Below, in pieces: positions 1 through 64,000 of a stretch of DNA of 64,000 nt. The translations under genes were made by a program, and so were the position numbers. Source of the DNA: Pegoplata infirma (lineage: Eukaryota; Arthropoda; Insecta; Diptera; Anthomyiidae); NCBI GenBank assembly GCA_963921195.1, contig CAWUER010000500.1, forward strand, positions 62,001 to 126,000. The letters run 5' to 3'. Below the pieces are notes generated by a model, which had not been told where the DNA came from, made no database searches, and saw only the letters and a program-made list of their open reading frames with translations. How positions within the stretch are numbered: position 1 is the stretch's first letter; each line of letters opens with the position of its first letter.

Positions 1-803
1 GTTTAACGGCAGGGACTAGTAGGTGAACCTATTACAGTCCCGTGGTTTCAAAACGGGCCTCAGACCACTTACAACCTAACTTTACCTAACATACGATTTG
101 GAAACCTCTGATTTACCTAAAGTACTTAAGTGTAGTAGATTTAATGTTCAAAAAGTATAAAACAAAAGTGTTGTTCAAAATGTACCATTTTTATCAAACC
201 TGCTTAATGTACCACCAAAGTTTGTGTGCTCTCGTATCGTAAAAAAAACATGATATTAAAGAAGCCACAAGAGGTTTTACGATGTTGTTGCTGATCATCA
301 TGATGATCATCAAGTTGCTCTTTAATTTTTTTTTTCTGTTTTACCATATTGACGAAGATGTTGATCTTACTAAAAAAAACCGGTACCATAATGCATTTTA
401 AAGCTCCACAAAAAATATAAGAAAAATATACAAAAAAAAAATTTAACAAAATCAACAACAGCATGACTAAAGTCACCTTGTATTGTTTACGTTCATAAAC
501 CAGTATGGTGGTGAATTTTAATATGTCATATGAAAAATACTATAACAAAACTCACCATACTTTGTTAAACTTCCAATTTGTAGACGACTTAAATAAATAC
601 ATGATATGTGTATGCATGACAAAAATATTAGACATTTATAATAGTATTAACTAAAACAAGTTTTAAGCAAATATTCATTTGGTATTTTTTATAATTTAAT
701 AAATTATTTTTTTATTTTTTCCTATGCTAAATTAATTGATTGATAAATAATTAGAGTTTATTAAGAAGTATTGGAAAATAGGTATGAAATCAACACAATT
801 ATT
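1..803. other. AT-rich stretch, no gene seen
   Basis: I see no coding signal here. The one open frame (204-476, minus) is low-complexity F/I/K/L-rich translation of AT-rich DNA and has no recognisable domain. No clear terminal repeats were found. Confidence 0.6.
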
Positions 804-1070
804 GTAGCCTCCAACTACAGTATGGGGGCAAACTTACTTGGGCATTCCGTATGTAACACCTGGAAATATTGTCCTGGGATCATGTAAAGTATACACTTGA
901 TCCATCTGTAGAGGGTACAACACAGTCCAAAATAAAAGAGCTACCCTCCTGAAGTTTGGCACACATATGTATATCTTCTGTTTGTTGGCTGGTTAAGTTC
1001 GAAAATGGGCAAAATTGAATCAGGGGAAAAATGTTCCCCCTTAAAGAACTAAAACTACCAAAAAAAAAAA
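804..1070 (+). repeat. Degenerate DINE-like dispersed repeat, variant family
   Basis: It starts with CCTCCAACTACAGTAT. It shares a block with 55788-56060 (AAAATAAAAGAGCT, then GGTTAAGTTCG and a run ending in CCCCCTTAAAGAACTAAA). Part of the block also recurs at 7045-7110. The other two copies carry a GTCY-rich microsatellite core, which suggests membership in the DINE-1/mini-me class. That assignment is inference; the repetition itself is directly visible. Confidence 0.5.
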
Positions 1071-1199
1071 AATACTTCTTCTTTTTGGATACAACAATGG
1101 TGCGACCACGACGATCAGTAGTCTTGGTATGTTGACCATGGACACAGAGACCATTTTTATAACCTCCAACCACATCAGCTCGCGTTCGCGAGCAAATCG

Positions 1200-1690
1200 C
1201 TGTTAAAGAGTCGAAAAAGTGCGTTTTTTACCAACTTTACTCGGCTATAATTTCCAAAAAAAAATTTAGTGCCTCAGTTTTAAACACGAACTTAGCTATA
1301 TTGGATGCCAGCATTCCAAAACTGGTATTAGCTTTTTTCTGGCAGCTTTAGTTTTCGAGTTATTAAAAAGGGCATAAATATTCGGTAAAAATTAAAGAGG
1401 TCATAAATTTAAAAATTTTATTTTAGCGATATCTCAAAAACTAAAGATGACTCAACAAAAGTAAGCATTTTTGGAATCAGCATATCCAACATACCTAAAA
1501 TCGTAATTCACTTTTTGGATGTAAGACTAGTGTTGGTAAATATAGACTCACAAACATGCCAAAAACAGCCTATTTTCAAAGTTTCCTTAGGCTATATCTC
1601 AAAAACTAGAGCTGACCCAAAAAAATGGCAGCCAGACTTGAAATCAGCGTACCCGTAATACCCAAAATTAGCTATCAGAACCCGGGCAAT
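1200..1690. repeat. Degenerate internal repeat around a 'TATCTCAAAAACTA' motif
   Basis: Two diverged blocks (about 1430-1510 and 1590-1670) share TATCTCAAAAACTA, then GATATGC/CAGCGTA-type text and a closing ACCTAAAAT/ACCCAAAAT. This suggests an old tandem duplication of about 165 bp. No protein or RNA gene is visible. Confidence 0.3.
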
Positions 1691-1699
1691 GATCGACTA

Positions 1700-2741
1700 T
1701 TTTTTTTTTACTTTGAGCCAACACTCAGGGGATTGCCCCTATTAATGCAATGCATTGTGCTGGTATTAGGAAAATAGGTTATGAGGAGAAGGAAAGAGGG
1801 AGTAGTGTTTGTGGACATTTAATTTGAATTTTTCCAAATTGTAGCCGACTGGAAAAACTTCTGCCAGGAGTTTATTCCACATACGGCTAGTTCGACCGAG
1901 AAACGAATTTTCTCTGCAATGCGTTGTGCGAGACACTGGACAATCGACAACGAACGGATGTGATCTGGTGGAAAGGCGAGTACTACGGGCATATACCCGC
2001 GTCTCAGGGATGAGTTCGCCAATCTCAGCTGAGCACTTACCATGATAATAACGATAGAACAGTGACGCACAACACACATTCCGACGATGCTCCAATGAAT
2101 CAATAGAGCTGGATACCCTACTGTCATTGATGAGCTTCAACGCACTCCTTTGCACCCGATACAGAATCTTCAAGATAGACCTTGAAGCACCTGCCCAGAT
2201 ATGGGAGTTGTATTCCATTTTCGGTCGGATATAGGCGGTATAAATAGTGAGGATATCAGACGGAGTGAAGTAATTCTTGCACCGTTTCAAGAAACCAAGA
2301 CACTTGAATGCTTCTTTCGACACTTGAAAAACATGTTGGTTCCAACAAACATCACATTGAATCTTCGTGCCTAGAACATCAAGAGTGTCTGATTCCTCAA
2401 TAGCTATACCACCCATGGATACAGATGACGCTGATTCCACAAGCCGTCTGTGGGTCAACATACCACATTGGGTCTTTCGAGCATTAAAATCTACCCGATT
2501 CGCAAGACCACTCGGAGATTGCCGTAAGGTCATGATTGAGTGTGTCATTCATGTTCTGCCTCATAGCTTCAACCTCAGTAAGGTTTGGTCTATGATTAAA
2601 GGAAAATGGAAAATGAATGACAAATGTTGCTGTCATCTGCGAAAGAATATATAGGATTGAAAGTTAGACCCAGGAGATCGTTAAGAAAAATAAGAAAAAG
2701 TGTATGAGAAAGAACAGAGCCTTGCGGTACACCTGAATTAG
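1700..2741 (-). pseudogene. 5'-truncated non-LTR retrotransposon relic (end of RT domain and C-terminus)
   Basis: Read on the minus strand, it begins with a reverse-transcriptase block reading N-S-G-V-P-Q-G-S-V-L-S followed by an F-A-D-D catalytic motif (about 2741-2620). A stop and frameshift then break the frame. A 260-residue open stretch (2548-1766) contains the usual post-RT thumb text, with H-I-W-A-G-A-S and L-Y-R-V-Q-R-S-A-L-K. The 3' UTR holds GGGGCAATCCCCTGAGTG and ends in a poly(A) tract at about 1700-1712. The endonuclease and the first half of the RT are missing, as expected from 5' truncation on insertion. It belongs to the Jockey-like supergroup; I cannot fix the clade. It is dead: truncated and frameshifted. 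Confidence 0.85.
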
Positions 2742-3065
2742 GAGGGTACTTTTAGTACTCTACACACGGTTTTAGTACGCGGTTTTTGGAAAAAAATATT
2801 TAAAAAAAAAAAATACTTTAAAATTTTTTTAAAATAAAGCGTATTAAATTCCAAAAAAAATTTAGCTTATCAATTTTGGCCCATGGAAGCATTTTAAAAA
2901 CCAGAAAAGTTAATTTTTTTTATATAAAAAAAACTCGTGTAAAAAAATAATTAGATCAAAACATATCTCCTTTGATAAAAACATATATGGATCTACAGAT
3001 CTACTCCATATATACTTATATCTGCTTCAGATATTTTCAGATCCGTAAATTGAGTCTATCTGGCA

Positions 3066-5173
3066 TAGAGATGGGATCGTGAGTGACTTTTCAATCACGA
3101 TCACGCACGCTCACGAAAAAAAAAAAATTAATCACGCACGATCACGCACGAAATTTTTTTTTGTACTCACGCTCACGCACGCTCACGTGAGTAGAAAACA
3201 ATTTAAATCACGCTCACGATGTAATCACGTTCACGAAATGCTCACGAATTAAAATAAAATTAAAAAAAAATTTTATGCCATGTTTTTTATGTTTTTAACA
3301 TTTATTTAAATTTACAAAATGTTTTTGTAATTATAAAAGGGCAATTCCAAAATACTTAGAGCCAATTTTAGTCGTTTTTGGGAATGGTTTCTTCAGATTT
3401 AATTGAAAATTGGCACATAGATAGCCAACATACCTATGATAATGGAACTTTCTATCGTTTTTTAAATTCTGTTTACTGATCGTATTATGGCAGGTCAAAC
3501 CTCGACTTTTTTTTGCAAAATTAGAAAAACATATCATCACATAAAACATGTTCTAACTTTTTAACCAATTATCCGATTTTCACAATTCTTGGCTCATATG
3601 AGAGCTTAAGAGCTTAAGTCTTGTGCTTTTTGGAAATAATTTTAAGTGCAAAAGGATTCATTAAAGAAAAGTATCAAAAATGCAAAAACTTTTTTCTTTG
3701 CGAATATTTAAAACAACACATCATCGATTTTTTTAAATTCGGTGATGGTCAAAATGTTTTGTATAACATATCCAAAATTCAGAGGGGGATCAAAAGCTAT
3801 TCTGGTTTGAGTACTAGGTTCGCATAATTTTCCATCAGAAATTTTTATTTTTATACCCTACACCACACTGTGGTACAGGGTATAATGAGTTTGTGCTGAT
3901 GTTTGTAACTACCCGAAATATTGGTCCTAGACCCACTTTTAAGTATACCGATCGACTTAGAATCACTTTTTGAGTCGATTTAGCGATGTCCGTCCGTCCG
4001 TCCGTCCGTCCGTCCGTCCGTCTGTCTGTCCATGTAAACGGTGTAAACACGATACAGGTCGCAATTCTTAATCAATTGACTTGAAATTTGAAACTTAAGC
4101 CTCTTTTGGCCCAAGGACGAAGCCTATTGAAATTGGAAAAAATCGGTCCATATTTAGACCTAGCCCCCATACAAAGGTCCTCTTTAGTTTTGGCTCAAAT
4201 GACTCTAATAGCCGCATTTTAAAAGGTATCTTTTCGAAATTTGCCAGGTAATCATGTTTTATCCACACAAATCAACATTCCGAATTTTAAAGAATTCGGA
4301 CCAGTTCTTCTTGTAGCCCCCATACAAACCACCTTCCCGATTTTCACATAAATCTCTCAAATTTCATGAAAATAGAAAATATTTAATTAAAATTCTGTTT
4401 GTGTATGTTAAACGCGTTCTTTAATAACCTTATCAAATCTGATTATCATCGGAACATTTTTGGACTTAGGTCCCATGTGGAAATTTCCCCCGATATTCAG
4501 TTGAAGCGATTTATTGTCAACAAAAAGAAGCCTATTCCACTCAAATTTGATTAGTGAGTGCTTTTTACACTTATTAAAGATTTGACAAAATATAGATCTA
4601 ATCAGTCCATGTTTGAACTTGGGACCCATTTTCCGGGAAACTCTGGTGTAGGGTATTATATGGTCGGTCTTGACCGACTGTAATTTTCTTACTTGTTTTT
4701 ATTTTTGAAATGTTTTAAAAAATTTAACAGGGATAAGATTATATCCCTTATACAGGTTGTATTTTTCTCAGTTTTGCTAAATCAGTCGAACTTCGACCCA
4801 CGATAATTCGAAAACTATACTGAATTTTGAAAATCCAAATATGAACTATGCTATGGCAAATTTTAATCAATTCAAACAGTGGAGCAAAATTTTTTTAAAA
4901 TTGCTCAAAAAACTTATTAAATTTAAATTTATTAATTTATTTGAAAGAACTTAAAAAAATAAAAAAAACGTAACCGCAAAAAAACGGTGAAAAAATTAAA
5001 ATCACGAAAAAATCACGCAGCAATTTTAGTCACGCACGATCACGCACGAACTTTTTTTGTTACTCACGATCACGCACGCTCACGTGAGTAGAAAATAAAA
5101 TTACTCACGAATCACGTGATTCACGCGTGATTCACGTGATTCACGGTAATCACGTGATTGGTGCGCATCTCTA
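3066..5173. mobile_element. Non-autonomous hAT-like element with CACGATCACGCACG subterminal repeats
   Basis: The terminal inverted repeats are TAGAGATG...CATCTCTA. The flanking 8-mers are ATCTGGCA (3058-3065) and ATCTGTCA (5174-5181), matching at 7 of 8 positions; 8-bp duplications are the hAT hallmark. Both ends carry clusters of CACGATCACGCACGCTCACG-type repeats, as expected for subterminal transposase sites. There is no transposase. The middle holds a DINE-like copy at 3851-4695. Degraded ends of the same family occur at 15174 and 51625. Confidence 0.82.
3851..4695 (+). mobile_element. DINE-1/mini-me-like element, near full length
   Basis: It starts ATACCCTACACCACACTGTG. It then has a block ending in GTATACCGATCGACTTAG and a (GTCC)n/(GTCT)n microsatellite at 3988-4028, followed by CACGATACAGGTCGCAATT. 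Near the 3' end sits a hairpin, GTCGGTC-TT-GACCGAC (about 4662-4677), and the copy ends TTTTCTTACTTG. Two other copies in this window share both ends. The GTCY tract and 3' hairpin fit the mini-me/DINE-1 (Helitron-like) class known from flies. The exact family name is inference. Confidence 0.8.
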
Positions 5174-5467
5174 ATCTGTCATATATGGCATATATGATCA
5201 GACATTTTCAGATATGTTCGTATATGTAAAATTGTCAGATAGACTCAATTTACGGATCAAAACATATCTGAAGCAGATATGAATATATATAGAGTAGATC
5301 TGATTACATCCAATTATATATGATCCATATATGTTTTTATCAAAGGAGATATGTTTTGATATAATTATTTTTTTACACGGGAATATATTATATTTCAAAA
5401 TGGCACTCAAATGGTGCATAAGGCCGATTTAAGTACAGGAAAAAAAAAACATTGGCAGGTATTTATC

Positions 5468-6466
5468 CAGTACCGGTTTAACCATTAGGGCACACTGGGC
5501 ACGTGCCCAGGGCCCCCGACCCTACGGGGGCCCTGAAAGGCCAAAAACGTATGAGAATTTTTCGATGACAGAAGTTCTTAAACTCATTTTCCTGCATAAA
5601 TGGTCTCAGGTTCTGAGACATTTGTCGTATAGAAAAAGTCTCAGGTTCTGAGACATTCGTCGTATAGAAAAAGTCTCAGGTTCTGAGACATTTTTCGTAT
5701 AGAAGAGGTCTCAGATTTAGATTTTTTTCTTATAAAAAAAAATCAAATTTTAGAATCTAAGAACCTTTTCTCATAGAAAAATTCCATTTTCCTATAGAAA
5801 AAGTCTCAGATTCTAAGACATTTTTCCTTTATAAAAAGTCTCAGATTCAAAGACCATTTATCTTTAATAGAGTCTTTGAGTCTGAGATCTTTTTCCTTAA
5901 GAAAAAGTCTCTGAGTTTGAAACCTTTTTACTATAGAAAAGTCTCAGATTCTGAGACCTTTTTCATATAGAAAGAGTCTTTGATTCTGCTGCCTATTTCC
6001 TATAGAAAGAGTCTTAGATTATGAGATCATTTTCTTATATAAAGTTTCAGAAATCTCAGATTTTTCCCATTAAAAAGTCTCAGATTCTGAAACCTTTTTA
6101 CCCCAGAAAAAGTCTCAGATTCTGAGACCTTTGTCAGATTCTGTGACATTTTTCTTATAAAAAAAGGTTTCCTATAGTATCCGATCCTGAGAACTTTTCC
6201 CAATAGAAAAGGTCTCAGATTTTGATTCCTTTTTTCGATAGAAAAAGTATCTGGTTCTGGGACCTTTTTCTTGTAGAAAAGAAAAAATACTTCGAGCTAG
6301 AATAACTCTACTCACAATATATATATATTTTAATTTTTTGTAGGTCCTAATTCTTAAAACAAAAATAGAACAATCTTTTTTTCTTGTGTTGCAACTTTTA
6401 ACTTTCCAAGGAGCCCCCAAATTCTTGTGTGCCCAGGGCCCCCCGCCATACCTTAAGACGGCCCTG
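5468..6466. mobile_element. hAT-like non-autonomous element (999 bp) with exact 8-bp duplication
   Basis: The terminal repeats begin CAGTACCGGTTTAA on the left and CAGGGCCGTCTTAA as read inward from the right. They are followed on both sides by GC-rich text containing GTGCCCAGGGCCCCC or its equivalent. The target duplication TATTTATC is exact at 5460-5467 and 6467-6474. There is no transposase. The interior is almost entirely the TCTCAG minisatellite. Confidence 0.9.
5585..6285. repeat. Degenerate minisatellite, about 36-bp unit 'GTCTCAGATTCTGAGAC + TTTTT..ATAGAAAAA'
   Basis: There are roughly 18 decayed units. Each contains a short palindrome (TCTCAGATTCTGAGA) followed by a T-rich stretch and TATAGAAAAA. 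It fills the inside of the hAT-like element. Arrays with the same core occur at 12535-13270 and 33945-34570, inside elements with different ends. Confidence 0.85.
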
Positions 6467-6948
6467 TATTTATCGCTATCCGCGAAGTGCAAAAAATTTG
6501 CAATTTGCAAAAAAAAAAATCAAAATGGGTATCAAAAATTTGGTAAAATAAAGCGTATTAAGAAAATAAAAACAAAAAAGTATCTGATCGGTATGGTTCA
6601 TAAATGCATTTTATACTTTACAGATTTCTAAAGTGCATCCATGGGACATACCGATCCGCTTACATATTTATTGATATTATTTTTCTAATACGCTTTATTT
6701 TACCAAATTTTCGATACCGATTTAGATAGTTTAGCGCGCTTTATTTTAAAAAATTTTGAAAATATATATATTTTTTTTTTAAATATTTTTTTTCCAAAAA
6801 CCGCGAACTAAGAACGCGTGTAGAGGACTAAAAGTACCCTCCTAAATTTTTTTTATAATTTTTCCTGTTATCAGCTCGAAAATGCGCACCGACTTTTTGC
6901 TATTAGTTAACGAGATTCGCAAAAATGCATTTCATCGACCCACCCTAA

Positions 6949-7115
6949 TGTCCGTCCATCCGTCCGTCCATCTGTCTGTAGATAACACTATGCAGTTAAA
7001 AATAAAAAAGCACAAATATATCTTATGTTCATAGGGAGGTTAAGTTCGTGAATGGGCAAAAGGCCAGGGGGAAAAAGTTCCCCCTTGAAGAACTGAACCA
7101 ACCTCTGGAAAACTA
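6949..7115 (+). repeat. Fragment of DINE-like variant repeat
   Basis: A TGTCCGTCCATCCGTCCGTC microsatellite is followed by GGTTAAGTTCGTGAATGGGC and a run ending in CCCCCTTGAAGAACTGAA. The same downstream block occurs at 990-1055 and 55970-56040. Confidence 0.55.
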
Positions 7116-7297
7116 CACTTTTTTACATGGTTTCTTTGTATTTTTGTTAAATAAATGAAACATTTGGTATATTTATCGTGATGGGAAGGTGCTATTCTAA
7201 AATAAGTTTAAATTATATATATTCGATTAAAGTTTTATTCTAGCTCGAGGCCCACAAATATTTCTATTTATTATATTTTCATAATAGAGTATTTTTA

Positions 7298-7482
7298 ATT
7301 TTTTGAGGATGTTTATTCTGGCTCGAGGTCATTATTTTCTTTATTAATTAAAACCATGATATTCTCATAGCATAATTTTCAAGCAAAAAAAAAATAATTT
7401 TCTTGAAAATTATGCTATGAGAATATCATGGTTTTAATTAGAAAAGAAAATAATGACCTCGAGCCAGAATAAACACCCTCAA
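7298..7482. repeat. Near-perfect 75-bp-arm hairpin, foldback MITE
   Basis: The arms at about 7306-7380 and 7395-7466 are almost perfectly complementary. Each runs from TTTATTCTGGCTCGAGGTCA to AATTATGCTATGAGAATATC around a short A-rich loop. Related TCTAGCTCGAGG ends occur at 7240, 14065-14090, 39670 and 39985, so this is a dispersed inverted-repeat family and not a unique hairpin. No target duplication was identified. Confidence 0.75.
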
Positions 7483-7489
7483 AATATAA

Positions 7490-8441
7490 TATTTTAAAGG
7501 TCGATTTCTCTGAAAATTTTGATAACTTTAACCAAAATTTTTGAAAAAAGCAAGTGTCATATACACATTACGTAAACAAAAAGACATAAAAATTTCGTAA
7601 AAATCTGTAATTGTTACATGTTTTCTGCGAAATTAAAAAAAAAAAAAATATTACGTTGCCATTTCTTTAAATTTAACACTTTCTTGGAATTCTAGGAATT
7701 ATATAAGTTTTTTGGATTTTCTATACAAAAATTGTTTATTTATAAAAATAATACGCGGCATTTTTGTTAAAAAACTAGGAAAGCTCATAACGAAATCTTA
7801 TCAATTATACTATGTATAAGTAAATAATTTCTTATTTAGTATATGGAGAAAAAAAAAATTTAAAATATTTACAATTACAGAACACTTGAAAAAAATTATT
7901 ATCTTATCTTTAATACTAAACTTTAAAAACTAAAAAAATGCTATACAGAAAAAAAAAATGAAAACTTAATAGAAAAAAATTCCTTCACGAAATAGGTCAA
8001 AATTTGTTTAAGGTTTTAGTAGTGACAACTTATTATTTTTAAAATTCTTCTTTTAAAACCGAAAAATGTAAAAAACTCATAAAAACGTCATAAGCTTATA
8101 TTAATAATACCAAAAATTTAAATAAACAAATAAATACATAAATATTTAACACTTTTTTTCAACAAAAATACGTCATTAACACCAAAACATTGTAATTATA
8201 TTCAATATCAAATGATGGAAAATAATAATAATAATGTTTATTATTAATGTTATTTACCTCATCGCCTACAAATATGGCATAAGTGTTAAAATTTTAACCA
8301 AATATGAAAGTAGAAATAATAAAAATAATATAATTTATTTAAGTTCCAAGAAATATTGAGTTATTATTGTGAATATAAATGAAAATTACGTTTTCATTTT
8401 TTATATAATTTGCATTTTGAAAAAAATTATATGTTTACTCT
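7490..8441. other. AT-rich intergenic, nothing recognised
   Basis: Low-complexity AT-rich DNA with short (ATA)n runs near 8220. I saw no open frame with codon structure, no tRNA-like boxes and no paired termini. Confidence 0.6.
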
Positions 8442-10186
8442 CCCGGGTAAAAAATTTAATATGATTTCATACACCAAATATAGTTAGGTAAAATGTACTA
8501 AATTTAATTGTTTTAGGGTTAATTAACTACATTTTTTTACTGAAACTAAAAACAATTAACTATGATACCAAAAACATACATAAGTTATTTTTACTGAAAA
8601 TGTAGTTGACCCGAAAAAAACAACTACCATTGTGGTTAGTTTTACCGCAAACCTTTACTTAGGCCTTATAATAATTCCACTGTGCTACAGTGAAAAAATA
8701 CTTCTAATGTGACATAGGTTCTTGGTTTTGTCGAGGAGATCACAAAAATGCCCATTTAACTTGCCTAACACCCTCAAATTTTAGAGTTATTGTCAAAAAA
8801 CGTTTTTTTGGGACTTTGCTCACTAAACCTTGTGTAGTTCAGAAAATTTTCGACCGATTTTAAATTTTTTAACTGTTTTGGATAGAAGAAGGATAGGGCT
8901 TTCCATGTGTGTGAATTGGTCTACACATATAAGAAAGATATCTATTGATTTTTTCCATAATATATAATTTTTTTGTTATTTTTTGAAAATTTTTCGAGTT
9001 TATCGATTTTTTTCTGCTATAGTTCGTTTAACAACCTTTATATTTATAAACATATTTTTAAAGAAAATTTAGTTGTGAATTCGATGAGCTTTATCATGTA
9101 AAAATCAAATAAGAATTGACAGAGTTGTGATAATTTTTCTAAAAAAGAAAATTAAGATTTTTCAGGAAATCGCCATTCAGACAACCCAGGCAAAAAATAT
9201 AAATTTATCATAAGAGGTCATGTACAATATTTTTAAAGGTTTTTGGCACGCTGAATCCGAATCTGGCCTTTAAATTGCTTTATCGCGTCAGGTTTTTGAG
9301 ATATTAAACATAAATTGATATATCAAAAACTTAATAAGATAGCGCAATTTCAAGGTCAAATTCAAATTCAGGGGGCCAAAAACCTTTAAAATAATGATAT
9401 GGGTTGTCCGAACGGCAATTTCATGCAAAATCTTAATTTTATTTTTTAGAAAAATTATCACAACTCTGTCAATTGTTATTCGATTTTTTCGGCATAAAAC
9501 TCATCGTATTCACAATTAAACTTTCTTTAAGAATACGTTTATAAATATAAATATTGTTGACAGAACTATAGCAGAAAAAAATCGATAAACTCAAAATTTT
9601 TTAAAAAAATAACACAAAAATTAGATATTGTTTAAAAAATCAATACATATCTTTCTTAAATGTATAGACCAATTCACACACATAAAAAGCTCTATATTTC
9701 TTCTATCCAAAACAGTTAAAAAATTTAAAATCGGTGGAAAACTTTTTAAGTTACACGTGGTTTAGTGAGAAAAGTCCCAAAAAAACGTTTTTTTTGACAA
9801 TAACTTTAAAATTTGAGGGTGTCTGGCAAGTTTGATGGACATTTTTGTGATCTTTTCGACGAGACCTACAAACAACCTTAATTACCTCATTTCAAAATTA
9901 TATCGATTTTGTGTTTTTTGTAGCACAGTGTTATTTTTAAAATTGAATTTACTCAATTTGATACACAAACTAGTTGATGTTTTTGTAATTGATTCCAAAA
10001 CAACTACATTTTTAGTTTTTTAACCGGCATTGTCAGTAAATTTTAACTAAAAATTTGTTAAAGTTTGAAAAAAATTTTAGAAAAGCTATTGACTTCAACA
10101 TAATTTCACATGATCGTATACAACTAATATATGATTGTATTATTAAAATAGAAATATGAGGGTCTGTGGACATATTTTTACTCGGG
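8442..10186. mobile_element. CCCGGGTAAAAA-ended element, interrupted by a CACTG foldback
   Basis: The ends are CCCGGGTAAAAAATTT on the left and TTTTTACTCGGG on the right, an inverted pair. No target duplication is obvious. The flanking internal sequence contains decayed TTAGTTAACTACATTTTT-like text on both sides. The ends resemble those at 2934-5381 and 31147-32054. Confidence 0.5.
8678..9930. mobile_element. CACTG-ended foldback element, copy A
   Basis: The ends are CACTGTGCTACAGTG on the left and GTAGCACAGTG on the right. The two halves are inverted copies of each other for about 600 bp: GTCAAAAAACGTTTTTTTGG near 8790 is answered inverted near 9780, and the AAAATCGATAAACTC text is mirrored. 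The flanking triplets are TTC and TTA, a decayed 3-bp duplication. Copy B (38313-39599) has exact TAA duplications. CACTR termini with a 3-bp duplication fit the CMC/CACTA group; that placement is inference. There is no transposase. Confidence 0.8.
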
Positions 10187-10940
10187 ATAACATACTTATA
10201 CAGCTAGTCTGTTTGCAGTAGAAATACATTTTTAAAACTAGTAGTATGATGTCATTAAAAAAATAACGTTATTTGTTTCATTACTGTTAGCAACTACAGT
10301 AAGGGAATTTAAAAATTGAGAGATTTTGCATCGGAAAGCAGGGTAGCAAAATTAGAACATCAAAATTGTACCAACAGGCTCATAAAATTGTTCTTTGTCG
10401 AACTCAATTGTATCAAAAATAAAAATTTTAATTTTAAAAAAATTTATAAAAAGAATTTTACATTGGCGTTTTTGGGAGGAGGTTGACAGGGGACAATTTT
10501 TCCCTCGCAATAAGTCGTAACAGAATAATTTAATATGGTTTTTACACTTTACAATTTTATCAATATTTTAATAAGGTTTTAATTTCAAAAATTCTGAAAT
10601 CGGCAAATTTAAAATGGCGATATCTCGAGAACCGTGTGGCTGATTCTAGATTTTTTAAATATTTGTGTTCAGCATGACCAAAAATTATAAAATTAATGCA
10701 GCAAGAGGCAGTTTTTTTTTTTAATTTTTAATTTAAAAAAAAAAAAACTAATTTTTTGTGGAAATTTTCCGAAATTCCAAAACTTTGATAGAAGGGCGCC
10801 ACTGATTAAAATTATCGGATTTGGCTCGAAATAAATTAAGTTAAAATGAAAGATTGTCTAAACCACTATAACAAGGTCAAGAGAAAGAAATTTTGAAAAA
10901 TTTTTGGAAAAAAACTCTTAAACGTAACCTTAGCGCATAT
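10187..10940. other. AT-rich intergenic, nothing recognised
   Basis: There are no convincing open frames or terminal repeats. The short text near 10610 (GGCGATATCTCGAGAACCGTG) is an 'ATCTC' motif seen in several anonymous repeats here. Confidence 0.5.
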
Positions 10941-11091
10941 TTTTATATCCTGCACTACTCTGTGGTACAGGGTATAATAAGTTTGTACTGATGTTTGTAA
11001 ATACCAAAAATATTGGTCCTAGATCCACCTTTAAGTGTACCGATCAATTCAGAATATTTTTTTAGTCGTCCGTCCATGTAAACATTACATA

Positions 11092-11985
11092 TAGAGTATC
11101 CAAAACCGAAAACCGGTGGACCGGTTTTTTTATTTTCAAAAGCCCGGCCGGTTTCGGTTTTTATTTAGGGGCATGTCACAGACTCAATTCCGTTCGGATT
11201 TGAAAAAAGTTGTTTACTCGTAAAACGTAAAGCAAATATTTTTTTTTGGAATGAAACAACTTTTATGAAATTCAATTCCACTTTGATTTTTGAAAGTTAT
11301 TTCATTCCGAAAAAAATAATTTTCGTTTTGCGTTTCACGAGTAAACCACTTTTTTCAAATCCGAACGGAATTGAGTCTGTGACATGCCCCTTAAATTCGG
11401 TTATTTGAAAAACCGGTGACAAAACATTGGTGTCACTTTGTAATTTATAGAAAAAATTGAAAGCGATTATGGTCCAAAATTTTGAGCGATATTTTGCAAA
11501 ACAAAAATCGAACGTGAATTTTTTGCTAGTTTTTTTATGAATAGAAGCAATTGTATGACTATTAAAATAAATTGCGAATATTGTCTTGCAACGACGCATC
11601 ATATAAAAGGTAATAGAAAAAAAAATTATTAAAATTGAAAAAAAAGTTGCAATATTGCACTGTTGCAAGGGCCAAAAATTTCTGAAGTGAATACCCTGAT
11701 TATTTTAGAATATAAAACCAAACGTTGTTTTATGTTTTAAGTGAAGTGAAGTTCATAAAATAATTTTTTTTCTTATTTTTCTTCTATTTAATTAACAAAT
11801 TTCGTTTTTTTTTTTAAATATAAATCTAAAATTATCAAAAAACCGGAAAAACCCGGTTAACCGGAAAACCCGGTTGACTGGTTTTTTATATAAAACCCGA
11901 AACCGAAACCGGTTTTTAAAATTTTGGATTTTTCGAATAAACCGAAAACCGGTTTTTGAAAATCGGCGGTTTTTTGGATACTCTA
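11092..11985. mobile_element. hAT-like element rich in AACCGGTTT motifs, nested in DINE
   Basis: The terminal repeats are TAGAGTATCCAAAACCG and, inverted, TAGAGTATCCAAAAAACCG. The flanks ATTACATA and ATTGCATA match at 7 of 8 positions and lie exactly where the DINE consensus is interrupted. Both ends carry many AAACCGG/CCGGTTT subterminal repeats. The 123-residue open frame on the minus strand (11297-11668) spans the nested Harbinger-like end and is not a real protein. Confidence 0.85.
11168..11390. mobile_element. Harbinger-like MITE (223 bp)
   Basis: The terminal repeats of about 75 bp begin GGGGCATGTCACAGACTC. They include TTCCGTTCGGATTTGAAAAA in the left arm and its inverse on the right. 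The flanking triplet is TTA on both sides. TTA/TAA duplications with GGG-starting termini fit PIF/Harbinger MITEs. It sits inside the hAT-like element, so it is younger. Confidence 0.8.
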
Positions 11986-12315
11986 ATTGCATACACGATA
12001 CAGGTCGCAATTATCAGCCGATTTGACTGAAATTCAAAACTTTGCTTCTTTTGCCCGAAGGACGAAGCATAAAAAAAAATCGGTCCACGTTTAGACCTGA
12101 CTCAAGTCACTCTTATTACCGTATTATAATAGGTATCCTTTTGTAGGTATTCGTATTTTTTATTCAAAAATCATCATTCAAAATTTTAAAGAAATCGGAC
12201 CAGTAGGTATTAAACGTGTAATTTGGTAACTTGATTTTGTTTTAATATATTTAGATGATTTTTGAACTTAGACCCCCATATAAAAATTTAGACCGATATT
12301 CAGTTAAATCGGTAT

Positions 12316-13545
12316 TAGGGTTTGCAATGCGATTTTAACCGTAACCGTAACGGCGGTTAATCGCACTATTTAACCGTAACCGTAACCGCATAAAAAATTC
12401 TGCGGTTACGGTTAATTTTAATAACATAAGATTCGAAGAACAAAAGAGATTTTTTTAGAAAAAACAATAAAAAAAGGAACAAAGAATAATAAAAAATTTA
12501 AAATGTACAGATAAATAAATGCCAAAGAATATGAAACTTTTTCTATTGCAAAAATATTTCAGAATCTGAAAATTTTTGTGTGGAATAAATGTCTCAGATT
12601 CTGAGACAGCTTCTTATAAAAATATGCCTCAGAGTCTGGAACTCTTTCTTTAGAAAATATCAGAGTCTGAAAAATTTTTTATCTAAACAAAATTTATTCT
12701 ACAGAACTCTGAGAGTTCTGTAGAATAAATTTCTCAGATTCTGAGACAGTTTTTAATAAAAATATGCCCCCAGAGTGTGGAACTCTTTCCTTCGAAAATA
12801 TGCCTCAGAGTCTGAATAATTTTCAATTGCAAAAATGTTTCAGAGTCTAAAACTTTTTCTATAGAAAAAAATGCTCAGAATCTGAAACAGTTTTTCATAA
12901 AAAATATGTCCCAGAATCTAAGACCTTTTCTTTAGAAGAATATTTCATAATCTGAGACTTTTACTACAGAACAAATTTCTGTTTTTCTACAAAAAAAAAT
13001 TTAAAATCTCAGACTTTTGCTATAGAAAAATTTCTCAGTGACAGAACCATTTTCCAAAAAAAAAATACAGATATTAAAGACTATTTAAAAGCAATCCCTA
13101 GAATCCAATATTCTTTTTTAACAAAAAATGGCTATAAATCTGAAAATTTTTGAAGTGAAAAATTTCTCTGAATTTGAAAATTGTTCAATCGAAAAAATGT
13201 CACAAAATCTATTGCTTTTTCTACAGAAAAAATGTTACAGATGCTGATACTTTTTCAATATAAAAATAAAATTAATTTTATTTTGAATTATTATTTTTGT
13301 TGTTTAAAAGGGACGAAAAACTTTTTTTATAACTTTATTCCACTAAAACTCAAAAGCAATATCCTGCATTGTCTATATTTTACATAAAATCAGTAATGTA
13401 ATTCTATCATACATTTTTATTAATCAAAAAAATAATTAAATTAAAATTATTTTAAAAGAGTGCGGTTAACCGTTAACCGCGGTTAATCGCTTGAATTTTA
13501 ACCTTAACCGCGGTTAAGCAAAACTGCGGTTAATTGCAAACCCTA
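12316..13545. mobile_element. hAT-like element (1230 bp) with GGTTAACCG subterminal repeats
   Basis: The terminal repeats are TAGGGTTTGCAAT and, inverted, TAGGGTTTGCAAT. The target duplication ATCGGTAT is exact at 12308-12315 and 13546-13553. Clusters of AACCGTAACCG/GGTTAACCG motifs lie just inside both ends. The interior is the TCTCAG minisatellite. There is no transposase. Confidence 0.92.
12535..13270. repeat. TCTCAG minisatellite, second array
   Basis: About 19 degenerate units of roughly 38 bp, with a core like TTTCTCAGATTCTGAGACAG followed by TTTT..ATAGAAAAAAT. It has the same core as 5585-6285 and 33945-34570 but sits in a different hAT-like shell. Confidence 0.85.
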
Positions 13546-13553
13546 ATCGGTAT

Positions 13554-14821
13554 ATCCATTAGGGTAGATATTAACATACAATAATATTGGACCTGTCTGT
13601 AGGACAACGGCTTCGGGTTCCTTTTTGATTTGAAAATCGGAAAATTCCGAACAAAGTGAAAAAAAATATTCTTAGTTTTTTTGCTTAAAATACTTACTAG
13701 TTTATATTCCGACATTACATAAAATGTGTTTTTAGGGTAAAAATTAATTTCAAATAACAGCAGAGACTAAATTTAGTAATATGATAATTAAAAATATACA
13801 TCTTCTCAACACTGAGCCAATATTACGTTATATTTTCCGAAAAAAACTAATTAAAAATATTTCTTTTTGCAAAACTATGGACCAAAAAAAAAATTCGTGT
13901 GATTAGAAAACTCACGAAACAATTGTAAGTAAATTCTATTCTGAAAAGTAACAAATGTTTAAAATCAGAAACTCTATGGGTATTTATTTGGCGAATATAT
14001 AATATCCGAAGAGATAAAGTAGAGTTAACATAAATACTTGTAATTGTTGATTAATTTAGAGGACAATAAATGACCTCGAACTAGAATAAACTCTTGTTCA
14101 TTGAATTTTATAAAAATAAATTTTTGATTGTGTGTTTTTAAACAATTTTCGTTAATTTTCATATTTTTTTTTCTTTTCTTCTAGGTAAGTGCATTTTACT
14201 ATTCCATGATATTTAAGGTAATTATTAAAGAGTGTGTTCACAAAAAAAAAAAAAAAAATTAATTAAAAAATTCGTAGATTTAATTAAAAATTAATTAAAT
14301 ATGGATCAATCACTAAAATGCGGATATAAATTAAAAATATTTGTATGTCGTTAACTAAAAATAAAAGGATATTTAGTTAAATAAAAACTTAATACCATAA
14401 ATTAAAAAATTTAATTAATATTAAAAAAAAAATAATTAAAATTTTAATTATATAAATTAAAAATTTAATTTAAAAAAAAAGTTTGAAACAAATTAAAATT
14501 TTAATTGTATTAATTAAAAAAAAATAAAAATAATTATTTTTTTAAAAAATAAACTATTTAAAAAAACATTGTTTTTTAAATAAAAAGGTTTAAAAAAAAA
14601 TATTTTTTTCAAAATTTACCAAATACATGTATGCCGTAAAGACATAGTCGGTGAGAAAATTTTATAAAGTTCGGTATAAACCTTTTATATACCACAAAAT
14701 CTTTTTTAAATTTCAACTCAGTAAAACTGAAATAAATGTTTAAAAAAATCGGCAGTTTTTGGAATTTAGAAAAACTGTAAATGCAGTTGTGTAAACAAGA
14801 CCTTGAACCATCACTGAGCAA
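13554..14821. other. AT-rich region with low-complexity TTAATTAAA run
   Basis: No gene seen. 14250-14600 is a degenerate (TTAATTAAAA)n tract similar to 28770-28960. A solo TCGAACTAGAATAAAC end, related to the 7298-7482 hairpin family, lies at 14070-14092. Confidence 0.55.
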
Positions 14822-15544
14822 CCCAGCAAAACTTTGGTAATGGGTAGTGATTATATAACACATTACCAGGTAATGTATATAACTTATTTGTAGCATTATT
14901 TTATGATGTTTTACCAAACATTTGTTCCACAACGTATTATTTTCAAGTGAAAAATAATGCATTACTAATAATTTGCTACGTAATGCATGATTATTGGAAA
15001 AAATGTATTTCATATTTATTATTTCTAAACAATAAATCATGAATGACTTATATTTGGTTACATTATGTATTATTTGAAAGTTTGAAATAATGTATTATTT
15101 ATAATTGGATGCATAATGCATTACAATAACATAACAAATAATTGTTTTATAAAAAAAGGCATAAGTTTAAACTAGAGATGGGCTCACGACAGGAAATTTC
15201 TAACGACACACACTCACGAGCATATTTTATCTACTTACAATCACGTGAGTAAATTTAATACAAAATTACTTTTTCACTACTCGTAACACCTTATATAGTA
15301 TCTTCTGGTATGCTATATTCTTTCATTTCTCGTAACCTATAAACTATCATATATTTTACACCTTACTCGTATTCTTCGTTATAAATTTATGACTTATTTT
15401 ATACCTTACTGGTATTCTTTGTGATAATGTGGATGCATTACTTTGAGTCTCATCGCCTGTTAAAATCATCAATGCTGCAATGTATAAAATAAGGGATCCT
15501 ATACCTTATTTTATACCTTATTTGGTATTCTAAGTTTTGCTGGG
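14822..15544. mobile_element. CCCAGCAAAACTT-ended element, copy 1 (723 bp)
   Basis: The ends are CCCAGCAAAACTTTGG and, inverted, CCCAGCAAAACTTAGA. Copy 2 (49457-51997, interrupted) is about 95% alike by eye, and copy 3 (54816-55069) is a fragment in the opposite orientation. The interior has repeated TTATACCTTA and TAATGCATTA motifs and a fossil end of the TAGAGATG hAT-like family at 15174. No target duplication was identified, so the superfamily is unknown. The 143-residue minus-strand frame is also found decayed in copy 2 and shows no known domain. Confidence 0.7.
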
Positions 15545-16049
15545 AATGCTTAAGGATTACGCCACTTTATCCGTAAAAGTTACAGAGGGTTAAAGTTGAA
15601 AAATCGATAAAAATGGCTTGAAATAATCCATAGTTTTTACCTTCTTTCGCTTTTTTTTAAGTTCTCCTTATATTTCAATCAGGGTACGTATTTGCTCACG
15701 AAAGAAGCTTTCATTTTGGCACATTCATTCATTTTTTGAAAATGAATAATATTTGTTTTTATTTTCATTTCATATTATGTGCTTTGAAAAAATTCGATTG
15801 TTTTCATTTTTCGTTGCTTGTGTGTGTGCAGTGAAAGAAGAAGTAATCAACTGAGAATTGAATGAATGAAACTAAAAAAATAATTTCATTTTCATTTATT
15901 ATTTCAGTTTCATTTATATTTCAGTTTCATGTGCTTGAGATTTTTATACTTCGTGCACATGAAAGTGGCGCACGAAATGAGCCAGTTTCATCTGCATTTC
16001 AGCTTCAGTCTCACGGAAAAAATTTTTTACCGAAAATTTAATATTTTAC

Positions 16050-17040
16050 GATTTTGTTTTTTTTTCGAACACCAAGCCATTTAGAACAAACAATTTCTCG
16101 AAAATCTTTAAATTTACAAAAAAAATTAAATTTTTTACAAAAATTTTAATTTTTTAAAATAAATCAATTTTTTTAAAAAATATTAATTATTCAAAATTTC
16201 TCAAAAAAGTCAAATTTTTTCAAAAATATTTCAGAAAAAAAAATAATTTTTTAAAAAAATAGATTTTTTCAAAAAAAAAAAAAATTAGTTTTTTGAAAAA
16301 CTTTGATTTTTCAAAAAAGTTTTTTTTTCAAAAAAAAAATGATTTTTTCAAAAAAAGTTGATTTTTTCAAAAAAAGTTGATTTTTTCAAAAAAAGTTGAT
16401 TTTTTCAAAAAAAGTTGATTTTTTCAAAAAAAGTTGATTTTTTCAAAAAAAGTTGATTTTTTCAAAAAAAATTAAATTTTTCAAAAAAAGGTTAATTTTT
16501 TCAAAAAAATTTAATTTTTAAAAAAAAAATTAATTTTTTCAAAAAAAATTTAATTTTTCAAAAAAGTTGAAATTTTTAAAAAAAAATTTAATTTTTCAAA
16601 AAAAAGTTAATTTTTTCAAAAAAAATTTAATTTTTCAAAAAAGTTGAAATTTTTAAAAAAAAATGTTAAATAAGTTATATTAACTTCAATTTTTCAAAAA
16701 AAAGTTAATGTTTAAAAAAAAAAAAAATTTTTAAAAAACTTGAAAGTTTTAAAAAAGTTTAATTTAAAAAAAAAAAAAATTAAGCATTTCAACTTGATTT
16801 AAAAAAAAAAAAAATATTTTTCAAAAAGTTGAAATTAAAAAAAAAAAAAATAATAAAAAAAGTAGAATTTTTCAAAACCAAATCAAAAAAGTTGAATTTG
16901 AATAAAAAATATGTTTTTTTTTTGAATAATAGTTTTTTTTTTGCAAAAAATTTGTTTTTTAATTTTTTTTTTAATTTAAAATTTAGCGAAGATAAAATTG
17001 ATCTATGATCGCTAAAGCGGTTATGAAGTGAAAAAATAAC
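16050..17040. repeat. Poly-A/T tract with 19-bp tandem units, left outer arm
   Basis: Degenerate TTTTTTCAAAAAAAGTTGA text. Around 16340-16460 the 19-bp unit GATTTTTTCAAAAAAAGTT is repeated six times almost exactly. It is shared, inverted and shorter, with 26307-27000. Confidence 0.85.
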
Positions 17041-17056
17041 AAAATGAAGTTCTTTT

Positions 17057-19106
17057 GCTTGTATCTTGATTATTTAAAAAGTTATTTGCAATTTAAAAAT
17101 TGAGCAAAGATAAATTAATCTAATGTAAAAATGATAAAAAATATCATTAAATTTTGTCTATCCCGATTAGTTTTAAATATATAATTTAAATACCAAATTA
17201 ACGTTGTTTTGCTTGTATTTTAATTATTTAAGAAGTTATTCGCCATTTAAAAATCTAGAAAAGAAAAATTTGATCTAGAACCGCTAAGGGGTTATGCAGG
17301 GGTGAAAATGACTAAATCATCCATTTGCTCTACATCGATAATTTTTTGAGATATAATTAAAATAACAAATTAACGTCCTTTTGCTTGTATTTTGATTATT
17401 TAAGAAGTTATTCGCAATTTAAAAATCTAACGAAGAAAAAAATAATCTGGGATCGCTGAAGGGCTTGTAAACGGGTAATAATGATAAAAAATATCATCCA
17501 TTTGTCTCTATCCCGATTAGTTTTTAAGATATAATTTAAATACCAAATTAATGCTCTTTTGCTTGTATTGTAATTATTAAAGAAGTTATTCGCAATTTAA
17601 AAATCTAGTAAAGAAAAATTTGATCTGGAACCGCTAAAGGGGTTACGCAGGGGTGTAAATGACAAAAATATCATCCATTTTGCTCTACATCGATTATTTT
17701 TTGAGATATATTTAAAATACCAAATTAACGGCCTTTTGCTTGTATTTTGATTATTTAAGAAGTTATTCGCAATTTAAAAATCTAGCAAAGAAAAATTTGA
17801 TATGGAACCGCTAAAGGGGTTACGCAGGGGTGAAAATGACAAAACTATCATCCATTTTGCTCTACATCGATTATTTTTTGAGATATAATCAAAATACCAA
17901 ATTAACGTCCTTCTGCTTGTATTTTGATTATTTAAGAAGTTATTCTCAATTTAAAAATCTAGCAAAAAAAAAAATTGATCTGGAACCGCTAAAGGGGTTA
18001 CGCAGGGGTGAAAATTACAAAAATATCATCCATTTTGCTCTACATTGATTATTTTTTGAGACATAATTAAAATACCAAGTTAACGTTCTTTTGCTTGTAT
18101 TTTGATTATTTAAGAAGTTATTCGCAATTTAAAAATCTAGCAAAGAAAAATTTGATCTGGAACCGCTAAAGGGGTAACGCAGGGGTGAAAATTACAAAAT
18201 TATCATCCATTTTGCTCTACATCGATTATTTTTTGAGTTATAGTTAAAATACCAAATTAACGTCCTTTTGCTTGTATTTTAATTATTTAAGAAGTTATTC
18301 GCAATTTAAAAATCTAACAAAGAAAAATTTGATCTGGAACCGCCAAAGGGGTTACGCAGGGGTGAAAATGACAAAAATATCATCCATTTTGCTCTACACT
18401 GATTATTTTTTGAGATATAAATAAATAACCAAATTAACGTTCTTTTGCTTGTATTTTGATTATTTAAGAAGTTATTCGCAATTTAAAAATCTAGCAAAGA
18501 AAAATTTGATCTGGAACCGCTAAAGGGGTAACGCAGGGGTGAAAATTACAAAATTATCATCCATTTTGCTCTACATCGATTATTTTTTGAGTTATAGTTA
18601 AAATACCAAATTAACGTCCTTTTGCTTGTATTTTAATTATTTAAGAAGTTATTCGCAATTTAAAAATCTAGCAAAGAAAAATTTGATCTGGAACCGCTAA
18701 AGGGGTAACGCAGGGGTGAAAGTGACAAAAATATCATCCATTTTGCTCTAAATCGATTATTTTTTGAGATATAAATAAAATACCATATTAACGTTCTTTT
18801 GCTTGTATTTTGATTATTTAAGAAGTTATTCGCAATTTAAAAATCTAGCAAAGAAATATTTGATTTGGAACCGCTAAAGGGGTTACGCAGGGGCTGAAGG
18901 GCTGAAGGGCTTATGAACGGGTAATAATGATAAAAATATCATCCATTTTGCTCTACATCGATTACTTTTTGAGATATAAATAAAATACCAAATTAACGTT
19001 CTTTTGCTTGTATTTTAATTATTTAAGAAGTTATTCGCAATTTAAAAATCTAGCAAAGAAAAATTTGATTTGGAACCGCTAAAGGGGTTACGCAGGGGTG
19101 AAAGTT
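17057..19106 (+). repeat. 177-bp satellite block 1, forward, about 12 units
   Basis: The motif GCTTGTATTTTGATTATTTA recurs at 17738, 17915, 18093, 18270, 18447, 18624 and 18801 with spacing 177-178. The first units (17057, 17211, 17383) are shorter and diverged, as expected at an array edge. Two unit types alternate: one with CCGCTAAAGGGGTTACGCAG, one with TCGCTGAAGGGCTTGTAAAC. The 72-residue frame at 17830-18048 is satellite sequence, not a gene. Confidence 0.95.
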
Positions 19107-19239
19107 ATGAGGAAATCCTCGTAATTTTACGAGAATTTTACCTACCTCCTATTTTACGAGAAAATCACGAGATTTTTTGGAAACTTTACAATGTTTTTTT
19201 TTTTACATTCCAAATATCAAGTTATAATTAATTATAACT
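19107..19239. repeat. Hinge between satellite blocks 1 and 2
   Basis: Non-satellite spacer with CTCGTAATTTTACGAGAATT, CCTACCTCCTATTTTACGAG and TATAATTAATTATA. Similar ACCTCCTATTT and CTCGTAAAATA text occurs in TTTACAAAAT-type elements at 54035 and 56355. The hinge is therefore probably a captured fragment of that family. Satellite orientation flips here. Confidence 0.8.
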
Positions 19240-21590
19240 CAAAAAATAATCGATGTAGAGCAAAATGGATGATTAATTTGTCATTCTTACCCCTGCGTAA
19301 CCCCTTTAGCGGTTCCAGATCAAATTTTTCTTTGCTAGATTTTTAAATTGCGAATAACTTATTAAATAATCAAAATACAAGCAAAAGGACGTTAATTTGG
19401 TATTTAAGGTATATCTTAAAAACTAATCGGGATAGAGACAAATGGATGATATTTTTGTCACTTTCACCCCTGCGTTACCCCTTTAGCGGTTCCAGATCAA
19501 ATTTTTCTTAGTTAGATTTTTAAATTGCGAATAACTTCTTAAATAATCAAAATACAAGCAAAAGAACGTTAATTTGGTATTTTAATAATATCTCAAAAAA
19601 TAATCGATGTAGAGCAAAATGGATGATATTTTTGTCATTTTCACCCCTGCGTAACCCCTTTGGCGGTTCCAGATCAAATTTTTCTTTGTTAGATTTTTAA
19701 ATTGGGAATAACTTCTTTAATAATTACAATACAAGCAAAAGAGCATTAATTTGGTATTTAAATTATATCTTAAAAACTAATCGGGATAGAGACAAATGGA
19801 TGATATTTTTTATCATTATTACCCGTTTACAAGCCCTTCAGCGATCCCAGATTATTTTTTTCTTCGTTAGATTTTTAAATTGCGAATAACTTCTTAAATA
19901 ATCAAAATACAAGCAAAAGAACGTTAATTTGGTATTTTAATTATATCTCAAAAAATAATCAATGTAGAGCAAAATGGATTATATTTTTGTCACTTTCACC
20001 CCTGCGTAACCCCTTTGGCGGTTCCAGATCAAATTTTTCTTTGTTAGATTTTTAAATTGCGAATATCTTCTTAAATAATCAAAATACAAGCAAAAGAACG
20101 TTAATTTGGTATTTTATTTATATCTCAAAAAATAATCGATGTAGAGCAAAATGGATGATATTTTTGTCACTTTCACCCCTGCGTAACCCCTTTAGCGGTT
20201 CCAAATCAAATATTTCTTTGCTAGATTTTTAAATTGCGAATAACTTCTTAAATAATCAAAATACAAGCAAAAGAACGTTAATATGGTATTTTATTTATAT
20301 CTCAAAAAATAATCGATTTAGAGCAAAATGGATGATATTTTTGTCACTTTCACCCCTGCGTTACCCCTTTAGCGGTTCCAGATCAAATTTTTCTTTGCTA
20401 GATTTTTAAATTGCGAATAACTTCTTAAATAATTAAAATACAAGCAAAAGGACGTTAATTTGGTATTTTAACTATAACTCAAAAAATAATCGATGTAGAG
20501 CAAAATGGATGATAATTTTGTAATTTTCACCCCTGCGTTACCCCTTTAGCGGTTCCAGATCAAATTTTTCTTTGCTAGATTTTTAAATTGCGAATAACTT
20601 CTTAAATAATCAAAATACAAGCAAAAGAACGTTAATTTGGTTATTTATTTATATCTCAAAAAATAATCAGTGTAGAGCAAAATGGATGATATTTTTGTCA
20701 TTTTCACCCCTGCGTAACCCCTTTGGCGGTTCCAGATCAAATTTTTCTTTGTTAGATTTTTAAATTGCGAATAACTTCTTAAATAATTAAAATACAAGCA
20801 AAAGGACGTTAATTTGGTATTTTAACTATAACTCAAAAAATAATCGATGTAGAGCAAAATGGATGATAATTTTGTAATTTTCACCCCTGCGTTACCCCTT
20901 TAGCGGTTCCAGATCAAATTTTTCTTTGCTAGATTTTTAAATTGCGAATAACTTCTTAAATAATCAAAATACAAGCAAAAGAACGTTAACTTGGTATTTT
21001 AATTATAACTCAAAAAATAATCGATGTAGTGCAAAATGGATGATATTTTTGTCACTTTCACCCCTGCGTAACCCTTTAGCGGTTCCAGATCAAATTTTTC
21101 TTTGTTAGATTTTTAAATTGCGAATAACTTCTTAAATAATCAAAATACAAGCAAAAGGACGTTAATTTGGTATTTTAATTATATCTCAAAAAATAATCGA
21201 CGTAGAGACAAATGGATGATATTTGTATCATTATTACCCGTTCATAAGCCCTTCAGCGATCCCAGATTATTTTTTTTTCGTTAGATTTTTAAATTGCGAA
21301 TAACTTCTTAAATAATCAAAATTCAAGCAAAATGACGTTAATTTGGTATTTTAATTATATCTAAAAAAATAATCGATGTAGAGCAAAATGGATGATTAAT
21401 TTGTCATTCTTACCCCTGCGTAACCCCTTTAGCGGTTCCAGATAAAATTTTTCTTTCCTAGATTTTTAAATTGCGAATAACTTCTTAAATAATCAAAATA
21501 CAAGCAAAAGGACGTTAATTATGGTATTTTAATTATATCTCAAAAAATAATCGATGTAGAGCAAAATGGATGATTAATTTGTCAATTTCT
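19240..21590 (-). repeat. 177-bp satellite block 2, reverse, about 13 units
   Basis: The unit is inverted relative to block 1 (AATACAAGCAAAA recurs near 19377, 19555, 19731, 19909, 20087, 20264 and so on to 21501). A stretch of about 840 bp (20195-21030) is an inverted copy of 18050-18890, including private variants such as CCATATTAACG and the CACTGATTATT unit. Confidence 0.95.
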
Positions 21591-21849
21591 TTTTTTTTTA
21601 AATATAACTTATTTAATTTTTTTTTTTAAATAAATTAAATTTTTTTAAAAAATTCAACTTTTTTAAAAAATTCAACTTTTTTGAAAAATTACTTTTTTTT
21701 AAAAAAATTAACTTTTTTTTGAAAAATTAATTTTTTTAAAAAAAAGTAATTTTTCAAAAAAGTTGAATTTTTTAAAAAAGTTGAATTTTTTAAAAAAATT
21801 TAATTTATTTAAAAAAAAAAATTAAATAAGTTATATTTAAAAAAAAAAG
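21591..21849. repeat. Palindrome centre, A/T-homopolymer hairpin
   Basis: A perfectly self-complementary run of AAATATAACTTATTTAATTT, AAAAAATTCAACTTTTTT and TTTGAAAAATTACTTTTTTT text around 21719. The same text occurs at 26315-26420, in the outer arm, so the centre is outer-arm material brought inside. Confidence 0.9.
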
Positions 21850-24205
21850 AAATTGACAAATTAATCATCCATTTTGCTCTACATCGATTATTTTTTGAGA
21901 TATAATTAAAATACCATAATTAACGTCCTTTTGCTTGTATTTTGATTATTTAAGAAGTTATTCGCAATTTAAAAATCTAGGAAAGAAAAATTTTATCTGG
22001 AACCGCTAAAGGGGTTACGCAGGGGTAAGAATGACAAATTAATCATCCATTTTGCTCTACATCGATTATTTTTTTAGATATAATTAAAATACCAAATTAA
22101 CGTCATTTTGCTTGAATTTTGATTATTTAAGAAGTTATTCGCAATTTAAAAATCTAACGAAAAAAAAATAATCTGGGATCGCTGAAGGGCTTATGAACGG
22201 GTAATAATGATACAAATATCATCCATTTGTCTCTACGTCGATTATTTTTTGAGATATAATTAAAATACCAAATTAACGTCCTTTTGCTTGTATTTTGATT
22301 ATTTAAGAAGTTATTCGCAATTTAAAAATCTAACAAAGAAAAATTTGATCTGGAACCGCTAAAGGGTTACGCAGGGGTGAAAGTGACAAAAATATCATCC
22401 ATTTTGCACTACATCGATTATTTTTTGAGTTATAATTAAAATACCAAGTTAACGTTCTTTTGCTTGTATTTTGATTATTTAAGAAGTTATTCGCAATTTA
22501 AAAATCTAGCAAAGAAAAATTTGATCTGGAACCGCTAAAGGGGTAACGCAGGGGTGAAAATTACAAAATTATCATCCATTTTGCTCTACATCGATTATTT
22601 TTTGAGTTATAGTTAAAATACCAAATTAACGTCCTTTTGCTTGTATTTTAATTATTTAAGAAGTTATTCGCAATTTAAAAATCTAACAAAGAAAAATTTG
22701 ATCTGGAACCGCCAAAGGGGTTACGCAGGGGTGAAAATGACAAAAATATCATCCATTTTGCTCTACACTGATTATTTTTTGAGATATAAATAAATAACCA
22801 AATTAACGTTCTTTTGCTTGTATTTTGATTATTTAAGAAGTTATTCGCAATTTAAAAATCTAGCAAAGAAAAATTTGATCTGGAACCGCTAAAGGGGTAA
22901 CGCAGGGGTGAAAATTACAAAATTATCATCCATTTTGCTCTACATCGATTATTTTTTGAGTTATAGTTAAAATACCAAATTAACGTCCTTTTGCTTGTAT
23001 TTTAATTATTTAAGAAGTTATTCGCAATTTAAAAATCTAGCAAAGAAAAATTTGATCTGGAACCGCTAAAGGGGTAACGCAGGGGTGAAAGTGACAAAAA
23101 TATCATCCATTTTGCTCTAAATCGATTATTTTTTGAGATATAAATAAAATACCATATTAACGTTCTTTTGCTTGTATTTTGATTATTTAAGAAGTTATTC
23201 GCAATTTAAAAATCTAGCAAAGAAATATTTGATTTGGAACCGCTAAAGGGGTTACGCAGGGGTGAAAGTGACAAAAATATCATCCATTTTGCTCTACATC
23301 GATTATTTTTTGAGATATAAATAAAATACCAAATTAACGTTCTTTTGCTTGTATTTTGATTATTTAAGAAGATATTCGCAATTTAAAAATCTAACAAAGA
23401 AAAATTTGATCTGGAACCGCCAAAGGGGTTACGCAGGGGTGAAAGTGACAAAAATATAATCCATTTTGCTCTACATTGATTATTTTTTGAGATATAATTA
23501 AAATACCAAATTAACGTTCTTTTGCTTGTATTTTGATTATTTAAGAAGTTATTCGCAATTTAAAAATCTAACGAAGAAAAAAATAATCTGGGATCGCTGA
23601 AGGGCTTGTAAACGGGTAATAATGATAAAAAATATCATCCATTTGTCTCTATCCCGATTAGTTTTTAAGATATAATTTAAATACCAAATTAATGCTCTTT
23701 TGCTTGTATTGTAATTATTAAAGAAGTTATTCCCAATTTAAAAATCTAACAAAGAAAAATTTGATCTGGAACCGCCAAAGGGGTTACGCAGGGGTGAAAA
23801 TGACAAAAATATCATCCATTTTGCTCTACATCGATTATTTTTTGAGATATTATTAAAATACCAAATTAACGTTCTTTTGCTTGTATTTTGATTATTTAAG
23901 AAGTTATTCGCAATTTAAAAATCTAACTAAGAAAAATTTGATCTGGAACCGCTAAAGGGGTAACGCAGGGGTGAAAGTGACAAAAATATCATCCATTTGT
24001 CTCTATCCCGATTAGTTTTTAAGATATACCTTAAATACCAAATTAACGTCCTTTTGCTTGTATTTTGATTATTTAATAAGTTATTCGCAATTTAAAAATC
24101 TAGCAAAGAAAAATTTGATCTGGAACCGCTAAAGGGGTTACGCAGGGGTAAGAATGACAAATTAATCATCCATTTTGCTCTACATCGATTATTTTTTGAG
24201 TTATA
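21850..24205 (+). repeat. 177-bp satellite block 3, forward, about 13 units
   Basis: It is the mirror image of block 2 with no mismatch in the segments I compared by eye. Units run from about 21930 to 24060. Confidence 0.95.
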
Positions 24206-24340
24206 ATTAATTATAACTTGATATTTGGAATGTAAAAAAAAAAACATTGTAAAGTTTCCAAAAAATCTCGTGATTTTCTCGTAAAATAGGAGGTAGGTAA
24301 AATTCTCGTAAAATTACGAGGATTTCCTCATAACTTTCAC
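24206..24340. repeat. Hinge between blocks 3 and 4
   Basis: Inverted copy of the 19107-19239 hinge, with TATAATTAATTATA, CTCGTAAAATAGGAGGTAGG and AAATTACGAGGATTTCC. Confidence 0.85.
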
Positions 24341-26306
24341 CCCTGCGTAACCCCTTTAGCGGTTCCAAATCAAATTTTTCTTTGCTAGATTTTTAAATTG
24401 CGAATAACTTCTTAAATAATTAAAATACAAGCAAAAGAACGTTAATTTGGTATTTTATTTATATCTCAAAAAGTAATCGATGTAGAGCAAAATGGATGAT
24501 ATTTTTATCATTATTACCCGTTCATAAGCCCTTCAGCCCTTCAGCCCCTGCGTAACCCCTTTAGCGGTTCCAAATCAAATATTTCTTTGCTAGATTTTTA
24601 AATTGCGAATAACTTCTTAAATAATCAAAATACAAGCAAAAGAACGTTAATATGGTATTTTATTTATATCTCAAAAAATAATCGATTTAGAGCAAAATGG
24701 ATGATATTTTTGTCACTTTCACCCCTGCGTTACCCCTTTAGCGGTTCCAGATCAAATTTTTCTTTGCTAGATTTTTAAATTGCGAATAACTTCTTAAATA
24801 ATTAAAATACAAGCAAAAGGACGTTAATTTGGTATTTTAACTATAACTCAAAAAATAATCGATGTAGAGCAAAATGGATGATAATTTTGTAATTTTCACC
24901 CCTGCGTTACCCCTTTAGCGGTTCCAGATCAAATTTTTCTTTGCTAGATTTTTAAATTGCGAATAACTTCTTAAATAATCAAAATACAAGCAAAAGAACG
25001 TTAATTTGGTTATTTATTTATATCTCAAAAAATAATCAGTGTAGAGCAAAATGGATGATATTTTTGTCATTTTCACCCCTGCGTAACCCCTTTGGCGGTT
25101 CCAGATCAAATTTTTCTTTGTTAGATTTTTAAATTGCGAATAACTTCTTAAATAATTAAAATACAAGCAAAAGGACGTTAATTTGGTATTTTAACTATAA
25201 CTCAAAAAATAATCGATGTAGAGCAAAATGGATGATAATTTTGTAATTTTCACCCCTGCGTTACCCCTTTAGCGGTTCCAGATCAAATTTTTCTTTGCTA
25301 GATTTTTAAATTGCGAATAACTTCTTAAATAATCAAAATACAAGCAAAAGAACGTTAACTTGGTATTTTAATTATGTCTCAAAAAATAATCAATGTAGAG
25401 CAAAATGGATGATATTTTTGTAATTTTCACCCCTGCGTAACCCCTTTAGCGGTTCCAGATCAATTTTTTTTTTTGCTAGATTTTTAAATTGAGAATAACT
25501 TCTTAAATAATCAAAATACAAGCAGAAGGACGTTAATTTGGTATTTTGATTATATCTCAAAAAATAATCGATGTAGAGCAAAATGGATGATAGTTTTGTC
25601 ATTTTCACCCCTGCGTAACCCCTTTAGCGGTTCCATATCAAATTTTTCTTTGCTAGATTTTTAAATTGCGAATAACTTCTTAAATAATCAAAATACAAGC
25701 AAAAGGCCGTTAATTTGGTATTTTAAATATATCTCAAAAAATAATCGATGTAGAGCAAAATGGATGATATTTTTGTCATTTACACCCCTGCGTAACCCCT
25801 TTAGCGGTTCCAGATCAAATTTTTCTTTACTAGATTTTTAAATTGCGAATAACTTCTTTAATAATTACAATACAAGCAAAAGAGCATTAATTTGGTATTT
25901 AAATTATATCTTAAAAACTAATCGGGATAGAGACAAATGGATGATATTTTTTATCATTATTACCCGTTTACAAGCCCTTCAGCGATCCCAGATTATTTTT
26001 TTCTTCGTTAGATTTTTAAATTGCGAATAACTTCTTAAATAATCAAAATACAAGCAAAAGGACGTTAATTTGTTATTTTAATTATATCTCAAAAAATTAT
26101 CGATGTAGAGCAAATGGATGATTTAGTCATTTTCACCCCTGCATAACCCCTTAGCGGTTCTAGATCAAATTTTTCTTTTCTAGATTTTTAAATGGCGAAT
26201 AACTTCTTAAATAATTAAAATACAAGCAAAACAACGTTAATTTGGTATTTAAATTATATATTTAAAACTAATCGGGATAGACAAAATTTAATGATATTTT
26301 TTATCA
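24341..26306 (-). repeat. 177-bp satellite block 4, reverse, about 11 units
   Basis: Mirror image of block 1. The 72-residue frame at 25390-25608 is the exact mirror of 17830-18048, which shows the arms agree at nucleotide level there. The mirror ends at 26306, one unit short of the left edge. Confidence 0.95.
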
Positions 26307-27000
26307 TTTTTTTAAAAAAATTAAATTAAATTTTTTTAAAAAATTCAACTTTTTTAAAAAATTCAACTTTTTTGAAAAATTACTTTTTTTTAAAAAAATT
26401 AACTTTTTTTTGAAAAATTAATTTTTTTTTGAAAAATAAATTTTTTTTGAAAAAAACATTTTTTTTTTGAAAAAATCACCTTTTTTTGAAAAAATCAACT
26501 TTTTTGAAAAAATCTACTTTTTTTGAAAAAATCAACTTTTTTTGAAAAAAATTAACTTTTTTTGAAAAATTTAAGTTTTTTTTAAAAAATTAACTTTTTT
26601 TTGAAAAATTAATTTTTTTTTGAAAAAATCAACTTTTTTGAAAAAAACAATTTTTTTTGAAAAAATCACCTTTTTTTAAAAAAATCAACTTTTTTGAAAA
26701 AATCAACATTTTTTGAAAAAATCAACTGTTTTTAAAAAAATTAACTTTTTTTGAAAAATTTAAGTTTTTTTAAAAATTTCAACTTTTTTGAAAAAATTAA
26801 CTTTTTTTTTGAAAAATACAACTTTCTTTAAAAAATTAAAGTTTTTCAAAAAACAAATTTTTTTTTTTTTGAAAAAATCAACTTTTTTAATTTTTTTTTT
26901 TTTTTGTAAAATTCAGCTTTTTTTTTGAAAAACTGAAGTTTTTTAAAAAACATTTTAATTTTTTTAAAATTTTAAACTTTTTTGAAAAATTAGCTTCGGC
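26307..27000. repeat. Poly-A/T tract, right outer arm
   Basis: TTTTTTGAAAAAATCAACTT-type tandem text, the inverted counterpart of 16050-17040 but about 300 bp shorter and with a different unit order. The two outer arms have therefore diverged by slippage while the satellite core has not. Confidence 0.85.
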
Positions 27001-27358
27001 ACAACCAAAATCGTAAACTATTGAATAAAATAAAAAAATATTTCATCCGTGTGCATGAAACTGAAATACGCTGAAACTAACTTTCATTTTATTTTCGTGA
27101 GACTGAAAATAAAATAAAAATTCTCACGAAATGAAAGTCTCATTTGCCTAAAATGAGAATGAAAATTATTTAAAAGTTTCATTCATTCAATTCTCGTTTG
27201 ATTACTTCTTCTTTCACTGCACACACACAAGCAACGAAAAATGAAAACAATCAAATTATTTCATAGTTCATGAGTGAGATATACAATTTTTATTTTCATT
27301 TTAGAGTTTCATGAAACTGAAAGAAAAAGAGTGAGCAAATACGAAGCCTGATTTCAAT

Positions 27359-28742
27359 CTTTTCCGGCATAACACAAAGTCAGTACATATAAGAGATTAT
27401 TTTAATGTTGGTTTGATAGATGATTCATCGCTTGGTAAGAAGTTATAAGACGGTTAAGTTTTGAAACCAAAAATTAAGAGTTTTTAAATTTTCGAGGTTT
27501 TTTGATCAGGGATTTCGGCCCCCTCTATAAAATGGAAAAAGTTGAATTAGAGTTGGTAGCTGTTGTAATTCTAAACTTTTTGGAATTGATCCCGTTAATG
27601 TGCCACGAATAGTTAAGGAGTTTCAGCAGATCAAAGTTCGAAAGAAAAAACGTAATTTTTTTAAATACCAGTTTTTCGCGAGGCACATTCGCGGTTTCAT
27701 TCGAAATTTGGTGGACTTTTGCGTAAACCTAGTTTTTTGTGAAATTACATAAAAAAATCACTGACGGGTTTATAAAAAATAAATTGCAAAAATTTTATGG
27801 CATTTTTGAAAATTGTGCGAAATTTTCAAATTTGTTTCCTATTTTTTTTAGTAGCAATTAATGCATCATGTTCATTTTAATACACCAAAAGACGTGCCTT
27901 AACGAGTAGAACTGATTTGCTTTTTGACTTTTTACTGTATGCCATTCTGAGCGGAAAGCGCGATGATTTTATCTAAACCTGTTGTGATCTGGCACATCCA
28001 AGGCTTTACACAAAATCGGATGAAATTTTTTTAAATGAAAGCCCACTTGATGTGTCATCATAAAATCAGAGGCGGGTTAAAAAATATTGATGATTATAGA
28101 TTTTTTGGACCATATTAAATTTTCTTGTTATAAAAAAGCATCACCGATTTTTTTTAAGCTACTGGTACAATGATACGAATTTCCGTGACTTTTTTCAGTA
28201 ATACCAACGCGCATTGCCTAAATACATATGTTATAAAAAATTGTGAAACTTTTCTTTTACCGCGAATTAATCGTGATTTTAGGTACTTAGATTTTTTTTT
28301 TAAATCGTTTGGTCATTAAAGGGTTGAATTTATATCATATATTTTATAAGAAATGATATATCCTGGCATGTTTTAATAACGCATGCAACAAATGTGTAAA
28401 AAAAAATCTTTAAAATATTTTTAAGATTTTTAAAACCGCTAAATCTTAAAACCGCCATGACTTTTGACCCCCTTGCGCGATTTAATTGACGCGAACGAGT
28501 TTCTTATTCTTAAATAGCTTCTAATATTTATGTCAACTTTCATCGATGTGCCATCAAAACAAAAATCACATCTTTTTTACCTCAAAATTTAAGTCTCCTC
28601 ATACATACACATAAAACTATAAACAACATGAGAATTCAAAAATCTATATGAGAAATAAAAAAACTTTCAACAAACAGTTTCTACTTCTGTATTTGTTTTT
28701 GTAAGTTAAACAATGCAAGAGATAAACACATACTCACTCGCA
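27359..28742. other. Unique-looking AT-rich DNA, no gene seen
   Basis: This is the right flank of the giant element. No open frame with coding character, no RNA gene boxes and no paired ends were found. Confidence 0.5.
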
Positions 28743-28971
28743 CACACAGAAAACAAAATAAGTAAAGCTAAAAATTTTATTAAACAATTAATTATATTAA
28801 TTAAATATTTAATAAATATTAAACTAAAAAAACAATTAAAATGCTTATTAAAAAAACGTTAAAAATCTGATTAAACAATTAATTATATTAATTAAAAATT
28901 TAATTGATATTAAATTAAAAAACAATTAAAATTTTAATTAAAATAAAATATACAATATTATTTTCTGTGTG
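28743..28971. repeat. Possible small MITE with CACACAGAAAA ends
   Basis: CACACAGAAAAC on the left and TTTTCTGTGTG on the right flank two degenerate copies of TTAATTATATTAATTAAA-like text. No target duplication was seen, so this is tentative. Confidence 0.4.
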
Positions 28972-30479
28972 TTAACTTTTGATTTATTTAATACTCCTCC
29001 AAATTATATGGCAGATTCGAAGACTATTCACGATTAGCATTAGGGGTTTTCAATTAAAACACACATCTGGAGTAAAATATTTGTGTGGTTCAGGCACATT
29101 ATGTGGTGGTCTAACCGATCTTAGGTACATATTTTGAATAGGTTTTTTGGCGTGTTGGTCATAAAATTCTTCTTAAAGGTGGTTGTATTTGTTTTAACAT
29201 TACTGTATTTAAATAGTTTTATTTGTTTAACAAATTAATTGTCTTTATCAAGTTTTGCATATGAATTTTCAAGTTTCATTATTAATATTTCTTACAGTTC
29301 ATCCAAAAATAAAACACATGCGTAAGCAGTTAAAAAAAGTCATAAAGTTTTAGGTGGAAAAAATTAATGAAAAAACAAACAAAAAAATTGCTTAAATAAA
29401 GAATTATTGAAATTGGAATTGCTAAATAAATAGCAAAAGAAATAATAAAGGAAAAAAATCATAAAAAATTGTATATAAAAATACACCAAAAAAAAACAAG
29501 AATTCAAAATAATTAAATAAAAAAAAAGAAATCAAACACACTTAAAGAATTTATAAGTGTATCTTATAAAAATAAATTTAATTACAATTTTTAAAGTGCT
29601 TTCCTGAATAATATATTAATATATTTTATGTGAAAAAATACGTTAAAACACTTTTGACATATTGAAAATTATATTGCCTTTAATTGAGCGTAAAAACTAT
29701 TTTATTATATTTTTAAAAAATAAAAAAATATGATGAAATTGTTTTAAACAGCAACGAAAAAAAACATACACAAAACTTATTTTTTTAATATGCAAAATTT
29801 ATCTTTCACCTTAACCCTGAACAATATCAATGAAGCCTGACATTTATTTTTATTAATTGTAATATAAAAATTTAAATTTTTTGCGAATATGGTTGTAGCT
29901 GGCAGCAATTACAAACCAAAATGACATAAATTAGTTAATTGAATTAAAATAATATAGATTGCAAAAAATTTAATAAAAAATTGTTTTGATTGTCAATGAT
30001 CAGGAAAATTTTTGTTCAACACGTTTTTATGGCGTATGTAATTAAGAAAGATTTAAAAAAGTTGCATTCATTTAAAATTTTACAAATCATTCTTCCCACC
30101 AAAGAATAAAGGCAAAATTTTATTTTCTGACATTAGGTTTTTAAATTTTCTTTATAATAACAGCATGTATTCTCCTTGAAGTCATTAAAACATATCCATT
30201 TTCAGTTTTTTAAATTAAAAAAAAAAATAATTTAAGAATTTTATTTTATTAAAAAATCAAAAAGTATGTTATTTTAAAGAACCATATTTTTGAACGTATC
30301 TATCTGATTTTCACGATTTAGTAAACATTCGAATTCAACAATTGTTTATACCAATGCAGTCAAAACTGTTTTTAATGCATTTTGGATGAAATATCAATAT
30401 TTATATGCATTTTTTAAAACTGTGACCCCTCACCCCCCTTTAATTTTTTTGATTTTTCCATACAAAAAACTAATTTGAT
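28972..30479. other. AT-rich intergenic, nothing recognised
   Basis: Low-complexity DNA with many A-runs. No coding or RNA feature is supported. Confidence 0.55.
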
Positions 30480-32395
30480 GTACACTAAAAAAAAGACATA
30501 ACTTAAATTTAGGAAAAAAAATTTTGAAAATTTTTCATGAAATTTCCTAAAATTTAGTTAAATGTAACTAAAAAATGGGAAATTTTCCTAACTATAAGGA
30601 AAAGATGTTAGTTCATGTACTTATAAATAGTTCATAGTTTTCCTAAAATGGACTTATTAAATATAAGGAAAAAATTCTTTCTGCCAAAGAAATTTTTCCC
30701 AAATCTAAGAAGCATGTATTTATTTTTAAGACACATTTCTTAAATATATTTTCACACAAAATTTAGTACAAGTTTAGTTAAAATTTACTACAAATAATTT
30801 CACTGAGTTTCACTTCTTAGAATTGAGGAAGAGTACTTCTTAGAATTTAGTTAAAAACTTCTTAGAATTATGTTTAAACTTCTTAGAATTTAGTAAAAAC
30901 TTCTTAGAATTTAGTTCTAAAAATATATTTATTTTCTTAGAATTTAGTTTACAACTTTTTAGAATTTAGTTAAAACTTCCTGGAATTTAGTTAAAACTTC
31001 CAGAATTTCGTTAAAAATTTCTTAGAATTTAGTTAAAAACCCTAGTAAAAAAGTTTTGATATAATGATATATAACTTGATACAATCATATTGAATTATAT
31101 ATAACGTTTTATATGATCAGATCTAATTACATCAAAGATTTAATGTCCCGAGTAAAAAAGATCTGATATAATCATATATGCTATTATATAATTATTTATA
31201 TTTATATATGGTTATGCATGAACTTTGATATGGACATATAAGTTTATATATAGCATTGTATTTTTCCTTATTTTTTAATATAATAACATACATATTCATA
31301 TCTATTTACATACCGATCTATATGAAATTAGATATGACATATAATGTCGGGAATTTTTAGATATGGCAGATAAAAAGATATATGATTTTATTTATAATTA
31401 TATCCCGAAAAAAATTTTCGAAATTTTCTAAGTCCCGGACAATTAAATAAAAATTAAAAAATTTTCAAGTCCTAAAAAATTTTATGAAAATTTCCCAAAG
31501 TCCCGGAGTAAAAAAGTCATTTGGAGTAAAAAAATCATTGAAAATGTTTTTAGGAGAAATTTTATTTTTTTGAAAAATTTTTAAGTTCCGAAAAAATGTT
31601 TTTAAATTTTCTAAGACACAAACATTTTTTGGAATTTTTAAATCCCTTAAAAATGATTTTAGAAAAAAATTACAAATTTTTAATAATTTGCTAAGTCCCG
31701 AAAAATTCCGAAGAATGCAAAAAAGCTCTTCTAATTGATAATGTATCCAATCTGATAAAATAATTTCTAATTTCTCGTTTAAAATTCCAAAAAAATTCAC
31801 CAGATTTCATCTAATTATATAAAAATTTATCTAATTTTAACAGATAAGATATGATTTAATACAATTAGATAGACCCATTTTTGGGATCAAACTTAATCAA
31901 ATTTGATATTATTTTATCAAAAATAATAGAATTTGATATAATCGTATAATATTCGATCCGCCAATTTTCGGATCAAAATTAATATGGATTTACATAAAAG
32001 CATATCTTTTCATATATAATTAAATATTGCGTCATATAACTTTTTTTATTCGGGGTGGGCTCCATTTTCTTATCTGAAGTTATACATAAATATATATGAC
32101 TTTATATGATTATATAAATCTACATTAATTTATATAAAATAAGATCAACTGGACCAAAATTCGGATCTAATTGTATCATTTTTAATATATGTGTATCTAA
32201 AATAATACAATAAGATAATTATACTAATATTATCCTGAGACGAAATCAGGTCTCAGGACTTATCGGGTCCGAACCCAATCTAGTCCTAAAATGTGTATGA
32301 ACTAAAGTTGAACACAAATTTTCCCATTTTCTAGTTAAAATTTGCGTAATATTAAATATTTTTATTTTCCCTATTTTAAAGAATAATTTGATCTG
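30480..32395. repeat. Element with tandem 'CTTCTTAGAATTTAGTTAAAA' units, copy 1, interrupted
   Basis: It begins TACACTAAAAAAAAG. At 30820-31030 about ten units of roughly 22 bp read ACTTCTTAGAATTTAGTTAA. After a nested insertion the family resumes with CCAATCTAGTCCTAAAATGT and CCCATTTTCTAGTTAAAATT (32275-32395). The same two blocks flank 42119-42819, whose right end (CTTTTTTTAATGTAC) is the inverse of this left end. Confidence 0.6.
31147..32054. mobile_element. CCCGAGTAAAAAA-ended AT-rich element
   Basis: The ends are CCCGAGTAAAAAAGATCTGA and TTTTTTTATTCGGG. The interior is rich in TTTGATATAATCATATAT-type motifs in both orientations. No target duplication was found. It is probably related to 2934-5381 and 8442-10186 by end sequence. 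Confidence 0.5.
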
Positions 32396-33679
32396 AAACG
32401 AACTCCAAACTTTAAAACAAAACTTTTTTTGAGTTCAACAGTTTTCTATATCAATGCAGTCAAAAAAGTTTTTTTTTAATGTATTTTTGGTGCTATTGCA
32501 ATTTGTATGAATGTATTTTTAAAAACTTTGGTCTCCTTAAATTTTTTGAAACTTGCATAATTCGAAAATTTGGGATTTTTTACATAAAATTGAGTACAGT
32601 TTTTACACCCTACACCACTCTGTGGTACAGGGTATAATGACTTTGTACTGATGTTTGTAACTACCCGAAATATTGGTCCTAGACCCACTTTTAAGTATAC
32701 CAATCGACTCAGAATAACTTTTTAAGTAATTCTAGCGATATCCGTCCATCCGTCTGTCTGTCCGTTCATATAAACGTTGTTAACACGATACAGGTTGCAG
32801 TCATCAATCGATTTGGTTGAAATTTGAAACTTAAGCTTCGTTTAGCCTAAGGACAAAGCCTATCGAAATTGGAAAAAAATCGGTCCATGTTAAGACCTAG
32901 CCCCCATACAAAGGTTTGCTTTAATTTTTGCTCATATGGCTTTATTAACCGTATTGTATAGGTATCCTTTCGAAATTTGGCAGGTACACTCAAAAAAAAA
33001 AGTTTGTAAAATTACAAGTAAAAGGCCTTGTAATTCTATTTTACTAATATTTTTGTCTTTTTACAAAAATTGTAGTATATTTAATAAAACGAAAACTACA
33101 GTTTGCTTTATAATTTTACTATTATATGTTGGTAAATTTATTTTACAAATTTTTTAGGTACATTTACAAAAAAGTGAGTTATTTTACAAATTAAAAAAAT
33201 ATTACAAGGTGTTTAGTTTTTTTACACAAGAAAACTATAATTGTACAACAAAATTTTGCTTGATGTTATTTAGTCTTTCTACCAAAAAAATGTTTTATTA
33301 CAAAAATTTTTCAAGATCGTTTACAAGGTTTTCAGTTTGAAATGTATGTATTGAAAAGTACAAAATTCCAATGTAATTTTTCAAAAAACTTATTTTATTA
33401 CTAGAAATAATGTTGTTTTACAAAACAAAAAAATAATTATTTAACAATAGGACACGCAAAAATTTTCTAAGTTTAGATTTTTTTTGCTTTTTGGAGTAAA
33501 AAAATTTAGTTAAAAATATTTTTTTATAAAAAAAAAATTTCATGAAAAAAAGGAAATTTTTTAAGTTCCGGACACAAACATTTTGCAACTTTTTGTAAGC
33601 TTTAGCAAAAAATTTAATTTATACCCCATTTTTTGGTAATTTGCGTTAAGTAAAATACCACAATTTTTATGTGTTTCTA

Positions 33680-35015
33680 CACCCAAAAAATTACATAGTT
33701 GATGATTACTATTTTTTCAACTATGTCATAGGTGAAATAGCCCCAACTATGTCATAGTTGATGTGACATAGTTGTTGCTGACTATGTGTCATTTTAATCT
33801 ACAAATTAACTATGAGAAAAGTTAATGACAACGATGTGTGTGATAAACATAGGTAAACAACTAGGCCCATAGTTAAATTTTTTATAAAATTTAATCATAG
33901 TAAATATTTACTATGTAATTTAATAAATAGTTAATTATATAAAAAATGTCTCAGAATCTAAAAATTTTTCTATAGAAACAATGTCTCAGAATCAGAGAAT
34001 TTTTCTTAGAAAAAATGCGTCTGAATTTTTCTATAGAAAAAAATATCATAGAAACTGGAAATTTTTCTGTTAGAAAAATGAATAAGAATCTGATAATTTA
34101 AAAAAAAAAATATATCAGAATCTAAGATTTGTTCTATCGAAAAAATGTCTCAGAATCAAAGCATTTTTCTATAGAAAAAATGTCTCAGAAGCTGAGAATT
34201 TTTCTTAGAAAAAATGTGTCAAAATTTTTCTATAGAAAAAATATGTCAGAATCTAAGAATTTTTTTACAAAAAAATGTTATAGAATCTAAAAATTGTTCT
34301 ATCGAAAAAATGTCTCAGAATCTAAGAATTTTTCTAAAAAAAAATAGATTAAAATCTTAAAATTTTTCTATAGAAAAAAAAAGCATCAGTCTGAGAATTT
34401 TTCTACAGATATTTTTCAGATTGTTAAACATTTTTTCAATAGAAAAATGATCAGAATCTACGACATTTTACTATAGAAAAATCCTCCGATTCAGTATTTT
34501 TCTCAGTACAAAAAGGCTCAGATTCTCTACCATTTTTTTCTATAAAAAATTTTCCGAATGTAAGACTTTTTTATGGAAATACTTAATGAGATTTTTAATT
34601 CAAAAAAACTTCGATTTCGTGACATCAAAGATCTTAATGGCTTCTTTATTTAATCTTAATCTTGATGATTCCATAAAGCTTCTTTAAATATTGACGACAT
34701 CTTTCTTGTCTTCTCGTAATCTGAAAAAAACAATTTCAACAATTCTCTACTTTTTACATATTTAGTTAAACAATACCTTTTTTCCCCAAATTTATTTCAA
34801 ATCGTTAATATTCAGCAACATTATTAAAAAAAAAAACAAATAAAATTTGATGTTTATTTTTTTATTGATTTTCAAATTATTGTCAAAAAAAATGTAAATA
34901 GTATTAAATAACTGAAACCATAGTTGTTATTGATTATCAATAGTTAATTTAAAATTTCTTAAAATTAACTATGGATTTTGTTAACTACTTATGCCACTAC
35001 GTAATTTTTTGGGTG
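33680..35015. mobile_element. TA-flanked CACCCAAAAAATTAC-ended element with TCTCAG array
   Basis: The ends are CACCCAAAAAATTACATAGT and the inverse with CACCCAAAAAATTACGTAGT, with TA at 33678-33679 and 35016-35017. The sister copy of the host element (52015-53680) lacks it at the corresponding point (near 52710), giving a near-empty site. The subterminal motif is AACTATGNCATAGTTG. The interior is the third TCTCAG minisatellite. Confidence 0.8.
33945..34570. repeat. TCTCAG minisatellite, third array
   Basis: About 16 degenerate units of roughly 38 bp, with AAAATGTCTCAGAATCTAAG and AATTTTTCTATAGAAAAAAT text. The core is the same as in 5585-6285 and 12535-13270. Confidence 0.8.
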
Positions 35016-36834
35016 TAGTTTTTTTTGTATTTTTACCAATTTTTTTTTGGTAATTTTACCATATTTTTTTTTAATTTGGCACCTAAAATGTCAATAAAAC
35101 GCTGCCAATTATGAAAAATTAAAAATTTTCCGATTTTTTAAAAATACTTGTGAAAATAATTAAAAATTCAAAAAAAAAAAGTTATTTTTTGACTAATTTT
35201 TCCTGCAAATATAAGAAATTTCTTGTGTAGCCTCCTTCGCAATTCTCATATGTTCTACTTAAGAAAAACGAAATGTCGAAAAAATAAAAAAGTGCAGTGT
35301 TATACTTTAAAAAGTTTGTTAAAAGTGTTCAAGTGAAAAAAAAATCATTTCAGGTTGTTGAAGTGCTACTCCAGCTGCCGAAGAAAGAAAAATGAGATGC
35401 ACCAATGGAAAAAAACCTTTAAATTTACAAAACAAATATGTAAATAAACCAAATTTTTTGTAAATTTACAAAACAAATATGAAAATTTAAAAAACATAAT
35501 TGTATACTTACAGAAAAAAGCTGTAATTTTACAAAAATTAAATAGAAAATACGAAAACAATATTGTAAATTTACAAATTAATTGGTTTAACTTCTGTTTT
35601 ACGGCAAAAAAATAAGAAAAATGGTATAATTACAATAAAAATTGTAAATTTACCACTTTTTATTGTAAATATACAAGTTTTTTGCCATAAAAAACAGTAG
35701 TTTAACCAAACAATTTACAATTTTTTTTGTAAATTTTATTTTTTTTTTGCAAATTTACAATTTTTATGGTAAATATACGTGTTTTTTTATATTTTTTTGT
35801 GGTAAAACAGTAGTTTAACCAAATAATTTGTTAATCTACAATTTATTTTTTTCATTTTCTATTTTTGCTTTGTAAATAACAACCATTTTCTGCAAGTTTA
35901 CAATTTTGTTTTGTAAATTTACCAAATTTTTTGTAAATTTCCAAAAAAATGTTCACACCGAAGTTAGTATTTTACAAAAAAAAATTGTAAATTTACATTT
36001 TCTTTTGTTGAATCAATTTACAAATTATCCCCGTAACATTACGGGGATTCTTGCTAGTACATATTTTACAAAACCTGCCCCGTAAATTCACGGGGATTTT
36101 ATGTCATTTTACAAACTTTTTTTTTTTAGTGTAAGCGTGTTTTGTATTCAATAATTACCATTCCGAATTTCAAAGGAATCGGACCAGTTATTCTTGTAGC
36201 CCCCATACAAACCACCTTCCCGATATTCACATAAATCTCTCAAATTTCATGAAAATTGAAAATATTATTATTTTAAATTTTTTTAAAATTACACTCAAAA
36301 TATTTCTACAGTAAAAGGTTTAGTAAGTGATTTTGTACCAAAATTTACTAATTAGTTACTAATTTTTGTATCTTCAAAGTACTAAAATTATTAATTTTTA
36401 CTGGTTTTAACTAATATTAGTAAAACATTTTAGTATTGGTTACCAATTCCTGCACTAGGTCCTTTTGGACTAAAATTTAGTTAAACCATTTTTGGACTTG
36501 GGCCCCATACTAAAATTTCGCCCGATATTCAGCTAAATAGAAGCCTTTTTCACTCAAATTTGGTTTGTGAGTGTTTTTTACATGTGGCAAAACAATCATA
36601 CAATCGGTCCATGTTTGAACTTGGGACATATTTTCTGGGAAACTCTGGTGTAGGGTATTGTATGGTCGGTCTTGACCGACTATAATTTTCTTACTTGATT
36701 TTTTTTTGAACAGCGTTTTTTAAAATATTTGTAGTTATTTTTTTAAAAAACTTACGTGATTTTTTCCCAACAAAAAAAATTTAATTTTTGTAATTTCTCC
36801 ATAAAGATTTCTCTTATTTTAGATACATCAAATA

Positions 36835-37170
36835 AGAGTATGTTGGACTGTGACGAACATTTATACAGCCATTATCCGATTTAAGATATATCTAAAAAGG
36901 TGGGCGTAAAAGTGGGTGTGGTAATTTTTTTTATTCCGTTAAAGCCTAAGTTGGACTATTACGAAAGTTAAAAAAAAAAAAAATAATTCAAATCCGTCCA
37001 GCTGTTTTCCGATTTGAGATATATCGTAAAAAGTGACCGTAAAGTGGGCGTGGTAGTTTTTTTTTCATAAAACCCTAAGTTAGACTATTAGGAACATTGA
37101 AAAAAAAAATCTTTCATATCGGTCCAGCCGTTTTCAAGTGATGCGATTACCAACGAACGACATTTGATTT
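36835..37170 (+). repeat. Tandem about 115-bp units, probable retroelement 3' tail
   Basis: Three diverged units share GTTGGACTATTACGAAAG, CCGTCCAGC.GTTTTCCGATTT, GATATATC.TAAAAAG and AAAGTGGGCGTGGTA. The block ends ACCAACGAACGACATTTGAT followed by an AT-rich tail. Such repeated 3' ends occur in RTE/CR1-like elements of flies; that placement is inference. Confidence 0.45.
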
Positions 37171-37865
37171 TTATTTATATATTGTAGATAGATTTTTAAG
37201 AAAATAATGTGCCAACCTACATGATTCAGATTTTGTTTTCAAAATATACAAACGTATTATTTCGAGTGTATTTATAAAGTTATTCTTAATAGTACTAAGA
37301 ATTCATAAAACGTTTGATCTTCAGGTAGTTTTACCTTGGTAATGGATTAAGATTTACAAAATATTTATTCGATACACAACAAACAAATACAAAATTCTTA
37401 AGGTTCAAAATACAAAATTTCTTAAAAATAAACATAATAATAAAGCGAACAGCAAGCCGAGATGAATATAAAGCAATCTTTCAAAAATATAAAATTCTTT
37501 ATTTAAACGAAAGTGTAACCCAAATGGAATTTTTTGTTAAGTTCCTGCTAAACAGGAAGTTCCTCCACTCATTTCTTTATATAGAGTGAATATTTAGTAA
37601 AAATATTCTTTAAACGGAACACGGTTAAGTATCGGATTCTTTGTGTAACAGCAGGTAGTTTTAAAACAATATTGATATTTTTATTATTGTTATTTGTAAA
37701 ATTTCCAATCATAAGAAAAATATTTAAAAACACATGTTTTGGTAAACAGATTTCAATACATACACAGAGGGAAAAGATAATAGTCAAATCAAAAATTTTC
37801 GTACTCATTTTTAAAAATGTAAATTTTTTTAAAACAATTTTAAAAATGAAGTTGAATTTAAAATT
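37171..37865. other. AT-rich intergenic, nothing recognised
   Basis: The overlapping 79- and 88-residue frames here lie on opposite strands and are low complexity. Neither has a domain. Confidence 0.5.
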
Positions 37866-38028
37866 ATTTTTTTTTATTAAGAATTACCTTATAATTACAA
37901 ATCATTTACTGGTAACAATGACATTCGTCTCGTTGTAGCGAAACATACCAAGGGCTCTGGTGGGAATCGAACCCACGACTCCCAGACTAATAGGCTAGCA
38001 CGCTACCAACTAGCCTACTGTGGCGCCT
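37866..38028 (-). mobile_element. tRNA-derived SINE, copy 1 (163 bp)
   Basis: Read on the minus strand, the head has an A-box-like TAGTTGGTAGCG and a B-box GGTTCGATTCC, the RNA polymerase III internal promoter. A body contains CAACGAGACGA and an AT-rich tail follows. The target duplication AATTTAAAATT is exact on both sides (37855-37865, 38029-38039). The second copy lies at 50836-51058. The head does not fold into a full tRNA cloverleaf, so I do not call it a functional tRNA gene. Confidence 0.9.
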
Positions 38029-38312
38029 AATTTAAAATTCAAATTATATATTCTTAAATTAAGTATGCTAGAACTTCATTTTACGAAGGCTTCATAACGA
38101 AAATTATCATTTTGATCATAAATCATTTTTAATACGAGTTTTTATCAATTTCAACAATGTCGGTTAAAAAAGCTTTTGTAAAAAGTTACAAAAGTATATT
38201 AGTGAAAACAAAGCCAATATTTTTAATAAGTGGAGATTAATTTGGAGTACCTGATACCTTGAGGGGACCAACAAAATTAAAAAGAAAAACTCGGAAAATC
38301 TTGATATAATAA

Positions 38313-39599
38313 CACTGTGCTGCAGTGAAAAAATACTTCTAATGTGACATAGTATAGGTTGTTGGTCTTGTTGAGTAGATCACAAAAATGCCCATTAAAC
38401 TTGCCAGATACCCTCAAATTTTAGAGTTATTGTCAAAAAACGTTTTTTTGGGACTTTTCTCACTAAACCTTTTGTAATTCAGAAAATTTTCAACCGATTT
38501 TAAATTTTTTAACTGTTTTTGATAGAAAAAGGATGGTGCTTTCCATGTCTGTGAATTGGTCTACACATATAAGACAGATATTTATTGATTTTTTCTATAA
38601 AATCTAATTTTTTTGTTATTTTTTGGAAATTTTTCGAGTTTATCGATTTTTTTCTGCTATAGTTCGTTTAACAACCTTTATATTTATAAACATATTTTTA
38701 AAGAAAATTTGATTCTGAATACGATAAGCTTTATCCTGAAGAAATCGGATAACAATTGTCAGAGTTGTGATAATTTTTCTAAAAAAGATAATAAAGATTT
38801 TGCAGGAAATCGCCGTTCAGATATCCCAGGCAAAAAAAAATATTTTATCATAAGAGGTCATGTACAATATTTTTAAAAGTTTTTGGCGCTCTGAATCCGA
38901 ATCTTGCCTTTAAATTGCTCTATCTCGTCAGGTTTTTGAGATATTTCACATAAACTGATATATCAAGAACTTAGTAAGATAGCGCAATTTCAAGGTCAAA
39001 TTCGAATTCAGGAGGCCAAAAACCTTTAAAATAATGATACGTGACCTCTTAGTATGTTCGGTTATTTTTTTTTTTTTTGGGTTATCCGAACGGCAATTTC
39101 AAGCAAAATCTTAATTTTCTTTTTTAGAAAAATTACCACAACTCTGTCAATTGTTATCCGATTTTTTTGACATAAAGCTCATCGTATTCACAATTAAATT
39201 TTTTTAAAGAATACGTTTATAAATATAAATGGTATTAAACGAACTATAACAGAAAAAAATCGATAAACTCAAAAAATTTTCAAAAAATAACAAAAAATTA
39301 GATATTGTTGAAAAAATCAACACATATCTTTTTTATATGTATAGACTAAATCACACACATGAAAAGCCCTATCCTTTTACTATCCAAAACAGTTGAAAAA
39401 TTGAAAATCGGTTGAAAAATGTTTAAGTTACACGTGGTTTAGTGAGAAAAGTCCCAAAAAATCGTTTTTTGGCAATAACTTCAAAATTTGAGGGTGTCTG
39501 GCAAGTTTGATGGGCATTTTTGTGATCTTTTCGACGAGACCTACAACCTTAACTACCTTATTTTAAAAGTATATTTGATTTTGTGTTTTTAGCACAGTG
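38313..39599. mobile_element. CACTG-ended foldback element, copy B
   Basis: The ends are CACTGTGCTGCAGTG and AGCACAGTG. TAA is exact on both sides (38310-38312, 39600-39602). It is about 90% alike to copy A (8678-9930) by eye and has the same mirrored halves. Open frames inside (38613-38876) are mirrored non-coding text. Confidence 0.85.
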
Positions 39600-39649
39600 T
39601 AATATATATAACGGTTCATTGTTTGTATTAAAAAAAATAGTTCATTTAT

Positions 39650-40030
39650 ATTTTTGAGTAGGTTTTTTCTAGCTCGAGGTAATTTTTTTTTGTCGTTTGA
39701 CTGTCGTGATCAAATTAGGAGATTACAATTTGCTTCTTCTAATTCTAAATGAGTGTCGAGTTAAATACGTCTTAATATTTTTGTTTGTAAATTGCATATG
39801 TTACTTGTTGAAAAGGTTTTTATATTTGCTTAATAGTCTTGACAATGGAATCTGAAAAATTCCGAAACACATGTTGGCAAGGTCTTGCAAAAATGAGCAA
39901 CATAAATAAATTTAAAACAGAAAAATAATTTTGTTGGAAATTATTTTGTGGGAATATTATAGTTTTAATTAGTAAAGGAAATAATGACCTCGAGCTAGCG
40001 TAAACCTACTAAAAATATAATTTTCTAAAG
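39650..40030. repeat. TCTAGCTCGAGG inverted-repeat element
   Basis: The left end GTAGGTTTTTTCTAGCTCGA and the right end TCGAGCTAGCGTAAACCTAC are inverted. The right side also shares AAAGGAAATAATGACC and AATATAATTTTCTAAAGGTC with the 7298-7482 hairpin family. The interior is not mirrored, so this is a longer relative or an interrupted copy. Confidence 0.55.
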
Positions 40031-41239
40031 GTCAAATAAACAATTTTTATTATTTTTTAATAAAAAATTATCAGAATTTGAACAAAACAGTTAATTTATT
40101 TATATTTTTTTAAACAAAATCTTTCAAGAATTATTTAAACGTAATCTATTAAGAGTCATTTTAACATTGAAAATTAATAATTCTAAATTAAACATGGCTA
40201 TCATTTTAATTTGATTATGGTCCCCTTTGATTTGAAAATAAAAACATTTTAAAATCAATGTTATTTCATTTTTAAAATGTTGTTTGTTCTCAAGTCATAT
40301 TTAAAATGACTATGAATATTTTCAAATTAAGAAGAAACAAACTTTGTTAATAGTTGACTTTTGTCACTGTTTAATTTTTAAAAGGAGATTGTTTTTGCTT
40401 GATTTGAACATTTTTTTCTTAGTGTACTTAAAAAATTCCATCTTTAGTTTACAAATTTCAAACATTTTAAGGCACAATTTTTGTGTTTTGTGTAAAGATC
40501 ATAAAATTGAAATTTCTCTTCTTAAAAAAAATAAAAGCGTTTCAAATTTCAGGGTTATAAGAGATAATTATATGCAAAGTATTAGTATCTAACCACCATG
40601 TGTTTAAGTAGTACTACATAGGTTTTTTAAAATCATTATAAAAAAGGTTATCTATCTTCAAATTTATGGAATTTTTAAAGTTTATTGACTCTATAATCAA
40701 TATATTATTGTACTATGTATACAAGTATTGACACGAAATACTTATAAATATTACGAATAATCAGTTATTGAAATTTAAGATTTATTTTTATTAAAATCAA
40801 TTTTTATTGCTGACTAAAATATCATAAATACCCGTTGTTGCTGTACAAACAAAAGTATCATATTTATAAGTTTCGAATTTAAAATAATAATAGATACAAA
40901 TATTGGATTATTTTAATGTACTTTATTTATTTCAAACTTTTTTTAGTGATGACATTTATTCATTTTGAATTCAATTATAAAAAGTTTTGAAAATTGACTA
41001 CATCATTTACAAAACTTATTGGCCTCTATGGATATCATTCCCAAAACTTTTTGTTTTTGGAATTGTCGTCATCCTTACTAACCTAACAAAACTTAATCAA
41101 ATGAAGAAAATAATTAACGAAACGTCCGTCTGCTTGTACTTTTATTTGCTTCATATGGAGATGAATGTAGGTACGACTGCCAAATGTGTATACGTATATA
41201 ATTCTCTATTAAGATTAAGCCGACATGCGTTTTTCTAGT
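40031..41239. other. AT-rich intergenic, nothing recognised
   Basis: The open frames at 40344-40592 and 40987-41238 have slightly better composition than their surroundings. They show no domain and no start context that I can support. Confidence 0.45.
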
Positions 41240-42118
41240 TGGCGGTATTCCTCCTTGTTCTGTTTTTTTTTTATATCAGATTAAGGCCCATTGCGGTTCC
41301 CTTAATTGTTATTTCCCTACTTCCTCTTTGATACAGCTTCTTAAACCACCCAGACTCCCTATGAGACACTGTTTAGGCATTTCAGGTCATCGAAAAATCT
41401 TTGCCCCAAATGCTTAAGGCGGCGCTTCATTAGACCCGGACATTTACACAACACTTACTCCTCCACTACCCCACAACTCATGGAATAGTTCGGTCATTTG
41501 ACCTATTAAGCGTCCGTTTGCCAAAGGTAAGAAGACTTTCTTCCCTCTTAGAATTTGTCAGTGATATCCTGCACGTAGTCAGTAATATCCACCTATCCTT
41601 CATTCTATTCTCAGATATCCTATCAATTTAGGTTGTCAATTCCACCAAAGGAACCGAGATGACAGATTAAATATATTTCCCCGCCGGCTCAGAGCTATTT
41701 CTCGCACATTCATCAGCCAACACTATGTCAAGGTAGCCGGATTAGCTTCACTTTGTGTTGACTGATTCAACAAAGGGGTTGTATGCAGTTCCTAACGATT
41801 CCCGATTTTACAGTGTTTGATTATAAGGCATTCAGATCTGCAAGACTGTCCACGAAAATGTTAATAGCGGAAGGACGTAGGTCCCTTGTCATAATCCTCT
41901 GGCCGACTTTATCAATTGAAAGTTCCTTAGCCTGGAAAACACTACACTTGTCCGGAAGTCTCAATGACGCCCAGATTTCAAGGCATTTAGAATATACTAC
42001 CGAACCCGTACCCATTTCCATCTTTTACGCCAAGTTTTCCCTAGTGGGTACTTTGAAATCGAAGATTCCGTCATATTTCGTCTGCGGTGAGATATGGTCG
42101 GTTTTCTGTTCCAGTTAC
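41240..42118 (-). pseudogene. Non-LTR retrotransposon relic: RNase H domain and C-terminus
   Basis: This is a local island of higher GC. On the minus strand the text reads S-K-M-E-M-G-T-G-S, L-R-L-P-D-K-C-S-V-F-Q-A-K-E-L and I-N-I-F-V-D-S-L-A-D-L-N-A-L (about 42030-41820). That is the order of catalytic D, E and D segments of a retroelement RNase H, although the first D codon region is damaged. Further downstream, E-M-P-K-Q-C-L-I-G-S-L-G-G-L-R resembles the C-terminal tail of I/R1/LOA-type ORF2s. Stops and frameshifts are frequent and the 5' side is cut by the repeat at 42119. Only the last third of ORF2 is represented. Clade is uncertain. Confidence 0.75.
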
Positions 42119-42819
42119 ATTTACTAAAAAAACTTCATCGTATTTCTCTTCATAGAATTGAGGAAGTGTGCTTCTTACAATTTAGTTAATAATTCTTAGA
42201 ATTTAGTAAATAACTTTTTAGAATTTAGTTAAAAATTCAAAATGGCGATATCTCAAAATCTAAGCGAGATAGAGTGAATTTTCAAAAGAAAGTACTGTAA
42301 ACTTTAGTCCGTTTCGCTCTACCTTGCTTAGTTTTGGGATACGGTAATAAGGTGCCTGTTAGGGTCTTGAAAATCTTAAAAACTGGATAACTCAAAAAAC
42401 TATAAGTCTGAGGGCTTTCGGGTATTTTGCGACAATGCTCTACGAGCAAAGGGCTACAAAAATGCTGTTGGAGCTTTTATTCAAAATAAGGGGCTCAGGA
42501 CCCCGACAAATATGTAGAATAGCCCTTAAAGGACCAAACGCGGTCTTGAGTCAACTGTGTTTGGAGTCATGGGGTCCGAACCCATGGGTCCAGGGTCTGG
42601 ACCCAATCTAGTCCTAAGATGTGAATGAAGTAAAGTGTAATATAATTTTTCCCATTTTCTAGATAAAATTGGTGTAAAATTAAATAAATTTGTTTTCCTT
42701 AATTTTGGGGAAAATATGAACTAAAGCCAATAAAAAAATCTTTTTAGCCAAATTATTCCCTCTTTTGCTCAATATTTAGTTCATTTTCTCAGTTTTTAGT
42801 CCACTTTTTTTAATGTACC
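42119..42819. repeat. Element with TTAGAATTTAGT units, copy 2
   Basis: Starts ACTAAAAAAACTTC and ends CTTTTTTTAATGTAC. It shares ATTGAGGAAGNGTACTTCTTA-type text, CCAATCTAGTCCTAA and CCCATTTTCTAG with copy 1 (30480-32395). The middle (42240-42540) has CGATATCTCAAAATCTAAGC text of unknown origin. Confidence 0.55.
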
Positions 42820-44198
42820 TTCATTCAGAGGGTAAAAACGGATTATCCATCTGTGCATTATGTTTAATATTTTATACTTTATTAGTTAGTAAATGTTTTG
42901 CTGGGATATTCATGTTATTTAATTTATCGCTTTTTAAAGGGCTGCCACCTTTTGGAAAATATAAATTGGTCAGAGTGCGCGCCTAAAAGTTCGCTTTCGA
43001 ATGAAACCGACCAGGTATACTATTGTGACATCAATATTAAGTACGTAATCCTCAACAAAACTAAAAAAGGGTTTTTTTGACCCCCGCATAACCCTTTGAA
43101 AATGTATTGAGGCCAATAAGCTCAGATCGGATCGATCTTATACCTTCTTATTTATCTTGTGCAAATTTCAAAGAAATCAGGTAGGTTTACTTGGACGACT
43201 GTTCTAAGATTACAAGAAAACCAAGCGTTAGAATTATATTTGGATGGTGGAATCGAATTCAGGAGATCAAAATACACGATGATTAGTGGGTCTGGGTTTC
43301 TGCTCTTTTTTTGCTGTGTTATATTTTTATAATTTAGCACGCTTATATATTCATTGTGTAAACATTTTTAAAACAGAATTGTAAATTTACAAGTAAAAGT
43401 TGTAAATTTAAAAGAAAGTTATGTAAATTTACAAAAAAAAAAAACAATAATTTTGAATTATTTTTTTTTTTTGTAAAATTGCCTTTATATTTGGAATACA
43501 CTTACGAAAACAAACTCGTTAAATAACCAATAAAACTGTAAATTTCGAAAGGTTAAAGTAAAACGACCAGTGCAGAAATTCCTGGCCGGAAAACTCTTGA
43601 TGAACCACTAATTAAAAATCTTGCTTCTTGTAACTGACTTCAGTGAAAAAGTCGTTTAAGGAACAACCTATGTATATGATATTTCTAGACAGTCTGTGAC
43701 TTCTTTTAATTATGATTATCATATTTTTTTGTTTTTGTTGGTTTTTATTACAAAATTTCTTGTTTTATGCGTTTTTTGTTCATATTTTCGTACTAAACTA
43801 TCGACATTTGACCAAAACCATAAAAAAAAGATGACACAACTGGTTTTTTAGTTTGAAAAAAAGGAAATATGTACTAAGAAAAAAACATTTAACAGCTGCA
43901 ATTTTTTTGTTATTTTTTGTATATATTTCTCTTTAAGAAAAGCGGAAGACAGGCTTCGTTAAAGGTTTTGCAATACATAAAAAAATTAAAAAAAATAAAT
44001 AAAACAAAAAAAAAAACAGAACTTAAAAATACCAGTTATTAAAATACGTTTAACTGAAAGTACACAATAGAATCGGCGGAAAAAGTCGTTCAGGCAATTG
44101 TGGAAAGTTCGTGGAAAAAATTTTCGTGGAAACTTTTTTTTAAGTGGCTTACTTAACTAAGATAAAATACCAACCAACGACAATTTTTTTTAAATAAA
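42820..44198. other. AT-rich intergenic with decayed repeat pieces
   Basis: No gene seen. 43380-43430 has GTAAATTTACAAGTAAAAGT text related to the TA-flanked CACTCAAAA family. Confidence 0.45.
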
Positions 44199-44488
44199 TT
44201 TATCAGTAGGGCAAGTACTTTTATGCATCTAATAAACGTAAGTATGTGCCTATAATATGCGTCTAAATCTGCAAAATATGCACTAAAAACTTCAAAAATA
44301 TGCATCTAAAAATTATTGTTTTTACTAAAAAAAAATTATTTTTCCACATAACCTCGACAATTCTTAAAAATAGTTTTTTGAGTGGAAACAATTTTTAATT
44401 ATTAAAATATTTTTTTTACTTGAGAAGTTTTTTCTTTGAGTCACTGAATATTTCTAAAGTAAAACATTTTATAACAAAATACAGTCAA

Positions 44489-45656
44489 ACTCGGTTATAA
44501 CGAACTCGGTTATAACGAACTAGTTCTAAAGTCCCGACGTTTAGGCATCAATTTTCACACAAAATACTTATTTTATAACGAACTCGGTTATAACGAATCC
44601 TCGGTTAAAACAAACAGCTTATCATGGTTCCACGAACACAAGTTTATATATGGGGGTTTTCGTGTCAACTGACACAACTTTTGAAACCGATGTCTTCCGA
44701 TCGGGATGAAATTTGCACCAAGGTTAGTCCTATTGGATAGTAGTTCAGACACAATTTTTCAACGAGATCGGTCAAGAACTCTCTGAGTTAGAGGGGGTCG
44801 CAATTTGACATTTTGGCCAAAGAGGTGTTGATTCTCATCCATGTACCTTCTTACCTATTGTTTTTAGCAAAATGTGTCCCAAAGAGCTTAGATAGCTATT
44901 TCTTCAGTCTTTCGAAAAAAAATATAAAAAAAATAAAAAAAAAATTTTTGATTTTTTTTCTTAAAAATCCAAAACTTTTTTGACTTTTTCCTCAAATTGG
45001 GCCCTTTTTTTTTTTTTTTTTTGATTCAAAAGAAAGCTTAGGTGATTTCCTTTACGAGCTGTTATAACGAACTCGGTTATAACGAATTCTCGGTTATAAC
45101 GAACTAGTTCTAAAGTCCCGACGTTTAGGCATCAATTTTCACACAAAATACTTATTTTATAACGAACTCGGTTATAACGAATCCTCGGTTAAAACAAACA
45201 GCTTATCATGGTTCCACGAACACAAGTTTATATATGGGGGTTTTCGTGTCAATTGACACAACTTTTGAAACCGATGTCTTCCGATCGGGATGAAATTTGC
45301 ACCAAGGTTAGTCCTATTGGATAGTAGTTCAGACACAATTTTTCAACGAGATCGGTCAAGAACTCTCTGAGTTAGAGGGGGTCGCAATTTGACATTTTGG
45401 CCAAAGAGGTGTTGATTCTCATCCATGTACCTTCTTACCTATTGTTTTTAGCAAAATGTGTCCCAAAGAGCTTAGATAGCTATTTCTTCAGTCTTTCGAA
45501 AAAAAATATAAAAAAAATAAAAAAAAAATTTTTGATTTTTTTTCTTAAAAATCCAAAATTTTTTGACTTTTTCCTCAAATTGGGCCCTTTTTTTTTTTTT
45601 TTTTTTTGATTCAAAAGAAAGCTTATGTGATTTCCTTTACGAGCTGTGGGGTCGCT
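44489..45656 (+). repeat. 584-bp tandem duplication
   Basis: TAGTTCTAAAGTCCCGACGT occurs at 44521 and 45105. The two copies stay aligned through GTTCCACGAACACAAG, ACCGATGTCTTCCGATCGGG and a poly-T run to TTTCCTTTACGAGCTGT, with only a few differences. The right arm of the element has only one inverted copy, so the duplication is recent and one-sided. Confidence 0.9.
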
Positions 45657-47381
45657 TAGTGGGATGCGAGTGGGATATCTATGAAAAAAATTTTTTTTTA
45701 ACTTTGGAACAAAAAAACCGGTTCTTCAATTTGCACTCTTAGGCGTGGGATAGATAACCAGTTTTCGATTTCGATCCGCGATACCCTCTAATTTTTTTAG
45801 GTTCGAAAAAGAAAGCACGAGCCAAAAAATGGGGGTGGTGGGGAGGGGCCATATGGCCCCTCATTGGGGTCAAAGTTGGGCGTAAAGAGGTAAAAATCCT
45901 CAAAAAGCCACAAAACTCCCCTAGAAACGCCCCTGGAGGGGTGCAATGTGAGACCGACCTCCAATAATTTTCTGCCCCCAACATTTTTCTTGAACATACC
46001 TTACCCCTATTTCCATTTCCTAAGGGGGCTCCCATACAAAACATTTTTAAAAAATTTGATCCTACCATTCTAACTTACCCTAAAGTGCCCCTAGTGGGGC
46101 CAAATGTATGACCGACCTTCATTATTTTATTAATTCCAACATTTTTTGCAAACATACCTACAATGTATCTTTAACCCTTAAGGTGGTCCCCATACATTTC
46201 TTTTAATTTTTATAAATTTGTTTTATTAAACCAGCTCCTACCGCCCCTACCGTGCCTCCTAGAGAGGCAAAAATTACGACCAACCCCCATTATTTTTTAG
46301 TTACTAACATTTTGTCCGAACATCATAACACCCTATCTCCACTCCCTAAGGGGCTCCCATACATTATAAAAACATGTATTTTTAAAAACTAATAAAATAA
46401 TAAAAAAAAAATGTATGGGGACCCCCTTAAGAGTTGAAAATAAAGGGTAGGTATAGTTGAAAAAATATTGGGAGTTGAAAAAATATTGGGGGTCGGTCAT
46501 ACATTTTACATCTCTAGGGGCACCCTATGGACAGTTAGAGCGGTAGGAGCAAATTTTATAAAAATGTCATTTTGTATGGGAGCCCCCTTAGGAAGTGGAA
46601 ATAGGGGTAAGGTATGTTCAAGAAAAATGTGGGAGGCAGAAAATTATTGGAGGTCAGTCTCACATTGTACCCCTCCAGGGGCGTTTCTAGGGGAGTTTTG
46701 GGGCTTTTTGAGGATTTTTACCTCTTTATGCCCAACTTTGACCCCAATGAGGGGCCATATGGCCCCTCCCCACCGCCCCCATTTTTTGGCTCGTGCTTTC
46801 TTTTTCGAACCTAAAAAAATTAGAGGGTATCGCGGATCGAAATCGAAAACTCGTTAGCTATCCCACGCCTAATAGTGCAAATTGAAGAACCGTTTTTTGT
46901 GTTCCAAAGTTAAAAAAAAAATTTTTTCATAGATATCCCACTCGCATCCCACTAAGCGACCCCTCAGCTCTTAAAGGAAATCACCTAAGCTTTCTTTTGA
47001 ATCAAAAAAAAAAAAAAAAAAAGGGCACAATTTGAGGAAAAAGTCAAAAAAGTTTTGGATTTTTAAGAAAAAAAATCAAAAAATTTTTTTTTATTTTTTG
47101 TATATTTTTTTTTCGAAAGACTGAAGAAATAGCTATCTAAACTCTTTGGGACACATTTTGCTAAAGACAATAGGTAAGAAGTTACATGGATGAGAATCAA
47201 CACCTCTTTGGCCAAAATGTCAAATTTCGACCCCCTCTAACTCAGAGAGTTCTTGACCGATCTCGTTGAAAAATTGTGTCTGAACTACTATCCAATAGGA
47301 CTAACCTTGGTGCAAATTTCATCCCGATCGGAAGACATCGGTTTCAAAAGTTGTGTCAGTTGACACGAAAACCCCCATATA
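45230..47381. repeat. 2.1-kb inner palindrome of about 165-bp units
   Basis: Centre near 46305. Arms match from ATATGGGGGTTTTCGTGTCA (45234; inverse near 47380), through GATATCCCACTCGCATCCCA on the right, to GGGGCCATATGGCCCCTC in both. The middle third is a tandem array of about 165-bp GC-richer units marked by GACCGAC..CCATTATTTT, CCCTAAGG.GG.CCCATACA and CTCCTACCGC. The same units form a separate array at 58690-59660. Confidence 0.85.
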
Positions 47382-48290
47382 TTAACCTTTTTATAGCGAA
47401 CTCCCATAAATATTTTTCAATATGTGGCAATAATATTTATCAAGCCAACAAAAGGTTAGAATTTTTTGGTTTATATTATAATTTTGATGTAATTTATTTA
47501 TATTTTTAATGTTTACTTCTCAATAAGTTGTTTACTTACAAAAAACGTCAAATAAAAAAAAAATGGATCTGTTTTTTTTTTGGAAATAAAACTAGGTTGA
47601 TATAAAATATACCCCGCTTATAGCAAACTTCGCTTATAACGAACTATTTTTACGGGTCCCTCGGAGTTCGTTATAACCGGGTTCGACTGTAAATAATACT
47701 GTGCGATTCGCTATTTCGGTCGAAGTGATAACTACAAAATTTGTACGTAAAACAAAAACAAAAAAACTCAAATTAATTTTTAAATACTTTTTATTCTTTT
47801 CTCTAAAAAAAATTATTTATTTTTAAACTTTTTTTCGCTTTTTACAGAATTTTTCAATTTTCAAGTCAAAAAATTATTTAAAGCCAAAAGACCCCACCCT
47901 AACTTTAAGCCAAATACAAACGCTATTTTCCTGTGATAAAATCTTAAATTTAAAAATTGTTTTCCTTTCAATAGCAAACATTTCTTAGAATCTAAAAATT
48001 ATACTTCCTGAATCAATTTTCTATAAAAATGCATCAGAATATGATTTCTATAAATAATTTTTTTTTTTTAGGTTTTGAATTTTCCTAAGGAAGTTTTAAA
48101 AATATATTAATAAAGTTTAAAAAAAAGTCCAATTTATATGAAAATATGCATTTATATCACAATATGCAACTACAAATCAATGCCATTTTATTGCAAATTC
48201 ATTGATTTGGATAGATATTTAAGTTATATTATATTTACAATGCTGAGTAAAAATATGCATTTTCAAGAAAGTACTTGCCCTATTTATCGC

Positions 48291-49456
48291 GATTTGAGTT
48301 AGAGCATTTTAAAGTTTTAGGTTCTTTGGGAGAGGCCACGGCTTTTATTGTTCAAAACCTGAAAATTTTCGTGGAGACGGCTTTTACGTGACTTATTTCT
48401 TTAAGATAACATAACTTGACATATTTTGTTTAAATATACTTAACAGGATTTGAGTTAGAGCATTTTGTAATTAAGGATTATTCCTCCAATTCTGCAAATT
48501 TTTTTTACCGAGGTTTAAAAGGTAATTGTAAGAATCTATGCCAAATTTCTTTCATATACGTTTTCCAAGAGCCGATTTTGGGCAAATGGAAATTATTTAA
48601 AGTTTCAACTGTCATAAATATATTTCAAAATGTTTATATTTTTATTGGTTACGGTCAGTTTCGGTACTCTTTTAAATACTGTTATTTTAGTAGAATATCG
48701 ATTTGCAGAAATTGGATCCCAAACATTAGATTGTGTTTAAAAGAAGTACATAAATAATATTTTTTTGTTTAAATTTAAATATCAAAAATTAGTTGCTAGT
48801 TAGACTTTTTCATTTTAATTATTTATCAACAATAATGTTAATAACAGTATTATATTTGTACGTGCAATTTTTCATACAATTTTATCATGACATTAAAATT
48901 TAATAATAGCAGATTACTTTTTTTTAAAACAGATATTATTGAAACAAAGACAACAATAAAAGCAAAAAACAAATATTGCTACAATACACTTTAAAAAGAA
49001 AATTTAATATTACTCTTATGATACAAAAAATTACAGCTGACATTATTCAAAACAGAGATAAAGGACTTAAAATATTTCAAAATAGTGAGTGCAATTTTCT
49101 ATAGAATAAAGTATTAATATGTGTAAATGAAGCAAAAAAAGTCAGACAAAGAAAATAAGTTCTGAAAGTGAATCTTATCTTAGACTTTTAAGTGTTTTGA
49201 ATTTTAAAAGATCTACTTTACAAATTATTATGCACAGAAAAAAAAATAAAAAAAATTTTTCAGTAAATTTTTAATACTATTGAGTAAAAAATTACTCAAT
49301 TTTGCACCAGTAAACAATTTAATAGTATTGAGTAAATTTTTAATAAAAATTTATTAAATGTTTGACAAAAATTTGGTTAAATTTTTAATTGACACAATTA
49401 CTTTTTTTTAAATCTTTTTACAAAAAAAAAAAAAAGCAAAAAACTTGTTTTTACAA
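48291..49456. other. AT-rich intergenic with faint repeats
   Basis: GATTTGAGTTAGAGCATTTT occurs at 48290 and 48450, a short local repeat. 49250-49440 has TTACTCAATTTTGCACCAGT and TTAATAGTATTGAGTAAATT, an inverted-repeat-like remnant. No gene seen. Confidence 0.45.
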
Positions 49457-49488
49457 CCCAGCAAAACTTTGGTAATGGGTAGTGATTA

Positions 49489-51298
49489 CACTGTACGACA
49501 CGATTTTGCACCCATGATCGGGTCCAAAAAATTCTGAAAAAAGAGGTAAAAAAAAGATACCCGTGTCTCCCAGTTTTTCTAGATCAATTCGCTTTCGCGT
49601 TTTATTAGCAAATCAATACTTTGTATATATTCGAGTTTTAATAACTTGGGGAAGTGAGGATTACGCGTGCAACAGTTAATCGTGATGGCTTAAATTAAGC
49701 TGAAATACTTGCAAGTAGTATCAGATAAAATGTGCGAAACATGAGGAAAATCGGTCCATGGGTTTAATAGTTATGAAGAAATTTCTCAAATTTGGACGTT
49801 TTTTCACATGTTTTTATACCCACTTTTAAATAATAGAGGGTTGAAAATACTGTAACTTTAGAAAGACAGTTTGGATGCTCCTCAAGTTTGGCATATATAT
49901 TTGTTATTTCCCTGATGAGGTTGGTATTGAATTTCGAGAAAATCGATCCAGAGTTTCAGAAGTTATGATCAAAACCGTGAATTTCGAATAGAAACCATCT
50001 TGAATTCCCTCTTTCAAAAAAACTTTAAATGCTCTTTAAAAAATATTGCTATGCCACAAAAATATTTTACAAAGTATTTTACACGCAAAAAAGGTACACT
50101 CAAAAAAATTTTACACTCAAACATTTTTGGCCATCCAAATTGTCTATGATGGCAACAAAAATAAGATGTGTGCATTGCAAAAAGATGTTTAAAACTTTCC
50201 CACAGTTGCCACAATTTTCTTTAGAATTGCCACTAACAAACAACCAGAATAGTTAAAAACGACTTGGCTGAATACATGCATACCCTCCATTAGCCCCTTT
50301 TTAAGTGATAGTAATTTTTTTAACGTGAAAACAAAATTATTTGGATTAAAAAACACTTTTTTATAATTTTTGTAAAAAAAAAATTTTGAGAATAATATTT
50401 TTTTTTAGTGTACATTTTTTTTTGAGTGTAACATTTTTTTAAGTGTTAATTTTTTTTCGATTGTAAACATTTTTATTAGCGATAAAATTACTTTGTAAAA
50501 TATTTGTGTGGCATACCATTATTTTAAAAGAGCATTTAGGGTTTTTTTGAACGAGGAAATTCAAGATGAAACCACGGTTTTGATCATAACTGGATCGATT
50601 TCCTCGAAATTCAATACCAACCTGGACAGGTAAATAATAAATATATATGCCAAACTATAGGAGTATCCAAATTATCTTTCAAAAGTTAGAGTATTTTGAA
50701 CCCTATATCACTAAATAGAAGGTATAAAAACATGTAAAAAAACATCCAAATTTTAGATACATATTTCTTCATAACTTTTAAAGTGTACCGATCTTCCTCA
50801 TGTTTTGCACATTTTATCTGACACTATTTACAAGTTTACAATACAGCAGCAATAGTTTTGATCGCATAATCAATTATTTTTATTTATTCTTTTCTATTTA
50901 TTTACAACTCATTTTTAATAAATTCAACCTAACCGAGAACTGGTAACACTGACCGTCGTCTCGTTGTAACGAAAAAAACCAAGGGTTCTGGTGGGAATCG
51001 AACCCACGACCCCCACGTTCAAAGGCTAGCACGCTACCAACTAGCCTACGGGGGCCCCCTATTTACAAGTATTACAGCAAAATTTAAGCTATCACGATTA
51101 ACTGTTGGGGGTGTAATCCTCACTTCCCCAAGTGGTTGAAACTCGAATATATACAAAATATTGATTTGCTAATAAAACGCGAAAACGAATTGATCTAGAA
51201 AAACTGGGAGACACGGGTATCTTTTTTTTACCTCTATTTTCAGAATTTTTTGGTCCCAATCATGGGTGCAACCAAAACTTGAATTTTGTCGTACAGTG
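49489..51298. mobile_element. CACTG-ended foldback element, third type, with SINE inside
   Basis: The terminal repeat is CACTGTACGACA and its inverse. TTA is present on both sides (49486-49488, 51299-51301), and copy 1 of the host shows the empty TTA site. Long arms (49489-50085 and about 50480-51298) are mirrored: AAAAACTGGGAGACACGGGT and ATGCCACA.AAATATTTTACA occur on both sides. The right arm is lengthened by a SINE at 50836-51058. Confidence 0.9.
50836..51058 (-). mobile_element. tRNA-derived SINE, copy 2 (223 bp)
   Basis: On the minus strand the head reads GTAGGCTAGTTGGTAGCGTG (A box) and GTGGGTTCGATTCCCACCAG (B box). A body with CGTTACAACGAGACGACG follows, then a longer 3' part ending GCTGCTGTATTGTAA. 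The target duplication CTATTTACAAGT (12 bp) is exact at 50824-50835 and 51059-51070. The left arm of the host foldback shows the empty site near 49715. This is 60 bp longer than copy 1, which therefore appears 3'-truncated. Confidence 0.93.
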
Positions 51299-51624
51299 TT
51301 ATATAACACATTACCAAGTAATGCATATAACTTATTTGTAGCATTATTTTATGATGTCTTACCAAACTTTTGTTCCACAACGTATTATTTTCAAGTGAAA
51401 AATAATGCATTACTAATAATTTGCTACGTAATGTATGCTTATTGGGAAAAATGTATTTCATATTTGTTATTTCTAAACATTAAATCATGGATGACTTATA
51501 TTTGGTTACATTATGTATTATTTGAAATGTTTGAAATAATGTATTATTTATAATTGGATGCATAATGCATTACAATAACATAAAAAATAATTATTTTATA
51601 AAAAAATGCATAAGTTTAAACTAG

Positions 51625-51720
51625 AGATGGTCTCACGACAGGAAATTTCTAATGACACACACTCACGAGCATATTTTATCTACTTACACTCACGTGAGTA
51701 AATTTAATACAAAATTACTT
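51625..51720. repeat. Fossil end of TAGAGATG hAT-like family inside CCCAGC element
   Basis: TAGAGATGGTCTCACGACAG, then ACACACTCACGAGCA and CACTCACGTGAGTA match the end of the hAT-like element at 3066. The same piece is at 15174-15262 in copy 1, so it was present before the CCCAGC family spread. Confidence 0.7.
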
Positions 51721-52014
51721 TTTCACTACTCGTAACACCTTATATATTATCTTCTGGTATGCTATATTATTTCATTTTTCGTAACCTATAAAATATCATA
51801 TATGTATTTTACACCTTACTCGTATTCTTCGTTATAAATTTATGACTTATTTAATACCTTACTGGTATTCTTTGTGATAATGTGGATGCATTACTTTGAG
51901 TCTCATCGCCTGTTAAAATCATCAATGCTGCAATGTATAAAATAAGAGATCCTATACCTTATTTTATACCTTATTTGGTAATCTAAGTTTTGCTGGGAAA
52001 CTTTACCAAACATA

Positions 52015-53680
52015 CACTCAAAAAAAAAAGTTTGTAAAATTACAAGTAAAAGGTCTTGTAATTCTATTTTACCAATATTTTTGTCTTTTTACAAAAATTG
52101 TTGTATATTTAATAAAACGAAAACTACAGTTTGCTTTGTAATTTTACTATTATATGTTGGTAAAATTATTTTACAAATTTTTTAGGTAAATTTACAAAAA
52201 AGTGAATTATTTTACAAATTAAAAAAATATTACAAGGTGTTTAGTTTTTTTACACAAAAAAACTGTAATTGTACAACAAAATTTTACTTGATGTTATTTA
52301 GTCGTTCTACAAAAAAAAATGTTTTATTACAAGCATTTTTTTTAAGATCGTTTACATGGTTTTCAGTTTGAAATGTATGTATTAAAAAGTACAAAATTCC
52401 AATGTAGTTTTACAAAACTTATTTTATTACTAGAATTAATGTTGTTTTACAAAAAAATTTAATTGTTCAACAATAGGACACGCAAAAATTTTATAAGTTC
52501 AGAATTGTTTAGCGTTTTGGAGTAAAAAATTTAGTTAAAAAACATTTTTTATAAATAAAAAATTTCATGAAAAAAATTTGATGAAAAAAATTTTTGGAAA
52601 TTTTTTAATTAATATTTCAACTAATTGTCAACTTTAGAAAAAAAAATAACTTTTACAGCATTTTTTGGTAATTTTCATAAGTAAAATACCACAATTTTTA
52701 TTTGTTTCTACTATATAATTGTTCTAGTTTTTTTTTTGTATTTTTACCATTTTTTTTTTGGTAATTTTGCCATATTTTTTTGATAATTTTTTTTTTTAAA
52801 TTTGGCACCTAAATGTTAATAAAAAGCTGTCAATTATGAAAAATTTAGTTTTTCTTATTTTAACAGGTACTTAAACCTCCAATCTTCAATATCCAAAAAA
52901 AATTTCCGATTTTTTAAAAATACTTGTGAAAATAATTTAAAAAAAATTTTTATTTTTTGACTAATTTATCCTGAAAATATAAGAATTTCTTGTGTAGCCT
53001 CCTTCGCAATTCTCATATGTTCTACTTAAGAAAAACGAAATGTCGAAAAAAAATCAAAAAGTGCAGTGTTATACTTTAAAAAGTTTGTTAAAAGTGTTCA
53101 AGTGAAAAAAAATCATTTAAAAAAAAACCTTTAAATTTACAAAACCAATATGTAAATATACCAAATTTTTTGTAAATTTACAAAACAAATATGAAAGTTT
53201 AGAAAACAAAATTGTATACATACAAAAAAAGTTGTAATTTTACAAAAATGAAGTAAAAAATACAAAAAATATATTGTAAATTTACAAATTATTTGGTTAA
53301 ACTACTGTTTTTACGGCAAAAAAATAAGAAAAAATGGTATATTTACAATAAAAATTGTAAATCTACCACTTTTTACTGTAAATATAAAAGTTTTTTGCCA
53401 TAAAAAACAGTAGTTAAACCAAACAATTTGTAAATTTACAATTTTATTTTCTGATTTTCTACTTTATTTCGTAAATTTACAACTTTTTTTGTAAGTCTAC
53501 AATAATATTTTACAAAAAAAATTGTAAATTTACACTTTATCCCCGTAATTTTTTTGTTAAATCAATTTACAAATTATCCCCGTAACATTACGGGGATTCT
53601 TGCTAGTACATATTTTACAAAACCTGCCCCGTAAAATCACGGGGATTTTATGTCATTTTACAAACTTTTTTTTTTGAGTG
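52015..53680. mobile_element. TA-flanked CACTCAAAAAAA-ended element, copy 2 (1666 bp)
   Basis: The ends and interior are those of 32987-36131 without the nested TCTCAG-bearing insertion, with TA at 52013-52014 and 53681-53682. It includes CCTCCTTCGCAATTCTCATA and the CCCCGTAACATTACGGGG hairpin. By eye the copies are above 90% identical. Confidence 0.88.
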
Positions 53681-53682
53681 TA

Positions 53683-54815
53683 TTTATATCTCAAAAACAT
53701 AGGAAAATTTTAAAATGTAAAATGTTCCAAAATAATTTTTCGCTTTGACTTTCAATTGAGTTGTAGTCGAAAACTGATGGCTGTCAAAAAGCTCTAGTAA
53801 AAATTTAAAGAAAAAAAAAATAATTGTAGAACATGTTAACCCTTTAAACGCAGGTTTTATTGGTTTGGGAGATAGAAGGTTAATATGTTCTAAGAAAAGA
53901 ACCGCCATTAATTTTTTTGGGAGACATGTATAAACAATATTTAGTTCAGATGTAGATTTTATAAATCGGGAACATATATATAAAAAAACCTTGTAAAATG
54001 ACAAGAAAAACTTGTAACTTTATTTTTTGCTACCTCCTATTTGACAAGAATTTTTTGTAATTTTACAAGCTTTTTACCAATAATTTTGTAATTTTACAAG
54101 TTTTTACCAATAAAATTGTAAATTTACTATTTTTTTGACGCGATAAAACTTACGTGACTTGAAAAGTTGGAAATCTGTAAAATTACAAAAAAAAAATATT
54201 GTAAAATTACAAAAAAAAAATGTAAATTTCGATCGAAAATTGTTTGTTAAAATACAAGGAAAACTGTCATATATTGGTAAAGGGTACTTTTCACTATCAC
54301 ACATTTCCATTATACAAGCGTAATTTCCATGTTAGCGAAATATTTTTTTAAAAAATTTGGCCAGAAATTGTTCACTTATTAGATACGACTAGGTTTCAAT
54401 CAAAAAAGAATCCAAAAGTTTTTAGGAATTTGGTAAATTTTGATGTGTATAATGGAAAAGTGTGATAGTGGAAAGTACCCTTAAAATGGTATTACGAGAC
54501 TTTTTCTAGGAATTTGACAAAGTTTTTTTTTTGTGTGTATTAAAAGAAACACCTACCAATTTTGATCCATATGCGAAAATTTGTCAACACAGCAGAAAAC
54601 TCTGCTGACTTCAGCAAAAAAATCTTCAGACTTTTGCAGACAAATCTGCTGATTTCAGATGTATTTTATTTTTTCAAAAAAGAATTTAGAAAAAATATTG
54701 AGCATCCTTTTTTTAATCATATAGAAAAGAGATTGTAATTTTTTCATGAACTTTTATGCTGTTTTTCAAAAAATTAGTTTATTAAAAAAACCTAAAAAAA
54801 AAATCAAATTTTGAA
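53683..54815. other. AT-rich region with TTGTAAAATTACAAG remnants
   Basis: 53985-54260 contains ACCTTGTAAAATGACAAG, GCTACCTCCTATTTGACAAG and GTAAAATTACAAAAA runs. These are a diverged relative of the TA-flanked family and of the satellite hinge. The minus-strand 106-residue frame at 53684-54004 has no domain. Confidence 0.45.
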
Positions 54816-55069
54816 ATAATACATAATGTAACCAATTGTAATTCATCCATGATTTAATGTTTAGAAATAATAAATATGAAATACATATTTTGCAATAATC
54901 ATGCATCATTACGTAGCAAGTTATTAGTAATACATTATTTTTTCACTTTCAAATCATACGTTGTTGAACAAATGTTTGGTAAGACATAAAAAAAATGCTA
55001 CAAATAAGGGATATACATTACCTGGTAATGTGTTATATAATCACCACCCATTACCAAAGTTTTGCTGGG
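54816..55069 (-). mobile_element. CCCAGCAAAACTT-ended element, fragment in reverse orientation
   Basis: AATACATAATGTAACCA, ATTCATCCATGATTTAATGT and the end CCAAAGTTTTGCTGGG match copy 1 (14822-15080) inverted. Only the left about 250 bp is present. Confidence 0.75.
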
Positions 55070-55787
55070 TTAGTTTGAACAATATTCGTTTAATGATTTT
55101 TTTAAAACAAAAGACACATATAACTGTTATATTTGGTATCTGTTTAGAGCATATTTTGGACTTAAAAGCATATTTTTGCATAATTTAGTGTTAAGAGCAT
55201 AAATATGCATAAATATAAGCATAAGAGCATGTTTTTATAGCATTTTTTCAATTTTTAGAGCATTTTTTCAATTTTTAGAATACTTGTTTTTCAAATTTTT
55301 TTTTATAACAACACTTATTTTTAAAATTTTTTAATTTTTTTGGGATGTTTTTTTTTTTTTTTTTTTTTAATTTTTGTAGGTGTATTAAAATGTTTGTTTT
55401 GGTTTTGTTTTCTTGTCAGTTTGAATGAAATGTCTGGTAATTCTGCTAGAAGAAAAAAATTACATTAAACAACAATTTAAAACTTTTTTCAAAATTACGG
55501 GGTTCTGACGATTGATTCCCTTTGGCCTGTTCTTGCTTCATATCGGTATATGAAACTATGTTTCTTTAGATCTGAGTGTAGGGTATATTCAGCAACTTTG
55601 TAGAAAATTTTAAGGCAAATATTTTTGCGGAACATATTAACTAGAGTAGTCAACCAATTAAGAATAATTCAACTAATCGATCAAACAACCCCAAACTCGA
55701 TTGTTCGATTAATTTTAAAATGACGATTTTCGAATAACGAATAAATCGATTAATTTATTTCAATTAATCGAACAATTATTTTTTATT
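55070..55787. other. AT-rich intergenic; ATTAATCGATT-rich patch
   Basis: No gene seen. 55635-55780 has GTAGTCAACCAATTAAG and many AATCGATTAA/TCGATTAATT words, reminiscent of a hAT subterminal region. No second end was found. Confidence 0.4.
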
Positions 55788-56060
55788 CCCTCCAACTACA
55801 GTATCGAAATATCGGTCTAGGATCCCATAAAGTATATATATAATTGATCAGTGATCGATTCTAAGGCATTCTAGCGATGTCTGTCCGTCCGTCTGTGGAG
55901 GGCAAGATAGTCTAAAATAAAAGAGCTGTACTCCTAAAGTTAGTCACGATTATGTCTTATGTCATGGTTAAGTTCGGTGACAAAATCGGACGAGGGGGGA
56001 AATGTTCCGGGAACATTGTTCCCCTTTAAAGAACTAAAGCACTACCAGAGAAACAAAAAT
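55788..56060 (+). repeat. DINE-like variant repeat
   Basis: CCTCCAACTACAGTAT, GTATATATATAATTGATCAG, CTAGCGATGTCTGTCCGTCC and AAAATAAAAGAGCTGTACTC are followed by GGTTAAGTTCGGTGA and CCCCTTTAAAGAACTAAA. It shares its blocks with 804-1070 and 6949-7115. Confidence 0.65.
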
Positions 56061-56069
56061 TTTACACGT

Positions 56070-56375
56070 TCTACACACAAAAAAAAACTTTGTCAAATTA
56101 CTAGGAAAAGTCTCGTAATCCCATTTTACCAATATTTGACAGTTTTCCTTGTCGAAATTTACATTTTTTTGTAATTTTACATTTTTTTTGTAATTTTACA
56201 AATTTTCAAGATAATTTTACAAAAAAAATCTAGTAAATTCACGAGAATTCCTTGTAATTTTAATTGCGCAAAAAAAACTGTAAATTTACAATTTTATTGG
56301 TAAAAGCTTGTAAAATTACAAAATTATTGGTAAAAAGCTTGTAAAATTACTAGGAATTCTCGTAAAATATGAGGT
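56070..56375. repeat. TTTGTAAAATTAC-type element remnant
   Basis: CACACAAAAAAAAACTTTGTC on the left, interior runs of GTAAATTTACA and TTGTAAAATTACTAGGAATT on the right. It is related to the TA-flanked CACTCAAAA elements and to the satellite hinge (CTCGTAAAATA.GAGGT). The ends are not complete. Confidence 0.5.
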
Positions 56376-56639
56376 CAACAAATGAAATATTTTTGTGCCA
56401 TATGAAGTTCAATGACCTACATTTGTACCAAGATGATTAGGAAATGCTATTGTTTCGGGCTTCCCACTTTTAAGGGCGTGGTTATATACAATAATACAAA
56501 ATAGTGACAAAAGTGTGTTTTTTGGCGTAATATCGCAATAAATGAATTTGTAATGTCCCAATGTCCAATGTTCCCCGCCGACTCCCCCAACTTAAAAACT
56601 TAAAACTTAATAAAAATATTTTTGATAACCACTTTTTTA

Positions 56640-57275
56640 TTCGTTAATCTCATCGATAACACTGCGGAACACTAAAAAATAAACAAGAGTTACGACCATC
56701 ATTGCTATATATTTTGGACATACTGATTCGAATGGCGTACTCCGTTTTACGATGTATGGTACAGTTTTCTTGCAAAATGTCGTTAAAGATTTGCTGATTT
56801 CGAGGCAGTTCTTTAACAAAAAAATTTACAAAGTTAATGATTTATAAATGTTATGGCATGGAAAACAAATATATGACTTGTAGCAATATTTCTTATGCAA
56901 ATTTGGCTTAAATCTTTTCATCTTAAGCCCTTAAATTCGCGAATTTCTTAATTTTTTAAGGTTTTCGCGAAATTGACAGCCAAATTGGTCTTTGATAAAA
57001 AACTTGCCTTAAGTGAATCAAAAAGGCATCCCTAACAATACGAATAGTGGACAAAAAACAGCTATGTTATATGGACCATCATGACGAAAATCGCGAAAAA
57101 CAGTTTTTTTGTATATGGCAGCATCACTTTACGAGATGACTTAAGGCCATATACCATACATCGAAAAACGGAGTACGCCATTCGATTCAGCATGTCCGAA
57201 ATATATAGAAATGATGGTCGTACCTCTTGTTTTCTAAAATAGTGGTTAGTTTTATCACGCAGTGAATATTAAGCC
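56640..57275. repeat. Inverted repeat with about 145-bp arms
   Basis: Left arm 56640-56785 (AACAAGAGTTACGACCATCA, CGTACTCCGTTTTACGATGT, ATGGTA) is mirrored at about 57130-57275 (TACCATACATCGAAAAACGG, GATGGTCGTACCTCTTGTTT). The 340-bp spacer is unrelated. The short minus-strand frame at 56637-56819 is not coding. It is a probable foldback element with decayed ends. Confidence 0.65.
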
Positions 57276-57534
57276 TCTAACTCCCTCACATAACGGTATT
57301 TTTGGCAGTGTTAAAAAGCCTACGTTAGCTACTCGTTTTTTTACTTTTGCTTTTTATATCACTTCAAACAATTTCAATATTAAAAGTTATAGCTTTTGTT
57401 TACTTTTCTTTTTTGCGAAGTAGCTAAAAATTGTTTTTGAATATTTTTTTTTTCTTGCGTTTGCTTAAACTACAACAAAATGAAAATAACAAAAACTCGA
57501 AACAGAGCAGTAGCGAAAAACAAATTCTATTGTT

Positions 57535-57608
57535 GTAGCCTACAAAAATACTACAGTAGTATATTTGTAGGCTACAAATATACTACGGTAGTATATTTGT
57601 AGGCTACA
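57535..57608. repeat. Two overlapping perfect or near-perfect 41-bp palindromes
   Basis: GTAGCCTACAAATATACTAC and its inverse around a single central base or CG step, present twice back-to-back (57535-57575, 57568-57608). One arm of the first differs by one base. Confidence 0.8.
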
Positions 57609-57913
57609 GTATTATTACTACCTTCACATTGTAAACAAATGTAGTAATATAAAAACGTGATTGTATTGAAAATTAAGTTAAGAAACTTTAATATATTTTT
57701 CTTTAACTTAAGATGGTGTAAAATGAATAGAACATCGAAAAAATAATAATAATAATTTTAAATAAAATTCTTTTAATTTTGGTCAAAAAATTATAAAAAA
57801 ATTTGGAAAAATGCATTTAAATTCCGAAAATATCGGAAAAATTAAGAATAAATCGAGAAAATTCACAACGAATGATACATATAAATTTCTTAGCCGCTTT
57901 TACATAGGTTATA

Positions 57914-58104
57914 CACGTACCAGAAAAGCATAGATTTTTCTGTTAACAAACGTCGCTTGATTTTATGTTAATGTATTTAAATCCATTTAATTTAAATAAT
58001 ACTGTAGACATCCCTTTTTGATTGATATCTAACATAATTTTTAAGGGAAAATGCTTAACAATTATGTCTACGATGCGATGACATCTATGTTTTTCTGGTA
58101 CGTG
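57914..58104. mobile_element. TA-flanked MITE (191 bp)
   Basis: The terminal repeats are CACGTACCAGAAAAGCATAG and the inverse (CTATGTTTTTCTGGTACGTG), with TA on both sides (57912-57913, 58105-58106). Non-coding interior. Consistent with a Tc1/mariner MITE. Confidence 0.8.
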
Positions 58105-58106
58105 TA

Positions 58107-58689
58107 GAACACGGGTTATAAAACAATTAACATGTAAACAAATGTTTAGTTTCTTTCACACAAACGTTCAGGGGCATAATTATATTGTCAGCTTCGACTT
58201 TCATTTATCAACTGATTTTGTGTGACAACAAAAAGACGAAGTAACTAATCGCTGTAGCCCTGATTGTGGTTAAAATAAAATGTTTTTGTTTTCATAATTT
58301 TTATTTTTCTTTAATCAAAATAAATTTATAAAAACTAAGAAAAATTATAAACCCTAACATTAACTACAAGAAAATCTTCAATTTATATAAAATTGGAATT
58401 GGTAACGTCTTCTAAAGGCATCACCCGATTTTCTTTTGGGGGTTCGGAAAATCATTACATTACACGTACAAAGTTTACCAGATATGCCCATAAAAAGTTT
58501 CATAAGATGAATGGCAAGTTATCGAAGCAGTTTTGCAATAATCAATATGGTAAATTTATATAAAGTAAATGCCAACTTGAAGGATGATTCAAAATTTGAT
58601 GGATGAATTTTTCAAAAAAATTGTGTACCAAATTGAAAACGCCAATTGTCACAAGAGGAATAAAGTAACAGAACTGCAAGGCCCACTAG
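58107..58689. other. AT-rich intergenic, nothing recognised
   Basis: No open frame of note and no paired ends. There is a short run with CATTTATCAACTGATTTTGT and no homology elsewhere in the window that I can see. Confidence 0.45.
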
Positions 58690-59660
58690 TGCATACCCAC
58701 TAGGGGTGGGATAGTGCACGAGTTTTCGATTTCGACACGCTAGAACCGCTTATTTTGTGAGGTTCGTAAAAAAAATGCATGGGCCAAAAAATTGGGCAGA
58801 TCGGATAGGATCTAGGGGTCGCTCATCGGGGTCAAAGTTGGGCGTAGAGGTGAAAAAATCCACAAAAAGGCCCAAAACTCCCCTGGTTTTGCTACTAGAG
58901 GGGTCAAATGTGAGACCGGCCCCCATTATTTTTTCCCCCTGAACACTTTTGCCAACCATACCTAAGCCCTATCTCCAATCCCTAAGGGGGTCCCATACAA
59001 AGGTTCAATTTTAAAAAAATCTTGCTCCTACCGCTCTAGCTGTCCTAGAAGTCACCCTAGAGGAATCAAATGTATGACCGACCCCCAATATTTTTTCAAC
59101 CCCAACATTTTCTTAGTACATACCTACCCCCTATCTTCAATCCTTAGGGTGGTCCCCATGCATTTTTTTTAATTTTTTCTTAAATTGTCATATTAAATCA
59201 GCTCCTACCGGTCCAATGGTGCCCCCTAGAGGGGTAATTATCAAGAATAACCCCCATTAATTTTTAGCCCCCAACACTTCTTCTAAACATACCAATTCCA
59301 TATCTCCAATTCCTAAGGGGTCTCCCACACAAAACGACATTTTTGTAAATCTCGCTCCCACCGCTCTAACTATCGCAGGGGTGACCCTAGAGTAGTTAAA
59401 TGTGTGACCGATCCCCAATATTTTTTCAGCCCCAACATTTTCCCCAAACAAACCTACCCTCTATTTTTAAGTCTTAAGGGTGTCCCCACACAATTTTTTT
59501 TTTTTTTTAATTTTTTTTATAAAATTTGAGCCTACCGCTCCCACTGTGCCTTTTAGGGACGGGAAATGCAGACTGACCCCATTTAATTTTTGCCCCCTAC
59601 ATTTTTTCTGAACATACCTAAGCCGTATTTACACTTTGTAGGGGTGCTCCCCTGGGGAAA
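58690..59660 (+). repeat. Array of about 165-bp GC-richer units, unpaired copy
   Basis: Five or six diverged units are marked by GACCG.CCCCCATTATTTTT (58915, 59073, 59250, 59406, 59572) and CTCCTACCGCTCTA-like text. The left part (GTTTTCGATTTCGA, GGTTCG.AAAA, GTCAAAGTTGGGCGTA) matches one arm of the palindrome at 45230-47381. No inverted partner is present. The short frames (58750-58959, 59257-59451) are repeat sequence. Confidence 0.8.
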
Positions 59661-59664
59661 ACTA

Positions 59665-60454
59665 AGTGTTTGAAACCAAATTCGGCAAAACGTCTGTACC
59701 AGGAGTGCTAATGTTTGCGCGTTTTAAAGAGCAGTGGGAAATATAAAAGACAAACCGTACAGTCTTGGTGGAAGGAAGTGGCAGGCAACATACCAGCTCA
59801 AGTCCAAACTGACATCAAGTTGTTTTGTTGGGCTCAAATAAAAGAAAAGCAACCCAGAGACGACTACAAAGAGTTTCTTGAAATTGTTTTATTATACCTT
59901 GGCGAAAATATTCCTAATAAGCATTTTAGCCCACCAGGACCCATCAGTCATCCTCGATGGATGGCAAAAGGCATATATTGCCTAAAAATATTTTTGTTCC
60001 GGTTTGGCCAAAAAAGAATTAAATGCACTTCTTGATGTGACCGTTTTCATCATAACAATTTACGTAAAAGCTTGGTTTAGCGCTACCAAAGCAATAGAAG
60101 CTCCAAATAATTATTTAAATTTTTTTAAAAGCGATTGCCAATTATGCTTCAATTGATAAGATTCTGTCGCAACGATTGGTCAAGAGATTCTGTGGACATC
60201 TCTGGTATCTCAGTGGCGAAGATGTTGCTCTCGCACTATTTGATCCGAATATCTCTTGTGAAATAAAACGAAAAATGTCGAATGCAATTCGTATATTTGA
60301 AGAAGAGAAAGAGGAATTGGAGGAAGAGTTATCTGACGATGAGATGGACGAATCGTCTAACGAAGACAGCGAGGAAGAAGAAGACGATGTTATCGGGGAA
60401 GAACAACTTTATATTCGTTCAACTGTTGACGAGTGTGGACGTGTTTTATTTTAA
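59665..60454 (+). pseudogene. Frameshifted protein relic, family not identified
   Basis: Translating across two frameshifts (near 59997 and 60125) gives one continuous protein-like text. It reads W-W-K-E-V-A-G-N-I-P, then S-H-P-R-W-M-A-K-G-I-Y-C-L-K-I, L-N-A-L-L-D-V-T-V-F, Y-V-K-A-W-F-S-A-T, G-H-L-W-Y-L-S-G-E-D-V-A-L-A-L-F-D, and finally a strongly acidic E/D/S tail ending at a TAA. An upstream piece (F-E-T-K-F-G-K-T-S-V-P-G-V-L-M-F) may belong to it after another break. The composition is clearly protein-coding, unlike the surroundings. I have an impression of similar multi-copy uncharacterised proteins in other invertebrates, probably transposon-associated, but cannot name the family. It lies immediately upstream of the retrotransposon and has no visible start. 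Confidence 0.65.
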
Positions 60455-60555
60455 CTCCGTGCTATAAATTGAATTACTAAAATTGTTCGTAATAGGTTTG
60501 TTCGTAATAGGTATTTTTGTGATATTTTCATTACCACATCAAGGAAAATGAAAAT

Positions 60556-61959
60556 ATGGACACAAATGATACCGATTTAGTTCGAGGCTCTGCCTCACCG
60601 ACTGGTGCTGGTCCTAGCACTGGTCTTAGGGTTGCGACCTTGAAGTCCGGCCTTGATTCTGGTAGGGGTGCTCAGCCTAATATTGGTGGTAAAAAGAAAA
60701 AGAAACTTAAGCCATCAAAGGTCAGGCACAACCAGAGAAGGCTTTGTTTGAAAATAATTAACAGACTAAGCCAACTCGATGGAACGAAGCTCTCCGAACG
60801 TGAGAAGGCGTCGCTATCATGGGCGAAAGGAGTCATTAAAGAACAGGACAAACTTTCGGCAATGCGCGCATCTGACAAACAGAGCGCTGTTTCGGCCTCG
60901 TCATCGAAGTCTGGTAAAAGGTTGCGCTCGCCCGACGAGAAACCTTTACCTAAAAGATCTAAGGTGACCGGCAACGTCTGGACTCAGTCTTTTAGTGAAG
61001 TGGTGAAAGGTAACTTCGTTAGGGCTGTGATAAACAGGCAAAATGGGGATTGTAGTATTCCAAGGGACAAGTGGAGTTTAGTTGAAACTAAACTAAATGA
61101 AATCTACTATAGGCTTCTTGAGAGTATGCCTGATTTTCTCCCTACTACTGTCAACGCAGGTTGGTATCAGGGGCGAGTAAAACTCGTTGCTTTTGGAAAC
61201 GAAAGATCCGCAGCCGTGTTTAAGGTTGCCATTAGCCAAGTGGGAGAGTTATGGCCTGGAGCCAGACTGGACGTTGTGGAAAAACATGATATCCCCTCGC
61301 AACCCAGAGCTCATGCATGGATCCCAATGGCTACAAGTGACACTGCGGTGATTCTAAAGATGATAAAAGTCTGCAATCCTGACCTTCCAACTCAGAATTG
61401 GCAAATTGCCAGATTGGGTGAGATGGAGGGCGCTCGTCGTCAAGCAGTGGTCTTGGTTAATGAGGAATCGCTTCCGCTTTTAGCCAGGACTGACGGCATT
61501 ATTAGATTTGGCTTTTTTCATATAAGAGTCAATGTCTACAAGGGCGACCAGAAGCCTATTTTGGAAGCAGACAAGCCAGTGGCAGAGTCGGCTGGGGAGG
61601 AGAATCTGGAAAAGGTTGATATTCAGCTGACCGATTCTATGCTGATGGGAGATGCATCTGGCATTTTCGAAACCGAATCTGGCAACGAATGCGACCTCTG
61701 TGATGGCACGGAGGATAAAGCTGATGCCACTATGGGTGACATTCAGGACGAGGCCCATGCAGTGAGGAATTCGGAGAGTTCTGTTGCCTCCGATTCAGAA
61801 CAGATGGGACACATATCTGGCTTATTCGAAACCGAATCTGGGGACGAATGCGACCTCTATGATAACACGGAGGATGAAGCCAATAACACGGTGGTGGAAA
61901 GGATGGTGGAAAAAAAGCAAGATGTTGCGGTTCCTACAAATAAACCTCCATCACTGTAA
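60556..61959 (+). CDS. Retrotransposon ORF1 protein (467 aa)
   Basis: This is the RNA-binding, Gag-like protein of the element. The N-terminus (residues 1-60) is G/S-rich followed by a K-K-K-K-K-L-K basic run (39-45). A basic region S-G-K-R-L-R-S-P-D-E-K-P-L-P-K-R-S-K-V (118-136) may be a nuclear localisation signal. The folded middle (about 140-335) contains W-x-Q-S-F-S-E-V-V and A-R-L-G-E-M-E-G-A-R-R-Q-A-V-V-L-V. This resembles the DUF4780-type domain seen in ORF1s of fly LOA-like elements, an identification from memory. The C-terminus has two acidic repeats of about 26 residues (F-E-T-E-S-G-x-E-C-D-L). No CCHC zinc knuckle is visible, which is unusual for Jockey/I-group ORF1s. The start at 60556 is the first ATG after the leader. 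Its stop lies 38 bp inside ORF2. Confidence 0.88.
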   Translation: MDTNDTDLVRGSASPTGAGPSTGLRVATLKSGLDSGRGAQPNIGGKKKKKLKPSKVRHNQRRLCLKIINRLSQLDGTKLSEREKASLSWAKGVIKEQDKLSAMRASDKQSAVSASSSKSGKRLRSPDEKPLPKRSKVTGNVWTQSFSEVVKGNFVRAVINRQNGDCSIPRDKWSLVETKLNEIYYRLLESMPDFLPTTVNAGWYQGRVKLVAFGNERSAAVFKVAISQVGELWPGARLDVVEKHDIPSQPRAHAWIPMATSDTAVILKMIKVCNPDLPTQNWQIARLGEMEGARRQAVVLVNEESLPLLARTDGIIRFGFFHIRVNVYKGDQKPILEADKPVAESAGEENLEKVDIQLTDSMLMGDASGIFETESGNECDLCDGTEDKADATMGDIQDEAHAVRNSESSVASDSEQMGHISGLFETESGDECDLYDNTEDEANNTVVERMVEKKQDVAVPTNKPPSL

Positions 61960-64000
61960 GGCAGCCTCAGCTGCACTATTGCTGCGCCTGACGACAGGAG
62001 CAGTTGACTTGGTTTTTATCCAAGAGCCCTGGGTGCGGGGTGGCAGGGTTTGCGGATTGAAGACCCCTGGGTTTAAGTTGATGGTTGCCAAAGGTGAGGG
62101 CTCACCAAGAGCCTGCATCTTGGCGAAAAATGGCTTAAATATATTCTTTTTATCAACTTTTAGTGATATGGATGTTACAGCGGCTAGCTTAGAGCTTCAT
62201 GGGAAATCTATTTGGCTCGCCTCTGCGTATTTTCCTAATCCGGGGCCAATACCCCCGGAGAAGGTTGGCGGTCTGATTCGGGAGTCTGAATCTAGGGGAC
62301 ACCAGTTACTAGTGTGCTGTGATGCTAATGCACATCATTCGATATGGGGTAGTACAGACACAAATGATAGAGGCGAATCACTTTTGGAGTTTTTGTTAAG
62401 CACTAACCTGTATATTTGTAACAAGGGTAGTGAACCAACTTTCGTTACAAGTACGCGGCAAGAGGTTCTTGACGTAACACTTGTATCAGATACATTGTCT
62501 GATAGAATTGATGACTGGAGAGTTTTGGAAGAGCATTCTTTCTCAGATCATCGCTACATTGAGTTTTTACTCAGGGAGCGTGCCCCGGTTGAGACAGTCT
62601 CTAGAAATCTGAGAAGAACAAACTGGGTGAAATATAGGGAGACTTTTTCTTTGCTTTTGGATGAAGTACCCCTATCTGAACCGCATAGTTTAGCGGAAAT
62701 TGACTGTCTGGTTGACCATATAACAAATGTTTGTAATAGGTGCCTGGATGCGTCTTGCCCTTCTGCAAAGCCTAGAGGGAAAAAAAAGCCACCTTGGTGG
62801 TCAAATGAGTTGCAGACGAGCAGAGATTCCTGCAGAAAGCTCTTTAATAAGGCTAAATTTTCAAGAGCGGACGAGGACTGGTCTGCATACAGGCTGCAAC
62901 TTAAGAGTTATAAAAAGATGATCAGAAATGCCAAATGTGATTCTTGGAAAAACTTCTGTGGAAACATAGAAGACGTTTCTGAGGCATCCAGGCTGCGCAA
63001 GGTTCTGGCTTCTTCTCCTTGCACCCTAGGATACCTGAAAGATCCTAATGGGGTGTGGTCTTCCTCCAGTGGAGAGTCGCTGGATCTCCTTTTAAACACG
63101 CATTTTCCGGGCAATTCCATGACGCCGTTTCAAGCTTTGGAACGTTCTGACGCCCAAGCATCTGAAATTGCTTCGGAAATAATAAATATGCCAACATTAA
63201 TCTGGGCGATAAAAAGCTTCAGGCCCTATAAATCTCCGGGACCTGATGGTATAATCCCGGCTGAGTTGCAGCAAGTGTTGGACTATATAGCCCCGTTGCT
63301 GTATAATCTATACACAGCATGCATCAACTGGTCGTATATTCCTTTAAAATGGAGGGATACCAGAGTCGTATTTATCCCGAAGGCTGGGAAAAGTTCCCAC
63401 ACAGCTCCGAAGGATTTCAGACCAATTAGTCTGTCTTCTTTTTTGTTAAAGACAATGGAACGAATGATAGACTCATATTTGCGTAGAGTGATTGACCCGA
63501 GGTTGCTTTCGACAAAGCAACATGCATACAGCAAGGGACGATCAACGGAAACAGCTCTTCATGAGCTCGTTGGTACCATCGAGAGATCGCTTTCGGTAAA
63601 GGAGTACACTATGGTGGCCTTTCTTGATATTGAGGGGGCTTTTAATAATGTCATTCCAGAATCGATAATATTGGCATTGTCTGGTCTGGGAGTAAAGCGT
63701 GAAATCGTTTTAATGGTGGAAAACCTACTTGCCAATAGACGTATAACGTCTGAATTGGGAGCGTCCGTCATATCTCGATTTGTCAATAGGGGCACACCAC
63801 AAGGAGGTGTTCTTTCGCCGCTTCTTTGGAACCTGGCACTGAATTCAATGCTACTATCTCTAGAAGCACGTGGTTGTCATGTTATCGCATATGCTGACGA
63901 TGTCGCGATAGCGGTAAAGGGGAAGCATCTGCCAACATTGCGGGACATTCTTCAGGGTTCTCTGAAAGATCTGTCTAAATGGGCAAGAGACTGTGGCCTA
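61922..64000 (+). CDS. Retrotransposon ORF2: endonuclease and reverse transcriptase (partial, 693+ codons)
   Basis: ORF2 nicks target DNA and reverse-transcribes the element RNA from the nick. I chose the ATG at 61922 because it yields L-R-F-L-Q-I-N-L-H-H-C, the typical start of the apurinic-type endonuclease. Endonuclease motifs: Q-E-P-W (about residue 34), D-A-N-A-H-H (134) and S-D-H (208). RT motifs: S-P-G-P-D-G (438), F-L-D-I-E-G-A-F (first catalytic Asp at 569), G-T-P-Q-G-G (624) and Y-A-D-D (657-660). All catalytic residues expected are present and I read no stop through 64000. The start overlaps ORF1 by 38 bp in the -1 frame, suggesting coupled translation. The RT thumb, any RNase H domain and the 3' UTR lie beyond the window. 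It most resembles the LOA/Jockey group; exact clade unproven. Confidence 0.93.
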   Translation, partial: MLRFLQINLHHCKAASAALLLRLTTGAVDLVFIQEPWVRGGRVCGLKTPGFKLMVAKGEGSPRACILAKNGLNIFFLSTFSDMDVTAASLELHGKSIWLASAYFPNPGPIPPEKVGGLIRESESRGHQLLVCCDANAHHSIWGSTDTNDRGESLLEFLLSTNLYICNKGSEPTFVTSTRQEVLDVTLVSDTLSDRIDDWRVLEEHSFSDHRYIEFLLRERAPVETVSRNLRRTNWVKYRETFSLLLDEVPLSEPHSLAEIDCLVDHITNVCNRCLDASCPSAKPRGKKKPPWWSNELQTSRDSCRKLFNKAKFSRADEDWSAYRLQLKSYKKMIRNAKCDSWKNFCGNIEDVSEASRLRKVLASSPCTLGYLKDPNGVWSSSSGESLDLLLNTHFPGNSMTPFQALERSDAQASEIASEIINMPTLIWAIKSFRPYKSPGPDGIIPAELQQVLDYIAPLLYNLYTACINWSYIPLKWRDTRVVFIPKAGKSSHTAPKDFRPISLSSFLLKTMERMIDSYLRRVIDPRLLSTKQHAYSKGRSTETALHELVGTIERSLSVKEYTMVAFLDIEGAFNNVIPESIILALSGLGVKREIVLMVENLLANRRITSELGASVISRFVNRGTPQGGVLSPLLWNLALNSMLLSLEARGCHVIAYADDVAIAVKGKHLPTLRDILQGSLKDLSKWARDCGL

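Follow-up and report, generated by a model that had tools for sequence, protein, structure and literature searches.

Tetris from Drosophila virilis and D. americana is described as a non-autonomous foldback transposon with no coding capacity and a variable number of internal repeats, which its authors link to satellite DNA (PMC4079207). It is the nearest precedent for the element analyzed in this work, which was found in a 64,000-nucleotide stretch of contig CAWUER010000500.1 from the fly Pegoplata infirma (hereafter the window) and is represented by some 80 copies in one genome. We propose that this element belongs to a hAT-type foldback family and that the copy in the window, originally ~6,980 bp long, was probably enlarged to 11,671 bp by fold-back template switching.

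Structure of the element in the window

The element occupies positions 15680-27350 (11,671 bp) and carries 20-bp inverted ends enclosed by an exact 8-bp duplication, ATTTCAAT. The motif CAGGNNNCGTATTTGCTCAC, with up to 3 mismatches allowed, has just two matches in the window, both at the ends of the element (mean expected by chance: 0.03). The features are listed below; L036, L037 and L041 are three of the relatives described in the next section.

15672..15679, no strand: left target-site duplication ATTTCAAT
15680..15699, + strand: left terminal inverted repeat CAGGGTACGTATTTGCTCAC, match to CAGGNNNCGTATTTGCTCAC
15680..16100, + strand: left outer domain, homologous in inverted orientation to the right outer domain
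16107..16980, + strand: left A/T-rich minisatellite tract, units of ~19 bp
17128..19103, + strand: forward 177-bp array, 11 unit matches
19104..19228, no strand: 125-bp non-unit spacer between arrays, in the opposite orientation in L036, L037 and L041
19228..21589, - strand: reverse 177-bp array, 13 unit matches
21590..21737, + strand: A/T tract, here the palindrome centre, following the reverse array in L036, L037 and L041
21631..21737, + strand: 107-bp exact direct repeat, first copy
21701..21737, no strand: fold-point stem, AAAAAAATTAA (21701-21711) and TTAATTTTTTT (21727-21737) with a 15-nt loop, where the first switch is proposed to have been primed
21738..26311, - strand: inverted duplicate of 17127-21700
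26312..26321, + strand: 10-nt A/T filler at the second junction
26322..26428, + strand: second copy of the 107-bp exact direct repeat, with which the normal right side sets in again
26322..26989, - strand: right A/T-rich minisatellite tract
26981..27350, - strand: right outer domain
27331..27350, - strand: right terminal inverted repeat CAGGCTTCGTATTTGCTCAC, match to CAGGNNNCGTATTTGCTCAC
27351..27358, no strand: right target-site duplication ATTTCAAT

The interior consists of a tandem unit with a period of 177 bp (89% matches; core: AAGTTATTCGCAATTTAAAAATCTA), whose uniform length resembles that of satellite DNA. Each palindrome arm comprises a forward array followed by a reverse one, which gives the overall order + - + - and 48 unit matches (11 + 13 + 13 + 11). 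The inverted arms 17127-21716 and 21722-26311 are 100% complementary (rounded) and separated by 5 nt; the base-by-base comparison revealed that, apart from the five bases at the centre, a single pair is mismatched (21712/21726), and the error-free arms extend over 4,585 bp, out to 17127/26311. A previous sequence-only reading had reported the inverted ends, the exact duplication and a palindrome of ~9.2 kb with about 49 units of 177 bp; the present analysis bears it out in all these respects save the number of units. The outer domains and A/T tracts are likewise arranged in inverted orientation, with the outer 1.0-1.4 kb at the two ends of the transposon aligning to each other at only 74%, and the palindrome stops short of the ends.

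The Rfam and tRNA scans of the window yielded no matches, and DUF4780 was the sole family above the cut-off in the Pfam scans of ten window open frames. The comparison of the tandem unit with the terminal region gave no convincing match (best E-value: 0.056), on which grounds the derivation of the unit by copying this region was rejected.

A foldback family dispersed in the genome

In the genome, 1.38 Gb in size, the end motif CAGRSTWCGTATTTGCTCAC has 166 exact matches and its reversed control none, which implies the copy number given above. The first 100 places listed were paired by nearest neighbour; 80 of them form 40 left/right pairs and 20 are unpaired. Among these 40 pairs the median spacing is 6,783 bp, near the 6,980 bp inferred for the window copy, and pairs 9.6-12.7 kb apart are present on C1, C2 and C3. 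The shortest pair among the places listed spans 3,090 bp, beyond the size of MITEs, which are short (below about 1 kb), compact, high-copy elements.

Twenty relatives were read, 14 of them to both ends and six (L031, L032, L034, L035, L038 and L040) in part, as a 10-kb stretch. Exact 8-bp duplications, all different, were found in 12 of 14 copies read at both ends and duplications with one mismatch in the other two (L043 and L044), a count that omits L037 (left end truncated) and the six relatives without a right end. Five copies offered two candidates for the right end, and for these the count uses the outer candidate, the one consistent with the duplication. The left outer domain exhibits a mean pairwise identity of 98.5% over 311 bp (20 copies). 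In 18 of the 20 relatives a + array is followed by a - array, which is the usual body of a single foldback element; the exceptions are L042 and L047, and in L039 a lone + unit lies between two - runs. Visual inspection of up to three of the longest open frames (at least 90 aa) in each of the 20 relatives revealed no transposase-like frame.

L031 and L032 lie on two different chromosomes, and their alignment of 9,506 columns shows 99.84% identity, with 1 mismatch and 10 gap openings. Their identity begins at the first base of the element, while the flanks are unrelated and the adjacent 8-mers differ; therefore the arrays travel with the element. Here a DNA transposon that is mostly tandem array has carried this array to another chromosome very recently.

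The giant palindrome was seen in none of the 20 relatives (14 read to both ends, six partly), among which the longest error-free inverted pair is 584 bp, and its status as a feature of the family was rejected.

Origin of the palindrome

We interpret the palindrome as a secondary inverted duplication that arose within a normal copy of ~7.0 kb, because three relatives have a match to its centre in their right interior and because 107 bp recur beyond it as an exact direct repeat that bridges the palindrome. Positions 21500-21736 match L036, L041 and L037 end to end, with 91-93% identity, near their right ends. A joined model, in which 21500-21737 is fused to 26429-27350, was aligned with the right interiors of L036, L041 and L037 (scores: 810, 840, 858; mismatches: 15, 9, 15; gap columns: 256, 236, 218) and compared with the unaltered right side (scores: 739, 762, 784; mismatches: 28, 26, 33; gap columns: 210, 192, 168) and the unaltered centre (scores: 336, 340, 344; mismatches: 80, 89, 89; gap columns: 509, 483, 511). 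The joined model is better than the unaltered right side over the first ~290 bp only, has more gap columns and shares with it the same best local match. The array-to-tract junction is close to that of the window in L036, L037 and L041 only, and different in L033, L043, L045, L046 and L050. The search with the left flank for an allelic or empty locus found full cover in the window itself alone, because this flank is mostly another high-copy repeat.

Fold-back template switching fits best as the cause of the palindrome. An ordinary arm comprises, from the end inwards, an outer domain of ~350 bp, the A/T minisatellite tract and the 177-bp array, with the two arrays head to head, and the whole element including its arrays, the mobility of which is read from the sequence, would be moved by a hAT transposase supplied from elsewhere. 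The new strand, while copying the right A/T tract, would have folded back at ~21701-21737, taken its own arm as the template and copied it in reverse over ~4.6 kb, reaching 17127; a second, forward switch would then have led it into the A/T tract at ~21631 and on to the right end. Such events would produce the near-perfect palindrome, the 107-bp direct duplication and the intact target-site duplication, and leave 10 nt at the second junction without explanation. Stems resembling that at the fold point are frequent (11 within the 668 bp of 26322-26989), and the stem was dropped as proof of snap-back, as such stems are common in these A/T tracts.

Alternatively, the second palindrome half (~21738-26428) could be a fold-back chimera from amplification, library preparation or sequencing, or else an assembly error, with an ordinary foldback copy of ~7.0 kb at the true locus. 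We consider this possible, though clearly less probable than template switching in the genome. The arms are free of errors over 4,585 bp, yet as many as 10 gap openings separate the recent sisters L031 and L032 within 9.5 kb; arms of this kind are also expected from a chimeric molecule, the locus lies on a 212,502-bp contig outside C1-C5 (229-332 Mb), and the palindrome is private to this copy among the relatives, six of them partly read. However, assemblers join on long overlaps, of which there should be none at the centre or at the second junction, and a chimera would require two switches in one molecule, at junctions ~4.6 kb apart. Moreover, the normal order resumes and the target-site duplication is intact at the end. 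If template switching did take place, the window copy is a base-level record of the mirror-image doubling of an array in one event.

Growth and source of the arrays

Comparison of 319 units (341 minus the 22 of the window's second palindrome half) placed the nearest unit in another copy for 239 of them, and in-place array growth was rejected as the main process. Against this rejection counts the frequency of nearest neighbours from the same array in L033 (20/23), L036 (8/17), L050 (7/14) and the window (11/22), as does the mean unit distance, which is smaller within than between copies in 15 of 21 cases. We tentatively speculate that fold-back doubling is the growth mode of the family: the head-to-head arrays could have arisen by the same snap-back copying, with the window copy in its second round, and the transposon could make, enlarge and spread inverted satellite-like arrays, multi-kilobase near-perfect palindromes being a regular but short-lived stage. 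Some 80 copies, among which the length of the arrays and the identity of the arms vary, make the origin and spread of dispersed satellite-like arrays directly countable.

The sequence-only reading had instead inferred that the element carries a satellite array as a palindrome and would be a vehicle for seeding satellite DNA at new loci; on this view a transposon would have taken up an array of centromeric satellite that already existed. The unit length of 177 bp and the movement of arrays with the element agree with such a capture, but we find it improbable: units lie inside the element in all 20 relatives read, no unit match was found outside the elements in 51,214 flank bases (442 inside) or in the window outside 15672-27358, and no relative carries the palindrome. 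The genome search with the ends did find further insertions, and mobility, hAT-like ends and arrays as cargo are supported for the family. The giant palindrome as family cargo found no support among the 20 relatives, and neither the seeding of satellite DNA nor a centromeric or bulk-satellite nature of the unit found any in the flanks read.

Superfamily assignment

The hAT superfamily is characterized by 8-bp target-site duplications, as observed here, by the target consensus nTnnnnAn and by short imperfect terminal inverted repeats starting with CA-G; 8-bp duplications are also known for other superfamilies, such as P and Merlin. The terminal inverted repeats CAGRGTACGTATTTGCTCAC / CAGGCTTCGTATTTGCTCAC are short, imperfect and begin in the hAT style. 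On these features we infer a non-autonomous, hAT-type foldback transposon, putatively served by a hAT transposase encoded elsewhere. An origin of merely hAT-like ends in another superfamily is unlikely, for although the frames inspected in the relatives revealed no transposase, and although the P superfamily includes the foldback-like Galileo (PMC3573991) and Mutator has been suggested for the foldback Tetris (PMC4079207), the left 8-mers exhibit T at position 2 in 18/20, A at position 7 in 15/20 and the full hAT consensus in 13/20 copies, and the ends are of the CAGRG type.

Comparison with known systems

According to the portions of the literature accessible to us, four systems resemble the one described here. 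Tetris is the closest, and the earlier claim that no family with this structure had been described is too strong. Both are non-autonomous foldback elements in which an outer domain is followed by satellite-size tandem repeats (~220 bp in Tetris) in both arms. However, the inverted ends of Tetris measure up to 1,735 bp and its arm, where alleles were compared, contains 3 or 4 repeats, whereas the relatives studied here have up to 21 unit matches per arm (L043); its duplications of 8-10 bp led the authors to suggest Mutator, whereas here they are 8 bp with hAT-like ends; and its repeats occur in free arrays as well, with as many as 66 copies (PMC4079207), whereas the 51,214 flank bases read here contain no free unit. 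Galileo, a foldback-like element of the P superfamily, shares long inverted ends of variable length and internal tandem repeats, which in one group measure ~210 bp, but differs in its 7-bp duplications, P-type transposase and two or three repeats (PMC3573991). The TCAST transposon-like elements of Tribolium castaneum share inverted satellite monomers within inverted ends and target-site duplications, but contain one nearly complete monomer and a piece of ~121 bp, do not exceed 1,181 bp, and have a 3-bp duplication and a mariner-like relative (PMC3411249). Finally, inverted amplification by ODIRA or template switching shares with the window copy a fold at a short inverted repeat with an interruption, the palindromic junction and the retention of distal sequence; ODIRA triplicates the whole segment, in inverted form and at an interstitial position (PMC4689423). 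An amplicon of this kind was rejected here, as the third copy comprises just 107 bp.

Structure of the element

The hAT-ended foldback element is 11,671 bp long and is flanked on both sides by ATTTCAAT; its 20-bp ends have no further matches in the window. Its main features are as follows.

15672-15679: target-site duplication ATTTCAAT, left copy
15680-27350: element
17127-21716 and 21722-26311: complementary arms of the palindrome
27351-27358: target-site duplication ATTTCAAT, right copy

Apart from the central five bases, the palindrome contains a single mismatched pair (21712/21726); its error-free arms measure 4,585 bp. The body consists, in order, of a forward array of the 177-bp unit (11 unit matches), a spacer, a reverse array (13), an A/T tract, a forward array (13), a spacer and a reverse array (11). 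Beyond the palindrome, the two sides of the element are 74% identical when aligned to each other. Decayed unit sequence persists left of 17127, whereas on the right position 26311 leads into an A/T minisatellite.

Copies in the genome

The end pattern CAGRSTWCGTATTTGCTCAC has 166 exact matches (88 forward and 78 reverse) in the 1,384,285,496 bases of the assembly (813 contigs), in which the window is C493:62001-126000; read backwards as a control, it has none genome-wide. Among 100 end places listed, nearest-neighbour pairing assigned 80 to 40 left/right pairs and left 20 unpaired; the spacing of the 40 listed pairs runs from 3.1 to 35 kb, with a median of 6,783 bp, and refers to the nearer right end where a copy has two. 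When the left 311 bp served as a DNA query, 40 of 331 candidates were scored, the window included, and the top-ranked 20 of the other 39 places (L031-L050) were taken as relatives, with 10 kb for each. The right end lies inside this stretch for 14 of the 20. A nearer right end is present too in L039, L044, L047, L048 and L049, for which we used the outer end because it agrees with the duplication.

Exact 8-bp duplications, all different, flank 12 of the 14 copies counted (window included; L037, with a truncated left end, excluded), while L043 and L044 each show a single-base difference between the two sides. The left 8-mers have T at position 2 in 18/20 and A at position 7 in 15/20 cases, which fits the hAT target preference nTnnnnAn. 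Mean identity is 98.5% for the left 311 bp (20 copies) and 92.9% for the right 350 bp (15 copies), with L039 and L042 as outliers in the latter (81% and 71% identical to the window). In addition, L044, L047, L048 and L049 contain a second, internal right end with ATTGTTAG after it (at 3496, 8191, 5306 and 4794 of the turned 10-kb loci); its presence at four different sites points to descent from one ancestral copy whose end was nested or rearranged.

The usual structure of the family is one foldback: a forward array is followed by a reverse array in 18 of the 20 relatives, the exceptions being L042 (reverse only) and L047 (forward only), and L039 has a lone forward unit between reverse runs. 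The longest error-free inverted pairs in relatives are 584 bp (L036), 279 bp (L041) and 259 bp (L033), compared with 4,585 bp in the window, where the inner pair reaches 831 bp. The stretches covering L031, L032, L034, L035, L038 and L040 stop short of the right end; a window-like palindrome would still give kilobase arms within the 9.5 kb covered of each.

Origin of the palindrome

The window copy is probably an ordinary copy that was enlarged by inverted duplication, through fold-back template switching. The palindrome centre (237 bp up to 21737) matches L036, L041 and L037 over its full length with 91-93% identity, and in these relatives the matching sequence links the reverse array to the tract before the right end. 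The 107 bp at 21631-21737 recur exactly at 26322-26428, from where the sequence is continuous to the right end. A model joining 21500-21737 to 26429-27350 removes 4,691 bp and leaves ~6,980 bp, close to the family median. It was compared with the same three relatives, respectively (joined model: scores 810, 840, 858; mismatches 15, 9, 15; gap columns 256, 236, 218; right side as it stands: scores 739, 762, 784; mismatches 28, 26, 33; gap columns 210, 192, 168; centre as it stands: scores 336, 340, 344). The gaps of the joined model lie mainly in the A/T tract (alignment with L036), and its gain is confined to the first ~290 bp, the best local match being identical for the joined and right-side forms. 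L033, L043, L045, L046 and L050 have other sequences at the exit from the reverse array; by eye, that of L043 and L045 is the mirror of the window's left array edge and extends beyond the stop of the window palindrome. Our confidence in the overall explanation stays moderate, because this gain concerns a short stretch and six relatives are covered in part.

At the turning point lies a short stem, AAAAAAATTAA (21701-21711) and TTAATTTTTTT (21727-21737), from which the strand would have turned back as if primed; base 21738, the next after the stem, is the complement of 21700. Since 11 comparable stems occur within 668 bp of the right tract, the stem is compatible with snap-back priming and is no proof of it. 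A second switch may have taken place near 26311, via a T-run and 10 filler bases.

We consider an artefact a substantial but less likely explanation of the palindrome. The error-free arms, the location on a contig of 212.5 kb (outside the large contigs C1-C5) and the lack of a second example among the 20 partly or fully covered relatives agree with an artefact, but the long overlap needed by an assembler is absent at both junctions, two switches within one molecule would be required, and both the sequence order and the target duplication are intact.

Origin of the arrays

L031 (on C5) and L032 (on C3) are 99.84% identical over 9.5 kb (1 mismatch, 10 gap openings). Their alignment starts precisely with base 1 of the element end. 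The flanks show no relationship to each other, and the neighbouring 8-mers are different (TTTAATAC and CTTTACAG). The arrays are thus relocated as part of the transposon. Both right ends lie beyond the 10-kb stretches; with the nearest right end, L032 would measure 10,752 bp. At the far right of their stretches the two share ~250-aa open frames, reverse-transcriptase-like by eye, which suggests that a retroelement fragment nested in the element moved along with it.

The nearest unit was found in another copy for 239 of 319 units compared (40 of them from the L031/L032 pair), and own-array nearest neighbours are frequent in L033, L036, L050 and the window. These counts suggest that the arrays were for the most part inherited as finished blocks, and that a degree of expansion or conversion occurred locally. 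Mean unit distance is smaller within than between copies in 15 of 21 copies.

The sequence-only reading saw here a transposon carrying a centromeric-type satellite array in palindromic form to new loci. In the sequence covered, the unit is confined to the elements: the 51,214 flank bases around the 20 relatives contain none, against 442 matches inside (in the six relatives whose right end lies beyond the 10-kb stretch, all sequence right of the left end was scored as inside), and the rest of the window has none either. The simplest reading is that the 177-bp unit would be the transposon's own tandem repeat rather than a captured centromeric satellite.

Neighbouring sequences in the window

A high-copy repeat of ~725 bp (14820-15546) ends 133 bp left of the element and is 96-98% identical to sequences at 40 other places (40 of 3,294 candidates scored). 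Two copies of a 1.3-kb element (8667-9942 and 38305-39611, 87% identical) have ends like CACTGTGC...GCACAGTG, and ~35-bp tandem arrays with GTCTCAG-type units are dispersed at 5603-6151, 12514-12979 and 33936-34481. The 478-aa open frame at 60523-61959 matches DUF4780 (E 1.1e-16); its nearest protein matches are 80% and 73% identical, and those from the blow fly Calliphora vicina, the only listed matches with an organism name, 41% and 38%, a weak hint at a fly or other insect as host. The 260-aa open frame at 1766-2548 (reverse strand) looks by eye like the C-terminal region of a non-LTR reverse transcriptase, with no Pfam match at E 0.1.

Comparison with known systems

Titles and abstract openings of the open-licence papers listed revealed no hAT-ended foldback with satellite-size arrays. 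One published mechanism of inverted amplification is ODIRA, whose product is a triplication (PMC4689423). TCAST transposon-like elements contain satellite monomers in inverted orientation (PMC3411249), and Galileo, of the P superfamily, is a parallel to the present family (PMC3573991). Tetris is described as a foldback element whose inverted arms contain tandem repeats of ~220 bp, and its assignment to Mutator was suggested by its authors from duplications of 8-10 bp (PMC4079207); the 177-bp unit would be part of the present transposon in the way that TIR-220 is part of Tetris.
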